Below are positions 1 to 64,000 of a stretch of DNA of 64,000 bases, in pieces. Each line of letters begins with the position of its first letter. Position 1 is the stretch's first letter. The stretch lies in NCBI RefSeq assembly GCF_019551435.1, contig NZ_CP080544.1:992001-1056000 (forward strand). The letters are read 5' to 3'. The stretch is from Lysobacter soyae. Lineage in GTDB: Bacteria > Pseudomonadota > Gammaproteobacteria > Xanthomonadales > Xanthomonadaceae. Made by a program: the position numbers and the translations under genes. The notes under the pieces were generated by a model, which was given only the letters and a program-made list of their open reading frames with translations, ran no database searches and was not told the origin of the DNA.

Positions 1-1681
1 CGCGTTGGAAGTTCGACACCATGGCTTCGAATTGCGCATGCTTGCCTTCCTTCAACAAGCCCAGCGCACCGGCCAAGTCGGCGCCGGCGGAGAAGGGCTC
101 CGAGTCTTGCCAAATCACCATGCCCTTGAAATCGCGCTCGGCGATTTTGATGGCCTCTTGAATGCCATCGAGCACTTGGTCGCTGACCGTGTGCATTTTG
201 GTCTTGAAACTCAGGACCGCGATGTCTTCGCCGGCGTCACGCCACAAGCGCACGCCGTCGTTTTCCCACACGGTTTCGCCGCGGTCGAACTTTTCGCCCA
301 ATACCGGATCGGGGAAACGCTGGCGCTTGTACACGGGCAAGTCGGAACGGGGCACCATGGCGTCACGTGTCGGGCTATAGCTACCTTCAGTGGAATAAAC
401 GCCTTCGCGCGATTTCACCCAATCCGGCAAAGGTGCGTCACTCATGGCCTTGCCGGCGGCAATGTCTTCCTCGATCCATTGGGCCACTTGCTGCCAACCC
501 GATGCCTGCCAGGTTTCAAACGGGCCCATGCGCCAGCCGTAGCCCCAACGCAAAGCCAGATCCACGTCGCGTGCGGTATCGGCGATGGACTTCAAGTGAT
601 AAGCCGCATAGTGGAACAAATCACGGAAGGTCGCCCATACAAATTGCGCTTGCGGATTGGCGCTTGACCGCAAGTCACCCAACTTCTTGACCGGGTCTTT
701 GCCTTTCAGAATTTCAATAACCTCGGCATCCGCGCCGGCGGAACCGGCGGCGTAGTCTTGTTTGGCAAGATCAAGCACGAAGATGTCTTTGCCGACCTTT
801 CGATAAATACCGGCACCGGTTTTTTGACCCAAGGCGCCTTTTTCCACCAGCGCGCTCAGCCACACCGGTGCCTTGAAATACTTGTGCCAAGGATCATCCG
901 GCAATGTATCGCCCATGGTCTTGATGACGTGCGCCATCGTGTCAAGGCCGACCACGTCGGCGGTGCGATAGGTGGCGGATTTCGGACGGCCGAGCAAAGG
1001 ACCGGTCAAACCATCCACCACATCGAAAGGCAAACCGAACGCGCCCGTGTGATGCATGGCCGCCAAGATCGAAAACACGCCGATGCGATTGCCGATGAAG
1101 TTCGGGGTATCGCGTGCGATAACGACGCCTTTTCCCATATAGGTGGTGAGGAAGGATTCCAACGCATCCATCACCCATTGCTCGGTGTGTTTGGAAGGAA
1201 TCAATTCCGCCAGGTGCATGTAGCGCGGCGGATTGAAGAAGTGCACGCCGCAGAAGCGATGGCGCAGTTCTTCCGGAAGGACGTCGCTCAGGCTGTCAAT
1301 GCCGAGGCCCGAGGTGTTGCTTGCCAAGACGGCATGGGCGGGCACGAACGGCGCGATTTTCTTATAGAGGTCTTGTTTCCAATCCATGCGCTCGGCAATC
1401 GCTTCGATCACCAAATCACAGGACTTCAATTCGTCCAGACCCGTGTTGTAGTTGGCGGCCACGATGGCATCGGCGAAGCTCTTGCGTCCAAACGGTGCCG
1501 GCGACAACTTGCCGAGATTGGCGATGGCCTTGCGGACAATGCCATTGGGATCGCCTTCTTTGGCGGGAAGGTCGAACAACACGACATCAATGCCTGCATT
1601 GACAAAGTGCGCGGCGATTTGCGCGCCCATCACGCCAGCGCCCAAAACGGCAACGCGACGGACCAGCAATTTCTGAGACAT
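1..1681 (-). CDS. 3-hydroxyacyl-CoA dehydrogenase / enoyl-CoA hydratase (C-terminus outside window)
   Basis: Fatty-acid beta-oxidation enzyme that oxidises 3-hydroxyacyl-CoA with NAD+. Read leftward from the ATG at 1681, preceded by a CAGGAG ribosome site, the frame stays open to the window edge for 560 codons. Near the N-terminus is the NAD-binding GAGVMGAQI, followed by the dehydrogenase core with SNTSGLG and GVHFFNPP. The last part before the edge (EPFSAGADLAGAL) looks like the start of a crotonase domain, so this is the dehydrogenase-first arrangement of FadN-type proteins rather than the hydratase-first order of E. coli FadB. It lies 28 bases behind a PsrA-like TetR gene on the same strand, probably an operon controlled by fatty acyl signals. 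The protein is incomplete only because the window ends. Long rightward open frames over this gene are antisense shadows. Confidence 0.9.
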   Translation of the reverse strand, partial: MSQKLLVRRVAVLGAGVMGAQIAAHFVNAGIDVVLFDLPAKEGDPNGIVRKAIANLGKLSPAPFGRKSFADAIVAANYNTGLDELKSCDLVIEAIAERMDWKQDLYKKIAPFVPAHAVLASNTSGLGIDSLSDVLPEELRHRFCGVHFFNPPRYMHLAELIPSKHTEQWVMDALESFLTTYMGKGVVIARDTPNFIGNRIGVFSILAAMHHTGAFGLPFDVVDGLTGPLLGRPKSATYRTADVVGLDTMAHVIKTMGDTLPDDPWHKYFKAPVWLSALVEKGALGQKTGAGIYRKVGKDIFVLDLAKQDYAAGSAGADAEVIEILKGKDPVKKLGDLRSSANPQAQFVWATFRDLFHYAAYHLKSIADTARDVDLALRWGYGWRMGPFETWQASGWQQVAQWIEEDIAAGKAMSDAPLPDWVKSREGVYSTEGSYSPTRDAMVPRSDLPVYKRQRFPDPVLGEKFDRGETVWENDGVRLWRDAGEDIAVLSFKTKMHTVSDQVLDGIQEAIKIAERDFKGMVIWQDSEPFSAGADLAGALGLLKEGKHAQFEAMVSNFQR

Positions 1682-1709
1682 GGTTAAAACTCCTGGGAGA
1701 ATCGATAAG

Positions 1710-2324
1710 TCAGGGGGCCCGGAGGCCGGCGATGGCGAAAGCGATGAGATGGCGCGAGGCCTCTTGGCGGTGGGCCTGTTCGGAACGGCCGGGCGGACGC
1801 CGGATGAGCCCGAAATCGGCCATCGCATAAGTCAGGGCGCCCGCGACAAAATCGAGGCGCCAATAGAGTTCTTGCTTGCTGAGCTCGGGCAGGCATTCGG
1901 ACAAGGCGTGGGCGAACTCACGCAAGACGTGGCCATAGCGCTTGGACACGTATTCCCGCAGGCCGACGTTTTCCTCCACATAGGCGCGTGCCAAGATGCG
2001 GATGAACGCCGTGCCTGTGGAGCCCGCGAGCGCCAGGGCAGGGCTGATGAAGGCGTCGAGGATGCCTTCGAGGTTGTTTTTGCCTTGAGCCAACGCCTGC
2101 TCCAGCCTGGCGAGGCGGTTGGCGCTCATGTCGTCCATCCGGCGACGGAACACCTCATTGATCAGGTTTTCCTTGCTGCCGAAGTGGTAATTCACGGCTG
2201 CGATGTTCACCTGGGCCTTAGAGGTGACCTCGCGCAGGGAGGTCGCCATGAAGCCGTGGGTGGCGAAAAGGGTCTCAGCCGCATTCAGGATTCGGTCCTT
2301 GGTGTTGAATTGGGCGGTTGCCAT
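1710..2324 (-). CDS. TetR-family regulator, PsrA-like (fatty-acid degradation control)
   Basis: DNA-binding repressor of about 204 residues. The N-terminal helix-turn-helix reads TSLREVTSKAQVNIAAVNYH followed by FGSKENLI, which is the recognition region typical of PsrA, and the C-terminal domain carries the LYWRLDFVAGAL stretch also seen in that group. PsrA proteins bind long-chain acyl-CoA or fatty acids and control beta-oxidation genes; the gene directly downstream is a 3-hydroxyacyl-CoA dehydrogenase, which agrees. I place the start at the ATG at 2324. A TTG start at 2342 would add six residues but would fall on the likely operator. Membership of TetR is certain; the PsrA role is inferred from sequence and neighbourhood. 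Confidence 0.88.
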   Translation of the reverse strand: MATAQFNTKDRILNAAETLFATHGFMATSLREVTSKAQVNIAAVNYHFGSKENLINEVFRRRMDDMSANRLARLEQALAQGKNNLEGILDAFISPALALAGSTGTAFIRILARAYVEENVGLREYVSKRYGHVLREFAHALSECLPELSKQELYWRLDFVAGALTYAMADFGLIRRPPGRSEQAHRQEASRHLIAFAIAGLRAP

Positions 2325-2341
2325 AGGGAGTGTCCGATTCA

Positions 2342-2355
2342 ATCAAGCGTTTGAT
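2342..2355. promoter_or_regulatory. Candidate PsrA-type operator palindrome
   Basis: The 14 bases ATCAAGCGTTTGAT form a near-perfect palindrome (ATCAA/TTGAT arms) 17 bases upstream of the TetR start. The published PsrA motif is described as paired CAAAC/GTTTG-like half-sites, and CAAGC-GTTTG resembles it with no spacer. The position would suit autoregulation and control of the downstream dehydrogenase. Function is inferred. Confidence 0.45.
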
Positions 2356-2507
2356 ATGCAGACTATAGCGTATGGTCGCATTCATGCAAATGACAGGAAA
2401 GCTGTGAAAGGGCTAGAATGAGCAATCAATTTCCACCGTAAGTCCGCGTTTGCAGAGGGCTTGCGGCATTTTTCGTATCTGCACTCAACTTTTTCGGAGT
2501 TTTTCTT

Positions 2508-2933
2508 ATGGCGCAGGAGCGCACCCTCTCGATCATCAAGCCCGACGCCGTTGCCAAGAACGTCATCGGTGAAATCTACGCCCGTTTCGAGAAGAACGGT
2601 TTGCGCGTCGTTGCTTCGAAAATGAAGCAACTCTCCAAGCAAGAAGCGGAAGGCTTCTACGCCGTGCATCGCGAGCGTCCCTTCTTCGGCGCGTTGGTCA
2701 ACTTCATGATCTCGGGTCCGGTGATGATCCAAGTGTTGGAAGGCGAAGGCGCGGTGTTGAAGAACCGTGACCTGATGGGCGCCACCAACCCGAAGGAAGC
2801 CGCTGCCGGCACCATCCGCGCCGACTTCGCCGATTCGATCGATGCGAACGCCGTGCACGGTTCGGATTCGCTCGAAAACGCCGCGATCGAAATCGCTTAC
2901 TTCTTCCCGGCAACGGACGTTTACGGCCGCTGA
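2508..2933 (+). CDS. ndk: Nucleoside diphosphate kinase
   Basis: Transfers the gamma phosphate of ATP to nucleoside diphosphates through a phosphohistidine. The 141 residues match the normal family length. The start [18 protein letters not shown] is characteristic, and the catalytic histidine is His117 within NAVHGSDS. It begins the rightward core block; rlmN starts one base after its stop codon, so the two are probably translated from one message. No oddities were seen. Confidence 0.97.
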
Positions 2934-2934
2934 T

Positions 2935-4089
2935 ATGACGGAAGCTTCGCGCCAAAAGCAAAACCTGCTTGAGCTGGATCGCGAAGGTCTGGAGCGTTTC
3001 TTCGTGGAAACGCTCGATGAAAAGAAGTTCCGTGCGCATCAGGTGATGAAGTGGATTCATCACCGCCACGTGACTTCGATAGAGGAAATGACCGATCTCG
3101 GCAAACACCTTCGTGCAAAGCTCGAAGACGCTGCCGAGATCGTTGTCCCCAACGTCATGTTCGACAAGCCATCCGTCGACGGCACGCACAAATGGCTGCT
3201 CGGGATGGATGGCGGAAATGCCATCGAAACCGTATATATCCCTGACAAAGGGCGCGGCACTTTGTGCGTGTCTTCGCAAGTGGGCTGTGCATTGAATTGC
3301 ACGTTTTGCTCCACAGCGACACAAGGTTTCAATCGCAATCTCTCAACGGCTGAAATCATCGGCCAGGTTTGGGTGGCGGCAAAACACCTGGGCAACATTC
3401 CGCATCGCGAACGCAAACTCACCAACGTTGTCATGATGGGAATGGGCGAACCGCTCATGAACTTCGACAACGTCGTTCGCGCTATGAGCGTGATGCGAGA
3501 TGACTTCGGTTACGGCTTGGCCAACAAGCGCGTCACTTTGTCGACGGCGGGTCTCGTGCCGATGATCGATAAGCTCGCGCAGGAAAGTGACGTCTCTTTG
3601 GCGGTGTCCTTGCATGCGCCGTTCGACGAGCTGCGTGACGAATTGGTGCCGCTCAACAAGAAATACAACATTGCCACGTTGATGGACGCCTGCACGCGCT
3701 ATGCACTGCGCAAGAAGGGCGAGTCTGTCACTTTTGAATACACCTTGATGCAAGGCATCAATGATCAGCCCGAGCACGCACGTGCCTTGGCGCGTTTGAT
3801 GCGCGATTTCGATCGTTCGGTGCAAATGAAAGACGCTGCCAAGGTCAATCTGATTCCGTTCAACCCCTTCCCGGGTACGCGCTACGCGCGTTCGAAGGCG
3901 GATGACATCCGCGCGTTCCAACAGGTGTTGAACAACGCAGGTTTGGTGGCGCCGGTGCGACGCACGCGCGGCGATGACATTGACGCGGCTTGCGGTCAGT
4001 TGAAGGGCCAAGTGCTCGACCGCACGCGCCGTCAGGCCGAGCACGCCAAACGGCTCAAACAAACGGGTGATTTTGATGCTGCTGCGTAA
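2935..4089 (+). CDS. rlmN: Dual-specificity RNA methyltransferase RlmN (23S rRNA A2503 / tRNA A37)
   Basis: Radical SAM enzyme that places a C2 methyl group on A2503 of 23S rRNA and A37 of some tRNAs. The 384 residues contain the iron-sulphur cluster motif [10 protein letters not shown] (Cys118, Cys122, Cys125), GMGEPLMNF, and the methyl-carrying cysteine near the end in DIDAACGQL (Cys353). The ATG at 2935 follows the ndk stop after one base and is preferred to upstream in-frame starts that lie inside ndk. The C-terminus overlaps the beginning of the pilF gene, consistent with translational coupling. Confidence 0.96.
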
Positions 4090-4867
4090 GGCGCTCCTCG
4101 TTGCATTGGTTTCGACTGTGGCCATCGCCGGCTGCAAGCGCCTCACTTTCATCAAGCCGAACTACGACAAGATGAAGGTTGAGCAGGTCAAGCAAGCGCC
4201 CAACCTGCACGACAGCGACGCCGACAAGCGCCGAATGATGGCGGCCGATTCGGTCGAAGCGGCGGCCAACCGCCTGCAAGCGGGCGATTTGGACGGTGCG
4301 GAAGTGGCGGCGAAAAACGCCATCAAGATTTCCCCGGCCGATCCCGCCGGCTACTCCATTCTCGCCTTGGTGCAACAGACGCGCGGCAATTCGGCCGCTG
4401 CCGGCGACAACTTCAAGAAAGCGGCCGCGTTGCCCAACGCGGGCCCGGCAGCGTGGGGCAACTACGGTTCCTGGCTGTGTGAAAGCGGCCAAGCGACGGA
4501 AGGGCTCAACTGGATCGATCGCGCACTGCAGTACCCGGATGCCGTTGATGCGGCGGGCATGTTGGCCAACGCCGGCAAATGTGCATTGAAGGCCGGGCAA
4601 ACCGCACGCGCCGAGCAGAACCTGCGGGCGGCATTGGACGCCGCACCGAATAACGGTGTCGCGCTGGATGGCATGACCCAGCTCATGATCGAACGCGGCC
4701 AAAACTTCGAAGCGCGCGCTTTTTCCGAGCGTCGCTTGGCGCTTGGCGAATCGTCGGAAAGTCTGCAGCGCGCGATTCTCATCGAAACCAAACTTGGCGA
4801 TAGCGCCAGCGCACAGCGCTACCGTGATCGTCTGACAAAACTCAATTCCCCCGCCACCTCACGCTGA
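4076..4867 (+). CDS. pilF: Type IV pilus biogenesis/stability lipoprotein PilF (PilW), TPR protein
   Basis: Outer-membrane pilotin needed in this family for assembly of the PilQ secretin and for type IV pili. About 263 residues from the ATG at 4076 (a GTG at 4067 is an alternative). A lipoprotein signal ends in VAIAGC with the lipidated cysteine at residue 20. Helical TPR-like repeats follow ([20 protein letters not shown], then similar blocks). It overlaps the end of rlmN by 14 bases and precedes rodZ by 10, the usual gammaproteobacterial order. Confidence 0.9.
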
Positions 4868-4877
4868 AGTCACCGAA

Positions 4878-5702
4878 ATGCAAGAGTCCCTTTACAGCAC
4901 CACCAATCCGGGCACCCTCGAATGCGGTCACCGGTTGCGCACTGCGCGAGAGAATGCAGGTAAATCGATTCAAGAAGTGGCGACCGCCGCCCGATTGCCG
5001 CTGCGAACGGTCACGATGATCGAGAGCGGGGAATGGGCGCCGATCGGTGCGCCGATTTTCGTCAAAGGCGCGGTGCGCAGCTACGGCAAATTGATGCGTG
5101 TGGACGTCGAACCGTATTTGGTCGGTGTGCCGCAGTCAGAACCGCCGCAACTGGTTTCCCATACCCGTACGCCGCCGGTGAAGCGCGTGATGGATGTCGT
5201 TGCTCCGCGTTTGGTGTACGTGCTCATGACCGCCATCATTGCCGTGCCGGTATGGATGGCGGCGACGCGATCGCCCTTGGGCGAAAGCCAAAACAATCAA
5301 ACCGCCAGTTTGGAGTCCGACGCGCAAGTTGCCGGCAGCACCGCCAATGGGGAGACCCGCCAAGCCGCTGCCGTCTCGCAAAAACCGGTCATTGCCTCCA
5401 TGACGCCCGGTCTTGCTGAAGCCGCGCAACCCATCGGCGATATCGCCCTCTCATTCAACGGCGAAAGCTGGGTTCAGATCTTCGGAAAAGACGGTGCCGT
5501 GGTCGAGAAAGGATTGATCAAAGCCGGCGAAACCCGCAATTTCAAGTCGAGCGACATCAGCCGCATGACGATCGGCAATGTCAGTGAAGTCAGCATCACG
5601 CAAGGGGGTGCGGCCGTTGACACGTCAGCCTTCGCAAAGTCGAACGTGGCACGAATTGCTGTATCCTCGGACGGCAAGCTCGGCGGCGGAAACGCCGAAT
5701 AA
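4878..5702 (+). CDS. rodZ: Cytoskeletal protein RodZ (HTH and DUF4115 domains)
   Basis: Inner-membrane protein linking MreB filaments to the cell-wall elongation machinery. The 274 residues show a cytoplasmic Cro/CI-like helix-turn-helix at about 18-75 (RLRTARENAGKSIQEVATAA), one membrane segment at about 110-128 (LVYVLMTAIIAVPVWMA), a variable linker and a C-terminal DUF4115 domain (LSFNGESWVQIFGKDGAV). The order pilF-rodZ is typical. It is followed directly by the YfgM-like gene, with no ispG or hisS between. Confidence 0.92.
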   Translation: MQESLYSTTNPGTLECGHRLRTARENAGKSIQEVATAARLPLRTVTMIESGEWAPIGAPIFVKGAVRSYGKLMRVDVEPYLVGVPQSEPPQLVSHTRTPPVKRVMDVVAPRLVYVLMTAIIAVPVWMAATRSPLGESQNNQTASLESDAQVAGSTANGETRQAAAVSQKPVIASMTPGLAEAAQPIGDIALSFNGESWVQIFGKDGAVVEKGLIKAGETRNFKSSDISRMTIGNVSEVSITQGGAAVDTSAFAKSNVARIAVSSDGKLGGGNAE

Positions 5703-5753
5703 ACCCTTCAATCCGGATTGATGACGAGTCGCGCATCGCGGCTCCAGACACGC

Positions 5754-6386
5754 ATGGCTATTGACGATCTATTAGACGAACACGAACAGGGCGAAGTTGT
5801 CCGCAATTGGTTGCGCCGCAACGGCGCCAGCATCCTGACCGGCATCCTCATCGGATTGGCCATGATCATGGGCTGGAAATGGTGGCAAGCCAAGCAAGCC
5901 AGCGATGCGTCGGCGCGCGCGCAGCAATTTGAAGCCCAAGTGGCCAACACGGCGGATCCGGCCAAAGCGGCTGCGGGTATCGCCAAACTGCCGGCGGATT
6001 CCATGTACGGCGCTTTGGCCCGCATGCAACTCGCACGTTCACAAGTCGATGCCGGCAAGTCGGCCGACGCTCTGGCGACGCTGAAGCAAATTCAGGTCAA
6101 AGACGCCGGCATCATGAGTACGGTTCAAGTGCGCATCGCGCGCCTGTTGATCGAAACCGGCAAACCGCAAGAAGCGATCACGACGGTCAAGGCTTTGGAC
6201 TCGGCCGGCGCTTTCGAAGTCACGGGTGATGCCTACGCGCGCCTCGGCAAGAACGCAGAAGCGCAGGCCGCATATAAACGTGCGCTGACCGCAATGGAAG
6301 TCGGCAGTAACGCTCGCGCCATTGTTGAACTCAAACTTGAAGATGTGGGCGGTCAAGTGCCGAACGCAGGCGTTGCGACGTCCTGA
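5754..6386 (+). CDS. YfgM-like membrane-anchored TPR protein
   Basis: A member of the YfgM/tetratricopeptide family that associates with the Sec translocon and periplasmic chaperones. I chose the ATG at 5754 because MAIDDLLDEHEQ is the common N-terminus of xanthomonad relatives; an ATG at 5721 would add 11 residues. A single membrane segment (ILTGILIGLAMIMGWKWW) is followed by a periplasmic helical repeat region (LATLKQIQVKD, YARLGKNAEAQAAYKRAL). It lies between rodZ and bamB, where yfgM is normally found. Confidence 0.88.
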   Translation: MAIDDLLDEHEQGEVVRNWLRRNGASILTGILIGLAMIMGWKWWQAKQASDASARAQQFEAQVANTADPAKAAAGIAKLPADSMYGALARMQLARSQVDAGKSADALATLKQIQVKDAGIMSTVQVRIARLLIETGKPQEAITTVKALDSAGAFEVTGDAYARLGKNAEAQAAYKRALTAMEVGSNARAIVELKLEDVGGQVPNAGVATS

Positions 6387-6420
6387 TCCCGCATTCCGAC
6401 AGCTCCCAAGGATTTCACGT

Positions 6421-7608
6421 ATGACAGCTCGTTCCACCTTGTTCAAGACCACACTGTTGATTGCCGGCGTCGCGTCATTGGCCGGTTGTGCTTCGGTCAA
6501 GAACATGTTCGGCAGCAGCTCCGCGCGCGCTGACAAAAAAGCCAGCAAGCCTGCAGAATTGGTGAAGTTCAAACCCTCCGCCAATTTTTCCAAAGTCTGG
6601 TCGATCAATGTGGGTAAGGGCGGCGAACGCGCCGGCCTGAGCCAAGTCCCCGCCGTTGCCGATGGCCATGTGTATGCAGCTGCCGTATCGGGCGGTGTGC
6701 AGGCTTACGATCTCGCGACCGGCAAACAGATTTGGAAATACGATTCGAAGGCGCGTTTGTCGGGCGGTCCGGGCGCAGGTCAAGGTCTGGTCGTGGTCGG
6801 TGGATTGGACGGTGAAGTCATCGCACTCGACGCCGCCACCGGCGCAGAGAAATGGACAGCCAAAGTCATCAACGAAGTCATCACCGCGCCGGCGATCGGC
6901 AACGGGGTGGTCGTGGTGCGCTCCAACGACGGTCGTCTGACCGCGTTCGATATGAACACCGGTGAGCGTCGCTGGAACTGGTCAGCTGAACCGGTCGCGC
7001 TTTCGGTGCGCGGTAACAGCGCGCCGCTGATGGGCCCTGGCGCAGTCTTTACCGGCACCGACAGCGGCAAGTTGGTTGCGCTGGGTGCTGCCGATGGCGG
7101 ACAAGGTTGGGAAGCCACGGTTGCCGATCCTGACGGTCGCAATGAATTGCAACGCATGGTCGACGTCGACGGCACGCCCGTGCTCGAAGGTTCGGTCCTT
7201 TACGCCAGCAGCTACAAAGGACGTACGGTGGCGGTTGACGGCCCGAGCGGTCAAATCATGTGGGCACAAGAACACGGTGGCGCCGGCGGCGTTGGCGTCG
7301 GTGCGACCGCACTGGTGGTGAGCGACGCAAAGGATGTTGTTTGGGCGCTCGACAAGAGCACCGGCGCACCGATGTGGTCGTATCCGGAACTGGCACGTCG
7401 CAGCATCTCGGCCCCGGCCGTGCTCGGCGACTATGCCGTGGTCGGCGACTATGACGGCTACCTGCATTGGTTCCGTATGAGCGATGGCCAGTTGGTCAAT
7501 CGTCTGCGCTTTGGCGGCGGTCCGATCCGCAGCCAACCGGTGGTCGCCAACGACATGGTCATTGTCCAGAACTCGGGCGGTGAGATTGCCGCTTTCCGCG
7601 CGAACTAA
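6421..7608 (+). CDS. bamB: Outer membrane protein assembly factor BamB
   Basis: Lipoprotein of the BAM complex that helps fold beta-barrel proteins into the outer membrane. The ATG at 6421 has an AAGGA site upstream. The lipobox SLAGC places the lipid on Cys23. The 395 residues then form PQQ-like beta-propeller blades, visible as repeated patterns such as VYAAAVSGGVQAYDLATGKQ and VVVVRSNDGRLTAFDMNTGE. It is followed by der after three bases, as in most gammaproteobacteria. Confidence 0.95.
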   Translation: MTARSTLFKTTLLIAGVASLAGCASVKNMFGSSSARADKKASKPAELVKFKPSANFSKVWSINVGKGGERAGLSQVPAVADGHVYAAAVSGGVQAYDLATGKQIWKYDSKARLSGGPGAGQGLVVVGGLDGEVIALDAATGAEKWTAKVINEVITAPAIGNGVVVVRSNDGRLTAFDMNTGERRWNWSAEPVALSVRGNSAPLMGPGAVFTGTDSGKLVALGAADGGQGWEATVADPDGRNELQRMVDVDGTPVLEGSVLYASSYKGRTVAVDGPSGQIMWAQEHGGAGGVGVGATALVVSDAKDVVWALDKSTGAPMWSYPELARRSISAPAVLGDYAVVGDYDGYLHWFRMSDGQLVNRLRFGGGPIRSQPVVANDMVIVQNSGGEIAAFRAN

Positions 7609-7611
7609 GTC

Positions 7612-9015
7612 ATGTTGCCGACGTTAGCGCTTGTTGGCCGCCCCAACGTCGGCAAATCCACGCTCTTCAATGGCCTCACGCGCACGCGTGACGCCCTGGT
7701 GCATGACGAACCCGGGGTGACCCGGGATCGTAATTACGGCGTCTGCCGTCTGGACGAAGATCGGCCGTTTGTCGTCATCGACACTGGCGGTATTGCCGGC
7801 GAAGACGAAGGTTTGGCCGGCGCCACCGCGAAGCAATCGCGTGCCGCAGCCGAAGAGGCCGATCTCATCTGTTTCGTGGTCGATGGCCGGGATGGTCCGA
7901 CCGCTTTGGACGATGAAATCCTGCGCTGGCTACGCAAACTCGCACGACCCACCTTGTTGGTCGTCAACAAAGTGGATGGCATCGACACCGAAGCCGCGAT
8001 CAACGAATTCGTGCGATTCGGTTTCAAGGAAGTCATTCCCACGGCGGCCTCGCACCGCTCGGGCATTGATGATTTGCTCGACGCCGTGCTGCCCAAATTG
8101 CCTGAGCAAGGGCAGGGCGAAGAACTCGACGATGATCCGGAGCGCGTACGCATTGCGTTTATCGGCCGCCCCAATGTCGGCAAGTCCACCGTGGTCAACC
8201 GGATTCTCGGCGAAGAGCGCATGATCGCCTCCGATGTGCCTGGCACCACGCGCGATTCGATCTCCGTCGATCTGGAACGCGATGGCCGCAAGTATCGATT
8301 GATTGACACCGCCGGATTGCGTCGCCGTTCGAAAGTGGATGAAGCGGTCGAGAAGTTCTCGGTCGTGAAAACGCTGCAAGCGATCGAGCAATGCCAAGTC
8401 GCCGTGCTGATGCTCGATGCCACCGAAGGCGTGACCGACCAGGATGCGACGGTTCTGTCTGCGGTCCTCGATGCGGGACGCGCCTTGGTGATTGCGATCA
8501 ACAAGTGGGACGGTCTGGAAAAATACCAGCGCGAACAAGCGGAGACGATGTTGTCCCGCAAGCTCGGCTTTGTCGATTGGGCACAGGCGGTGCGGATTTC
8601 TGCCTTGCATGGCTCGGGTTTGCGGGAGCTTTTCCGCGCTATCCACCGTGCCCACGCATCGGCGACGCGCGAATTCGGTACCAGCGAAGTCACGCGCGCG
8701 GTTGAAGCGGCCTATACCGCCAATCCGCCGCCGGTGATTCGCGGTCATGTCGCCAAAATGCGTTTCGCCCATGCGGGAGGCAGCAATCCACCGACCTTCA
8801 TCGTGCATGGCACGCGTTTGCGTACCTTGTCGGAAACGTATCGCCGCTATTTGGAAAATTTCTTCCGCAAGCGATTCAAGTTGGTTGGCACGCCTGTGCG
8901 TTTTGTGTTCCGCGAAAGCGACAACCCGTTCAAAGACAAAGTCAACGTTTTGACCGACAAGCAAAAGGCCAAGCGCCAACGCATGATCCGGCACCACAAG
9001 CGCAACGACAAATAA
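7612..9015 (+). CDS. der: Ribosome biogenesis GTPase Der (EngA)
   Basis: Essential GTPase for 50S subunit assembly. The 467 residues contain two tandem GTPase domains, each with the same P-loop GRPNVGKST (residues 9-17 and 185-193), DTAG/DTGG switch II motifs and NKVD/NKWD specificity motifs, followed by the C-terminal KH-like domain ending in a basic tail ([16 protein letters not shown]). The tandem domains are diagnostic. Its stop is three bases from the start of the next gene. Confidence 0.97.
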
Positions 9016-9018
9016 GCC

Positions 9019-10095
9019 ATGGACAAGCACTCGCTTTCACCCCGCGAGGCGATTGAAAAAATGCGTGCGGGCATGCGCTTGCTGGACATTCGCGGTGAGA
9101 TAGAACGATTGTCGGGCATGGCCGAAGGCGCCACCGCTCTCGTCATGGATGATTTGCTCGCGGCGCCGGACACGCATCTTGGCGATGCGCCGGTGATGTT
9201 GATTTGCCAGAAGGGTATTCGGTCTGCAAACGCCGCGGCGCAATTGCGCGATGCCGGATTCAACGCGCTGTCGGTGGACGGCGGCACCGAAGCCTGGATC
9301 GCCGCGAATCTGCCAATCACATCCTCGGCGCTGGACGATTCCACGGGCGATCCGCATTTTGCCGAACGCTACTCAAGGCAAATGCGTCTGCCCCAAGTCG
9401 GTATGGAAGGGCAGCGCAAACTCAGCAACGCCCGCGTCGTCATTGTTGGTGCGGGTGGCTTGGGCGCACCGTCCAGTTACTATCTTGCGGCCGCGGGTGT
9501 GGGCCACCTCAGTTTGGTGGATCACGACGTCGTCGATCGAAGCAATCTGCAACGCCAAATCGTGCACGTGGACGCCGACGTGGGCCGGAAGAAAGTCGCT
9601 TCCGCACGCGAGCGATTGATGGCGTTGAATCCTCAGATCTCAATCGAGACACATGACCTGGCATTGGACATGGGAAATGCGGCGACGTTGATTGCGGGGG
9701 CCGATGTCGTGCTCGATGGCTCTGACAATTTCGCGGTCCGTCATGCATTGAACGCCGCATCTGTCGCGGCGCGCATTCCGTTGGTTTACGGTGCCGTCGA
9801 TCGTTTTACCGGCCATGCCAGCGTCTTCAACGCGGGTGCGCGCGGCGCAGTACCTTGTTATCGCTGCTTGTTCCCCGATGCCCCGGAAGGCGTGCTGAAC
9901 TGCGCGGAAGCCGGCGTTCTGGGTGTCGTTCCCGGCATCGTAGGTATGATTCAGGCGACCGAAGTCTTGAAGCTATTGCTCGGCATCGGCGACACCTTGA
10001 GTGGCACTCTGCTGCAGTTCAACGCCTTGGACATGCAGTTCAAACGCAGCAAGATTGTTCCGGATCCGGCCTGTCGCGCCTGCGGCAAAGCGTGA
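9019..10095 (+). CDS. moeB: MoeB-type adenylyltransferase with N-terminal rhodanese domain
   Basis: Adenylates the C-terminal glycine of a MoaD/ThiS-like sulphur carrier for molybdopterin or related sulphur transfer. Residues 1-100 form a rhodanese domain with the active loop CQKGIR (Cys63 to Arg68). Residues 115-358 form the ThiF/MoeB fold with the ATP-binding [10 protein letters not shown] and the Arg-rich RSNLQRQ. Two zinc pairs, CYRC (280/283) and CRAC (352/355), complete a four-cysteine site. The domain order is the reverse of eukaryotic MOCS3, which has rhodanese last. No moaD or moaE gene is nearby, so the exact carrier is unknown. Confidence 0.9.
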
Positions 10096-10132
10096 TGCGA
10101 TAATACGCAGCTCCCCAACGCACGACCGACGC

Positions 10133-10996
10133 ATGACACAGGCACGCATTCTTGATGGCAAACGCATTGCAGACGACTTGCTGTCCGGTTTGAAAGCGCA
10201 AGTGGACGCGCTTATTGCCGCCGGCAAGCGCCGTCCGGGACTTGCCGTCGTGCTGGTGGGCGGTGACCCCGCATCGCAAAGCTACGTGCGCAACAAGCGC
10301 CGGGCCGCGGAAAAAGTCGGGATTCAAGCCTTCGACCATGACCTGCCTGAAGGCACGACCGAGGCCGAACTGCTGGCCCTGATCGACCAATTGAACGCGG
10401 ATCCGGCGGTGCACGGCATTTTGGTCCAGCTGCCGCTGCCCGGAATTCCCGATGCCAGCCGCTTGATCGAACGCATCCGCCCCGACAAAGACGTCGATGG
10501 TTTCCATCCGACTAACGTCGGCCATCTGGCGCTGCGCCAATTCGGACTGCGCCCCTGCACACCGCGCGGCATCACGACATTGCTGGCCTATACCGACCGT
10601 CCGGTGCGCGGGGCAAACGCGACCATCGTCGGCGTCTCCAACCACGTCGGCCGCCCAATGGCGCTTGAGCTTTTGATTGCCGGTTGCACGGTCACGAGCT
10701 GCCACAAATTCACGCCACCGGATGTCTTGGAAGCCGCCGTTCGCAACGCCGATATCTTGGTGGTCGCGGTGGGGCGACCCGGGCTTGTGCCGGGCGAGTG
10801 GGTGAAACCCGGTGCCGTGGTGATCGATGTCGGTATCAATCGCATTGACGACGGTCGTTTGGTCGGCGACGTGGGCTTTGACGCGGCGCTGGAACGGGCC
10901 GGTTGGATCACGCCGGTGCCTGGCGGGGTGGGGCCGATGACCGTGGCGACGCTGATGCAGAACACGTTGGAAGCGGCTGCGCTGCAAGAGCCTTGA
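10133..10996 (+). CDS. folD: Bifunctional methylenetetrahydrofolate dehydrogenase/cyclohydrolase FolD
   Basis: Interconverts 5,10-methylene-, methenyl- and 10-formyl-tetrahydrofolate, supplying one-carbon units for purines. The 287 residues match the family. Active-site Tyr51 and Lys55 lie in [14 protein letters not shown], the dinucleotide-binding [11 protein letters not shown] and the C-terminal [16 protein letters not shown] are all present. The start ATG at 10133 follows a short spacer after the MoeB gene. It precedes guaB, and all three genes beyond it feed purine synthesis. Confidence 0.96.
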
Positions 10997-11023
10997 CTTG
11001 GGCGTAGGCAAGCACAAAGGCAA

Positions 11024-12638
<1,615 letters not shown>

Positions 12639-12648
12639 TAAGCATTAA

Positions 12649-12699
12649 GAGCGCCTCACCCGCCCCTTTGGGGCACCCTCTCCACTTTGTGGAGAGGGG
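12649..12699. repeat. Palindromic REP-like element, single unit
   Basis: One unit of the dispersed repeat family: GAGCGCCTCACCCGCCCC head, a CGCCCCTTTGGGGC-type loop and the CCTCTCCACTTTGTGGAGAGG hairpin. It fills nearly all of the guaB-guaA intergenic space, ending 15 bases before the guaA ATG. Confidence 0.8.
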
Positions 12700-12714
12700 A
12701 ATCGAAGATTGAGC

Positions 12715-14289
12715 ATGACTGATATTCATAACGACAAAATTTTGATCCTCGACTTCGGCGCTCAATACACGCAGCTCATTGCGCGTCGTATTCGCGAGAT
12801 CGGCGTGTATTGCGAAATCTGGGCGTGGGACCACAGCCCGGAAGAGATTGCCGCATTCGGTGCGAAGGGCATCATTTTGTCGGGTGGTCCGGAATCCACG
12901 ACAGAGGCCGGTTGCCCGACCGCGCCGCAGGCCGTCTTCGATGCGAACTTGCCGATACTCGGCATTTGCTACGGCATGCAAACGCTGGCGAAGCAACTCG
13001 GCGGTGACACCGAGGCAGGCAACCAGCGCGAGTTCGGTCATGCCGCGCTTGAGATCGTTGCGGAAGACAATTTGCTGTCGAAAGTCGCGACCTCTGACGC
13101 GCTGCGAAACGTGTGGATGAGCCACGGTGATCACGTCTCCAAAGCGCCGGAAGGATTCGACATCACCGCGAAAACAGATCGTCTCGGCATCGCGGCGTTT
13201 GCCAACGATGCGCGCAAAATTTACGGCGTTCAATTCCATCCGGAAGTGACCCATACCGCGGCCGGCGAAGCCTTGTTGCGCCGCTTCGTGGTGGACATTT
13301 GCGGCTGCGACACGCTGTGGACCGCAGACAACATCATCGAAGATCAGATCGCCCGCGTGCGCGCGCAAGTGGGCAGCGACGAAGTCATCTTGGGTCTCTC
13401 GGGCGGCGTCGATTCTTCGGTGGTCGCGGCGTTGTTGCATCGCGCGATCGGCGACCAGCTGACCTGCGTCTTCGTTGACACCGGCTTGTTGCGCTACAAA
13501 GAAGGCGACCAGGTCATGGCCATGTTTGCCGATGAAGCCGAGAAGGGCGGCATGGGCATTAAGGTGATTCGCGTCAACGCTGCCGATCGCTACTTTGAAA
13601 AACTCAAAGGTGTGGAAGACCCGGAAGCCAAGCGCAAGATCATCGGCAATCTGTTCATCGATATTTTTGATGAAGAGTCCAACAAGCTGTCGAATGCGAA
13701 ATGGCTGGCTCAAGGCACCATTTATCCGGACGTGATTGAATCCGCCGGCAGCAAAACCGGCAAGGCCCATGTGATCAAGAGTCACCACAACGTGGGTGGC
13801 CTGCCTGAAGACATGAAACTCGGCTTGGTAGAGCCCTTGCGCGAACTGTTCAAAGACGAGGTGCGCCGTTTGGGCGTGGCCTTGGGCTTGCCGCGCGAGA
13901 TGGTTTACCGCCATCCGTTCCCGGGCCCGGGCTTGGGCGTTCGCATTTTGGGTGAGGTCAAGCGGGAATACGCGGAGCTGCTGGCCCAAGCCGATGCGAT
14001 CTTCATCGACGAGCTGCGCAAGGCCGATTTGTACGACAAAACCAGTCAAGCATTCGCTGTCTTCCTGCCGGTGAAGTCAGTGGGCGTGGTTGGCGATGCG
14101 CGCGCCTACGAGTGGGTGATCGCGCTACGCGCCGTGGAAACCATCGATTTCATGACCGCGCACTGGGCACATTTGCCGTATGAATTCCTGGGTCGTGTCA
14201 GCAATCGCATCATCAATGAGCTGCGCGGCGTCAGCCGGGTGGTGTACGACATCAGTGGCAAGCCGCCGGCGACGATCGAGTGGGAGTGA
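12715..14289 (+). CDS. guaA: GMP synthase (glutamine-hydrolysing)
   Basis: Converts XMP to GMP using ATP and ammonia from glutamine. The N-terminal class I amidotransferase has the nucleophile Cys85 in GICYGMQ and the FHPEVTHT histidine/glutamate. The ATP pyrophosphatase domain has the P-loop SGGVDSS (229-235), and the C-terminal dimerisation domain ends PPATIEWE, the canonical terminus. I use the ATG at 12715; a TTG at 12709 adds two residues. It pairs with guaB upstream. Confidence 0.97.
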
Positions 14290-14311
14290 TCATCGCCGGA
14301 CGACAAGGCCG

Positions 14312-15103
14312 TTACATGGCCTGATGTGCCCAGGCAGGTAGCAAACCGAAGGCGCCCAGCGCCATCCACACTGCCATCGCAATCATCATCAAGTTTTCGG
14401 TGAGCGAGACGAAGCCGAGCGGCACGTTGCTCGACCCGCCGACACAGGCGCACTTGAGTTCCCGGCGATCGATATACACCGCTTTGAACACTGATACAGC
14501 GCCTATCGTCCCGATGAAGAGCGCGACCGGAACCGAGAGCCACGTGAGCACGCCCGCGATCATCAAGATGCCGGCCAGTCCTTCAGCAAACGGATACAGA
14601 TAGGAATAGGGCACCCAGCGCTTGGCAAGCAGGTCGTAGTTCAAAAACATCGTCGCGAAACTTTCGACGTTCTGCAGTTTGAGCAATGCGAGCACGGCCA
14701 TGCTGAAGCCGATGAACCATTCCGCGGCGCGAACCGTGAAAGGTGTCCCGTGGACGGCCTGACTTGCCGCGAGCGCCATGAGCAGCGTCATACCGAACAG
14801 CGCCATCACCGGCCGATAGCTGGTCGCACCCGGCGCTGCCACGTGCTTTCCGAGATGGCGTCGCAGATCGTCATAGCCGCCGATTCGCACACCGGCGATA
14901 AACACCTGCGGTGTCGTCTTCACCCCGTGCTCGGCCTTGAATGCATCCACCTCTTCGCGAGAGGTCAGCCAACGGTCTTCAACGTCGAAGCCTTCTCTAC
15001 GCAGCAAATCCAAGGCTTTCAAGCCATAAGGGCAGGTATGTTGCGCCATCACCATGCGATGAAGAAAAGCGCGCTTGCGGCCCTGAGGTCCTGAGGTATA
15101 CAT
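14312..15103 (-). CDS. Glutaredoxin-like domain fused to MauE/DoxX-type membrane protein
   Basis: A 263-residue fusion. Residues 1-90 are glutaredoxin-like with the redox motif HTCPYGLKAL (CPYG) and TTPQVFIAG, the cis-proline region. The remainder has four to five membrane segments in the pattern of MauE, the methylamine utilisation/redox-associated membrane family, and a CAC motif after IDRRELK. The ATG at 15103 has a strong AGGAGG site, so it is preferred to upstream starts. It faces a MerR regulator across a mer-like operator whose orientation would drive this gene. The substrate is unknown; a role in thiol or metal stress is inferred. Confidence 0.8.
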   Translation of the reverse strand: MYTSGPQGRKRAFLHRMVMAQHTCPYGLKALDLLRREGFDVEDRWLTSREEVDAFKAEHGVKTTPQVFIAGVRIGGYDDLRRHLGKHVAAPGATSYRPVMALFGMTLLMALAASQAVHGTPFTVRAAEWFIGFSMAVLALLKLQNVESFATMFLNYDLLAKRWVPYSYLYPFAEGLAGILMIAGVLTWLSVPVALFIGTIGAVSVFKAVYIDRRELKCACVGGSSNVPLGFVSLTENLMMIAMAVWMALGAFGLLPAWAHQAM

Positions 15104-15146
15104 TTGTCCTCCTGATTCAAAACGCTGATTTGAATTGGTTAGGTGT

Positions 15147-15178
15147 ATGCTAACTCCCGTACCACGGTACGGAGTCAA
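15147..15178 (-). promoter_or_regulatory. mer-type promoter/operator for the glutaredoxin-MauE gene
   Basis: On the minus strand a -35 TTGACT (15178-15173) and a -10 TAGCAT (15152-15147) are separated by 20 bases occupied by a dyad with arms ACTCCGTACC and GGTACGGGAGT. MerR-class promoters have such over-long 19-20 base spacers, and TTGACTCCGTAC matches the start of the classical mercury operator. The MerR gene starts five bases beyond on the other side. Confidence 0.7.
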
Positions 15179-15182
15179 GCCC

Positions 15183-15566
15183 ATGAATCTCTCCATCAAA
15201 AAGTTTGCCGAAGCCGGTGGCGTCGGCGTCGAAACGGTCCGCTACTACCAGCGTCGTGCGTTACTCGATACGCCCGGAAAAGGTGACGGTATCCGCCGTT
15301 ACGGTGAAGACGATGTCCGGCGACTCCGGTTTATCCGCATGGCCCAGCACGCAGGTTTCACGCTCGAAGAAATCAAAGAATTGCTTGCGCTTGATGCAGG
15401 CCAGGATCGACAGCGGGCACGCGAACTGGCGCGCACCAGAATCACGCTGCTCAATGAACAAATTGCCGAGATGGAACAGGCTCGGGATTATCTGCAAAAG
15501 CTGGCGCACCAGTGCAGTGCGAAAAAGACCGGTCCTTGCCCGATTCTTGCGTCGTTCGAGGGGTAG
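15183..15566 (+). CDS. MerR-family transcriptional regulator
   Basis: A 127-residue activator/repressor with an N-terminal winged helix (KFAEAGGVGVETVRYYQRR), a long dimerisation helix, and a metal-binding-like tail HQCSAKKTGPCPILASF resembling the tail of mercury-responsive MerR. The cysteine normally found near residue 82 of MerR (in the DGTHC region) is absent here: the aligned segment reads LDAGQDR. The ATG at 15183 is chosen over an upstream in-frame start because the latter would translate the operator. It is divergent from the glutaredoxin-MauE gene, its probable target. Confidence 0.85.
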   Translation: MNLSIKKFAEAGGVGVETVRYYQRRALLDTPGKGDGIRRYGEDDVRRLRFIRMAQHAGFTLEEIKELLALDAGQDRQRARELARTRITLLNEQIAEMEQARDYLQKLAHQCSAKKTGPCPILASFEG

Positions 15567-15589
15567 CGCCAGTTGATTGATGCGTTCAA

Positions 15590-16051
15590 TTATTTGACCG
15601 AGTAAGTCTGCCGATCAGCGGAAACTCCGTTCAAAAAGATTTCAACCGTGTACTTGCCATTTGGCCATGCATCCGGCTTCGCGATTGAAAACACGGTGTC
15701 GCCGCTGCCGGAAAAACGCAGGTCGGTGCTTTCCGTCTGAACCTGTTGGCTGGCATCACCTTCACCGTAGGTCCAGAGCACACCCAGCGTGCCATCGGTC
15801 GCGGCATCCGTGCAGGTTTTCGTTGAGACCGACGCGTAGATGGTGTCATCAGGTTTGAAGAGTTTTGTCGGAACCACAACGCGTGCTTTGTCGTTCACAC
15901 GGCTTCCCAAGGTCACACCCGATACCTCCACAGCGACGGGATCGCCACTGCCATTGATATCGCCGCAGCGTTCAAGAGCCTTCACCTGCAAGGAAGCAAC
16001 CATGGTCGCCGCCGCAATGGCTGTCGTGAACAATCGCGTCTGAAAATTCAT
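15590..16051 (-). CDS. Secreted protein of unknown function
   Basis: A 153-residue protein with a plausible signal peptide (FTTAIAAATMVASLQVKA) and a mature part rich in beta-forming residues with two cysteines (ERCGDI and STKTCTD) that could form a disulphide. Repeated short phrases such as TVFSIAKPDAWPNGKYTVEIF suggest an immunoglobulin-like fold that modifies or binds extracytoplasmic targets, but I recognise no family. I place the start at 16051 because the signal peptide begins there. It ends close to merR, tail to tail. Confidence 0.65.
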   Translation of the reverse strand: MNFQTRLFTTAIAAATMVASLQVKALERCGDINGSGDPVAVEVSGVTLGSRVNDKARVVVPTKLFKPDDTIYASVSTKTCTDAATDGTLGVLWTYGEGDASQQVQTESTDLRFSGSGDTVFSIAKPDAWPNGKYTVEIFLNGVSADRQTYSVK

Positions 16052-16160
16052 TCGGTCTACCTTAGATTTCTGGAATGGCGTCAATTGCTGCCTGATCGCC
16101 TTTGCTGTAATCACCGCTGCAACGTGATTCGCCACATGTTACACGCTCGTCTTTCCAGAA

Positions 16161-16176
16161 CTAGCTCGTCAGCTAG
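16161..16176. repeat. Small inverted repeat in the 206-base intergenic region
   Basis: CTAGCT-CGTC-AGCTAG is a perfect six-base inverted repeat between the divergent secreted-protein and HEPN genes. It could be an operator for either. I see nothing else in 16052-16257. Confidence 0.25.
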
Positions 16177-16257
16177 CCGGTCCGCACTTGCGAAAATTTC
16201 TGAGCAAGTCAGGGCGCGTCCTCAGGCAAAGTCGGAAAAGTCCTATAGACATCCGAG

Positions 16258-16923
16258 ATGATCATGATGCCGCCGCCAAACTCGGCACCTTCGCTTCGAG
16301 AGGCGCATCGCGCGACGCGCGATGCTCAACCCGAGAACCTGCGCGTGCGTATCCACCGCGCGATCAGCTGGCTGGAGCGGGCCGAGATGGAAAAAGAAGA
16401 CATGGATGCAAGATTCATTTTCTTGTGGATCTCGCTCAATGCCGCCTACGCTCGCGAATTCGGCTATGAGCAGTCGGAGCGGGATGAAGCCATGCGCTTC
16501 CTGCGCAAGCTTCTGGCTTGCGATATTGAGGGTCGTATCCACGCGGTGCTGTTCAACCAATTCAGCGGCCCCATTCGCACATTGATTGACAACAAATACG
16601 TATTCGAACCGTTTTGGCGGGCGATGCGGGAGCATGACAGTAGCGAACTCTGGAAGTCCAAGTTTGAACAAGCCAAAGGCGTGGCCTTGAAAGCCATCAT
16701 GGATCGCGACACCGCCACCGTGCTTTCAGTGGTCGCCGACCGACTGCATGTCTTGCGTAACCAGTTGGTTCATGGTGGCGCCACATGGAACGGGCAGGCC
16801 AATCGCGCCCAAGTGCGGGATGCCGCGGCAATCCTGTCCACATTGATGCCCGTAGTGATCGATTTGATGGTGCACAGCCGGGACGTGGATTTTGAAGCGA
16901 TCACCTATCCGTGGGTGAAGTGA
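16258..16923 (+). CDS. HEPN-domain protein
   Basis: A 221-residue all-helical protein. The segment LRNQLVHGG contains the HEPN signature R-x4-H (Arg167, His172), and FIFLWISLNAAYAREF is typical of the stand-alone Apea/MAE-type HEPN proteins. HEPN proteins are often RNases in toxin or defence systems, but no MNT partner or other obvious antitoxin lies next to it; the neighbours are a secreted protein and pirin. The role is therefore unknown. Start at the ATG at 16258; a second ATG at 16264 is possible. Confidence 0.75.
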   Translation: MIMMPPPNSAPSLREAHRATRDAQPENLRVRIHRAISWLERAEMEKEDMDARFIFLWISLNAAYAREFGYEQSERDEAMRFLRKLLACDIEGRIHAVLFNQFSGPIRTLIDNKYVFEPFWRAMREHDSSELWKSKFEQAKGVALKAIMDRDTATVLSVVADRLHVLRNQLVHGGATWNGQANRAQVRDAAAILSTLMPVVIDLMVHSRDVDFEAITYPWVK

Positions 16924-17001
16924 AACCGCTTTGGGAAAGACGGGCGAACGAACCTTTTACAGCCGTTTGCGACAATCAAGGCTGATCTACGGAGCAGCGA
17001 C

Positions 17002-17895
17002 ATGGCCATCGACCTCATCATCGACAAGCGCATTCACGACCTCGGTGGCGGATTTAAAGTCGGGCGTGTGCTGCCGTTTCGCGCGCGTCGCATGGTCGGT
17101 CCGTACGTGTTCTTCGACCATATGGGGCCGATGATGCTCGCGCCGGGCATCCCCAGGAATTTGGATGTACGGCCCCATCCGCATATCGGTCTCAGCACGG
17201 TCACCTACCTATACAGCGGCGCGATGACGCACCGGGACAGCCTGGGCTCGAACATTGAAATTCGTCCCGGCGAAGTGAATTGGATGACGGCGGGGAAGGG
17301 CATCACCCACAGTGAGCGTTTTGAGCGTGCGCGACTGGAAGGCGCGAACATGCATGGCATTCAAGCTTGGGTGGCGCTGCCGAACGAAGCCGAAGAAGTA
17401 GATCCTTCTTTTGCACATCATGCCGGCGACGACTTGCCGACCTGGTCAGACGCTGGCGTGCAAGGGCGCCTGATTGCCGGCGAAATTGATGGATTGCGTG
17501 CAGGCGTACAAGTCCATTCGCCACAGTTCTATCAGCACTTGGAAATGGTGAGCAATGCGCGGCATACGGTCTCTGCACAGTATTCTGAGCGCGCGGTGTA
17601 TGTGGCGAGCGGTTCAATCCAGATTGCGGATCAATCATTAGCTGCCGGACGAATGGCGGTCTTGAAGCCCGGTCAAGCCGTGGATTTGCGTGCGCGTGAA
17701 AACGCCACCGTGATGGTGCTGGGCGGTGAACCGGTAGGTGAACGATTCCTGCTGTGGAATTTCGTCTCTTCGTCTAAAGCGCGACTGGCGGAAGCGGCCG
17801 AAGATTGGCGCCAACAACGCATGAAATTGCCGGTCGGCGACGATATGGAATTCATTCCGCTGCCTGACAGTGCCGCACCGCCGCTAAAAACCTAG
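17002..17895 (+). CDS. Pirin family protein
   Basis: Bicupin of 297 residues. The N-terminal cupin carries the pirin signature with metal ligands in RPHPHIGLSTVTYL and MTAGKGITHSE, and the C-terminal Pirin_C domain includes VYVASGSIQIA. Bacterial pirins are iron proteins; some act as quercetin dioxygenases or modulate central metabolic enzymes. The start is the ATG at 17002. There are no operon partners with an obvious link. Confidence 0.9.
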   Translation: MAIDLIIDKRIHDLGGGFKVGRVLPFRARRMVGPYVFFDHMGPMMLAPGIPRNLDVRPHPHIGLSTVTYLYSGAMTHRDSLGSNIEIRPGEVNWMTAGKGITHSERFERARLEGANMHGIQAWVALPNEAEEVDPSFAHHAGDDLPTWSDAGVQGRLIAGEIDGLRAGVQVHSPQFYQHLEMVSNARHTVSAQYSERAVYVASGSIQIADQSLAAGRMAVLKPGQAVDLRARENATVMVLGGEPVGERFLLWNFVSSSKARLAEAAEDWRQQRMKLPVGDDMEFIPLPDSAAPPLKT

Positions 17896-17973
17896 CGCGT
17901 GTCGCGCCCGTCACGGGGCAGGCATAACATCGCGACTGTCGCAACGATCTTCCCCTTTGCCTGGAGCTTTGCC

Positions 17974-18393
17974 ATGTCAGAAATGATTTTCGTCAACCTG
18001 CCCGTTGCAGACCTCGACTCATCGAAAGCTTTCTACAGCGCTCTTGGATTCGAAAACAATCCCGTCTTCACTGACGAGAGTGCCGCCTGCATGGTGTTGA
18101 ATGCGCACTTCGCCGTGATGCTGATTACGCATCCGCGCTGGCGCGAGTTCACCGATCGTCCCATTCCGCCCAAGGGCGCAAGCGAAGTCATGATTGCGGT
18201 GCCGCGCGAAAACCGGGAGGCGGTCGACGCGACGTTGGACATTGCACAGAAGCACGGCGGGACCGCCGATGTGAACGCAAAGCAAGATTTGGGATTCATG
18301 TACAACCGCTCGTTGACCGATCTCGACGGTCACATCTGGGAGGTGTTTTGGATGGATATGGCGGCGTTTCCCGGCAATGCCCAACAGGGCTGA
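17974..18393 (+). CDS. VOC (glyoxalase/bleomycin-resistance) family protein
   Basis: A 139-residue protein with two beta-alpha-beta-beta-beta modules typical of the vicinal oxygen chelate fold, starting MIFVNLPVADLDSSKAFY and ending with DLDGHIWEVFWMD, where the final glutamate is the usual metal ligand. It resembles the PhnB-like or YaeR-like subgroup rather than glyoxalase I itself. The ATG at 17974 is preferred over upstream starts lacking this motif. The substrate is unknown. Confidence 0.85.
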   Translation: MSEMIFVNLPVADLDSSKAFYSALGFENNPVFTDESAACMVLNAHFAVMLITHPRWREFTDRPIPPKGASEVMIAVPRENREAVDATLDIAQKHGGTADVNAKQDLGFMYNRSLTDLDGHIWEVFWMDMAAFPGNAQQG

Positions 18394-18402
18394 ACCTGCG
18401 AC

Positions 18403-18774
18403 TTAAAACATGCCGGATTGGTTGGGTGAATCTTTCGGGATGACCTGGCCGACATCCCACATTTCGACGATCTGATCGTGGTGAAATCGAAGAATGTGGA
18501 CCACCGCAATGTTTGTTTCGCCCTGCGCGCGCTGGACGTTCGAGAACACCATGACGCGATCGCCCGATTCGAGCGTTTGCTTGACGTCAAATGACTTGTT
18601 GGGCTCATCGCGAGCGCTTTGTTCCATCCCTTGCTTGAGCGCTTCCTGATCGTCTGGGAACCAGGCATTGTGATGACGGAAGTCGGGTGCAACATGCTTA
18701 GCAAAGGCTTCTGCGACGTCGCCACGGGCGCACATTTGCAGGAATTCCACGGCGGCGTTTGTGTGGGTGTTCAT
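18403..18774 (-). CDS. SnoaL-like (NTF2 fold) protein
   Basis: A 123-residue NTF2-fold protein. AVEFLQMCARGDVAEAF, the early HHN and the FHHDQIVEMWDVGQ strand are the usual marks of SnoaL-like polyketide cyclase relatives encoded as orphans in many genomes. It is convergent with the VOC gene, nine bases apart. No specific reaction can be assigned. Confidence 0.85.
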   Translation of the reverse strand: MNTHTNAAVEFLQMCARGDVAEAFAKHVAPDFRHHNAWFPDDQEALKQGMEQSARDEPNKSFDVKQTLESGDRVMVFSNVQRAQGETNIAVVHILRFHHDQIVEMWDVGQVIPKDSPNQSGMF

Positions 18775-18849
18775 GCGGGTTCCTTCTAGAAGGTCGCCAT
18801 TGAAGGTATACGATGTGTATTGAAGATTGAGTTGAAGAGGATTCGCTTC

Positions 18850-19038
18850 GTGAAACAGTCTGCCTATGCAAAGCTTGTTGGAACGATTTTTGCGCTCCTG
18901 GCACTATTCCATGTGTGTCGGTTGGTTGTCGGTCTGCCGATTGACGTGGGTGGTTGGGCAATGCCGAATGCGTTGTCGATTCTCGGTCTCGTGGTTGCGG
19001 GTGCCTTGAGTTGGCTGGGATTCAAAGCCAAGCCTTGA
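18850..19038 (+). CDS. Small membrane protein
   Basis: A 62-residue protein with two predicted membrane helices (LVGTIFALLALFHVCRLVVG and ALSILGLVVAGALSWLGF). The GTG at 18850 has an AGAGGA ribosome site about eight bases upstream; a TTG at 18820 is an alternative. It lies 12 bases before a pseudouridine synthase on the same strand. I recognise no family. Confidence 0.6.
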   Translation: MKQSAYAKLVGTIFALLALFHVCRLVVGLPIDVGGWAMPNALSILGLVVAGALSWLGFKAKP

Positions 19039-19050
19039 TCGGGGGTTCCC

Positions 19051-19887
19051 GTGCCACCGAGCCGGCTACAATTGCCCGTCGGTCCTTGGGCCACGCTCAT
19101 TGAAGGATTGTGCGCACGATTTCCGAGGATTTCGGAAGAGACATGGCGCTCTCGATTTGCACGGGGCTTGGTGACCGACGCAAACGGCAATAACTTGACG
19201 CCGGAAACCCCGTATCGCGTCGGTTTGGAAGTGCGCTACTTCCGCGAAGTGGCATCGGAGCCGGTGATTCCTTTCACCGAATCCATCGTCTACCAGGATG
19301 CGCATTTGGTCGTTGCATACAAGCCGCATTTCTTGCCAGTCATGCCGTCAGGGCGATTTGTGCGCGAGACCTTGCTGACGCGCTTGATTGAGAGATTGGG
19401 AAATCCCGATTTGGTGCCTTTGCATCGAATCGACAGGGAGACGGCCGGATTGGTGATGTTTTCGGCGAATCCAGACACGCGTGCCGCCTATCAAGCTTTG
19501 TTTCGTGAACGCAGGATTGAGAAGACCTACGAGGCCATTGCGCCGCCTTTAAAGGGGCGTGAGTTTCCGTTTGTCCATCGGACACGGATTGTGCCGGGGG
19601 AGCCTTTCTTCCGAATGCAGGAAGTGCTCGGAGAGCCGAACAGTGAGACAGTGATTGATGTGATTGAGCGTGGCGAGAATTTATGGCTTTACAAACTGAT
19701 GCCGGTGACGGGACGGAAGCATCAGTTGCGGGTGCAGATGGCGGGGTTGGGGGTGGGGATTATGGGGGATTCGATTTACCCCGACGTTCGCGAATCGAGC
19801 GACGGGGATTATTCGAATCCTTTGCAATTGGTTGCTCGACAGTTGAAGTTTAGGGATCCGGAAACGGGGGTGTTGCGCCGGTTATAA
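19051..19887 (+). CDS. RluA-family pseudouridine synthase
   Basis: Isomerises uridine to pseudouridine in rRNA or tRNA. The catalytic motif HRIDRETAG contains the conserved aspartate, and GRKHQLRVQM and GDSIYP follow in the usual order. The 278 residues start at a GTG at 19051. The N-terminal part lacks a clear S4 domain. The target base cannot be told from sequence. The 44 bases after it lead straight into the defence island, so this gene marks the left boundary of the conserved backbone. Confidence 0.88.
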   Translation: MPPSRLQLPVGPWATLIEGLCARFPRISEETWRSRFARGLVTDANGNNLTPETPYRVGLEVRYFREVASEPVIPFTESIVYQDAHLVVAYKPHFLPVMPSGRFVRETLLTRLIERLGNPDLVPLHRIDRETAGLVMFSANPDTRAAYQALFRERRIEKTYEAIAPPLKGREFPFVHRTRIVPGEPFFRMQEVLGEPNSETVIDVIERGENLWLYKLMPVTGRKHQLRVQMAGLGVGIMGDSIYPDVRESSDGDYSNPLQLVARQLKFRDPETGVLRRL

Positions 19888-19931
19888 TGAATACGTTCGA
19901 GACGCTGTTCCTCTTTTCCAACCCGGGGACA

Positions 19932-20654
19932 CTATTTTGGCACTAACGAACTTAAGAAGAAGTCCATTTCTTCTTCGTCAAACATCTCGAGGACCAAGCC
20001 TGCACCATACAAGTTTAGGCGTTTCATGAACTCGCGAAACAGATTCTCATTGCGGCGAAGTCCCTGATTTATCTCGAGAGTCCGAATGATCGCGCGCGTG
20101 ACAGGCATTCGAGCTCCGAGCGCAGGTCGTTCGACCAAGCTGCTTCTTATGTCCGATCGAGACAAGATCATTCGGAGCGCGCGCTCCGGATCTTCTGGAA
20201 GGGCACCTTTTGCGATGTAATGATTCCACCACAATCGAGAGATTGCATGGTCGTCACGGCATGCCGTCAAGCCATTGGCGAAGAAATGTTTAGAGACAGA
20301 TCGCTCAACCTGTAAATCGCTCTGACCGGCCTTGAGCCAGCGCTTGCGCGCGAACTCGAGGCCATCGGTATGCGTCAACCGTGTCCACAGCCGTGCTTCT
20401 CGAGCCAATACCGGCGTCAAAGATGCAAATGCCTGTCCGACAATCATGGAATTAGTAATCTCGCTTTCCGGAGAGCCGGATGGATCCAATTGCGAGAGCG
20501 CCGCAAGGTTTGCTTGAACCGGCAACGTGTATCGCCATTCTCCAGTGGCTTCCAAATCATGAAAGCTTCCGGATCGATACCTTTCAATATTCATCCCTAT
20601 GGATTCTTTGAGGTCGTCCGCGACAGATTGGCTGACATAAAGCAGGTTCTGCAT
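19932..20654 (-). CDS. Unassigned protein, third gene of the GHKL-ATPase set
   Basis: A 240-residue, mostly helical protein of unknown function. It contains ISRLWWNHYIAKGA in the middle, a pattern I associate tentatively with DUF6339-like proteins, and a charged C-terminus (FDEEEMDFFLSSLVPK). The start is the ATG at 20654, which has AAGGAG five bases upstream inside the preceding gene; a GTG at 20660 overlaps that gene's stop. The tight spacing shows it is translated with the GHKL ATPase and the 272-residue protein, so the three probably form one machine. Confidence 0.75.
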   Translation of the reverse strand: MQNLLYVSQSVADDLKESIGMNIERYRSGSFHDLEATGEWRYTLPVQANLAALSQLDPSGSPESEITNSMIVGQAFASLTPVLAREARLWTRLTHTDGLEFARKRWLKAGQSDLQVERSVSKHFFANGLTACRDDHAISRLWWNHYIAKGALPEDPERALRMILSRSDIRSSLVERPALGARMPVTRAIIRTLEINQGLRRNENLFREFMKRLNLYGAGLVLEMFDEEEMDFFLSSLVPK

Positions 20655-20656
20655 GT

Positions 20657-21475
20657 TCACTCCTTGGCGAATACTTGTTGCAAGGCACCCATTGGCATAC
20701 CGAGCAGCTTTTGTGCGGCGATCAAGGGGTTCTCCTGCGGGGTCAAGCCAAGCGCGTTCAAGCGTTCGATGAGCGCGCTATGCCAGCGCCGATCCGCGTA
20801 GGCTCCGTCCTTCATCTCAACCAGAACGCCGATAAGTGCCGGCAAGTAGAGTGACGAAAGCAATACGTCTCTCTTGGCAGTTCCACGGGTGATTGCAAAA
20901 AAGTCGAATAGCGGCTTGCGCACATGTATGCCGATGCATTCCGAGTCGAGTTCAAGGTCGAACGCGTCAACCGGTGCGAATTCGTTTTCCACCAGGCGAA
21001 AGATGGACTCCAAGGGTGCGAGAGTCTTGAGTCCGACATAGAACTTGTATTCACCGGAAAGTCCGACAACATCAGCCTTCGCTATCGACAGCGAACGTGA
21101 AGGAAATTCCGCGCTAACCGCTTTGGATTCGATGGTGAACGACTTTGCCTGAGCCGCGATGACAGCCCGAAGTGTGACCAAGCCAAGGAGTTTTCCGTCG
21201 GGGATTCGAATTTCGAACGGCGACCCTCCAACCGGGAACGCTCCGTCGAAATAAGTGTTCAAGCATTGCAACAACAGAACCACTTTGAGTGCCCCGGAAG
21301 AAAGTGCGACCTTCGTGGTTTCTTCTCTTACCTCAAAGTCACCTTGAATAAGGACGTCGCCGTTGCCGCATTCAGTTACCTTGGTGACGCGAAAATCGAA
21401 GCTGCCGCCATGGAAGTCGTCATTCTCAGAAGAAAGCACCGGATGTGCGAATAGAACATTCCTCTTCAATCGCAT
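20657..21475 (-). CDS. Unassigned beta-rich protein, second gene of the GHKL-ATPase set
   Basis: A 272-residue protein I cannot place. The first 110 residues look beta-rich (FDFRVTKVTECGNGDVLIQG) and the C-terminal third is helical (RWHSALIERLNALGLTPQEN). There are no catalytic motifs that I can see, so it is more likely structural or a nucleic-acid/protein adaptor. The ATG at 21475 begins one base after the stop of the ATPase gene, and the downstream gene overlaps its end, showing one operon. Confidence 0.75.
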   Translation of the reverse strand: MRLKRNVLFAHPVLSSENDDFHGGSFDFRVTKVTECGNGDVLIQGDFEVREETTKVALSSGALKVVLLLQCLNTYFDGAFPVGGSPFEIRIPDGKLLGLVTLRAVIAAQAKSFTIESKAVSAEFPSRSLSIAKADVVGLSGEYKFYVGLKTLAPLESIFRLVENEFAPVDAFDLELDSECIGIHVRKPLFDFFAITRGTAKRDVLLSSLYLPALIGVLVEMKDGAYADRRWHSALIERLNALGLTPQENPLIAAQKLLGMPMGALQQVFAKE

Positions 21476-21476
21476 C

Positions 21477-23378
21477 TCAGATCTCCGTTACCGCAATCAA
21501 GTCGAAGCTGATCGGTCCGGTGTAAGGTCGGTCAAACTCCACTTCAACCGAAAACCTGACTCCTTTCTTCAATTTGAGCTTCGGAGCCTTTATGCATTCG
21601 ATGCCGCCGAACTTCGCCAATGACAAAGGTTCTTCTCCTGATACCCCCGGAGAATAAATTTCCAACGCGGCTAAACCGTCTCTGTCCGGAGTAAATGCGA
21701 TAAAACGCGTTCTGTCCGTTCCGGCCTCCGCCAATGCAGTTCTCGCACTCGAATAGGGAATTGCGCGGCCACCACGTCCTCCGATTGATCCCTTGCCCTG
21801 TCCTTTCCTTTCGCCCGAAGTGGTGCCGCCACTCTGGTCGTTTTTCCGCTTACCGCCCGCTGATCCGCTGTCGCCATCAGTACCTCGGCCGGTTTTGGGA
21901 GGATTTGTCTGATCAGGTCCTCGGACTACAATCTCCACAGGGTTGCGTTCGGCATCGCCGTCATCTTTTGTCTTCTCCGGATCCCCCGGTGCGGCAAAGA
22001 ATTCATTGAGCTCATCCAATGAAATTATTGTCTCGGATTGGGATGTCGTAGATGACTTGATCGTGTCTCGTATCCACGATGCCAAGGTTTTCATCTCTGA
22101 TCGGATCTTTTTTTGGCGCGCCGGATCATCGATTCTCTCCACCGAGATTTCATCGTGACGCGGGCTTTCCATCTCTCTGATCACAGAGCTGGCTTGTTTG
22201 CTTGCGGGTTCCACTACACAAATGAAGTCCCGACACATGGAGAATCTGGAAAAAGACTGACCGAAGGACTTCAAATTGTCTGCGATCACCATTCCGTTTC
22301 TGAGGATTCCGACCTTTCGCGGCAACCCTTCTTCTTGGAGGATTCTGAGTTCGATTTCTCCGATCGTGGGAAAGGTCCGGGTATGCAGTTCCGTCTGGCC
22401 AGATTGAAGTGCGGCAAACATCGATGCGCCGTATTGAAGGTCTTCGAGGAAGCCATTGTCGTCCGCGGCGGCTTGCACTTGAGGGGATGCGAATAAGTCT
22501 GCAAGGGATGACTTGTCTATACGTACCGACTCATTCGGTCCCCAAGATACTGAAAACCGAATTGCTTCACGATGTATCGCCGCGAAAAAACTGGTTGTGA
22601 TGGAGGCAATCATTTGCCATTGCCAGTCTTTTGCTTCTTTGAACCCCAAACAAGCGATCGTGGTTCCGACTTTTTCACGGCGCAGCCATTTGGGCAAGTC
22701 GGAGTGTGTCAAGATTGGTGCGAATTGTTCCTCACCGTAAAAGCCTGTTGCCCGTTTTGGCTTGGCGTCCGCCATGTGCGAAACGAGAATACTCTTTCCT
22801 TGAAAAAGCTCATGCTTAGTCCCGTTCTTTGTGCTTAGGGAAGCGTAGAAGGCGGTGCGGAGGGAGGAATTTGCAAACACCGCATTTTTCCCAATTCCGA
22901 AAGAACCCCCAGCGTCATCGTGGGACTTCTTGCTGACACCTGATGACTTAACCAAAGCATGGAATGCGCCGCCTTCTGAAGCATCGCCGAGTCCAGTCGT
23001 TCCGTAATCTTCGATTAATAGAACCGGAATCGTCTGCGACTCAAGCAGCCGGTATGCGTAATCGAAGAATGTCAGTTCCTTTTTTAGGTTTTTGGATTTG
23101 GCTCTATCCAGGCAAGCCACGATCGATTTCTTGAGTGAGGCGACGCCCGGCACGGACTTGGTTTCTATGTGTTCCAATCGAATCCGAAGCTCCACTGGCT
23201 CGTCCGGCAGATTTTCTTGACGGAAGGCGGCGTCCAAGCTGTTTTGGGCACATTCTCGCGCGAGACTTGAAAACTGCATGCCTCGAAACGTCTCAATGCC
23301 CGCGTGAGCCAGTCCTTCATCCTCCCTGGCATCGTTCGTCAAGAACTCCCATTCAAAACGCTTTGTCGCGGTATTCAC
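21477..23378 (-). CDS. GHKL (MutL/HSP90-type) ATPase of a defence island
   Basis: A 633-residue ATPase. The Bergerat fold motifs are clear: the N-box RECAQNSLDA (41-50, with Glu42 and Asn46), LIEDYGTTGLG (Asp124, Gly126) and the lid GGSFGIGKNAVF (157-168). A Gly/Lys/Arg-rich low-complexity linker at about 470-530 leads to a C-terminal beta domain. There is no histidine-kinase phosphoacceptor or receiver, so it is not a sensor kinase. I start at the GTG at 23378, nine bases after GGGGAGG; a TTG at 23396 is less likely. MutL-like and MORC-like GHKL ATPases are known companions of restriction-modification genes, and this one is divergent from such a set. Confidence 0.85.
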   Translation of the reverse strand: MNTATKRFEWEFLTNDAREDEGLAHAGIETFRGMQFSSLARECAQNSLDAAFRQENLPDEPVELRIRLEHIETKSVPGVASLKKSIVACLDRAKSKNLKKELTFFDYAYRLLESQTIPVLLIEDYGTTGLGDASEGGAFHALVKSSGVSKKSHDDAGGSFGIGKNAVFANSSLRTAFYASLSTKNGTKHELFQGKSILVSHMADAKPKRATGFYGEEQFAPILTHSDLPKWLRREKVGTTIACLGFKEAKDWQWQMIASITTSFFAAIHREAIRFSVSWGPNESVRIDKSSLADLFASPQVQAAADDNGFLEDLQYGASMFAALQSGQTELHTRTFPTIGEIELRILQEEGLPRKVGILRNGMVIADNLKSFGQSFSRFSMCRDFICVVEPASKQASSVIREMESPRHDEISVERIDDPARQKKIRSEMKTLASWIRDTIKSSTTSQSETIISLDELNEFFAAPGDPEKTKDDGDAERNPVEIVVRGPDQTNPPKTGRGTDGDSGSAGGKRKNDQSGGTTSGERKGQGKGSIGGRGGRAIPYSSARTALAEAGTDRTRFIAFTPDRDGLAALEIYSPGVSGEEPLSLAKFGGIECIKAPKLKLKKGVRFSVEVEFDRPYTGPISFDLIAVTEI

Positions 23379-23540
23379 GCCTGCAGGCCTCCCCAATTCA
23401 AATCTACCAACTCTTCTTTATATGAGGATCGTGCGCTGTCGTCATCGCGAAGATTTCTTGAATTGGCTCTGATCTCGCGTAGTGAGACGATGGGAAAATA
23501 GATTTGTTGCTCGAATGTGCGAGAAAGACTGATCCTCTAT

Positions 23541-23569
23541 TTGACCCGGCGACTCCCGCCTGGTAGGCT
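23541..23569 (+). promoter_or_regulatory. Promoter of the methyltransferase operon with overlapping inverted repeat
   Basis: TTGACC (23541-23546) and TAGGCT (23564-23569) are spaced by 17 bases. The inverted repeat GCCTGGTAGGC (23558-23568) covers the -10 box. Because the methyltransferase has an N-terminal helix-turn-helix, autorepression at this site is a reasonable inference. Confidence 0.5.
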
Positions 23570-23598
23570 CGTGCATTGTCTTCGGAGTCACCGGTAAT

Positions 23599-24813
23599 AT
23601 GCGGAATAAAGAAGTTGTCGAACTCAGGGGCTTAGTCGGAGTCTCGCAGAGCGAGTTGGCACGAAAAGTCGGTGTTTCAGATGGGCGCGTCGTTCGAGCA
23701 TGGGAGCGTGGTGAGAGGTTCCCATCCCGCGAGAGCGCTGAGGCTTTGCTTGCAGCCAGCAAGGCGCAACCTTTCAGGGACAAGCGGAAAGAACATAAAT
23801 TCCGATTTGTTGACTTGTTTGCCGGAATTGGTGGAATTCGCCTGCCTTTTCAGAAGCTGGGGGGACAGTGCGTTTTTACATCTGAATGGGACAAGTTCGC
23901 TCAGAAGACCTATGCGGCCAATTTTGGCGAGATTCCGTCGGGTGACATCACCGCAATCGCCGCCGCTGATGTTCCTGATCATGATGTCTTGTTAGCCGGT
24001 TTTCCGTGTCAGGCCTTCTCGCAAGCAGGTCTGAGGCAAGGTTTTTCGGACACCCGCGGAACCATGTTTTTCGAAATTCAGAGGATTCTTGCTGAGAAGC
24101 GGCCCGCCGCATTCTTGCTGGAGAACGTGAGACAGTTGCAGGGGCACGACAAAGGCAGAACTTTGAAGACGATCTTGGACGTCCTTGAGGGTCGCTCTAG
24201 CGCTGACATACCTGATGACGTCCCAATGTCCATCGCAGCACGGAAGAGTCTTTCAAGAAAATTGGACTATGAAGTCGTCCCCTTGGTTTTGAACGCTAGG
24301 GATTTCGGAGTGCCGCAGAATCGGATTCGCATCTACCTCGTTGGATTCGATCGCAAACGATTCCCTGATTTTGACAGAGATGCCTTCACGACATCAATCA
24401 AGAGAGAGCCGAAGAAGTTTCTGGGTGAGGTACTCGAGGAAAATTCAACGGTTGACGAAAAGTACACACTTTCTCAGAAATTGTTCTCCGGACACGAGAG
24501 GCGAAAACAAGAACACTTGTTGAAGGGCAATGGGTTCGGTTTCAGTCTCTTCTCCAACAAGAGTGAATATTGCAACACGATTAGCGCAAGGTATTACAAA
24601 GATGGAAGCGAGATCCTCATAGATCAGTCGGATATCGGGCGCCTGCCGCGTAAATTGACACCGCGCGAGTGCGCGCGTATTCAAGGGTTTCCGGAAGAAT
24701 TTGAGTTGGTCTGTTCTGATAATCAGACCTACAAGCAATTTGGAAACTCCGTCAGTGTTCCAGTGATTCAAGCCATCGCCAAGCAAATGATCAGGATTTT
24801 ATTGAAGCAATAG
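23599..24813 (+). CDS. C5-cytosine DNA methyltransferase with N-terminal HTH
   Basis: Protects host DNA by 5-methylcytosine formation. Residues 8-50 form an XRE-like helix-turn-helix (VSQSELARKVGVSDGRVVRA). Methylase motifs follow in the usual order: I (FVDLFAGIGGIRL, 70-82), IV with catalytic Cys137 (GFPCQAFSQAG), VI (ENV, 175-177), VIII (QNRIR, 240-244) and X (QFGNSVSVPVI). The target-recognition region lies between about 265 and 350; its specificity cannot be read. The HTH suggests it represses its own promoter as in M.SsoII-type enzymes. It opens a tight operon with the restriction genes and Vsr. Codon usage appears AT-richer than the surrounding genes. Confidence 0.93.
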   Translation: MRNKEVVELRGLVGVSQSELARKVGVSDGRVVRAWERGERFPSRESAEALLAASKAQPFRDKRKEHKFRFVDLFAGIGGIRLPFQKLGGQCVFTSEWDKFAQKTYAANFGEIPSGDITAIAAADVPDHDVLLAGFPCQAFSQAGLRQGFSDTRGTMFFEIQRILAEKRPAAFLLENVRQLQGHDKGRTLKTILDVLEGRSSADIPDDVPMSIAARKSLSRKLDYEVVPLVLNARDFGVPQNRIRIYLVGFDRKRFPDFDRDAFTTSIKREPKKFLGEVLEENSTVDEKYTLSQKLFSGHERRKQEHLLKGNGFGFSLFSNKSEYCNTISARYYKDGSEILIDQSDIGRLPRKLTPRECARIQGFPEEFELVCSDNQTYKQFGNSVSVPVIQAIAKQMIRILLKQ

Positions 24814-24860
24814 CGTGGAATTGAAGTAACTTTCTTTCGTCATTTGACAAGGGGTGGGAA

Positions 24861-26228
24861 GTGACAATTGGTTTTCTTGAGCTGGCGACATCATACGAAT
24901 CAAAAATGGGACTTTCTGTTCCTGAAACTCGAAGTGTTGTAGATATTGTCAATTCGACAGGAAATAGATTTACTCTCTCCGTTTCGGATTTGATTCTGGC
25001 GTTGGAGGATCTGCTCGATAAAAATGATCGTTTTTTGGAAGCAGGCGAACAATACAACGAAACTAGATGGCGTGAAGCCTCAAAGACTCTGTTCCGTTCT
25101 GACGCTGTCAAGACGCTTGCAAGCACCCAGACGAAGGCGTTTTTCACCGTGCTTTCGAGGTTGGTAAGCGCGGCAAGAAAAATGTCTGAGAGGGATTTCG
25201 ATGAGAATCGCCTGGACTTGGGACGAACTTCATTGAAGTTGACGCTGGAAGCATTTGGCGAAGCTACGCATAACAATTCATCTGTTCCATACAAGGTTGC
25301 GACGAATAGGGCCCCAACACCAGCAATGAAGGGTGAAAATATCCTTTTGTATGGGGCGCCAGGAACAGGTAAAAGCAAGGCGGCGAACGATGACGCTTTG
25401 CTGCGGACCGCAGGCAAGAGCGAACTGGTATTCAGGACGGTCTTCCATGGGGACACTATGCAGGGTGATTTTATTGGTGCAATACGACCGAAGTTGGATG
25501 GTGCATCCGTCAGCTACGGATTTGCGCCAGGCCCTTTTTCGCGGGCATTGAAAGCAGCGGTCGCCAATCCTTCAGAGCATGTGGTACTAATTATCGAGGA
25601 GCTGAATCGAGCGAATGCGGCAGCGGCGTTCGGTGAGGTGTTTCAACTGTTGGACCGTGATGAGTTCGGCGCAAGCTGTTATGAAGTTCATCCAGAGAAT
25701 GAAGAGCTTTCGATATATGTTTATGGATCGGAAGGCGAGAAAAAAAATGCTTCCCAAGCCACAATCTACATTCCTTCGAATTTGTCACTTATTGCGACAA
25801 TGAATTCCGCCGACCAAGGCGTAAAGTCGATCGATATGGCGTTTAGGCGGCGTTGGAAGGCGATCTACCAGCGTTTGGACGTGTCACGCGCTTCTGATGT
25901 CTTCGTGTGGTTGGATCCGACACTTCAAATGTCTTGGCGGGATTTTCTGGGTGCTCTGAACGACTACTTGGTTTCTGAGTTTGCGACGGAGGAAGACCGA
26001 CTCATAGGTCAGTATTTTGCATCCGAAACGGATCTCGCAGATGGCCGAATTCCTGACAAATTGCTGCTTTACTTGTGGGATGACTTGCTGAGAGGCGAAG
26101 ATAGGAGTGCACTATTTTCAGGGAATCTCAGGACGTATGCCCATCTTCAGGCAGAGGCACATGATCGCGGGACATATTTCTCAGAGGGTTTTCTGACGAT
26201 TGCTTCTCAGTGGACACGTCAAGGATGA
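24861..26228 (+). CDS. McrB-like AAA+ NTPase (restriction motor subunit)
   Basis: NTP-driven motor partner of the following nuclease. In 455 residues: an uncharacterised N-terminal domain (1-155), Walker A GAPGTGKS (165-172), Walker B LIIEELNRAN (243-252), the McrB-type sensor ATMNSADQ (312-319; classical McrB has MNTAD) and the arginine-rich FRRRW. The start is the GTG at 24861 behind AAGGGG. The N-terminus lacks a recognisable EVE/DUF3578 domain, so the DNA-recognition step may be in the partner. The same gene pair is known from LlaJI and BsuMI restriction systems. Confidence 0.88.
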   Translation: MTIGFLELATSYESKMGLSVPETRSVVDIVNSTGNRFTLSVSDLILALEDLLDKNDRFLEAGEQYNETRWREASKTLFRSDAVKTLASTQTKAFFTVLSRLVSAARKMSERDFDENRLDLGRTSLKLTLEAFGEATHNNSSVPYKVATNRAPTPAMKGENILLYGAPGTGKSKAANDDALLRTAGKSELVFRTVFHGDTMQGDFIGAIRPKLDGASVSYGFAPGPFSRALKAAVANPSEHVVLIIEELNRANAAAAFGEVFQLLDRDEFGASCYEVHPENEELSIYVYGSEGEKKNASQATIYIPSNLSLIATMNSADQGVKSIDMAFRRRWKAIYQRLDVSRASDVFVWLDPTLQMSWRDFLGALNDYLVSEFATEEDRLIGQYFASETDLADGRIPDKLLLYLWDDLLRGEDRSALFSGNLRTYAHLQAEAHDRGTYFSEGFLTIASQWTRQG

Positions 26229-27505
26229 GGCACGCAATTCTCAATGACCGAGTTTTAGTTTCGGAAGTTGAGAGGCAATCTCCGGAACTTGTTGATCGTC
26301 TGAGGCGTCTTGGCGCGATACCCGCTGGTGCCAGAACGGTTCAGTTTTCCGGATTGATTCAAGATGAATTTGGCAATACAACTGTGTTTCTCCCTTTGAA
26401 AGCCGGCCTGAATTGTCCGGAAGATCAGCGGTTCGAGAAAGCCAGGTGCCTCATGCGGGTGTTGGCAAAATTCGGTTCTAGGAATGAACGTGCCGGTACT
26501 GCCCTGGAGATTGATGGTTCAGTTTCTCTCGCTCATACGATCATGGAGTTGCTTAAGGATTACAAGCGCTGGGGAATCTTCAGGGACTCGGTCACTCGCA
26601 ATTCAAGGAATGTGGGAAAAGCTGACTGGAAAGCGACCTCCAATCGCGTTGCTCCCAATTTCCAAGCGGATGGAATCCCTCATTTTGATGAAATACGCAC
26701 CCGGTTGCTCGACACCGACACAGAGAATCCGTTGAGCATTATTCATGCGGCGGTGATTCGAGAAGTTCAAAAAAATCATATCTGGTGGATTCCACCGTCT
26801 AACACGGTTGACAAGTCAATCAGACGCTTGGATTTGCTTGGCCAGAGAAAGGAGGCATTGGTCAAGAGGTTAAAAAGTCTTTCCAAGGACATGTTTGCAA
26901 GTCGTGACCTTGCTCTAGTGCGGTTGCTTTGCGCCTATTTGACGCAAACGGGGTCAGAACGTGATGGCGCCTTGACTATCGGAGTTCGGGATTTTCACAC
27001 TGTTTGGGAGGTGATGCTTCGCGAAACTACTAAAGGGGTGGAGCAGGGCTGGAACCGGCGTTTGCCATTGCCCACGTACATTGCGCGTAGCGGAGCTAAC
27101 GTCGTAGCCTCGGGGATGTTGCCTGACATCGTGGTGAGAAGGAATTCAACCTTTGTAATTGTCGACGCCAAGTACTATGCGGCTGAAGGCGCATTTTCCG
27201 TTCCCGCGTTGGGCGATGCTTTGAAACAGGTGTGCTACCGGATGGCGATGAGCCACATCGTTGTCGGAAGTCGTGTCGACACTTGTTTCTTATTTCCTTC
27301 GGCTTCCGGCACGGAAGGTCGATTTGAGTATTTGAAGTTCATTGCTCGTGAAACCAGTTCTGAGGCAACCGATTTCGGAGAGATCCGTTGTCTTTATGTT
27401 GATATAGACCGTGTCATGGAAGCATATTCCTCGAATCGCAAGATCGATCCGCTTTCGAAGTGGAATTCCAAGTCCGAGGAAGGCGGCACGCTCATCCTTA
27501 ATTGA
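26225..27505 (+). CDS. LlaJI/McrC-like restriction endonuclease subunit
   Basis: Nuclease subunit of the restriction system. In 426 residues, the PD-(D/E)XK motif is PD (300-301) with VDAK (Asp314, Lys316), preceded by FHTVWEVML containing Glu262 and followed by KQVCYRM (Gln335, Tyr338). This layout matches LlaJI-type McrC relatives. The ATG at 26225 overlaps the McrB-like stop as ATGA, indicating translational coupling and fixed stoichiometry; a GTG at 26210 is the alternative start. The N-terminal half (1-250) probably recognises DNA or binds the AAA+ ring. Confidence 0.85.
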   Translation: MRHAILNDRVLVSEVERQSPELVDRLRRLGAIPAGARTVQFSGLIQDEFGNTTVFLPLKAGLNCPEDQRFEKARCLMRVLAKFGSRNERAGTALEIDGSVSLAHTIMELLKDYKRWGIFRDSVTRNSRNVGKADWKATSNRVAPNFQADGIPHFDEIRTRLLDTDTENPLSIIHAAVIREVQKNHIWWIPPSNTVDKSIRRLDLLGQRKEALVKRLKSLSKDMFASRDLALVRLLCAYLTQTGSERDGALTIGVRDFHTVWEVMLRETTKGVEQGWNRRLPLPTYIARSGANVVASGMLPDIVVRRNSTFVIVDAKYYAAEGAFSVPALGDALKQVCYRMAMSHIVVGSRVDTCFLFPSASGTEGRFEYLKFIARETSSEATDFGEIRCLYVDIDRVMEAYSSNRKIDPLSKWNSKSEEGGTLILN

Positions 27506-27969
27506 GTGATCGAATTGTGGATATTTTTTCACGCGAAAAGCGATCACATGTGATGGCACAGATTCGTGGGCGGGATACGAAACCGGAGTTGCTTCTCCGT
27601 CGCTCATTGTGGGCAATCGGTTTCCGATATTCATTACACCGCAAAGGATTGCCTGGGCGGCCTGATTTGGTTCTCACCAAATGGAATGCCGTAATTTTTG
27701 TCCACGGTTGCTTTTGGCACGCACATGAGAATTGCGCTGGATTCAGATTGCCGAAGTCGCGTGTTGAGTTCTGGCAAGAGAAACTGGACGGAAATCGCAC
27801 GAGGGACGAACAAAGTGCATTGGCTTTGGTTGAGGGAGGTTGGTCCGTTGCCGTTGTTTGGGAGTGCGCCATTGAAGCGGACGTGGAGAAGGTGTCGGAA
27901 ATTCTTTCAAAGTGGTTGCGTGCGACCAAGAGGGTCAATATCTTGGAGGTTCGGTCATCCACGTCCTGA
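27502..27969 (+). CDS. vsr: Very short patch repair endonuclease (Vsr)
   Basis: Nicks next to T in T:G mismatches arising from 5-methylcytosine deamination. The 155 residues carry DTKPELLLRRSL, GRPDLV with the catalytic Asp55, and VHGCFWHAHENC with His68 and His73, equivalent to Asp51, His64 and His69 of E. coli Vsr. It starts with TTG at 27502 overlapping the nuclease stop; a GTG at 27517 is possible. Its place in the methyltransferase operon suggests it repairs the mutation load caused by that enzyme. Confidence 0.93.
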   Translation: MSDRIVDIFSREKRSHVMAQIRGRDTKPELLLRRSLWAIGFRYSLHRKGLPGRPDLVLTKWNAVIFVHGCFWHAHENCAGFRLPKSRVEFWQEKLDGNRTRDEQSALALVEGGWSVAVVWECAIEADVEKVSEILSKWLRATKRVNILEVRSSTS

Positions 27970-28034
27970 TATAGGCGCGCTTCTTTCGAGAATCGAAACT
28001 TCGCATGACCACACAACTACCTCACAAGTTCTCA

Positions 28035-28955
28035 TCAAGCCGCAATCCGATGCTCATAGTACGGATGCCGTTTGTCATCAAAGATCGCGTAAAGAGCCTC
28101 AAGATTCGCCGGGTCAGGATTTAGCCACGCGTCAACGTGCTCGGGCTTGATATTGATAATCGTCCTGTCGTGGCCGGCGGCAGCGACTTCGGGCTCGGGC
28201 TCGTCCGTAATCGCGGCAAAAGAAAGTAAGTCGGGTTCTATCCCCTTCGGGTCTGTCCAACGCGACCAAAGACACGCAATCAACATCGGCTCGCCATCTC
28301 TCGGTTCGAATTCAAGCACGACGTTTTTGCAGTCAATCTCCACGTTTTCATAGAATTTGTCGGCGATGATCAGCGCGTGCGTGTAGCCGAATTGTTGCCG
28401 CCAGAATCCTTCCAGGCTGTCCCGGCGAGCGTTGTAGGTTCCGGGGTAACGTTGGTCGTATGAGGCCGGCTTTCCCGCAAGTCGGCATCCATAGCGCATC
28501 GGTGCGACGAATCGCTTCCCGTTTTCTGCGGCAACCACTGTGCTGAAGATGCCGGGAAAGACGCGTGAATCTTTGGGTTCCAATTTCGACCGCTTCAAGT
28601 CTTTCAAGCGGCTTTCCGCCGCTTTGATTTTGTTGCTTGCAATGCGCTTGTCCTCAAGCGCCTTCTTGGTTTCTTTCGTTTTCAAGGACACCACGGCTTT
28701 ATTCAGGCGCGTTTTCTGTGCAAACAACTCTTGCTCGAATTTCGCAGACTGTTCCTTGTTTAGTGCTTCGATGCCTTGAATAATTTCATTTGCCCATGGC
28801 TCGCTGGAATTCAAGAACGCCTGTCGCATCGCCTTGGGTGTTTTGGCGCTTCGGTCGCTCCAAAACACTTTGGCGAACTCATCGATGCTGATATCAGCAC
28901 CGAATTTGCGGACGTAGTCCTTATAACTTTGCTCGATCTGTGCCGAGTAGCACAT
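28035..28955 (-). CDS. Divergent SRAP (YedK/HMCES-like) protein with inserted coiled coil
   Basis: SRAP proteins cross-link to abasic sites in single-stranded DNA through Cys2 and shield them. The protein begins MCYSAQ with Cys2, and the expected partners are present: YNARRDSL (Asn175), KFYENV (Glu203) and AAGHDRTI (His262), which correspond to Asn75, Glu105 and His160 of E. coli YedK. It has 306 residues instead of about 220, because a charged coiled-coil-like segment (about 60-128) is inserted after the N-terminus. The start is the ATG at 28955 since Cys2 must be exposed. It sits next to the restriction island but may belong to the backbone. Confidence 0.85.
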   Translation of the reverse strand: MCYSAQIEQSYKDYVRKFGADISIDEFAKVFWSDRSAKTPKAMRQAFLNSSEPWANEIIQGIEALNKEQSAKFEQELFAQKTRLNKAVVSLKTKETKKALEDKRIASNKIKAAESRLKDLKRSKLEPKDSRVFPGIFSTVVAAENGKRFVAPMRYGCRLAGKPASYDQRYPGTYNARRDSLEGFWRQQFGYTHALIIADKFYENVEIDCKNVVLEFEPRDGEPMLIACLWSRWTDPKGIEPDLLSFAAITDEPEPEVAAAGHDRTIINIKPEHVDAWLNPDPANLEALYAIFDDKRHPYYEHRIAA

Positions 28956-29071
28956 CGCATCACCTTCGCTGCTTGACATGCAGGCATTGTTGCCCAAATC
29001 CCCGCAGACGTATGAACGCCTGACCAGCCCGGTCGATGCCAAGGCCTAGGGGTTGGCGTCCATTCCTTAAA

Positions 29072-29087
29072 TGTGATAAAGGTCACA
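29072..29087. promoter_or_regulatory. Perfect CRP/Clp-type binding site
   Basis: TGTGATAAAGGTCACA matches the CRP consensus TGTGA-N6-TCACA exactly. In xanthomonads the CRP homologue Clp binds this motif. It lies 36 bases before the DUF418 ATG and 116 bases before the divergent SRAP gene, so either or both could be controlled. Confidence 0.7.
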
Positions 29088-29123
29088 TAATGTAGTTTGG
29101 CGTTTCACGGGCGCAACCGAGCC

Positions 29124-30356
29124 ATGAACCAGATCGATGCCGCAGTGGGTACAAAGACTGGAAGTGCTAATGCCTTGCCGCGAACGCTTCGCGGTGTTCG
29201 CGTCGCAGAGCGCCTCGAGGTGCTCGACGCGCTGCGGGGGTTCGCCCTTTTCGGCATTCTGATGGCGAACATCCAATATTGGGCGGGCTGGATGATGATG
29301 TCGCCCAAGGAGACGGCGCGTTTCCATGATGCGAGCGAACTCCGTGTCATGCGCGGCATCGAGCGCTTCCTGATCGATGGCAAGTTTTACACCCTGTTTT
29401 CGCTGCTTTTCGGCGCAGGCTGCGTGTTAATCATGCTGCGGCTGCAACGCGACGGGCATGCGTGGAAGCGCACCTATTTTCGACGCATGGCGGTGTTGAT
29501 GCTGATCGGCATCGTGCACACCTTGCTGATTTGGGATGGCGATATCTTGCTGCTTTATGCGGTGCTTGGTTTCACTTTGCCGTGGTTTGCGGAACGCGCC
29601 GACCGTACCTTGCTGGTAGCGGCATTTCTGTTGATATTCGTCGTGCCCTTCCTTGGCAAGGCGGTATTTGCGGCGATGGGCTGGGCACCCGCAGATTACC
29701 TGTTGGACGGGTCCTTGAAATGGCTCGAATCCCAGGGCGGCCCTCAGTTCGGTGGGGAAGTGGCGTGGTTGCAATCCACGAACCTTGCCGAGTATCCGAA
29801 GTGGACGTTGTCTGGCACCGTCTATTCGCTCGGACTGCGGCTGGACAGCTGGAGAATTCCAAAGGTGCTGGGAATCATGATTCTCGGCCTGTGGTGCGGG
29901 CGAAAAATCCCCGATGGTTTGCTGACGGATCGCGCCTTCTTGAAGCGGGTATTGGCATTGGGCGCGTTGATCGGCGTGCCGGCCACCGCCTTTTATGCCT
30001 CGCGCAAAGGCGTCAATCAAAGCGATTGGACCTCGATGATCGGGACGGTTCCATTTGCGCTGGCATATGCGTCGGCGTTTCTGTTGCTTTGGCCGACGGC
30101 GAAGCGGGTTCTCGGAGTACTGGTTGCCCCCGGTCGCATGCCGCTCACGAACTACTTGATGCAGTCGGTGGTCAATGGTGTGGTGTTTTTCGGATTCGGT
30201 CTGGGGTGGATGGGCACGCTGTCGATGGGGCAAACGTATGCTTGGGCGTTGGCCTTGTTCTCGGTGCAGGTGCTCGTGTCACATCTGTGGTTGATAAGAT
30301 TTGAGCATGGGCCGGTGGAGGCGTTTTGGCGGCGGCTGACCTACGCTTCGCGCTGA
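29124..30356 (+). CDS. DUF418 family membrane protein
   Basis: A 410-residue polytopic membrane protein. RLEVLDALRGFALFGILMAN at the N-terminus and PGRMPLTNYLMQS near the C-terminus are the marks of the DUF418/YeiB family, with about ten membrane helices between. The function of the family is unknown; the acyltransferase-like LDALRGFA start has been noted. I place the start at the ATG at 29124. A perfect CRP-type site stands just upstream, which suggests cAMP or c-di-GMP responsive control if Clp is the regulator. Confidence 0.88.
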   Translation: MNQIDAAVGTKTGSANALPRTLRGVRVAERLEVLDALRGFALFGILMANIQYWAGWMMMSPKETARFHDASELRVMRGIERFLIDGKFYTLFSLLFGAGCVLIMLRLQRDGHAWKRTYFRRMAVLMLIGIVHTLLIWDGDILLLYAVLGFTLPWFAERADRTLLVAAFLLIFVVPFLGKAVFAAMGWAPADYLLDGSLKWLESQGGPQFGGEVAWLQSTNLAEYPKWTLSGTVYSLGLRLDSWRIPKVLGIMILGLWCGRKIPDGLLTDRAFLKRVLALGALIGVPATAFYASRKGVNQSDWTSMIGTVPFALAYASAFLLLWPTAKRVLGVLVAPGRMPLTNYLMQSVVNGVVFFGFGLGWMGTLSMGQTYAWALALFSVQVLVSHLWLIRFEHGPVEAFWRRLTYASR

Positions 30357-30434
30357 GGCCTACATCTCCGCTGAGCGACACGTATAGTGGGCATCGGGCC
30401 TGATTGCAGGCCATTCGCACAAGGGGGTGTGCTC

Positions 30435-30959
30435 ATGAAAATCCGGCTCCGCAATTCGATTCGACAACTGTCCGGCTGCGTTTCGCGAATGAAGTTGCGC
30501 GGTGGTTCGCTGGCTGTGGCCTTGCTGGCGGTCTCAGGTACAGCGCTTGCGCAATCCTGGATCGTCGTGGCGGTGCTGCCGGATGGCGGCGTCATTCAAT
30601 ACGACGCGCACTCGATCAAACGCCACACCTACTTGGGCCTGAGCGATTATGTAGCCGGCCAATCGCCTCCGCATTGGGAATCAACCGCCAAATACGAGTG
30701 GCCCACCGATCAACGCACCGAGGACGGCAAGACCTTTCGCACGGCAGTGGTGAGAAACCTTTGGCAGTGCAAGGGCGAAGACGCGGAAAAGGTGGCGACC
30801 TCAGGCTTCGAACTGTTCGATGTCAATGGCAAGACGGTTGGCGGCGAGTCGATCAACGCCTTCCATGAATTGACGATGTTGCGATGGTCTTTGCCGCAGA
30901 ACGAAGAAGCTTCCCTAGGTGCTTTTGTCTGCGGTGAAGTGAGCGAGCGAAGCCGTTGA
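30435..30959 (+). CDS. Secreted protein, possible surface-adhesin E-like fold
   Basis: A 174-residue protein with AAGGGGG nine bases ahead of its ATG. A hydrophobic segment (GGSLAVALLAVSGTALAQS) ending in ALA is a probable signal peptide, though it lies about 18 residues in, so a start at 30489 is possible. The mature part (DGGVIQYDAHSIKRH and VVRNLWQCKG) resembles the surface-adhesin E group, a weak match made by eye. Its 3' end overlaps a convergent small gene by 45 bases. Confidence 0.65.
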   Translation: MKIRLRNSIRQLSGCVSRMKLRGGSLAVALLAVSGTALAQSWIVVAVLPDGGVIQYDAHSIKRHTYLGLSDYVAGQSPPHWESTAKYEWPTDQRTEDGKTFRTAVVRNLWQCKGEDAEKVATSGFELFDVNGKTVGGESINAFHELTMLRWSLPQNEEASLGAFVCGEVSERSR

Positions 30960-31184
30960 CGGGAGAGGAAGAGGCCGCACCGGTCGCATCGACTCACTTT
31001 CCAACGCCACACAATGCTTGAGCCGGACATGCTGCTCCATCTGCGCAGGTGTCGCGCAGAAGAAAACCGCGCTCTGGCACTCGCCGCAATATCGCACGTA
31101 CATTTCTGTGCGAATGATTTCCAAGTCGTCCCATTTTTTGTGGCACTCGACTTTCAAATTGCAGTGCCTCACCTTGATGCTCAC
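30915..31184 (-). CDS. Small cysteine-rich protein, possible zinc-binding
   Basis: An 89-residue protein with the pattern HCNLKVECHKKWDDL followed by YCGECQSAVFFC and HVRLKHCVAL, which looks like a compact zinc-ribbon. Similar short proteins with an ECxKxW and FCxxC pattern occur as orphans in several bacteria, of unknown function. Start is a GTG at 31184 with AGGGGA upstream. Its C-terminal coding part overlaps the convergent secreted-protein gene. Confidence 0.6.
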   Translation of the reverse strand: MSIKVRHCNLKVECHKKWDDLEIIRTEMYVRYCGECQSAVFFCATPAQMEQHVRLKHCVALESESMRPVRPLPLPSTASLAHFTADKST

Positions 31185-31267
31185 GTGTTTCCCCTGGGTG
31201 CGGTTACTGGGCCGCGATGGGGGGAGATTGCGGGGTGGGTGTCTCAGGGGGTGCGATTGGGGCGGAA

Positions 31268-31319
31268 AGGCGCCTCATCCGGCGCTGCGCGCCACCTTCT
31301 CCACTTTGTGGAGAAGGGG
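31268..31319. repeat. Palindromic REP-like element, single unit
   Basis: Same family as at 11024: AGGCGCCTCATCCGGCGC head, GGCGCTGCGCGCC hairpin and CCTTCTCCACTTTGTGGAGAAGG hairpin. It lies between the cysteine-rich gene and the tRNA-Ser terminator. Confidence 0.78.
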
Positions 31320-31328
31320 TTGAAAGCA

Positions 31329-31352
31329 AAAACGCCCCGTTGGGGGCGCTTT
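31329..31352 (-). terminator. Rho-independent terminator of tRNA-Ser(GGA)
   Basis: On the minus strand GCGCCCC-CAA-CGGGGCG is followed by TTTTTG, a short GC-rich hairpin with a T tract directly after the tRNA 3' end. Confidence 0.75.
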
Positions 31353-31359
31353 CACTTAC

Positions 31360-31452
31360 TGGCGGAGAGAGGGGGATTCGAACCCCCGAAGCGCGGTTTA
31401 GACGCTTACACACTTTCCAGGCGTGCTCCTTCAACCACTCGGACACCTCTCC
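31360..31452 (-). tRNA. tRNA-Ser (anticodon GGA)
   Basis: The minus strand reads GGAGAGGTGTCCGAGTGGTT at the 5' end, an anticodon loop with GGA (plus-strand 31416-31418), a long variable arm typical of serine tRNAs, a GGTTCGAATCC T-arm and encoded CCA. It reads UCC/UCU codons. Confidence 0.95.
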
Positions 31453-31521
31453 GGATCTTGCGCAAGGGTGCTCTCTTGCGAACCGGCTATTTTACGGAGA
31501 AGTGCGGTCCGGGGCAATGAA

Positions 31522-32436
31522 TCATTTTTTGCCCGGGCAGATCACGTTGTAGCTCACGATGGTGGCGGGGCCGTCGCCGGCCGTGGTGAACGACATCAGG
31601 GCGCCCGAGGGGTGGGCATAGCCGCCACTGCAGAATCCGTAGCCGGTGCCACTGCAATCGGCGATTTCGGGTTCACCGGTCAGGTGGCCGGGGTAGCTCT
31701 CGTCGCCTTCTTCACGCGGGGCCTTGGGCTTCCAGCCGGTTTTGGCGAGTAGGGCACGCGCTTTCGGGACCTCCTTGCCATACAGGCTCGGGATGTCCAG
31801 GCCGCAGTATTTCTCCGATGTTGCCAGCGGGGCAACCTCAAAGCCGTTTTCAGCCAGCACAATGTCGCCGCTGACATAATTTGCCGGGGTGAAGTCACCG
31901 ATCCTCAGGCGGCCCGGTGTGGGCGTTCTCATGACGCCGCCCACGTCACCCATTTCCCCTTCTTTCGGGGTATCGCCATAGACAATGCCGAGCAACTGCG
32001 TGCCGCGATAGATGGCGATGTTGCCGTCGCGGACCATACAGGTGCCACTCGTCCCTTGTTCGCCTTGGCTGAAAATGCCGACAGCAGTGAAGCCGCCTTC
32101 CGTGACTTCGCTGCTGACTGTCCAGCCTTTTGCGGCCGCATCTTTGCCGGCAGCCGTTTCAGGTTTTTGGGCGATGTAGCTGCAAAAGTCATCCTGCGCA
32201 AACTTCGATGGTTTTGCGGGCGCCGGCAGCGTGCCCAAGGCCTTGGCATGCAAGCCGGGCAGGCGGGACGTGGCGGTATAGGTTGATTCCGGCGGCGCCG
32301 AAACCGGTTCGGACTTGGCCGCATTCAATGCTTCAGAGGGCGCGCCACCGGCGGCCGCGCTGGCGCCTGGCGGGCTGCAGGCGACAAGGGTGACACAGGT
32401 GCCAAGTGTCGCGAGGCTGAGTTTCAATGAATTCAT
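31522..32436 (-). CDS. Lipoprotein of unknown function
   Basis: A 304-residue protein with a lipobox (TLVACSPPG) about 20 residues after the ATG at 32436, then a low-complexity Ala/Pro stretch and a mature domain with four more cysteines (DFCSYI, GTCMVRD, KYCGLDI, IADCSG) plus a final VICPGK. A PASTA-like phrase, VPKARALLAKTGWKPK, occurs near residue 230, as in peptidoglycan-contacting proteins. No family is assigned. It is divergent from dnaX. Confidence 0.75.
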   Translation of the reverse strand: MNSLKLSLATLGTCVTLVACSPPGASAAAGGAPSEALNAAKSEPVSAPPESTYTATSRLPGLHAKALGTLPAPAKPSKFAQDDFCSYIAQKPETAAGKDAAAKGWTVSSEVTEGGFTAVGIFSQGEQGTSGTCMVRDGNIAIYRGTQLLGIVYGDTPKEGEMGDVGGVMRTPTPGRLRIGDFTPANYVSGDIVLAENGFEVAPLATSEKYCGLDIPSLYGKEVPKARALLAKTGWKPKAPREEGDESYPGHLTGEPEIADCSGTGYGFCSGGYAHPSGALMSFTTAGDGPATIVSYNVICPGKK

Positions 32437-32524
32437 TCGACCGGTTCCAATGCGGGATGACTGCAACGTGGCAGCTTGTGGTCATCTTCGCAATCAGACA
32501 TCTCCGGCATGTCAAAATGGCCGT

Positions 32525-34195
32525 ATGAGCTATCTCGTACTTGCGCGCAAATGGCGCCCGCGTCGTTTCAGTGAACTGGTCGGCCAAGAGCACGTGGTTC
32601 GTGCATTGACCAATGCCTTGGAAACGGGGCGCGTGCATCACGCTTTCCTGTTCACCGGCACCCGCGGCGTCGGCAAAACCACGATTGCGCGGATCTTCGC
32701 CAAATCGCTCAACTGCGAGAACGGGACTTCCGCCGAACCCTGCGGCGAGTGTTCGACCTGTAAAGACATCGATGCGGGTCGTTACATTGATCTGCTGGAA
32801 ATCGACGCCGCCAGCAATACCGGCGTAGACGATGTGCGCGAGCTGATCGACAACGCACAGTACATGCCCTCCCGCGGTCGCGTGAAGGTCTATCTGATCG
32901 ACGAAGTGCACATGCTCACGAAGAATGCCTTCAACGCCTTGCTGAAGACCCTCGAAGAGCCACCGGGTCACGTCAAATTTTTGCTTGCCACAACGGATCC
33001 GCAAAAACTGCCGATCACGGTGCTGTCGCGTTGTTTGCAATTCAATTTGAAGCGCTTGGAGCTCGACCAAATCGAAGGTCAGATCACCCGCATTCTGCAG
33101 GCGGAAAACATCGAGTTCGACGTCGAAGCGGTCGCGCAATTGAGTGATGCGGCTGACGGGTCGTTGCGCGATGGTTTGTCGTTGCTGGATCAAGCCATCG
33201 CCTACACCGGTGGCAAGGTGGATGAAGCGGCGGTGGCGAAGATGCTGGGCACCGTCGACCGCACCCGTGTGGAGGCGCTGTTGAATGCCTTGGTCAATCA
33301 AAGCGGACCCGAATTGATGCAGGAGATCGCCGCACTGGCGGATTTCTCGCCGGATTGGCGCGCGGTGCTCGATGCGATGGCGAAAGCCTTGCACAAGATC
33401 CAAATCAAGCAACTGGTGCCGGAAGCCTTGGCTGACGAAAGCACCGAAAACCTGCAAGGTTTCGCCGAGGCGGTGTCGCCGGAGTTGGTCCAGCTTTGGT
33501 ATCAAATCGCGTTGAACGGAAAACGCGATCTCGACCACGCGCCGACCGCGCGGACGGGATTCGAGATGTCGATGCTGCGCATGTTGGCGTTCCGTCCGAT
33601 GCCGCAGCAGGCCGTTGCCGCGGGAAATGAAACGCATGCGCCGCCAGTGCCTTCGCTGAAGCCGGCAACACCTGCCGCTGCGCCCGCTCGCGTGGAGCGA
33701 GATGCGCCGGTTCCGCAGGCTGCGCCTTCGCCGGTTGCCGCTGCGCCCGCACCTGCGCAACCGCCGATTCCCGCCAAGCCGGCCTCGACGCCTTCAAACA
33801 TCGTGCCGATGCACCACGACGATTGGGTCGCGCTGGTGCGCAATGCAAAGCTCAGCGGGCTGATCGGGCAATGTGCCATCAATGCCGCGTTGCTGTCGCA
33901 GAAGGGTGCACAGATCGTGCTCGGCTTGCCGAAGAACCTGGGGCATACCGCGCGTCCGAACACCCTGCGCGCGCTGGAAGAAAAGCTCACGCCGATCCTC
34001 GGCTATGTGCCGGTGATTTCCGTTGAGCTGCAAGATGAAATCAAGGCCGACACCGTGCGCGCGCAAGACGAGAAAGTGCAAAACGACCGGATGAGCGCCG
34101 CGGAACAATCTTTCCGTGAGGATCCGTTCGTGCAGACGTTGCTGGCCGAAGGCGGGCAAATCGTGCCGGATTCCATTCAACCCTATAACGATTAG
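32525..34195 (+). CDS. dnaX: DNA polymerase III subunit gamma/tau
   Basis: Clamp-loader ATPase that organises the replisome. It has 556 residues. Walker A GTRGVGKTT, a four-cysteine zinc module (CENGTSAEPCGECSTC), Walker B IDEVHML and the SRC sensor are all intact. The C-terminal third is Ala/Pro-rich then charged, as in tau. E. coli makes the short gamma form by a frameshift at an A-rich slippery site; I did not see an equivalent run. It opens the dnaX-ebfC-recR cluster. Confidence 0.96.
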   Translation: MSYLVLARKWRPRRFSELVGQEHVVRALTNALETGRVHHAFLFTGTRGVGKTTIARIFAKSLNCENGTSAEPCGECSTCKDIDAGRYIDLLEIDAASNTGVDDVRELIDNAQYMPSRGRVKVYLIDEVHMLTKNAFNALLKTLEEPPGHVKFLLATTDPQKLPITVLSRCLQFNLKRLELDQIEGQITRILQAENIEFDVEAVAQLSDAADGSLRDGLSLLDQAIAYTGGKVDEAAVAKMLGTVDRTRVEALLNALVNQSGPELMQEIAALADFSPDWRAVLDAMAKALHKIQIKQLVPEALADESTENLQGFAEAVSPELVQLWYQIALNGKRDLDHAPTARTGFEMSMLRMLAFRPMPQQAVAAGNETHAPPVPSLKPATPAAAPARVERDAPVPQAAPSPVAAAPAPAQPPIPAKPASTPSNIVPMHHDDWVALVRNAKLSGLIGQCAINAALLSQKGAQIVLGLPKNLGHTARPNTLRALEEKLTPILGYVPVISVELQDEIKADTVRAQDEKVQNDRMSAAEQSFREDPFVQTLLAEGGQIVPDSIQPYND

Positions 34196-34204
34196 GAGCA
34201 AAAC

Positions 34205-34525
34205 ATGCGAGGCAATATCGCGCAATTGATGCAACAGGCACAGGCCATGCAAGAAAGCATGCAGCGGGCACAAAACGAACTCGGCAATGTCGAGGTCGTG
34301 GGCCAAGCAGGTGGCGGCATGGTGGAAGTCACGCTGACGGGTCGTATGGAATGCCGCAAGGTGCGTATCGATCCCACCACGGTGTCAGACGTCGAAATGC
34401 TGGAAGACCTGTTGGCTGCAGCGATGAATGACGCTGTGAACAAGGCCAACGCCGCGGCGCAAGAACGCATGAGTGCGGCAACGCAAGGCATGGGTCTGCC
34501 GACTGGTATGAAGCTGCCGTTCTGA
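34205..34525 (+). CDS. YbaB/EbfC family nucleoid-associated protein
   Basis: A 106-residue dimeric DNA-binding protein encoded between dnaX and recR in most bacteria. [20 protein letters not shown] starts the first helix and [19 protein letters not shown] is the conserved strand region. AGGAG lies just ahead of the ATG at 34205. It coats DNA and influences expression in species studied so far. Confidence 0.95.
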
Positions 34526-34529
34526 TTCG

Positions 34530-35126
34530 ATGTCATCACCGCTGCTCGAACAACTGATTGACGCCCTCCGTATTCTTCCCGGCGTAGGACAGAAGACGGC
34601 GCAACGTATGGCGTATCACGTGCTGGAACGCGAGCGCGATGGCGCGACGCGGCTGGCCTCGGTATTGGCCGAATCGGTGGAAAAGATCGGTCATTGCACG
34701 CGCTGCCGCGACTTCAGTGAAACCGAGGTCTGTGCCATTTGCACCAGTGCCTCGCGCGATGCGCACTTGCTGTGCGTCTTGGAATCGCCTGCCGACCGGA
34801 TGGCCTTGGAACAAGCCACGGGCTTTCGGGGCTTGTACTTCATTTTGCAGGGCCGACTGAGTCCGCTCGACGGTATCGGGCCGGCGGAGTTGGGTTTGGA
34901 TCAATTGGCCGCGCGCTTGGCCGAAGGTGAGATCACGGAAATGATCATTGCCACCAACCCGACGGTGGAAGGTGAAGCCACAGCGCATTTTCTTGCGCAG
35001 TTGGCGCGCAGCAAGTCGGTCAAACCGAGTCGTCTGGCGCATGGCGTGCCGTTGGGCGGCGAGCTTGAGTATGTGGATCGTGGCACCTTGGCGCATGCCT
35101 TCGGTAGCCGCATCGAAATGAGCTGA
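34530..35126 (+). CDS. recR: Recombination protein RecR
   Basis: Part of RecFOR, which loads RecA at gaps. The 198 residues contain the N-terminal helix-hairpin-helix ([15 protein letters not shown]), the four-cysteine zinc finger ([16 protein letters not shown]) and the Toprim domain ([14 protein letters not shown]). It begins four bases after the ebfC stop. Confidence 0.96.
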
Positions 35127-35133
35127 GGGCGTT

Positions 35134-35499
35134 ATGAGCGACACCATTTTTCACAAGATCAAGAACCGCGAAATTCCTTCCGAGATTGTGTTCGAGGACG
35201 AACACGTCTTCGCCTTTCGCGACATCGCGCCACAAGCGCCGGTGCATGTGTTGTTCGTGCCCAAGCAAGACTTCGCCACGTTGAACGATGTGCCGGCCGA
35301 TTCGCCGGAAATCATCGGGCGGTTGGCGACAGCGGCGGCGACCTATGCGAAGCGGGAAGGCTTTGCCGAAAACGGCTATCGCATCGTCATGAACTGCAAC
35401 GGCGACGGCGGACAAACCGTGTTCCAAATCCATCTGCATTTGCTGGCGGGTGCGCCCTTAGGGCATTTTGGCGCAAGGGGCGCCGGATTCACGGCCTGA
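35134..35499 (+). CDS. HIT-family (HinT-like) protein with an altered histidine triad
   Basis: A 121-residue nucleoside phosphoramidase-type protein. Most of the family motif is present: ENGYRIVMNCNGDGGQ then FQIHLHLLAG. The usual triad is H-x-H-x-H; here the first position is Gln98 (codon CAA at 35425), followed by His100 and His102. The catalytic histidine corresponds to His100, so activity may survive. Whether this is natural drift or a sequencing error cannot be told. It follows recR by seven bases and overlaps the convergent transglutaminase gene by 11. Confidence 0.88.
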   Translation: MSDTIFHKIKNREIPSEIVFEDEHVFAFRDIAPQAPVHVLFVPKQDFATLNDVPADSPEIIGRLATAAATYAKREGFAENGYRIVMNCNGDGGQTVFQIHLHLLAGAPLGHFGARGAGFTA

Positions 35500-37414
35500 A
35501 TCGTTTGATGTCTCTGATGAGCTGTGCGGTTTTTTCACGGGATACGGCCGCATAACGCATTGCGCTGAAGCGTTCGGCCAACGCCTGCATCGCCGCCGCA
35601 TTTTCCGGTCGCGCCCGCGTGATGCGATCCAACCATGCATGCACAGGTTCGTATGCTTCGCGCGCCAGGCCATGCTTCGCATAGCGTTTGCTCAAGCCGT
35701 GCCATGCACGCAATAGCGGATCGGCCACGCGTTCACCGCGTCGCAATAACAGCACCATCCACGCCATGGCGATGACGACCGCGATGACGAATAGTGCAAT
35801 CAACGTGCTGCTATCCATCTTGTTGATGCCGAAGCGCTTGAACATGCCGGCTTGGCGTTTCGCGTCGAAGCCCAAAATGAAGTCGTTCCACCCGCGGCGC
35901 AAACTGTCGCTGACCTCCCACAAACGCTGGAATCCGTCGAACTGGCCGATTCGACCAGGCGCGCGTTCTTCGAGCGTGTCGTAAATGTTGGCGGCTGCCA
36001 CGGCGGCAGTCGGGTCGACGCGCGTCCAGCCGCGGCCGTTCAACCAAACTTCCGACCATGCGTGCGCGTCCGAATTGCGGATCAGCCAATAGTCGCCGGT
36101 CTTGTTGTAAAAACCACCGGCGTAGCCCGTAACAACCCTTGCCGGAATTCCGGCTGCGCGCATCAGCACCACGAATGCGGTGCTGTAGTGCTCACAAAAC
36201 CCGACCTTGTTCTGGAACATGAAATCATCGATCCAATGCAGGCCCGGCTGCGGCACAGTCAACGAATAGGTGAAGTCCCTGTGGAAGGTATCGAGTGCCC
36301 TTTGCACAATGCCTTCATCGTTGCTGCCGAATTCACTGCGCCACTGACGGCCCAATGCGCGCGTCCGGCCGTTCAAGTCGTTCGGCAAACGCAGCGCACG
36401 TTGCCGGATCACCCGTGACAGGGGAGTCGGGTCGAGTGCTGCGGGTGCCGCCTCCACCTGCCAGCGCGTCAGGTTGCTCATGTTGGTTTCGGTTCGCAGA
36501 GCACCGTCGACGTTCATGCGCACGCCTTCGGGCACTGCGGTGCTGTATTCGAGCAACGGCAAAATCTTGCGGTCGGTCGGTTCCACATCGGCCGTGTAGT
36601 GCCAACGTGACGCCGTCGTCTTGATCAAACTGCGTCCGCCGGTGTCAATCGCCGCCGCGCTATCGGGCTTCCACTCCACACCGTCGAAATCCCAAAACAC
36701 CGTGCCACGCCAATACAGGTCTTGCGAAGACGGCGGCGTGCCTTGAAAACGCACGCGCATGGCCGGGGTGTCATCCAATAGCAACTCGCTCCATTCGCCG
36801 GGCTTCATCGTGTCGCCTAAGCCGACCTTGGAGACTGACTTTTCCGGCAAACCCCACAACGGGGTAGGCAAGCGCGGAAACAACCAGAACGCGGCCATCG
36901 CCAACGGCAAACCGGTCAACAGCAATTTACCGGTCGCGCGCAGCGGCTCTCTGGGTGACCAATCGGCTGAGTCGACCTGGTTTTCCAAATCGGCGAGGCG
37001 CATCAACACAAGAATCGCCACGACGACCGCGATGGCCCCCAAAATCAATGCAGTCGGGCTTTGATTGAGCAGGTACGTTGAAAACGGCGCAAACGTGCCG
37101 AAGCCAACCAAACTCCGGCCATCGCGAACGGTCTGGGTCTCGGACGGTTTGATTGCGAGCATGGCAGCGAGCAAGGCACAGCCGGTATCTCTTCCGAAGC
37201 CGCGATAGACCATGAAGACGGCAGTCACCACGATCACCAGCAGCAAGATCTTGAGAACGCCGGGGAGCGGATTGCGCCAACTGGCAATCGTCGTCAGGAG
37301 CGCAGTGCCGGTCACTGTGAGTGCCACCGGGATTTCCAATTGCAGCAGCAAAGGCAGCATGCAAAGACCGAGTGCCAGCATCACATAGGGGCGTGTCTTC
37401 TCATCCAGATTCAT
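35489..37414 (-). CDS. TgpA-type membrane transglutaminase
   Basis: A 641-residue inner-membrane protein with a DUF3488 N-terminal membrane part (about six helices), a periplasmic transglutaminase-like domain with Cys in KVGFCEHYSTAF, His in DAHAWSEVW and Asp in WTRVDPTAA, and a final helix plus DUF4129-like tail. TgpA of Pseudomonas is essential there. The ATG at 37414 overlaps the upstream DUF58 stop as ATGA. It is the last gene of a MoxR-DUF58-TgpA operon. Confidence 0.92.
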   Translation of the reverse strand: MNLDEKTRPYVMLALGLCMLPLLLQLEIPVALTVTGTALLTTIASWRNPLPGVLKILLLVIVVTAVFMVYRGFGRDTGCALLAAMLAIKPSETQTVRDGRSLVGFGTFAPFSTYLLNQSPTALILGAIAVVVAILVLMRLADLENQVDSADWSPREPLRATGKLLLTGLPLAMAAFWLFPRLPTPLWGLPEKSVSKVGLGDTMKPGEWSELLLDDTPAMRVRFQGTPPSSQDLYWRGTVFWDFDGVEWKPDSAAAIDTGGRSLIKTTASRWHYTADVEPTDRKILPLLEYSTAVPEGVRMNVDGALRTETNMSNLTRWQVEAAPAALDPTPLSRVIRQRALRLPNDLNGRTRALGRQWRSEFGSNDEGIVQRALDTFHRDFTYSLTVPQPGLHWIDDFMFQNKVGFCEHYSTAFVVLMRAAGIPARVVTGYAGGFYNKTGDYWLIRNSDAHAWSEVWLNGRGWTRVDPTAAVAAANIYDTLEERAPGRIGQFDGFQRLWEVSDSLRRGWNDFILGFDAKRQAGMFKRFGINKMDSSTLIALFVIAVVIAMAWMVLLLRRGERVADPLLRAWHGLSKRYAKHGLAREAYEPVHAWLDRITRARPENAAAMQALAERFSAMRYAAVSREKTAQLIRDIKRFRP

Positions 37415-38376
37415 GCGCGAACACCCGGGAGTCTCGCCAACGCTTCCATGCAAGCGTGCCGATGGGCAAGGCCCGTGTTTGCCTCAATGGCCCGCATTCC
37501 CGGCAACTGCAATGCAAATCGACGTCCTTGTCTGTCCGCCAGCGCCACCCAATGCGCCAGTCTCGATATGGCCTGCTCGTGCGGTAATTGCCGCACTTGC
37601 GACCACGCCAACAAGATATCGGCTTGAACTGCTTGTTCGTACTCGCGCGCCAACAAGGCGCCGGTCTTGGCAGACGCCTTCCATGCGATGGCGCGCAGCG
37701 CATCACCGTGGCGGTAGGCGCGCAATTGATGAACATCATCGCCACCTTGCGCGGCGCGCATGCGCGACGCATCGGCGCTGGCTTCGGGCAGGGGCGGGCC
37801 GTTGTGCTCAAGTGCCGGATAGACAATCCACCCGTACACCGGATACAGCCAAGACCAGGTATGTGCCAACCCCATCGGTCGTGTGGTCCACACACTGACC
37901 TTGTCGATCTCATGCCAGCCGCGATGCACCATCGGCAATCGCAGTTCGACCACGCTTTCAGACGATGCCCGCATCATCAACATCGCGCTTTGCCCATCAA
38001 TGCCGATCATCACGCCGGTGCGCGGACGGGCATCCAGCGCTTGGAACGAAACGCGCAAGACCGCATCGTCGCCCGCATGCACGGCGTCGGCATGAATGCC
38101 ACGCATGACCAGGCCGGAGAGCTGCAAGTGACCGGTCAACAATCCCGCAAGACCGGCGGTTCCCAACATCAGCGCCAACAGCAATGCAGGATTGTTGTTG
38201 TAGTTCAAGGCGCCGCCGGCCATGACGAATACGACGGCACCGAAAAACAGTCCGAAGCGGGTGGGCAACACGTAGACTCGGCGACGATCGATATGTACGG
38301 GCAGGGTATCGACGCGTTGACGACGGACAAATCTCTCAAGCTTCAGCCACAGGGGTTTGCCGGAACGCTTGAACAC
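37411..38376 (-). CDS. DUF58 family protein
   Basis: A 321-residue protein with two N-terminal membrane helices (FGLFFGAVVFVMAGGALNY and LLLALMLGTAGLAGLL) and the DUF58 core, whose hallmark here is YRHGDALRAIAWKASAKTG. DUF58 proteins nearly always accompany MoxR ATPases and TgpA, as here, and probably act as a vWA-like partner in envelope maturation. It is two bases from the MoxR gene and overlaps tgpA. Confidence 0.9.
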   Translation of the reverse strand: MFKRSGKPLWLKLERFVRRQRVDTLPVHIDRRRVYVLPTRFGLFFGAVVFVMAGGALNYNNNPALLLALMLGTAGLAGLLTGHLQLSGLVMRGIHADAVHAGDDAVLRVSFQALDARPRTGVMIGIDGQSAMLMMRASSESVVELRLPMVHRGWHEIDKVSVWTTRPMGLAHTWSWLYPVYGWIVYPALEHNGPPLPEASADASRMRAAQGGDDVHQLRAYRHGDALRAIAWKASAKTGALLAREYEQAVQADILLAWSQVRQLPHEQAISRLAHWVALADRQGRRFALQLPGMRAIEANTGLAHRHACMEALARLPGVRA

Positions 38377-38378
38377 TG

Positions 38379-39326
38379 TCAGTCCACAGGTACGGCGAGC
38401 ATCACCGAATGGGCAACGCTGCGCGCTTCTTTTGCGTCGGCATTGGACATCAATCGATGGCCGGCCACATGCACAAACAATTGTTGGATATCTTCCGGCC
38501 TTGCATGGTCGCGCCCAAGTAGCAGAGCATGGGCACGCGCGGCACGCAGCAGGGCGATGCCGGCACGCGGTGACAGACCCACGCGCACACAGGGGTGGTT
38601 GCGACTGCGTGCCAACAAGCTTTGAACGTATGTGACCAAGGCTTCGCTCACGTGCACTTTGTTCACCGCGGCGCGCAAGTCAGTCAGCATGGCCGGCGTC
38701 AAAATCGCTTGCGCCGATTGCAGCAAGGTGCGCCGATCGATGCCGGCCAACAATTCACGTTCCGCTTGTTCGCCCGGATAGCCCATGGAGATCCGCATCA
38801 GGAAACGATCCAGTTGCGAATCCGGTAGCGGATACGTGCCGACCAGATCCACCGGATTCTGCGTGGCAATGACAAAGAACGGCGTAGGCAGCGCATGGGT
38901 CGCACCGTCCACGGTCACTTGGTACTCCGCCATGGCTTCCAGTAAGGCACTCTGCGTACGTGGCGGCGCGCGATTGACTTCGTCCGCCAACAAGACGTTT
39001 GTGAACACCGGGCCTTTGTGGAATTCGAAGCCGTTGGCGTGGGTGTCAAAGATCGAGACGCCTACGACATCCGCGGGCAAAAGATCCGAAGTGAACTGCA
39101 CCCGTTGGAACCCGAGACCCAAACTCGACGCCAAGGCGTGGGCGAGGGTGGTCTTGCCAAGGCCCGGCAGGTCTTCGATCAGCAAATGGCCGTCTGCCAG
39201 CAATGCCGTGAACGCGAGCCTGACCTCCAAAGCCTTGCCAAGGACCACTTGGTTGACTTGTGCCATGGCCGCTTGCAAAGCCTGCGATAATGCGGGCGTC
39301 AGGAGTTCGTCTGCTTTTCCGTGCAT
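38379..39326 (-). CDS. MoxR-family AAA+ ATPase
   Basis: A 315-residue chaperone-like ATPase. Walker A DLPGLGKTT (52-60), Walker B VLLADEVNRAPP, sensor 1 ATQNP and the SQLDRF arginine-finger region are the MoxR signature. It is the first gene of the three-gene operon and probably activates the DUF58 partner. Confidence 0.93.
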   Translation of the reverse strand: MHGKADELLTPALSQALQAAMAQVNQVVLGKALEVRLAFTALLADGHLLIEDLPGLGKTTLAHALASSLGLGFQRVQFTSDLLPADVVGVSIFDTHANGFEFHKGPVFTNVLLADEVNRAPPRTQSALLEAMAEYQVTVDGATHALPTPFFVIATQNPVDLVGTYPLPDSQLDRFLMRISMGYPGEQAERELLAGIDRRTLLQSAQAILTPAMLTDLRAAVNKVHVSEALVTYVQSLLARSRNHPCVRVGLSPRAGIALLRAARAHALLLGRDHARPEDIQQLFVHVAGHRLMSNADAKEARSVAHSVMLAVPVD

Positions 39327-39406
39327 GGTGCGATTTTGCGGGGGAATGTTGGCAGTCTAGCCTGAATGGCTTTCAGGCCGCATCGTTTGGTTACCGCGGG
39401 ATTTTC

Positions 39407-40120
39407 ATGCGTCTTAGCAAATACATCAGTGATACCGGCTATTGTTCGCGCCGCGAGGCCGACCGGTTGATCAGTGCCGGCCGCCTCACGGTCAACGGCA
39501 CGCGTGCGCGTGTGGGCGATGAGGTAGCCGAAGGGGATGACATTCGCCTGGACGGTGAAAAAATCCGTCCGCGCGCCGCCGCCAAGGGGCAGCGTAAGCA
39601 TGTCTATATCGCGCTGAACAAACCGGTGGGGGTCACGTGCACCACCGATGAATCCGTGAAAGGCAACATCGTGGATTTCGTTGATCACGACCAACGCATT
39701 TTTCCGATCGGCCGCTTGGACAAGGATTCGGAAGGCTTGATCCTGCTCACGAGCAACGGCGACATCGTCAACGAAATTCTTCGCGCCGAAAACAAGCTGG
39801 AAAAAGAATACTGGGTGGGCACCAACAAGACCGTGACTGAAGAGTTCCTGCGTGCCATGGCCAAGGGTGTGCCCGTCCACGGGCAAATGACGCTGCCCTG
39901 CAAAACCAGCAAGCTTGGCGCAGTCGGTTTCAAAATCATCTTGGTGCAAGGCCTGAACCGGCAAATCCGACTGATGGCAGCGCATTTCCGATATCGGGTG
40001 AAGCAATTGGTGCGCATGCGCATCGGCACCGTCAAGCTGGGTCACTTGAAGCCTGGGCAATGGCGCAACTTGACGGACGCGGAGTTGCGCAGCCTACTGC
40101 CGCAAAGAACGGACTGGTAA
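39407..40120 (+). CDS. RluF-like 23S rRNA pseudouridine synthase
   Basis: A 237-residue RsuA-family enzyme. An S4 RNA-binding domain (RLSKYISDTGYCSRREADRL) precedes the catalytic motif GRLDKDSEGL, with aspartate as nucleophile, and GLNRQIRLM. The sequence best fits the RluF group, which modifies U2604 of 23S rRNA; RluB/RsuA are less similar by eye. The start at 39407 begins exactly at the S4 domain. Confidence 0.85.
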   Translation: MRLSKYISDTGYCSRREADRLISAGRLTVNGTRARVGDEVAEGDDIRLDGEKIRPRAAAKGQRKHVYIALNKPVGVTCTTDESVKGNIVDFVDHDQRIFPIGRLDKDSEGLILLTSNGDIVNEILRAENKLEKEYWVGTNKTVTEEFLRAMAKGVPVHGQMTLPCKTSKLGAVGFKIILVQGLNRQIRLMAAHFRYRVKQLVRMRIGTVKLGHLKPGQWRNLTDAELRSLLPQRTDW

Positions 40121-40127
40121 TCGCGAC

Positions 40128-40589
40128 TCAGTCGTGGAAAGGGGCAATCTCGCCCGGCTTGCGCAGCATCTTGTTCACTTCATCCATGTGCTGCTCTTCA
40201 TGCACGATCAACTCGCGTGCATATTCTTCAAGCAACACTGATTTGCCTTCGACCAATTTCAACAAGTCGTAGTAGGCGGCCAGGGAGGCGTGCTCATGCT
40301 CCAGACTCTCGCGCAAGATGTCGCCGATGTCGTGGCGCTCCGACTCCAACAGCTGCCCGATCTTGAGTGAGGGGTGGCCACCCAGCAGGGTCACCATTTC
40401 GCCGGCACGATGGGCGTGCACCAAGCCTTCCTCGGCGTTGCCTTTCATCCACGAGACAATCGGGATGCGGCCGTAGCCGTAAATCATGAGCGAGTAATGC
40501 GTATAGCGGACGACGCCCGCCAATTCGATTTCCAGGATCTTGTTCAGTGCCGCGATCGCTGCTTTACGGTCTTCGTCATTCAGTTTCAT
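40128..40589 (-). CDS. Bacterioferritin-like protein
   Basis: A 153-residue four-helix ferritin-like protein. Carboxylate and histidine residues recur at helix positions (LEIELAGVVRYTHYSL, EEGLVHAHRAGEM, ESLEHEHASLAAYYDLL, VHEEQHMDEV) in the pattern of a di-iron centre. Bacterioferritins store iron and detoxify peroxide; the precise ligand set differs from E. coli Bfr, so storage is inferred. An AGAGGA site precedes the ATG at 40589. It is convergent with the RluF-like gene. Confidence 0.82.
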   Translation of the reverse strand: MKLNDEDRKAAIAALNKILEIELAGVVRYTHYSLMIYGYGRIPIVSWMKGNAEEGLVHAHRAGEMVTLLGGHPSLKIGQLLESERHDIGDILRESLEHEHASLAAYYDLLKLVEGKSVLLEEYARELIVHEEQHMDEVNKMLRKPGEIAPFHD

Positions 40590-40637
40590 GGCCTGTCCTC
40601 TCAACCGGAAAACTCAAGTCTAGACATTGAGGCACAA

Positions 40638-40661
40638 AAAAACCGGCAAAATGCCGGTTTC
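40638..40661 (-). terminator. Rho-independent terminator of tRNA-Val
   Basis: On the minus strand AACCGGCA-TTT-TGCCGGTT is followed by a T run, three bases after the tRNA 3' end and before the bacterioferritin-like gene. Confidence 0.85.
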
Positions 40662-40664
40662 TTT

Positions 40665-40739
40665 TGGTGGGCGGTACAGGGATCGAACCTGTGACCCTTG
40701 CCGTGTGAAGGCAATGCTCTACCGCTGAGCTAACCGCCC
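40665..40739 (-). tRNA. tRNA-Val (anticodon CAC)
   Basis: The minus strand reads GGGCGGTTAGCTCAGCGGTA, an anticodon loop TTCACAC with CAC, GGTTCGATCC and ACCA. It decodes GUG. Confidence 0.95.
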
Positions 40740-40783
40740 GAGCCGGCCATTTTAGCGGCAAACCGCGGCGCTGTCACCTGCAC

Positions 40784-41056
40784 TCAGAATTTATCTTTGA
40801 GTATGCGTTTCAGCTCGCTTTCGACCGTGCCTTTCATGGCCGAAAACAACATGCCGAGCTTGGCATCGATCTCCAATTCACCCGGGTGCATGGTGATCTT
40901 GCCTTGCACGCCAGTCCGTTGGAAGTTCAGTGCGTTGCCTTCCCACTGGGTCACCACGCCGAGTTTCTCCGAAAGCTTTTTCGCGATCTCGTCGATCGCC
41001 TTGCGCGCTTTGGCATCGTCGAGCGGGTGTGCATGTCGCAAATGGATGTGTGCCAT
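40784..41056 (-). CDS. Polyhydroxyalkanoic acid granule-region family protein
   Basis: A 90-residue protein matching the PHA_gran_rgn family pattern: MAHIHLRHAHPLDDAKARKAI, then VTQWEGNALNFQRTGVQGKI and a helical tail. The family was named from a PHA operon but is widespread among xanthomonads without PHA genes. The ATG at 41056 gives the canonical N-terminus; upstream in-frame starts run into the region of the divergent gene. Confidence 0.85.
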   Translation of the reverse strand: MAHIHLRHAHPLDDAKARKAIDEIAKKLSEKLGVVTQWEGNALNFQRTGVQGKITMHPGELEIDAKLGMLFSAMKGTVESELKRILKDKF

Positions 41057-41114
41057 GTATATTTCAAAGCGTCGAAAAGATGGCTGAATCTTGCCACAGG
41101 CTACAATCCAAAAC

Positions 41115-41888
41115 GTGAACTCCGTCAGACTCCATTTTCCCAATCACGAGCATGTGGACCTTGCGTTGCCGCCGGGTGCGACCGGGCTCGGACGCGACCC
41201 CGATTTCGATCGCGGCATCGCCGTTGTCCAGCCCGATCAAGATGCGTTCATTCGCATCGTGGTGGATCGCCGCGGCATATGGATGACCGTTTCGGAAGGC
41301 GTTTGGGGCGTGCACGTCAATGGACGTCCGGTACAAAGTTTGGCCTGCCTGCATGTGGGTGACAGCCTGCACGTGGAAGGCATGGAAATTGTGCTGACGC
41401 GCCCATCATCAGCCGAGACGGGCGGGGTGGACGGCGATGTGGATTTGGAGGTGCCGCCGGTGGTGCCGCATCCGGTGCTGCGTGGTCTCTGCGGTCCGTT
41501 GCATGGTCAAGCCTTGCCGGTGTCTTCGCGAGATACCTACTGCCCGGTGATCGATCTGGCGGCGCAAAACGGTTTGCGGATGACGGACGTCGGTGAGCGA
41601 ATTTTCATCCAAGCCTCTCCGGAATCCGGACCCTTTGAGGTCAATGGCTTGCCGGTATCCGAAGCATTGCTGTCGTCGGGCGATCAGTTGCGATTGCCGG
41701 GCGGTCAGCGCTTGATCGTCGAATCACCGAGCAGCCGTCCGGAACGCGTCGTCGTTCGCGACGTGGATGTGGCAGAAGTCGAAGTGGCGGAACCGAAGCA
41801 CACCGAGCGTTGGACCTTCATATGGATCCTGCTGTCGGCCGCGTTCATCGCCTTGATGTTATTGGCCGTTATCTGGTTCGGTGCGTGA
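41115..41888 (+). CDS. FHA-like domain protein with C-terminal membrane anchor
   Basis: A 257-residue protein with two beta-rich segments resembling FHA domains, the first with GLGRDPDFD and VHVNGRPVQS, the second with FEVNGLPVSEALLSSGDQLRL, and a single C-terminal membrane helix (TFIWILLSAAFIALMLLAVIWF). FHA domains bind phosphothreonine, but the key serine and histidine positions are not clear here. I start at the GTG at 41115. It is followed by serC after 15 bases. Confidence 0.7.
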   Translation: MNSVRLHFPNHEHVDLALPPGATGLGRDPDFDRGIAVVQPDQDAFIRIVVDRRGIWMTVSEGVWGVHVNGRPVQSLACLHVGDSLHVEGMEIVLTRPSSAETGGVDGDVDLEVPPVVPHPVLRGLCGPLHGQALPVSSRDTYCPVIDLAAQNGLRMTDVGERIFIQASPESGPFEVNGLPVSEALLSSGDQLRLPGGQRLIVESPSSRPERVVVRDVDVAEVEVAEPKHTERWTFIWILLSAAFIALMLLAVIWFGA

Positions 41889-41903
41889 GGTCGTTGAAAC
41901 GCA

Positions 41904-42986
41904 ATGCGTAGCCTGAATTTCAGTGCGGGACCTGCCCAGCTTCCTTTGCCCGTACTCGAACAATTGCGAGACGAGCTGCTCGACTGGCGTGGAACCGGTG
42001 CGTCGGTGGCGGAGCTCAGCCATCGCGGCAAGCCGTTCATGGCGTTGGCGGAGGAAATCGAAGCGGATGCGCGTCGTTTGTTGGCGGTGCCCGATTCGCA
42101 CGCCATCTTGTTTCTTTCCGGCGGCGCGACCACCCAGCAAGCATTGATTCCGATGAATCTCTGTGCGGCCGGCGAAACCGCCGATTATTTGGTGACCGGC
42201 CACTGGAGCAAAGTGGCGATCAAGCAAGCCTCGGCCGTGTGCGCCGTGCACACCGTGGCCAGTGCGGAAGATGATGGATTTCTGCGTTTGCCAGAGAAGT
42301 CGCAATGGACGCACACGAAGGGCGCGGCCTATTTCCATGTGACCGGCAATGAAACCATTCACGGCGTCGAGCTCTTCAACCTGCCGGAGGCAACGCAAGC
42401 GCCACTGGTGGTGGACTTGAGTTCCAATATTGCCTCCAGGCCCACGGATTTTTCAAAAATCGGCCTGGCTTACGCAGGGGCGCAAAAGAATTTGGGACCT
42501 TCCGGCATTACCTTGACCATCGTGTCACGCGAGTTGTTGGCGCGTGAGGGGATGCAACGGCCGGACATCTTCAAGTTCGCCTCACATGCGGCACAAGGCT
42601 CGATGCTCAACACGCCGCCGACCTTGAATTGGTACATCCTCGGACTCTGTATTCGATGGATGTTGGGAGAGGGCGGGACTGCGGCGTTTGAGGCGCGCAA
42701 TCTCGCCAAGTCTTCGCTGTTGTACGCCACCATTGACCAATCCGCCGGTTTCTATACCAATTCGGTGGCGGCCGATTGTCGTTCGCGCATGAATATTCCC
42801 TTCGTTTTGCATGACGCTGCGCTCGATGCGGTGTTTCTCGAAGAGAGCGAGCGTGCCGGCATGATCGGATTGAAAGGGCATAAGGCATTGGGTGGCATGC
42901 GCGCGTCGTTGTACAACGCTATCGCGCTGAAAGACATCGAGGCATTGTGTGCCTTCATGCGCGACTTCCAGATGCGTCATGGCTGA
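41904..42986 (+). CDS. serC: Phosphoserine aminotransferase
   Basis: Converts 3-phosphohydroxypyruvate to phosphoserine, also used in pyridoxine synthesis. The 360 residues carry LNFSAGPAQLP, the glycine-rich LSGGATTQQ and the PLP lysine Lys195 in YAGAQKNLGPSG. Its stop overlaps the aroA start by eight bases. In many gammaproteobacteria pheA lies between serC and aroA; it does not here. Confidence 0.95.
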   Translation: MRSLNFSAGPAQLPLPVLEQLRDELLDWRGTGASVAELSHRGKPFMALAEEIEADARRLLAVPDSHAILFLSGGATTQQALIPMNLCAAGETADYLVTGHWSKVAIKQASAVCAVHTVASAEDDGFLRLPEKSQWTHTKGAAYFHVTGNETIHGVELFNLPEATQAPLVVDLSSNIASRPTDFSKIGLAYAGAQKNLGPSGITLTIVSRELLAREGMQRPDIFKFASHAAQGSMLNTPPTLNWYILGLCIRWMLGEGGTAAFEARNLAKSSLLYATIDQSAGFYTNSVAADCRSRMNIPFVLHDAALDAVFLEESERAGMIGLKGHKALGGMRASLYNAIALKDIEALCAFMRDFQMRHG

Positions 42987-44298
42987 TACGCCGCCCTCTT
43001 TGAAATCCTGGAAAGTAGCACCGTGCAAACAATCCCTCGCCGGTGCGCTGCGCGTCCCAGGCGATAAATCCGTATCGCATCGGGCTGTCATGTTTGCGTC
43101 TCTGGCCGATGGCGTTTCGCATATTCGCGGCTTTCTTGAAGGCGAAGACACACGTGCCACGGCACGCGTCATGCAACAACTGGGCGTGGGAATCGACACG
43201 CCCGCTTATGGCGAGCGCCGCGTTCACGGCGTCGGCTTGAACGGTTTGATGGCGCCGAATGCCGCACTGGATTGCGGAAATTCAGGCACGGCCATGCGGT
43301 TGTTGAGTGGCGTACTGGCCGGGCAATCGTTCTCCAGCGTCCTGGTGGGCGATGCTTCATTGAGCCGTCGCCCGATGAATCGCATCGCGACGCCACTGCG
43401 GGATATGGGTGCAAGGATTTCGCTCTCGTCCACTGACACGGCGCCAATCGAATTCAGTCCGGCAGGCAAGCTGCAGGGCATCCGCTACCGGTGCCCGGTG
43501 GCAAGTGCACAAGTGAAGTCCGCCGTTCTGTTGGCGGGCTTGTTTGCGGAAGGCACGACGGAAATCGTGGAACCGGTGCCGACCCGCAACTACACCGAAG
43601 TGATGCTCGCAGAGATGGGCGCGGCCATTGAATACGGCGATGGGTTCGCACGTTTGCAAGGCGGTTCACGACTGCAGGCCATGGATGTCGAGGTGCCGGC
43701 GGATTTTTCTTCTGCAGCCTTTGCCATTGTGGCGGCGTGTTTGGTGCCGGGAAGCCATCTGCGTTTGACCGCCGTCGGAATGAATCCCCGGCGCACCGGT
43801 TTGCTCGATGTTTTGCGCATGATGGGCGCGAGTATCGACATAACGCCCGTGCAAGGTAGGACCGAGCTCTTTGATATCGACGTGCAGGCATCGCCGCTGT
43901 CGGGCGTGGACGTGCCGGTGGAAACGGTGCCGGACATGATCGATGAATTTCCGATCTTGTTTGTCGCAGCGGCTTGCGCAACAGGCATCACGCGCGTTCG
44001 CGGCGCCGCGGAACTGCGGGTGAAAGAATCGGACCGGATCGCGAAGATGGCCGAGGGCCTTCGCACTCTGGGCGTCCGCGTCGAGGAAACCGCCGATGGT
44101 GCCGACATTCACGGCGGCGCAATGCATGGCGGGCGGGTGGACACGGACGGCGACCATCGCATTGCCATGGCCTTCGCAGTCGCCGGACTTCTTGCGGAAG
44201 CACCGGTCCGCATCGAAGACGTCGGCAACGTCGAAACGTCTTATCCCGGTTTCGTGGCGGATTTTTCGACGATCGGCGCAAACATCGAGGCGATTTGA
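42979..44298 (+). CDS. aroA: 3-phosphoshikimate 1-carboxyvinyltransferase (EPSP synthase)
   Basis: Sixth step of the shikimate pathway. The 439 residues show VPGDKSVSHRAVMFASLADG, GNSGTAMRLLSG and KESDRIAKMAEGL. The ATG at 42979 lies inside the end of serC; alternatives further upstream are within serC. Being coupled to serC ties aromatic and serine synthesis, the ancestral arrangement. Confidence 0.95.
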   Translation: MADTPPSLKSWKVAPCKQSLAGALRVPGDKSVSHRAVMFASLADGVSHIRGFLEGEDTRATARVMQQLGVGIDTPAYGERRVHGVGLNGLMAPNAALDCGNSGTAMRLLSGVLAGQSFSSVLVGDASLSRRPMNRIATPLRDMGARISLSSTDTAPIEFSPAGKLQGIRYRCPVASAQVKSAVLLAGLFAEGTTEIVEPVPTRNYTEVMLAEMGAAIEYGDGFARLQGGSRLQAMDVEVPADFSSAAFAIVAACLVPGSHLRLTAVGMNPRRTGLLDVLRMMGASIDITPVQGRTELFDIDVQASPLSGVDVPVETVPDMIDEFPILFVAAACATGITRVRGAAELRVKESDRIAKMAEGLRTLGVRVEETADGADIHGGAMHGGRVDTDGDHRIAMAFAVAGLLAEAPVRIEDVGNVETSYPGFVADFSTIGANIEAI

Positions 44299-44329
44299 AG
44301 TCACACGATGTTTTGTCGCCGGGATGCGG

Positions 44330-44977
44330 CTATCGACTATCCGGCTTGAAATCGAAGGGAATCAGGACACTGCCCACCACCGGGCGTCCGTTTTGCATTG
44401 CCGGCGAAAAGCGCCAGCGCTTCACCGCTAGATTCGCCGCACGGTCCAGTTGGATCTCGCCGGAAGGCTCGGCGATGCTGGTATCGATCACTTCGCCGTT
44501 GCTTCCGATCGTTGCGCGAATCACCACGCGTCCGCCAATGCCGGCGTTCAACAGGGAACGCGGGTAGACGGGTTGCGCCCGGGAGACAGGTTGCGGATCC
44601 GTGGTTTTGATCGGCGCGTTGGGTGCCTGTGCTGTGGGTGCCGGCCGCGGTTGAACCGGCGCCGCCGGTGCCGGGGGCGGCGTGCGCTCTTCAATTCGCG
44701 CGGTCCCTTCGCTGCTGTCGGGTGGGGCGATGCCGGGACCCACGGTGCCGCGAACGTCACCGGGCAGTGGCACAGGCAAGGGCTGGTATTCCTCGCTGTT
44801 GGTCACCGGCGCTACGGGCGCCACCTTGAAAAACTTGTTCTGCCGTTCCCGGTTCCAAATCAACAAGAAAAAGAGCAGCCCGACGACGAATGCCGCGATC
44901 AACCACCGCCGTTGTTTGCGGGTCACCCACGGGTTTCGGTGAATATCAGGGCGTTTCGGATTTGAACTGGGACGCAT
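44330..44977 (-). CDS. TonB-like energy transducer
   Basis: A 215-residue protein with a short cytoplasmic N-terminus, one membrane helix (WLIAAFVVGLLFFLLIWN), a proline-rich spacer and a TonB C-terminal domain (YPRSLLNAGIGGRVVIRATI, AVKRWRFSPAMQNGRPV). TonB couples the proton gradient to outer-membrane transporters; no ExbB/ExbD gene is nearby. Start at 44977 with a GGAAGAA site. Confidence 0.88.
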   Translation of the reverse strand: MRPSSNPKRPDIHRNPWVTRKQRRWLIAAFVVGLLFFLLIWNRERQNKFFKVAPVAPVTNSEEYQPLPVPLPGDVRGTVGPGIAPPDSSEGTARIEERTPPPAPAAPVQPRPAPTAQAPNAPIKTTDPQPVSRAQPVYPRSLLNAGIGGRVVIRATIGSNGEVIDTSIAEPSGEIQLDRAANLAVKRWRFSPAMQNGRPVVGSVLIPFDFKPDSR

Positions 44978-45056
44978 TTCTTCCACGGGCAACCTGTGTC
45001 TGGAGCGATAGTCGGGGGCAATGATGGATAATGCACTTGAACGTGTGAACAAGTGA

Positions 45057-46355
<1,299 letters not shown>

Positions 46356-46418
46356 TTCGGGCGCGCGGGGGCTGAAAGATTCCCGCGTGCATGCGACAAT
46401 GGGCGTTCGCGTTTTTCC

Positions 46419-46998
<580 letters not shown>

Positions 46999-47463
46999 TC
47001 ACTCGCCCGGTTTGCGCCGCGCGTATTCCTGATCCAATTCCTTGTCGAAACTTTGTACCGACATCGTGACTTCGCGCCACATGCAAAAGCTCGCGCCCAA
47101 CAGGAAACAAACGCCAAAAACGGCGAGCACCGTGGGAAGCGCACCCAGCTTGAATCCGATGATGGCATCCGCCGCCAACGCCAAACTGGTGCCAACGAAG
47201 GCCGCCATCGCCAAATACAGCAGTTGGCAGGTGCGCAATACCAATTGCGCCCGCGCTCGGTGACGCGCGATTTGATCTTCGCGAAATGCACGGTCAGGCG
47301 CGTCGTGCCGCCACTCTATGATCAAACCCCGCAGGCGATCCACGACACGCGCCAGACGTGTGTTGGCCGACACCAAGAGTGAGGCGGTCGCCGTCATCAA
47401 CAAGGCAGGCGCGAGCATCGCGGTCAGAATGGCGTAGTGGCTGACGGCATTGCTGAAAGGCAT
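46999..47463 (-). CDS. DUF2721 family membrane protein
   Basis: A 154-residue protein with three predicted membrane helices ([58 protein letters not shown]) and a conserved cytoplasmic [14 protein letters not shown] stretch typical of DUF2721. The function is unknown. Its stop abuts the end of tadA. Confidence 0.85.
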
Positions 47464-47522
47464 GGCGGGCTCCGAGCGGGTACCGATGTATCATGCCGCA
47501 AGTTGACCGCAAGAGCGCTTTC

Positions 47523-48086
47523 ATGAATACACACGGTGACAATCCCGCAGAACGATTGATCTGGATCGATTTGGAAATGACCGGTTTGGACACCGATTCG
47601 GATTCCATCATTGAAATCGCCACCGTGGTGACGGATGCCAATTTGAATGTGCTCGCTGAGGGGCCGGATCTAGCGATTGCGCATCCGTTGGCCAAGTTGG
47701 AAGCGATGGACGATTGGAATCGCAATCAACACACAAAGTCCGGGCTGTGGGGCCGTGTGGTCGAAGAGGGTGTGCCGATGGCAGAGGCCGAAGCGCAAAC
47801 CATCGCGTTCTTGAAGCAATGGGTGCCGGAGCGAGCCTCGCCGATGTGCGGCAACTCCATCTGCCAGGATCGACGTTTCCTGCATCGGGAAATGTCGTCA
47901 CTCGAACGGTATTTCCACTACCGCAATCTCGATGTGAGCACGCTCAAAGAACTCGCGCGCCGTTGGGCGCCGTCGGTGCTGGCGGGTTTTAGCAAGGAAA
48001 GCAAGCACACTGCGTTGAGCGATGTGCATGATTCGATTGAAGAGCTTCGTTATTACAGGACGCGGTTGGCGTCTTTTATGGGTTAA
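47523..48086 (+). CDS. orn: Oligoribonuclease
   Basis: Degrades 2-5 nt RNAs and pGpG to mononucleotides. The 187 residues show the DEDDh exonuclease residues: [20 protein letters not shown] and [11 protein letters not shown]. The start is the ATG at 47523; the upstream in-frame extension would overlap the divergent gene's promoter region. A palindromic repeat lies just after it. Confidence 0.95.
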
Positions 48087-48224
48087 GAGCGGCTCATTCG
48101 GGGTTAAGAGCGCCTCATCCGGCGCTTCGCGCCACCTTCTCCACTGCGTGGAGAAGGAATAACTCCTCCCCTCTCCATCTCCGATGGAGAGGGTGCCCCC
48201 AAAGGGGGCGGGTGAGGCGCTTTC
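48084..48224. repeat. Palindromic REP/BIME-like element, two inverted units
   Basis: Between the convergent orn and ppsA genes. A partial head (TTAAGAGCGGCTCATTCGGG) precedes a full left unit (48107-48158) and an inverted right unit (48165-48224) ending GGTGAGGCGCTTT. Same family as 11024, 12649 and 31268. Confidence 0.8.
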
Positions 48225-48237
48225 CAGCGCACAACAA

Positions 48238-50607
48238 TTATTTCTTGCTACCAGCCAACCTCAACCAAGTATCCACCACAGTATCGGGATTCAACGACAC
48301 CGACTCGATACCCTCATCCATCAGCCACTGTGCAAGATCCGGATGATCACTCGGCCCTTGACCGCAAATACCCACGTACTTGTTCTTGCGCTTGGCGGCA
48401 CTGATCGCCATGGACAACATCTTCTTGACGGCGGGGTCGCGTTCGTCGAACAACTCCGCGACGATTGAGGAATCGCGATCCAAGCCCAAAGTCAGCTGGG
48501 TCATGTCGTTCGAACCGATCGAGAAGCCATCGAAAATATCGAGGAATTCGTCCGCCAACAAGGCGTTGGAGGGCACCTCGCACATCATGATGATCTTGAG
48601 ACCGTTTTCGCCCTGTTTCAGGCCGTTCTTGGCCAGCACCTCGATGACCTTCCGGCCTTCGTCCAAGGTGCGCACGAACGGAATCATGACCCACAGGTTG
48701 TCGAGCCCCATGTCTTCGCGCACGCGTTTGACGGCGCGGCATTCCAGTGCGAACGCTTCGGTGAAGTTCGGCGAAATGTAACGGCTGGCCCCGCGGAAAC
48801 CGATCATCGGGTTTTCTTCGTGCGGCTCGTAGCGCTTGCCGCCGATCAGATTCGCGTATTCATTCGATTTGAAATCGGACAAGCGCACGATGACCGGATT
48901 CGGTGCCACCGAAGCGGTAATCGTCGCAATGCCTTCCGCCAAGCGATCAACGTAGAAGTCGACCGGCGAAGCATAGCCCGCGATTTTGGCGTTGATCTTG
49001 TTGCGGGTCTCAGCATCTTGGCTGTCGAATTCGAGCAGCGCCTTCGGGTGAATACCGATATGGCTCGCGATGATCATTTCCAGACGCGCCAAGCCGATGC
49101 CTGCATTCGGCAATTGACCGAAATCGAAGGCGCGTTCGGGGTTCGCGACGTTCATCATGATCTTGAGCGGCGCGGGCGGCATGTTGCCGAGATCGGTGGT
49201 GGTGCGTTCGAACGGCAACTGACCCGCATAAATGAAGCCGGTATCGCCTTCCGCGCAACTGACCGTTACCGCTTGGCCGTCTTGGATGGTGTCGAGGGCA
49301 TTGCCGGTTCCGACCACCGCCGGTACACCGAGTTCACGCGCGATGATCGCGGCGTGGCAGGTGCGACCGCCACGATTGGTGACAATCGCTGCGGCACGCT
49401 TCATCACCGGTTCCCAATCGGGGTCGGTCATGTCGGCAACGAGCACGTCGCCCGGCTGCACGCGGTTCATGTCTTCCAAGGTGCGCACTACGCGAGCGAC
49501 ACCGGCGCCGATCTTTTGTCCGATCGCGCGACCTTCGCAAACGATGTCGCCGCGCTCGCCGAGGGTGTAGCGTTCCATCTGCGTGGCTTTGGCGCGCGAT
49601 TTCACTGTTTCCGGTCGTGCCTGCAAGATGTAAAGCTTGCCGGTATTGCCGTCTTTGCCCCATTCGATGTCCATCGGACGACCGTAATGTTGCTCAATCA
49701 CCAAAGCCTGTTTCGACAGCTCTTGGACATCGGCATCGGTAATGGAGAAGGCATTGCGAAGTTCCGACGGCGTGTCTTCCGTGCGTACGCGTTCACCCGG
49801 CACATCCGAATAGACCATGCGCAACTGCTTGCTGCCGAGGGAGCGGCGCAGAATGGCCGGCTTGCCTTGTTTCAAGGTCGGTTTGTAGACATAGAATTCG
49901 TCCGGGTTGACGGCGCCTTGCACCACCATTTCACCCAAGCCGTAGCTTGAGGTGACGAACACAACGTCGCGGAAACCTGATTCGGTATCCAGGGTGAACA
50001 AGACCCCGGACGCGCCGATATCCGAGCGCACCATTTGCTGGACGCCGGCAGACAGGAACACGTCCTCATGGGCAAAGCCGTGGTGGACGCGATAGGCGAT
50101 GGCGCGATCGTTGTACAGCGATGCGAACACTTCTTTGACCTTGTGCACGACATCATCGGCACCGGTCACATTGAGGAAGGTTTCTTGTTGGCCCGCGAAG
50201 GAAGCGTCGGGCAGGTCTTCCGCGGTGGCGGATGAGCGCACGGCAACCGCCATGTCGGTGCTGCCGGCTTCGGCGCACATTTGCGCATAGGCCGTACGGA
50301 TGTCGGCATCAAGGTCCGGCTGCAGCGGCGCATCGATCACCCAGCCGCGGATCTCCGCACCCGCACGGGTCAACGCCGGCACGTCTTCAACATCCACCGT
50401 GGCGAGCTTGTCGTAAATGCGCGCGTGCAGGTCATTGTGGGCAATGAACGCCTTGAAGGCATCGGCGGTGGTGGCGAAACCGCCCGGGACGGACACGCCG
50501 AGATCGGCCAATTGCCCGATCATTTCACCCAGAGAGGAATTTTTGCCGCCGACTTGTGCGAGGTCGGTCAAGCGAAGGTCTTTCAGCCAGAGGATGTTGG
50601 CGCTCAA
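48238..50607 (-). CDS. ppsA: Phosphoenolpyruvate synthase
   Basis: Makes PEP from pyruvate, ATP and water for gluconeogenesis. The 789 residues have the N-terminal ATP-binding domain ([11 protein letters not shown]), the central phosphohistidine domain with His418 in [10 protein letters not shown], and the C-terminal PEP-binding barrel. It is divergent from its kinase/phosphorylase regulator, 70 bases apart. Confidence 0.96.
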
Positions 50608-50677
50608 GGCGTACTCCGTTTATGGTTGGGGCTGCAGCAAGAGTTCGATATTTTAGCAGGGTCGCAAAGGGATCTTT

Positions 50678-51499
50678 ATGCCGGGTGCACGTCCAATTTT
50701 CTATGTCTCCGATGGCACCGGCATCACAGCGGAAACCATCGGCCACAGTTTGCTGACGCAATTCACTGAAACCGAGTTCAAAAGCGACCGCATGCCGTTC
50801 ATCGATACGGATGCCAAAGCGCATGAGGCGGCGCGCAACATCCGGGCAGCCGGCGAGGCGGCCGGAGAGCGGCCCGTGGTGGTGAGCTCCTGCGTGAATC
50901 AAGACATTGCCGAGATCATTGCCGGCAGCGGCGCGTTGGTACTGGACATCTTTGAGCCGTTCATCGCACCACTTGAACGTGAGCTCGGTAAATCGCGCCA
51001 ACCGCGCGTGGGTAAAGCGCACGGTATCGTCAACTTCGACAGTTATCACCAGCGCATCAATGCGATGAATTACGCCTTGACCCACGATGACGGCGTGCGT
51101 CTGGATTACAAGGATGCCGAGGTGATCCTGTTGGGCGTTTCGCGGGCAGGGAAGACACCCACCTGTGTCTATCTCGCATTGCATCACGGCGTTCGCGCCG
51201 CCAACTATCCGCTCACGGAAGAGGATCTGGAAACCGATCGCCTTCCGGCCAAATTGCGGCCCTACAAAAACAAGATTTTCGGTCTCACGATCGATCCTGA
51301 TCGTTTGCACCAGATCCGTCAGGAACGACGTCCGGATTCTCGCTATGCCGCGTTGGACACCTGCAAGCGGGAAATTGCGGCCGCCGATGTGATTTTTCGC
51401 ACCGAGGGCATCCCCGTTCTGTCCACGACGCATGCCTCCATCGAAGAAATTTCCAGCCGCGTGTTGGAAGCCTTGGGCATCAATCGTGAGATGTACTGA
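50678..51499 (+). CDS. PEP synthase regulatory protein (DUF299 bifunctional kinase/pyrophosphorylase)
   Basis: Reversibly inactivates PEP synthase by ADP-dependent phosphorylation of a threonine near the catalytic histidine. The 273 residues contain the N-terminal [17 protein letters not shown] and the P-loop-like GVSRAGKT. Divergent position to ppsA is the usual arrangement and supports the assignment. Confidence 0.95.
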
Positions 51500-51541
51500 A
51501 AGACTTGTTGAAGAAAGATATTTCGCCTATATATCGCTGCA

Positions 51542-52027
51542 ATGACGAAAATTCTTGACCGCACCGATCAATGGGCACGCCTCAGCAGTTTTCGATGGCT
51601 GATGGGTTTGTACGCCGAGAATCACGTCAAGCTCGAAAAGTTGTTTGCCCCGGCGCAACGCGCACCCGGCACGTATTTCTCGCAAGGCTCGGACGGTTTG
51701 ATCGTTCGCGCGGATGTGCTCGAGCAACATCGTTTCACTACCGAATTGCGGCTGACGTACACGGTGGAAGACCCGGAAACGGGCACCTTGGATCCGTCTG
51801 CATTCATCCGCGCGTATCGGGATGCGCATCAGGCCGAGGCGACCCATTGCAGGGCAGGGCGAAACTGGCAAGACGCCATCGGCATGTTCCCGCCGCCGGA
51901 AAAAATGATCGACCATCGCCTGCGAATGAACATTTTTTTGGGTAAATGGCTGGACTATTTGGCGTCTCAAGGGCATGCTGCAGATAGCTTCGATGCCAGC
52001 CCGCTGCACGAAGCTTCGGTGGCATGA
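51542..52027 (+). CDS. DUF1249 family protein
   Basis: A 161-residue protein of the DUF1249 (YqiB) family. MTKILDRTDQWARLSSFRWLMGLYAENHVKLEKLF is the characteristic start, read in two stretches, and LRLTYTVEDPETG the conserved strand. The function is unknown. It is followed by two tRNAs. Confidence 0.88.
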   Translation: MTKILDRTDQWARLSSFRWLMGLYAENHVKLEKLFAPAQRAPGTYFSQGSDGLIVRADVLEQHRFTTELRLTYTVEDPETGTLDPSAFIRAYRDAHQAEATHCRAGRNWQDAIGMFPPPEKMIDHRLRMNIFLGKWLDYLASQGHAADSFDASPLHEASVA

Positions 52028-52081
52028 AAAAAATGCTTGACGGACTATAAAGACCTCGGTATTCTTTCGTGCTTCCCATCC

Positions 52082-52157
52082 GGGGCCATAGCTCAGCTGG
52101 GAGAGCGCCTGCATGGCATGCAGGAGGTCGGCGGTTCGATCCCGCCTGGCTCCACCA
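52082..52157 (+). tRNA. tRNA-Ala (anticodon GGC)
   Basis: Begins GGGGCCATAGCTCAGCTGGG, anticodon stem CCTGC with loop ATGGCAT, GGTTCGATCC and TCCACCA. It decodes GCC/GCU. Confidence 0.95.
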
Positions 52158-52240
52158 AGTTTCAAATGTTTCAAGCTGTACCGTTTCAAGGTTTGTGATT
52201 AGGCCCACGAACTGGCTGTAAAACTCAAAGTTGTATCTGC

Positions 52241-52316
52241 GTCCCCATCGTCTAGAGGCCTAGGACATCACCCTTTCACGGTGGCGACCGGGGTTCGAAT
52301 CCCCGTGGGGACGCCA
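52241..52316 (+). tRNA. tRNA-Glu (anticodon TTC)
   Basis: Begins GTCCCCATCGTCTAGAGGCC, anticodon loop CTTTCAC with TTC, GGTTCGAATCC and GCCA. It shares the terminator at 52325 and is probably co-transcribed with tRNA-Ala. Confidence 0.95.
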
Positions 52317-52324
52317 CTATTCCA

Positions 52325-52356
52325 AAAAGACCTGCCGAAAGGCGGGTCTTTTTTTG
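52325..52356 (+). terminator. Rho-independent terminator of the tRNA-Ala/Glu transcript
   Basis: AGACCTGCC-GAAA-GGCGGGTCT, a nine-pair stem closed by a GNRA-type loop and followed by seven T residues. Confidence 0.92.
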
Positions 52357-52426
52357 TCTGTGATTTATGTCCGGGATTCAGGCGGAATCATTCACAATAC
52401 GGACAGAGAGAACGCTGGAGTAAGTA

Positions 52427-53329
52427 ATGCGCAAAACATTGGGCCTGATCCTGATCGCCGGGGCCTTGATGACGACGTCTGCCTTTGCGGCGGACAAAAC
52501 GCTTAAGAACGAGCGTGAGAAGTTCAGCTATATGGTGGGCATGGACGTCGGCAAGTCCATCGCGCCGGCGGCCGCGGACTTGGATCCGGCGGCGCTGGAG
52601 AAGGCGATTCGCAATGCTTTGGCCGGCAACAAACCCCTCGTATCCGGGGCGGCGGCGACGCGCGCCAGCGAGGTCATGAAAGCGCGGGTGGCCAGCCGCA
52701 AACGCGGCAAGAGTGTCGGTGCCTTGCCGAAGGATGTCAGCAAGCAGACCATCTCCTACTTGGTGGGACACGCAGTGGGTACGCCGCTGACGGAAATGAA
52801 AGCGGACTTTGATCTGGCGCCGTTGATGCAAGGTGCGTTGGACCGCATGTCGGGTCAGAAAACCCAGTTGAGTGACGACCAAGCCGCGGCACTTCGAAAC
52901 GCCTACATCCGTAAAAACATCGATGATGCGGCGCGCGCGGGCGCGGACTACAAACGCGCGAACGAAGCCTTCTTGCAAAAGAACAAGGCCGAAGACGGTG
53001 TGACAACCACCGCCAGCGGGCTGCAATACAAAATCTTGAAGCAGGGCGCGGGTGCGGCGCCCTTGCGTACCTCCACTGTGCGGGTGAAATACGAAGGACG
53101 CCTCATTGATGGCAGCGTGTTCGATGCCACCGAAAATGCGCCGGCGGAATTTCCCTTGAACCGTGTCATTCAGGGCTGGACCGAAGGTTTGCAGCTGATG
53201 AAACCCGGTTCGAAGTTCCGGTTTTTCATTCCCGCCTATCTGGCCTATGGCGAAAAAGGCGCATCTTCGTCCATTCCGCCGAACTCCACCCTGATTTTCG
53301 ATGTCGAACTTATCAGCGTGGTTCGATAA
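52427..53329 (+). CDS. FKBP-type peptidyl-prolyl isomerase with doubled N-terminal domain
   Basis: Periplasmic foldase of 300 residues. Signal peptide (TLGLILIAGALMTTSAFA). Two FKBP_N-like dimerisation units follow, one starting FSYMVGMDVGKSIAPA at about 34 and a second starting ISYLVGHAVGTPLTEM at about 109, then the FKBP domain from about 195 with VRVKYEGRLIDGSVFD, VIQGWTEGLQL and AYGEKG. FkpA/Mip proteins normally have one such N-terminal unit. A paralogue follows 68 bases downstream. Confidence 0.9.
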   Translation: MRKTLGLILIAGALMTTSAFAADKTLKNEREKFSYMVGMDVGKSIAPAAADLDPAALEKAIRNALAGNKPLVSGAAATRASEVMKARVASRKRGKSVGALPKDVSKQTISYLVGHAVGTPLTEMKADFDLAPLMQGALDRMSGQKTQLSDDQAAALRNAYIRKNIDDAARAGADYKRANEAFLQKNKAEDGVTTTASGLQYKILKQGAGAAPLRTSTVRVKYEGRLIDGSVFDATENAPAEFPLNRVIQGWTEGLQLMKPGSKFRFFIPAYLAYGEKGASSSIPPNSTLIFDVELISVVR

Positions 53330-53397
53330 ACCCGCGCGATCTCTGGATAATGTCCCCATGCCGGTCTGATGCCGGTTCTAAACAGGAGCAACAAACG

Positions 53398-54198
53398 ATG
53401 TCGATTCGCAAAGTCGCCTTGCCGATGCTGGCAGCCGCAACCGTGGCCTTGATGGGTTGTAACAAGCCCGACGGTGCCGGAAACAAAGATGATGCCAAGA
53501 CGGGCGCCGCGGCCGATGCCAAGGACGTCGCCAAAACAGATATCCCCGGGCTCAAAACAGAACGCGAACAAGTGAGCTACATGGTGGGTCTCGACATGGG
53601 CCGCACCTTGAAGCCGGCGAAAGACGATATCGACCTCGACACCATGATGAAAGGTATCAAGGACGAATTGGCCGGTGGCAAGAAATTGATGGACGAAAAG
53701 CAAGCCGACGCGATCCGCGAAGCCTTCGGTCAAAAGATGCAAGCCAAGCAAATTGCCGAGATGTTGGCTGACCAGAAAAAGAACGCCGAAGCAGGCGCGA
53801 AATTCCTGGCGGAAAACGGCAAGAAGGAAGGCGTGAAGACCACGGCCTCGGGTCTGCAATATTCCGTCATCACTGAGGGCACCGGCCCGAAGCCGAAGGC
53901 CACCGATTTCGTGAAGGTCCATTACAAGGGCACCTTGCTCGACGGCAAGGAATTCGACAGCTCCTACACCCGCAATGAGCCGACCATGTTCCCGGTCAAC
54001 CGCGTGATTCCGGGTTGGTCCGAAGGCGTGCAGTTGATGCCGGTCGGCAGCAAGTACAAGTTCTGGATTCCTTCGAATCTCGCCTACGGCGAGCAAGGCA
54101 CCCCGGGCGGTCCGATTCCGCCGAATGCCATGCTGACCTTCGAGGTCGAACTTTTGAGCATCGAAAAAGCGCCGCCGATGCCCAAGGGCGCGAAGTAA
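53398..54198 (+). CDS. FKBP-type peptidyl-prolyl isomerase, lipoprotein (FkpA/Mip-like)
   Basis: A 266-residue lipoprotein isomerase. The lipobox (VALMGC) puts the lipid on Cys21. One FKBP_N unit (VSYMVGLDMGRTLKPA) and a complete FKBP domain (VKVHYKGTLLDGKEFDSSY, VIPGWSEGVQLM, AYGEQG) follow. AGGAG precedes the ATG at 53398. It differs from its upstream neighbour in being lipid-anchored and having a single N-terminal unit, so the two probably divide envelope folding work. Confidence 0.92.
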   Translation: MSIRKVALPMLAAATVALMGCNKPDGAGNKDDAKTGAAADAKDVAKTDIPGLKTEREQVSYMVGLDMGRTLKPAKDDIDLDTMMKGIKDELAGGKKLMDEKQADAIREAFGQKMQAKQIAEMLADQKKNAEAGAKFLAENGKKEGVKTTASGLQYSVITEGTGPKPKATDFVKVHYKGTLLDGKEFDSSYTRNEPTMFPVNRVIPGWSEGVQLMPVGSKYKFWIPSNLAYGEQGTPGGPIPPNAMLTFEVELLSIEKAPPMPKGAK

Positions 54199-54210
54199 TA
54201 GATCCACCAA

Positions 54211-54234
54211 GCAACGGCCCTCGCGGGCCGTTGC
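54211..54234. terminator. Strong hairpin after the FKBP pair
   Basis: GCAACGGCCC-TCGC-GGGCCGTTGC has a perfect ten-base stem but no T tract follows on the plus strand, so it may be a stability element or weak terminator before ugd. Confidence 0.5.
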
Positions 54235-54255
54235 ACTAATAAGGATGTTGCCAGC

Positions 54256-55608
54256 ATGAAAGTCGTCATTTTCGGTACCGGCTATGTGGGATTGGTCACC
54301 GGCACCTGCCTTGCCGAGGTCGGACACGATGTCACCTGTGTGGATATCGATATCGCCAAGGTGGAAGGTTTGAACAACGGTGTGATCCCCATCTATGAGC
54401 CGGGCCTGGCGCCGATGGTGAAGGACAATCACGCATCCGGACGTCTGAATTTCACGACCGATGCCGTCGCCGCCATTCAAACCGGCGACGTCATTTTTAT
54501 TGCCGTTGGCACGCCGCCCGACGAGGACGGCAGTGCCGATCTTCAATACGTGTTGAAGGTGGCGAGCACCATCGGCGAAAACATCCATCGCCCGGTCATT
54601 GTTGTCAATAAATCCACCGTGCCGGTGGGTACCGCGGACAAAGTCCGGGCCGAGATCGAACGCGCATTGAAAGCCCGGAACGCCTCGGTCAAATTCGATG
54701 TGGTGTCCAATCCCGAATTCTTGAAAGAGGGTGATGCGGTCAAAGATTGCATGCGTCCTGATCGGATCGTGATCGGTGCCGACAATGAAGATGCAGTCAT
54801 GGTGATGCGTCGCATCTATGCGCCTTTCAATCGCAACCACGACCGAATGGTCACCATGGATATCCGCTCAGCCGAACTGACCAAATATGCCGCGAACGCC
54901 ATGCTCGCGACCAAGATCAGTTTCATGAACGAGATCGCCAATATCGCCGAGCGCGTCGGTGCGGATATCGAGCATGTCCGCAAGGGCATCGGCTCTGATC
55001 CGCGCATCGGTTGGCACTTCATTTACCCGGGTGCCGGATACGGCGGTTCGTGTTTTCCCAAAGACGTACAGGCTTTGGAACGGACTGCGACTCAGGTCGG
55101 CTACCGCGCGGAATTGCTCGGTGCGGTAGAGGCGGTCAATGACCGTCAAAAGTCCCATCTGTTCGAACTGATGGTGCGCCACTATGGCAGCGCGCAAGCG
55201 CTTCGCGGCAAGAACATCGCACTGTGGGGCCTGGCATTCAAACCCAACACCGACGACATGCGCGAGGCGTCCAGTCGCCGTTTGATCGCATTGCTGCTCG
55301 AAGCGGGCGCAAAGGTTCGCGCTTACGATCCTGAGGCGGCGCACGAGGCCAAACGCATTTTCGGCGACGTCGCCGGTTTGGAGATTGTGCCGCGCGCGAC
55401 CGATGCGTTGGCGCAGGCCGATGCCTTGGTGATTGTCACGGAGTGGAAGCAATTCCGCAGCCCCGATTTCAATGCTTTGGGTCATGCCTTGGCCGATCGC
55501 GTGATTTTCGACGGGCGCAATTTGTACGAGCCGGCGGAAGTCGAGGGCCACGGTTTGGCGTACTGGGCGATCGGACGCGGCCGTTCGACGCGCGTGGAGC
55601 CCGAATGA
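54256..55608 (+). CDS. ugd: UDP-glucose 6-dehydrogenase
   Basis: Oxidises UDP-glucose to UDP-glucuronate for surface polysaccharides. The 450 residues show the NAD-binding [19 protein letters not shown] and the catalytic cysteine in [12 protein letters not shown]. Its stop overlaps the slyX start as ATGA. Confidence 0.95.
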
Positions 55609-55817
55609 CCATCGAAGACCGTTTGATCGAACTTGAATCGCGCGTGGCGTTTCAGGATCACACGATTCAAGCATTGAACGACGCCTTGGCTGAAGCACGC
55701 ATGGAATTGGGCAAGCAACAATTGGTGCTCAAACGCGTTGTCGAGGAGTTGAAATCCGCACGGGGCGCCGGCGTCAGTATTGATGCCGCAGACGAACCGC
55801 CACCTCCGCATTACTGA
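55605..55817 (+). CDS. slyX: SlyX family protein
   Basis: A 70-residue coiled-coil protein. [20 protein letters not shown] and [20 protein letters not shown] are the SlyX heptads and PPPPHY is the characteristic end. The role of the family is unclear. ATGA overlap with ugd indicates coupled translation. Confidence 0.9.
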
Positions 55818-55822
55818 AAGCC

Positions 55823-56428
55823 ATGACAGATTCATTGCGTGATCAACTCATGGGCCTGGGTTTCAAACAATCCACGCCTGAGAAGAAGCCCGCGGCCAAA
55901 TCCGCGCGCGGAAAGCCCCACACACCCAAAGGTTCCGGAAACCGATCGGATGCGTCGAAAAAGCCCCGCGGACAGCGGCCGCCGGGCAAGGCAACGTCAA
56001 GCGAGGAATTCGATCTTGCCCGGGCGTACGCGGCACGCAACGCGCAAGAGCAGCGCGAACGGGCCGAGGCGGAACGCTTGGCGCAAGAACAGGCGCGTTT
56101 GAAGCGCGAGGCGCGCGCCAAGCTCAATGCGTTCCTGACCGGCAAAACGTTGAACGACGAAGCGGCGGAGATTGCACGACATTTCGAATATGGCGGCAAG
56201 ATCAAACGCGTTTACGTCACTGAGAGCCAGCTCAAGGCATTGAATGCCGGCGAGCTCGGCGTCGTGCAGCAGAACGGCCGTTATTTGTTGGTCACTGCGG
56301 AGACCCTTTCGGAAGCCGAGAAGATTTTCGCGCAGGCCGTCGCGTTAAAGATCGATCCGGGAGCGCCTACCGAAGACGACCCGTACAGTGATCCCGCCTA
56401 TCAGGTGCCAGACGATCTGGTCTGGTGA
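55823..56428 (+). CDS. DUF2058 (YaiL-like) protein
   Basis: A 201-residue protein: SLRDQLMGLGFKQ at the start, a long Lys/Arg/Ala-rich charged helix (about 20-110), then the conserved IARHFEYGGKIKRVYVTESQ and DPYSDPAYQVPDDLVW. Members are annotated as nucleoprotein/polynucleotide-associated, unproven. Six bases after slyX, probably one operon. Confidence 0.88.
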   Translation: MTDSLRDQLMGLGFKQSTPEKKPAAKSARGKPHTPKGSGNRSDASKKPRGQRPPGKATSSEEFDLARAYAARNAQEQRERAEAERLAQEQARLKREARAKLNAFLTGKTLNDEAAEIARHFEYGGKIKRVYVTESQLKALNAGELGVVQQNGRYLLVTAETLSEAEKIFAQAVALKIDPGAPTEDDPYSDPAYQVPDDLVW

Positions 56429-56449
56429 TCGCGCGCCGCGTGGCGGCGC

Positions 56450-59124
<2,675 letters not shown>

Positions 59125-59128
<4 letters not shown>

Positions 59129-60231
59129 GCTGCCGCCTCCATGCGCGGAATTTTTCTGGGCGCGACACCGTCGACGACGGCGGCAATGGCGGCGATGTGC
59201 GCGGGCGATGTCCCGCAACAGCCGCCGAGTACATTGACCAGCCCCGCGCGTGCAAACTCGCCTACGACTTCGGCCATGTCCTCAGGCGTTTCGTCGTAGC
59301 CGCCAAAGGCATTGGGTAATCCCGCATTCGGGTGGGCGGAAATATGGGTGTCTGCCACGGCTGCGAGTGCGGACACGTGCGGCCGCAATTCTTTCGCGCC
59401 CAAAGCGCAATTCAAGCCGATCGCCAAGGGCTGGGCGTGACGCAATGAATACCAAAATGCTTCCGCGGTTTGGCCTGAGAGGGTTCGTCCGGATGCATCG
59501 GTGATGGTGCCCGAAATCATGACCGGCATGCGCTTGCCGAGCGCGTCAAAAGCCTCTTCAATGGCGAATAGCGCCGCTTTGGCGTTGAGCGTGTCGAAAA
59601 TGGTCTCCACCATCAGGATGTCGGCACCGCCTTCAATCAGTCCGTCGGCGGCCTCCCGATAGGCGGTGCGCAATGCGTCGAACGACGTGGCGCGGTAGCC
59701 GGGCCGGTTCACGTCCGGCGACAGCGATGCGGTTTTGCTGGTCGGTCCAAGAACCCCGACCACGAATCTCGGCTTCCCGGGCGTTTCCCCTTCGACAATC
59801 GCACACGCTTCACGCGCAAGGCGCGCGCCTTCACGATTGAGCTCGCGTACCAAATGCGTCAGCCGGTAGTCGGCCAACGACACCGAGGTTGAGTTGAAGG
59901 TGTTGGTTTCAATGAGATCCGCGCCGGCGCGCAAGTACTGCAAGTGGATGTCGCGAATGATGTCGGGTCGGGTGAGCGTCAACAAGTCATTGTTGCCGCG
60001 TTGGTCATGCGCTTCACAGCCGCAACCGGCGCCGTGTACATGGCTGCCGTCCGGAGCAAACAGACTGTCATAGCCGTCCGAAAAGCGGTCGCCGCGATAG
60101 TCGGCTTCGGTTAATTCGTGCGCTTGAATCATGGTGCCCATGGCGCCGTCCAAAACCAGGATTCGAGACGCCAGGGCAGCGCAAAGGGCGTCGGCGCGCG
60201 CGGCATCCAGCCAGGGAAGGGTGTGACTCAT
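59125..60231 (-). CDS. metH: Methionine synthase, homocysteine S-methyltransferase part
   Basis: The 368-residue homocysteine-binding module. [16 protein letters not shown] is at the N-terminus; the zinc ligands are in GLNCALGA and [11 protein letters not shown]. In E. coli this is the first domain of one chain; here it is an independent protein coupled by ATGA overlap to the folate/B12 part. It is preceded on the same strand by an ArsR-methyltransferase fusion, also overlapping. Confidence 0.94.
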
Positions 60232-61157
60232 GCCTTGTGACCGATCAAAGAAATGACTTCAAAATGCGGCGGGCGGCGTTCACGCGTGACGGATTCGAGG
60301 CCCTCTGAGTTCAGTCCGGCTTTATCCATGAATTTGCGTAGCTCTTTACTGGTGAAGCCGTGGTTCAAGTGGCCGAACGGTTCAACGGCGGTCGCGTGCG
60401 CATGTTTGCGCAAACTGCTCAGCAATACGCGGCCGCCCGGGCGCAGTACGCGTGCAGCCTCTTTCACTGCGGTGGCCGGATCACGCGAATAGGTCAGTGC
60501 GTGCATCAGCACCACCAAGTCGAAGCTGCCCGCGTCAAACGGCAAGGCATGCATATCGCCTTCGCGGACTTCCACGTTCGGAAAAGGCTTTAATCGGTCG
60601 GCTGCGGCATTCACCACGCGGCGGCTGGCATCTAGACAGACGTAGCGTTTCGCGTGGGGGGCAAGCAGCTCGGCCAGCACGCCGTCGCCCGATGCAATGT
60701 CGAGCACGTCACCGGCATCCAGCAGCGGCAGTGCGGAGCGCGCCATGGCTTCCCAAGTGCGACCCGGTGAGTAATGTCGCTCCATGTCACCGGCGACACC
60801 ATCCGCCCAGTTTTGCGTATCGGCGCGATTCGCCAACACACCGGGGAGGCGTCGTGCATCCTGATCCAGCAACGGGTCATTGCTGCTGTCACGCAGTAGC
60901 GCCCACAATCTGGCTTGTGCCTCATCCAGCGTATCTTCGTCGAACCGGTAATAGGCGGATACACCCGAACGACGATCACGAACCAAGTTGAACTCTTTCA
61001 GCTTGGACAGATGCGTGGAGACGCGTGGCTGGGCAAGACCGGTAATCGCGGCAAGTTCGGCGACCGTCAGCTCTTCGCGTTCCAGCAGCGCGAGCAAACG
61101 CACGCGTGTGGTGTCGGCGAGTGTCTTCAGATGGTTCGACCAAGTGTCGAGATCCAT
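60228..61157 (-). CDS. ArsR-type regulator fused to SAM-dependent methyltransferase (SahR-like)
   Basis: A 309-residue fusion. Residues 1-95 are an ArsR winged helix ([20 protein letters not shown]); residues about 140-300 are a class I methyltransferase with [17 protein letters not shown]. ArsR-family SahR regulators controlling methionine-cycle genes in Proteobacteria respond to S-adenosylhomocysteine; the methyltransferase domain could serve as the sensing pocket here. Overlap with metH as ATGA and an inverted repeat at its start support autoregulation of the whole operon. The ligand is inferred. Confidence 0.88.
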
Positions 61158-61160
61158 ATA

Positions 61161-61186
61161 TATCTCTTTATACGGATTAAAAGATA
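61161..61186. promoter_or_regulatory. Inverted repeat upstream of the ArsR-methyltransferase gene
   Basis: TATCTCTTTA and TTAAAAGATA are imperfect inverted ten-base arms (eight matches) around TACGGA, starting four bases ahead of the ATG at 61157. The site is AT-rich against the local background and suits an ArsR operator. It could also affect the divergent acyl-CoA dehydrogenase. Confidence 0.45.
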
Positions 61187-61281
61187 ATTGTCGCGCGAAT
61201 CGGCGGAATGTTCAAGCAGGAGAGCGGTTCCGCAACCGGAGGGCTACAATTCATCTTTGTCCGAAAATTTGAGGAAAAAGC

Positions 61282-62430
61282 GTGGATTTCAATTTCACCG
61301 AAGAGCAGCTGATGATCCAGGATGTGGCGCGCCGCATCGCGCGCGAAAAGATCGCACCCTCGGCCGAGAGCTTTGATCGCAGTGGCGAATTTCCGTTGGA
61401 AAACATCCGTTTGCTCGGTGAAAACGGACTGATGGGCATCGAAGTGCCGACCGAATACGGCGGCGCAGGCATGGACCCGATTGCATACGTTTTGGCCATG
61501 GTTGAAATTGCCGCGGGCGACGCTGCCCACAGCACCATCATGTCAGTGAACAACTCGCTGTTTTGCAACGGCATCCTCACCCACGGCACCGAGGAGCAAA
61601 AACAGACCTATGTGCGCGCGATCGCTGAAGGCCGTGAAATCGGTGCTTTCGCATTGACCGAGCCGCAATCGGGTTCCGACGCCACGGCCATGCGTTGCCG
61701 CGCGGTCAAGCAAGCCGATGGCAGCTACGTCATCGATGGCAAAAAGAGCTGGATCACCTCGGGTCCGGTGGCGAAATACATTGTGCTGTTCGCAATGACC
61801 GATCCGGAAAAAGGTGCGCGAGGCATCACGGCGTTCATCATCGACACCGATCGGGAAGGTTTCCATCGCGGCAAGACCGAACCCAAACTCGGCATTCGGG
61901 CGTCGGCAACCTGCGAAATCGAGTTCAGCGGCTACGTGGCACGCGCGGAAGACGTGCTGGGCGCCGAAGGCGAAGGCTTCAAGATCGCCATGAGTGTGCT
62001 GGACGCAGGTCGTATCGGCATCGCCTCGCAGGCCATCGGGCTGGCGCGTGCCGCGTATGAAGCCACCTTGGAATACGTGAAAGAGCGAAAAGCGTTCGGT
62101 CAGCCGATCGGTGCCTTCCAGATGACCCAGGCGAAGATCGCCGATATGAAATGCAAACTCGATGCGTCGTTGCTCCTGACCCTGCGCGCCGCTTGGACCA
62201 AAGGTCAAGGCAAGAAGTTTTCGACCGAGGCCGCCGTGGCCAAGCTCACCGCTTCCGAAGCGGCGATGTGGATCACGCATCAAACCGTGCAAATCCATGC
62301 CGGCATGGGCTATTCCAAAGAAATGCCGGTCGAACGTTACTTCCGCGACGCAAAGATCACGGAAATCTATGAAGGTACCAGCGAGATCCAGCGTTTGGTG
62401 ATCGCGCGTGGTGAAACCGGTATCCGTTGA
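61282..62430 (+). CDS. Acyl-CoA dehydrogenase
   Basis: Flavoprotein that oxidises acyl-CoA to enoyl-CoA. The 382 residues show FALTEPQSGSDA (flavin contact), KSWITSGPVA and the catalytic base Glu364 in YEGTSEIQRL, the short-/branched-chain class. The chain length cannot be told. Start at 61282. The divergent methionine operon lies 124 bases away. Confidence 0.92.
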   Translation: MDFNFTEEQLMIQDVARRIAREKIAPSAESFDRSGEFPLENIRLLGENGLMGIEVPTEYGGAGMDPIAYVLAMVEIAAGDAAHSTIMSVNNSLFCNGILTHGTEEQKQTYVRAIAEGREIGAFALTEPQSGSDATAMRCRAVKQADGSYVIDGKKSWITSGPVAKYIVLFAMTDPEKGARGITAFIIDTDREGFHRGKTEPKLGIRASATCEIEFSGYVARAEDVLGAEGEGFKIAMSVLDAGRIGIASQAIGLARAAYEATLEYVKERKAFGQPIGAFQMTQAKIADMKCKLDASLLLTLRAAWTKGQGKKFSTEAAVAKLTASEAAMWITHQTVQIHAGMGYSKEMPVERYFRDAKITEIYEGTSEIQRLVIARGETGIR

Positions 62431-62479
62431 TTCTCAGCTTTCCCCCGTCAACTCTACGAGCACATTTCCAAACATAGAC

Positions 62480-64000
62480 ATGACCACAGCCAAAAAGCCG
62501 CCGGCCACGCCGGAACAGATCATTGCTGCCGTTCAAAAAGCAGCAAACGCGACGCAAAAGAAGACCGCCACGCAGTTTGCGCAAGCATTTATTGCTCGCA
62601 CCCATTCTTCCGAACTTCAAGCGCATTCCGCGCAAGAATGGGCGGCGATTTCGAATGATCTGTTGGCCTACGCCGGCAATCGCAAGCGGGGCAAGGTGAA
62701 TTTGCGCATCCTTGCGCCGAGCGAAAAGGCCAATGGCTGGACGTCCAACCGGATGGCGCTGCAAATCGTCAATGACGACATGCCGTTCCTGGTCGACTCC
62801 ATTACCAATGCCTTGAGCGAGCGCGGCATCGGCGTCCACGGTTTGCTGCACCCGGTGGTGTCTGTTGCACGCGACAAAACCGGAAAGCTCGAGGCGCTGA
62901 GCGGCGGCAGTCTCGAATCGCTGATGCACATCGAGATCGATCGCTTGGATGCTGACGATGCAAAGGCGCTTGAGAAGCATTTGCTCGAAGTGCTGTTGGA
63001 TGTGCGTGCGAGTGTTGATGATTGGGCCAAGATGCGCGATCGCATGTTGGCCGCCGCCAAGGGTTTGGAAGAAAAAGCGGGCGTGGTGGATCCTGAAACC
63101 ATCGCCGAATCCCAAGAGTTTTTGCGCTGGGCTGCCGACAACCACTTCACCTATCTCGGCTATCGCGAATATGAGGTGGTCAAGCAAGGCAAGGAACAAA
63201 TGCTTGTTGCCGTCGACGGCAGCGGTCTCGGCATTCTCCGTGATGATGACGAAAGCACGCCGCGTTTGCTCAAATCGATGGATGCCCATGCGCTGCAAAA
63301 ACATGGCGTGCGCGAACCGTTGATCATCACCAAGACCAACGCGCGTTCCAATGTGCATCGTCGCGGCTACATGGACTACATCGGCGTCGTGACGTTTGAT
63401 GCCAAGGGCAACGCCACCGGCGAGCGCCGTTTTGTAGGTTTGTTCACTTCGAGCGCATACAATCGCCGCCCTTGGGAAATCCCGATGGTGCGCACGCGCT
63501 TCGAAAAGGTCATGGCCGACTCGAAGTTGCCGGATGCTGGGCACAGCGCAAAGGCCTTGCGCCACGTCCTCGAAACACTTCCGCGCGACGAATTGTTCCA
63601 ATCCAGCGCCGAAGAATTGGGTTCGCTGGGCGAGGGCATCATCGGGCTCCAAGAACGCGTCGAAAGCAAGATCTTCCTGCGTCGCGATCGTTACGGGCGT
63701 TTCTTCTCGGCGTTGGTGTACGTGCCGCGTGACCGCTTCAACACCGAAGTGCGCCTGCGTATCGAGCAATTGCTGAAGGAAACCCTGCAAGCCGATTCGG
63801 TCGACAGCCACGTGATGATGAGCGATTCTCCGCTCGCGCAACTGCACTTGATTGTGCGTCCGCGCGCTTCGGCCGACGTCTCGAAATTCGACATGTCCGA
63901 GTTGGAAGCACGATTGGCCGAAATTGTCCGCAACTGGCATGACGATTTGACCGATCTCTTGATCGAGCGTCATGGCGAAGTTGAAGGTTTGCGCCTTGCC
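62480..64000 (+). CDS. NAD-dependent glutamate dehydrogenase, large type (C-terminus outside window)
   Basis: The N-terminal 507 codons of the 180-kDa-class enzyme that deaminates glutamate. The frame is open from the ATG at 62480 to the window edge. NDDMPFLVDSITNALSERGI and HRRGYMDYIGVVTFD, SSAYNRRPWEIPMVR and VESKIFLRRDRYGRFFSALV match the ACT-like N-terminal regulatory region of this class (whole protein about 1,600 residues). The catalytic dehydrogenase domain is beyond the window. It begins 50 bases after the acyl-CoA dehydrogenase and may share its transcript. Confidence 0.9.
   Translation, partial: MTTAKKPPATPEQIIAAVQKAANATQKKTATQFAQAFIARTHSSELQAHSAQEWAAISNDLLAYAGNRKRGKVNLRILAPSEKANGWTSNRMALQIVNDDMPFLVDSITNALSERGIGVHGLLHPVVSVARDKTGKLEALSGGSLESLMHIEIDRLDADDAKALEKHLLEVLLDVRASVDDWAKMRDRMLAAAKGLEEKAGVVDPETIAESQEFLRWAADNHFTYLGYREYEVVKQGKEQMLVAVDGSGLGILRDDDESTPRLLKSMDAHALQKHGVREPLIITKTNARSNVHRRGYMDYIGVVTFDAKGNATGERRFVGLFTSSAYNRRPWEIPMVRTRFEKVMADSKLPDAGHSAKALRHVLETLPRDELFQSSAEELGSLGEGIIGLQERVESKIFLRRDRYGRFFSALVYVPRDRFNTEVRLRIEQLLKETLQADSVDSHVMMSDSPLAQLHLIVRPRASADVSKFDMSELEARLAEIVRNWHDDLTDLLIERHGEVEGLRLA

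Follow-up and report, generated by a model that had tools for sequence, protein, structure and literature searches.

The locus considered here raises the question of what an ATPase of apparent GHKL type and two companion proteins are doing beside the genes of a cytosine-methylating restriction system. In the window, by which is meant the whole 64,000-nucleotide stretch of Lysobacter soyae DNA that was analysed, three tightly spaced minus-strand open reading frames, here called A, B and C, occupy positions 19932-23396:

21477..23396, minus strand: gene A, putative GHKL-type ATPase, PDC-M33A; 639 aa from a TTG start, or 633 aa from the GTG at 23378 (21477-23378)
20657..21475, minus strand: gene B, PDC-M33B; 272 aa
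19932..20660, minus strand: gene C, DUF6339, PDC-M33C; 242 aa from a GTG start, or 240 aa from the in-frame ATG two codons in

A single base (21476) lies between A and B, while B and C share 4 bases if C begins at its GTG, the ATG start leaving a 2-base gap; the one-base gap followed by an overlap, as given in a preliminary description of this DNA, was therefore borne out. The order A-B-C and the tight spacing are kept in most relatives (called frames matched A in 87, B in 83 and C in 77 of 88 surveyed loci), so the arrangement is not a product of chance. All three proteins, encoded by adjacent genes, match profiles of the PADLOC candidate PDC-M33 (A, PDLC04582, E 1.9e-101; B, PDLC04583, E 1.2e-29; C, PDLC04586, E 3.4e-26), and C, alone among them, is also known to Pfam (PF19866, DUF6339, E 2.9e-39). 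The trio is one co-transcribed mobile module that is already listed as a phage-defence candidate. The literature searched yielded no experiment on PDC-M33 or paper naming it, and no paper on DUF6339.

The assignment of A to the GHKL-type ATPases is a prediction from its motifs and one profile-profile alignment, with moderate support from profiles. The motifs are RExxQNSxDA, DYxTxGL and GGSFGIGK, which we take to be the N-box, G1 and G2 of the ATP site; the classical G1 is DxGxG, in place of which A has DYxTxGL. Across 67 relatives (of 76 full-length rows, near-duplicates and other rows having been removed by hand), D130, T133, G135, K170, E410 and H414 were invariant and E48, N52 and D55 nearly so. 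E48 of the longer frame is the E42 singled out, with the GHKL motifs, in the preliminary description, and it is acidic in 99% of the relatives. A Gly-rich linker at about residues 490-555 leads to a short C-terminal domain. By hhalign, the A profile aligned with a mixed set of 30 GHKL proteins over profile columns 9-443 (E 1.2e-4, probability 55%), and profile-profile comparisons with six single GHKL groups gave E-values of 0.005-0.38. A plain HMM of the mixed set missed the A-type proteins scanned, Pfam had no match to the A protein of the window, and HATPase_c_3 was found in one of the 67 relatives (E 0.026). Direct kinship with MORC by profile was rejected, as four MORC proteins compared alone gave nothing and only the mixed GHKL set aligned over the module. 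No credible relative of solved structure was found by sequence for A, B or C.

The AlphaFold2 model of B (pLDDT 92.1, pTM 0.66) is beta-sandwich-like over roughly the first 185 residues and helical in the rest, so that the term beta-rich, used of it previously, suits the first part only. Most of its Foldseek matches were domains of the fibronectin-III or cytokine-receptor kind, and many had probability 0.9-1.0; since the best E was 1.8e-3 and the whole-query TM about 0.26, the front half is read as a generic beta sandwich. The conserved polar residues of B (D20, C71, T74, E123, S157, R230, W231 and Q255, in 67 of 72 full-length rows after the same removal by hand) include no obvious nuclease site. 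C was modelled as mostly helical (pLDDT 95.7, pTM 0.92), in keeping with its earlier description, and its fold search gave no credible match (best E 2.6 in PDB, 2.2 in BFVD). In its alignment (58 of 61 full-length rows, likewise pruned by hand) the acidic position E67 is invariant, as are R107 and R142, and H97 is kept in 98%, on account of which C could be an enzyme. Both proteins had been called unassigned: this still holds for their folds, as Foldseek returned nothing at E <= 0.001 in PDB for either, and no longer for their families, given PDC-M33 and DUF6339.

On the other side of a short intergenic region lies the second half of the locus:

23397..23598, no strand: divergent intergenic region of 202 bp, common to the trio and the restriction operon, with no gene for the small protein s (see below)
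23599..24813, plus strand: Dcm-like C5 DNA methyltransferase with N-terminal helix-turn-helix (HTH), 404 aa (PF00145, E 4.3e-97; HTH_3, E 5e-5)
24861..26228, plus strand: McrB-like AAA+ protein of 455 aa, resembling R1.LlaJI in position and domain (Pfam AAA_5, E 2.2e-13; NCBIfam McrB, 1.5e-16, below cut-off; PADLOC REase_II, E 1.7e-37)
26210..27505, plus strand: LlaJI-type restriction endonuclease subunit, R2-like, 431 aa (PF09563 RE_LlaJI, E 5.3e-30)
27502..27969, plus strand: Vsr mismatch endonuclease, 155 aa (PF03852, E 2e-30; TIGR00632, E 3.4e-39, above cut-off)

Judged by these family matches, a LlaJI-like restriction cassette of HTH-Dcm, McrB-like protein, LlaJI-type nuclease and Vsr runs divergently from the trio. 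It shares with LlaJI an McrB-like R1, a LlaJI-type R2 and C5 methylation; LlaJI, however, is described in the available text of PMC1459862 as four genes with two C5-methyltransferases, whereas the cassette in the window comprises a single HTH-methyltransferase and a Vsr, with the trio running divergently beside it. The two Dcm matches in the genome are two parts of one gene, leaving one C5-methyltransferase in the cassette. The 202-bp region contained no promoter-like site, with site counts over 19800-29200 not above those of shuffled sequences, and short repeats only, none assignable as an operator. The locus has the features of an island: GC is 0.47-0.54 over 20001-29000 against 0.54-0.63 around it, the PDC-M33A profile, which does match in this genome, had no match in 12 congeners, and in one congener the same slot is occupied by a different C5-methyltransferase and an OLD-like gene.

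The company kept by the trio was surveyed in 88 loci. The sample includes the 80 best among 273 confirmed loci, is biased towards relatives near the query, and takes in 6 of 23 plasmid records and the single phage record with a match; gene calls came from a simple longest-ORF procedure. A C5-methyltransferase was present in 75 of the 88 loci and Vsr in 52, and of 90 Dcm matches 42 were no more than 500 bp, and 82 no more than 4 kb, from the A-C block. The connection with DNA-modification genes claimed at the outset therefore stands, and homologues of the trio are not mostly found without such genes. No C5-methyltransferase was seen in the other 13 loci, several of which are short contigs and two of which (L012, L013) carry annotated adenine-type DNA methyltransferases. 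A group of seven trios, mostly Gram-positive, showed no Dcm in the stretches examined, several of them short.

The frequency and closeness of these methyltransferases, together with the 17 of 84 tree rows in which Dcm immediately precedes A, speak against a reading in which the trio is a stand-alone defence system (PDC-M33 proper) that merely travels with restriction systems in islands, possibly recognises 5mC as a mark of self and has its own effector, perhaps C, whose conserved polar residues would suit that role. It would also fit the genomic slot, a hotspot for defence genes, and the trio copy L190, which follows a gene for s and in whose 12-kb stretch neither Dcm nor Vsr was recognised, as well as three of eight searched genomes of trio loci without linked Dcm (mostly draft or metagenome assemblies) that gave no C5-methyltransferase match at E <= 1e-10. 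We consider the stand-alone reading possible, if rather doubtful.

Comparison of pairwise divergences indicated which genes have kept together. Spearman correlations were high within the trio (A-B 0.79 over 80 loci, A-C 0.86 over 73, B-C 0.77 over 73) and weak for A-Dcm (0.21, 69 loci) and A-Vsr (0.30, 40 loci), which points to one module that exchanges its restriction partners. The weak A-Dcm value would also suit a stand-alone system; it nevertheless exceeded all 500 permutations, so the partners are not wholly free. The nucleases vary as well: LlaJI in the window, an EcoRII-type cluster in 20 of the 88 loci, and AlwI, MutH/Sau3AI and MmeI-like nucleases beside plasmid copies of the trio (180 proteins close to the block were tallied, the families being those among the matches listed, 25 of 140 and 25 of 102).

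This variety of unrelated nucleases, and the absence of a recognised Dcm or Vsr near L190, make it improbable that the trio keeps the restriction system safe or regulates it, perhaps by restraining the nuclease until methylation is complete or by sensing under-methylated host DNA, even though such a role would agree with the divergent arrangement of trio and HTH-Dcm across 202 bp and with the rows in which Dcm immediately precedes A.

Our preferred reading builds on the observations that the three genes stay a single set, that the ATP-site motifs are intact, that A, B and C diverge together, that restriction partners are exchanged and that C5-methyltransferases are frequent neighbours. On this reading, held tentatively and with a little less than even confidence, the three proteins make up a single accessory machine of defence that joins itself to restriction systems of the C5-methylating kind. 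The need for the ATPase in the anti-phage activity of a different GHKL protein, VcSduA (see below), speaks for it. Against it count the 13 loci in which no C5-methyltransferase was seen, the three trio genomes that gave no match at E <= 1e-10, copy L190, the A-Dcm correlation above all permutations, the moderate profile support for the GHKL fold and the conserved residues by which C could be an enzyme. We infer a complex that would bind DNA, respond to a trigger and act in defence as an ATP-gated clamp or sensor. A would dimerise and close on ATP, as other GHKL proteins do, to form a clamp on DNA, and B and C could serve as adaptors, binding DNA or protein and timing the closure. The closed clamp might then mark DNA of the wrong methylation state or integrity, and recruit or license the nuclease of whichever restriction system is nearby. 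A compact trio that stays itself while the methyltransferase, Vsr and nuclease around it change lends itself to the study of how DNA modification is read, or put to use, by a GHKL clamp.

The preliminary description had proposed that a GHKL machine beside vsr may couple mismatch or foreign-DNA sensing to cleavage, and coupling to Vsr or to mismatch sensing was not supported in that form. A Vsr no more than 1.5 kb from the nearest Dcm was seen in 48 of the 75 trio loci with a C5-methyltransferase and in 7 of 30 controls (Fisher p 2e-4, rows not independent). The control Dcm loci are well-scoring ones of one phylum, returned from the 80 of 150 genomes that had Dcm matches; they stop 1.5 kb beyond the matched Dcm and so may cut off a Vsr, which favours the trio side. 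An obligatory partnership with Vsr was rejected, because whole groups of trios lack it: 13 of the 17 rows with Dcm directly upstream had no Vsr in the stretch examined, among them all eight in the groups L063, L086, L080, L081, L062, L056, L060 and L050, some of whose contigs are short upstream. The same absences, the weak co-divergence of Vsr with A and the trio genomes without any C5-methyltransferase match count against the related idea that A substitutes for MutL in very-short-patch repair, helping Vsr to correct the T:G mismatches that arise by deamination of the 5mC introduced by the restriction system. MutL has the same layout of ATPase, linker and C-terminal domain as A, and in both cases a GHKL-type ATPase is found near a Vsr endonuclease; however, homology of A to MutL was rejected, as neither a MutL profile nor a C-terminal MutL domain matched in Pfam or NCBIfam, and no MutS or MutH family turned up for B or C in either library. 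MutL contacts Vsr in Escherichia coli and Neisseria gonorrhoeae, as cited in PMC12907096, whereas a two-hybrid test in the available text of that paper gave no contact of Caulobacter VsrA with MutL or MutS. Even with the enrichment of Vsr, which speaks for it, the repair role has only a small chance of being correct.

In eukaryotes, MORC-like ATPases control the silencing of methylated DNA. Links between bacterial relatives of MORC and restriction systems date from 2008, and we know of no tested mechanism for them. The paraMORC2 GHKL ATPases of restriction neighbourhoods, characterised by an S5 domain after the GHKL domain and published in that year (Iyer, Abhiman and Aravind, PMC2292703), resemble A in their GHKL motifs, in neighbourhoods with cytosine methylases and Vsr, and in an ExxxH motif, to which E410 and H414, invariant in 67/67 relatives, correspond. 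They differ in that the available text of PMC2292703 stresses superfamily II helicases, cyanobacteria and Gram-positives and does not describe B or C, while no significant helicase family was found by Pfam among eight window proteins scanned, the cassette included. VcSduA (GHKL-Shedu, paraMORC3) is likewise a GHKL ATPase in anti-phage defence, an activity for which its ATPase is needed, but according to the available text of PMC12137116 it has its own PD-(D/E)XK nuclease domain, and none was found in A (Pfam, PADLOC, NCBIfam).

A further component came from the relatives. The protein s, of about 75 residues, is encoded in 39 of the 88 trio loci, and its profile found nothing in window positions 10001-36000 or in the genome of the window. 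Among 1,042 genomes it gave 13 matches, and all 12 that could be evaluated precede a gene for a GHKL-type ATPase, of four types: trio A, remote A', and proteins of 607-616 and of 825-852 residues. For six of these 12 ATPases the GHKL assignment comes only from motifs and moderate profile evidence. Whereas the trio proteins match all three subunit profiles of PDC-M33, s seems not to be among the PADLOC models, as two of three copies scanned had no match and the third had chance-level values (E 0.001-0.006). Among the matches listed in a search for GHKL proteins with small partners, no paper concerned s by its title or the start of its abstract. It is possible, at a fairly low level of confidence, that s is a dedicated partner shared by a whole superfamily of GHKL-type defence ATPases, whatever their other links. 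On that view the trio of the window would belong to a branch, lacking s, of a general ATP-gated engine of GHKL defence, in which s would serve as an exchangeable loader, inhibitor or sensor and the partners from C5 restriction would be interchangeable outputs. As a search handle, s offers a simple way to further GHKL genes missed by profile libraries. In the remote operons, single-sequence comparison, which has low power, found no homology of the B' and C' proteins of L097 and L098 to B and C, and eight B' and C' proteins had no family match; the other two, the C' proteins of L100 and L101, matched DUF6339 below cut-off (E 4e-4 and 0.029).

The three reading frames of the trio stand at the positions given in the preliminary description, and the tight coupling that it had claimed was borne out, with a gap of one base between A and B and, if C opens with GTG, an overlap of four bases between B and C.
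21477-23396, minus strand: A, GHKL-type ATPase
20657-21475, minus strand: B
19932-20660, minus strand: C

PADLOC recognised the proteins as PDC-M33A, PDC-M33B, and PDC-M33C, the subunits of a candidate defence system, while Pfam held a family for C alone (DUF6339) and NCBIfam gave no credible match for any of the three. The trio is a catalogued candidate, no experiment on it being found in the literature searched, and the association of GHKL proteins with restriction genes has already been published. Head-to-head with it is a restriction operon, whose members were identified through Pfam.
plus strand: HTH-C5-methyltransferase
plus strand: McrB-like AAA+ protein
plus strand: LlaJI-type endonuclease subunit
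plus strand: Vsr

The GC content is 0.47-0.54 across 20001-29000, against 0.54-0.63 in the flanks. The PDC-M33A profile, which matched the window's own genome, found no match at E 1e-5 in 12 congeneric genomes. In one congener the same slot, bounded by a pseudouridine synthase and a lipoprotein-dnaX pair, holds instead a different C5-methyltransferase, with 30% identity, along with a GIY-YIG-like frame and an OLD-like ATPase; these names were assigned by eye. Because of the low GC, the absence from congeners, and the other defence-like genes in the congener's slot, the slot looks like a defence hotspot. The low-GC end of the island carries a gene (28035-29042) for a protein that has an SRAP domain and is much extended at its N-terminus, and a similar gene was absent from the corresponding slot of congener G408. 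In the wider phylum, 9 of 398 genomes matched the PDC-M33A profile, four with the close type and five with a remote type.

The context survey covered 88 loci, namely the window itself, the 80 best of 273 confirmed loci on genome contigs, and seven more taken from collections of plasmids and phages. Six-frame profile searches of this set found A at 88, B at 84, and C at 82, together with Dcm (C5-methyltransferase) at 75, Vsr at 52, and s, a protein of about 75 residues, at 39; part of the missing components reflects contig ends. The distance between Dcm and the A-C block was at most 500 bp for 42 of 90 Dcm matches and at most 4 kb for 82. The nuclease partner differs between loci: LlaJI in the window, an EcoRII-type cluster at 20 surveyed loci (one cluster member identified by Pfam), AlwI, MutH/Sau3AI, and MmeI-like enzymes beside plasmid copies, and AspBHI-like, Mrr, MvaI/BcnI, and HNH proteins elsewhere, with a PADLOC type II enzyme at L062; six of ten neighbouring genes tested had no match at E 0.01.

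Pairwise divergence of A, B, and C is concerted (Spearman 0.77-0.86), and that of s tracks A (0.64, 35 loci). The correlation with A is slight for Dcm (0.21) and for Vsr (0.30), although it was reached in only 0 of 500 permutations for Dcm and 6 of 500 for Vsr. A quick tree of 84 A proteins required a minimum of 11 changes in the presence of EcoRII (shuffled mean 16.6) and 11 in that of Vsr (shuffled mean 26.1). Because of the concerted divergence, the loose tracking of Dcm and Vsr, and these change counts, A, B, and C are read as a single unit that evolves together and exchanges its restriction partners.

Vsr lay within 1.5 kb of the nearest Dcm at 48 of 75 trio loci versus 7 of 30 control Dcm loci of the phylum (Fisher p 2e-4), an excess that is suggestive, since shared ancestry was left out of account and the comparison gives the trio loci a slight advantage. 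Vsr was within the locus in 41 of the 46 rows of the window's clade; outside it, eight Dcm-A-B-C rows were without Vsr. Dcm was directly upstream in 17 tree rows, four with Vsr.

Thirteen surveyed loci had no Dcm match, two of them with annotated adenine-type methyltransferases; a genome-wide search of eight such genomes found a C5-methyltransferase in five and none in three. One of the three is a Heliobacterium genome, where a DndB-family gene (L085, 8751-9839) sits directly upstream of A, in the usual place of Dcm, and where a frame akin to a ParB-methyltransferase fusion, represented by its N-terminal part, lies 3' of C at the contig end.

The GHKL motifs of A are nearly invariant among 67 relatives. 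Its profile aligned over the ATPase module with 30 mixed GHKL proteins (E 1.2e-4, probability 55%), a set whose MutL-, HtpG-, and MORC-like groups were formed on similarity and given their names by eye; alignment with single subsets was not convincing. An invariant ExxxH fits the description of paraMORC2 in PMC2292703. AlphaFold2 gave confident models of both B and C. The beta-sandwich part of B, which has few conserved polar residues, recalls fibronectin-III domains, although E 0.001 was not reached. The model of C had no credible match among solved structures or viral predicted structures, and may represent a new fold. Conserved residues of C, namely an invariant acidic position (E67), H97 (98%), R107, and R142, mean that it could be an enzyme.

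On binding ATP, GHKL proteins close as dimers and move DNA or partner proteins. We favour a model in which the trio would form a clamp able to sense damage or the state of modification and would license the nuclease of the partner system, because no nuclease was recognised in the trio proteins, C5-methylating partners are frequent, and there is little loyalty to any of them. The chief alternative is a self-sufficient defence system found in the company of restriction genes. For restriction-linked families, the proposal of Iyer and colleagues is that DNA is looped between the site of recognition and that of cleavage (PMC2292703).

Five remote operons (L097-L101) are trio-shaped, with an A-like ATPase (A'), a gene for 253-307 residues, and one for 238-281 residues; s is present in three, Vsr in four, and a Dcm-like match in all five, though in L099 this match is weak and lies about 6 kb off, and in L101 it consists of two short frames. 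Four A' sequences were homologous to A over the full length (E 1e-34). Searches with s alone (E <= 1e-4) gave eight matches in the window's phylum (398 genomes), four in that of Heliobacterium (398), and one in a third (246), with none in the window's own genome; the copies tested had no credible Pfam or PADLOC match. One match was truncated by a contig end. In the 12 evaluable cases the next gene was a GHKL-type ATPase, save in L100, where a Vsr frame intervenes. Six are A or A' by profile; the others, two of 607-616 residues, three of 825-852, and a fragment of the latter type, form two further putative families.
Probable GHKL-type proteins directly behind s
L180, 6847-8670
L181, 6796-8646
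L182, 8259-10736
L183, 6161-8719
L191, 459-2984
L192, 3-641
Their assignment to GHKL is probable from the motifs they carry and, where the protein is complete (five cases), from profile alignment with the mixed set (E 5e-5 and 5e-4; probabilities 67% and 32%). It came without a library match; a plain HMM of that set found neither of two tested, and neither type aligned with A itself. The s-GHKL pairing, the exchange analysis, and the lack of a fold match for C are new as far as searched, no publication of them being found in the open-licence literature.

Several other arrangements were observed. At L190 (4242-7980) an s-A-B-C set had no Dcm or Vsr match within a 12-kb stretch. At L060 an AspBHI-like restriction enzyme (5024-6313), of a 5mC-dependent family, adjoins a Dcm-A-B-C operon, and the plasmid trio of L014 is flanked by a HEPN_Swt1-DUF3320 protein and an annotated Shedu nuclease (7495-8625, 12742-13887). 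In a Cyanobium contig (L031, 2458-12723) one Dcm lies between two GHKL modules, the first preceded by two tandem s genes. A comparison of match positions also placed HATPase_c_3 proteins close to Dcm genes in several genomes, at G011:C3, G007:C41, G058:C1, G043:C779, G038:C56, and G030:C111.
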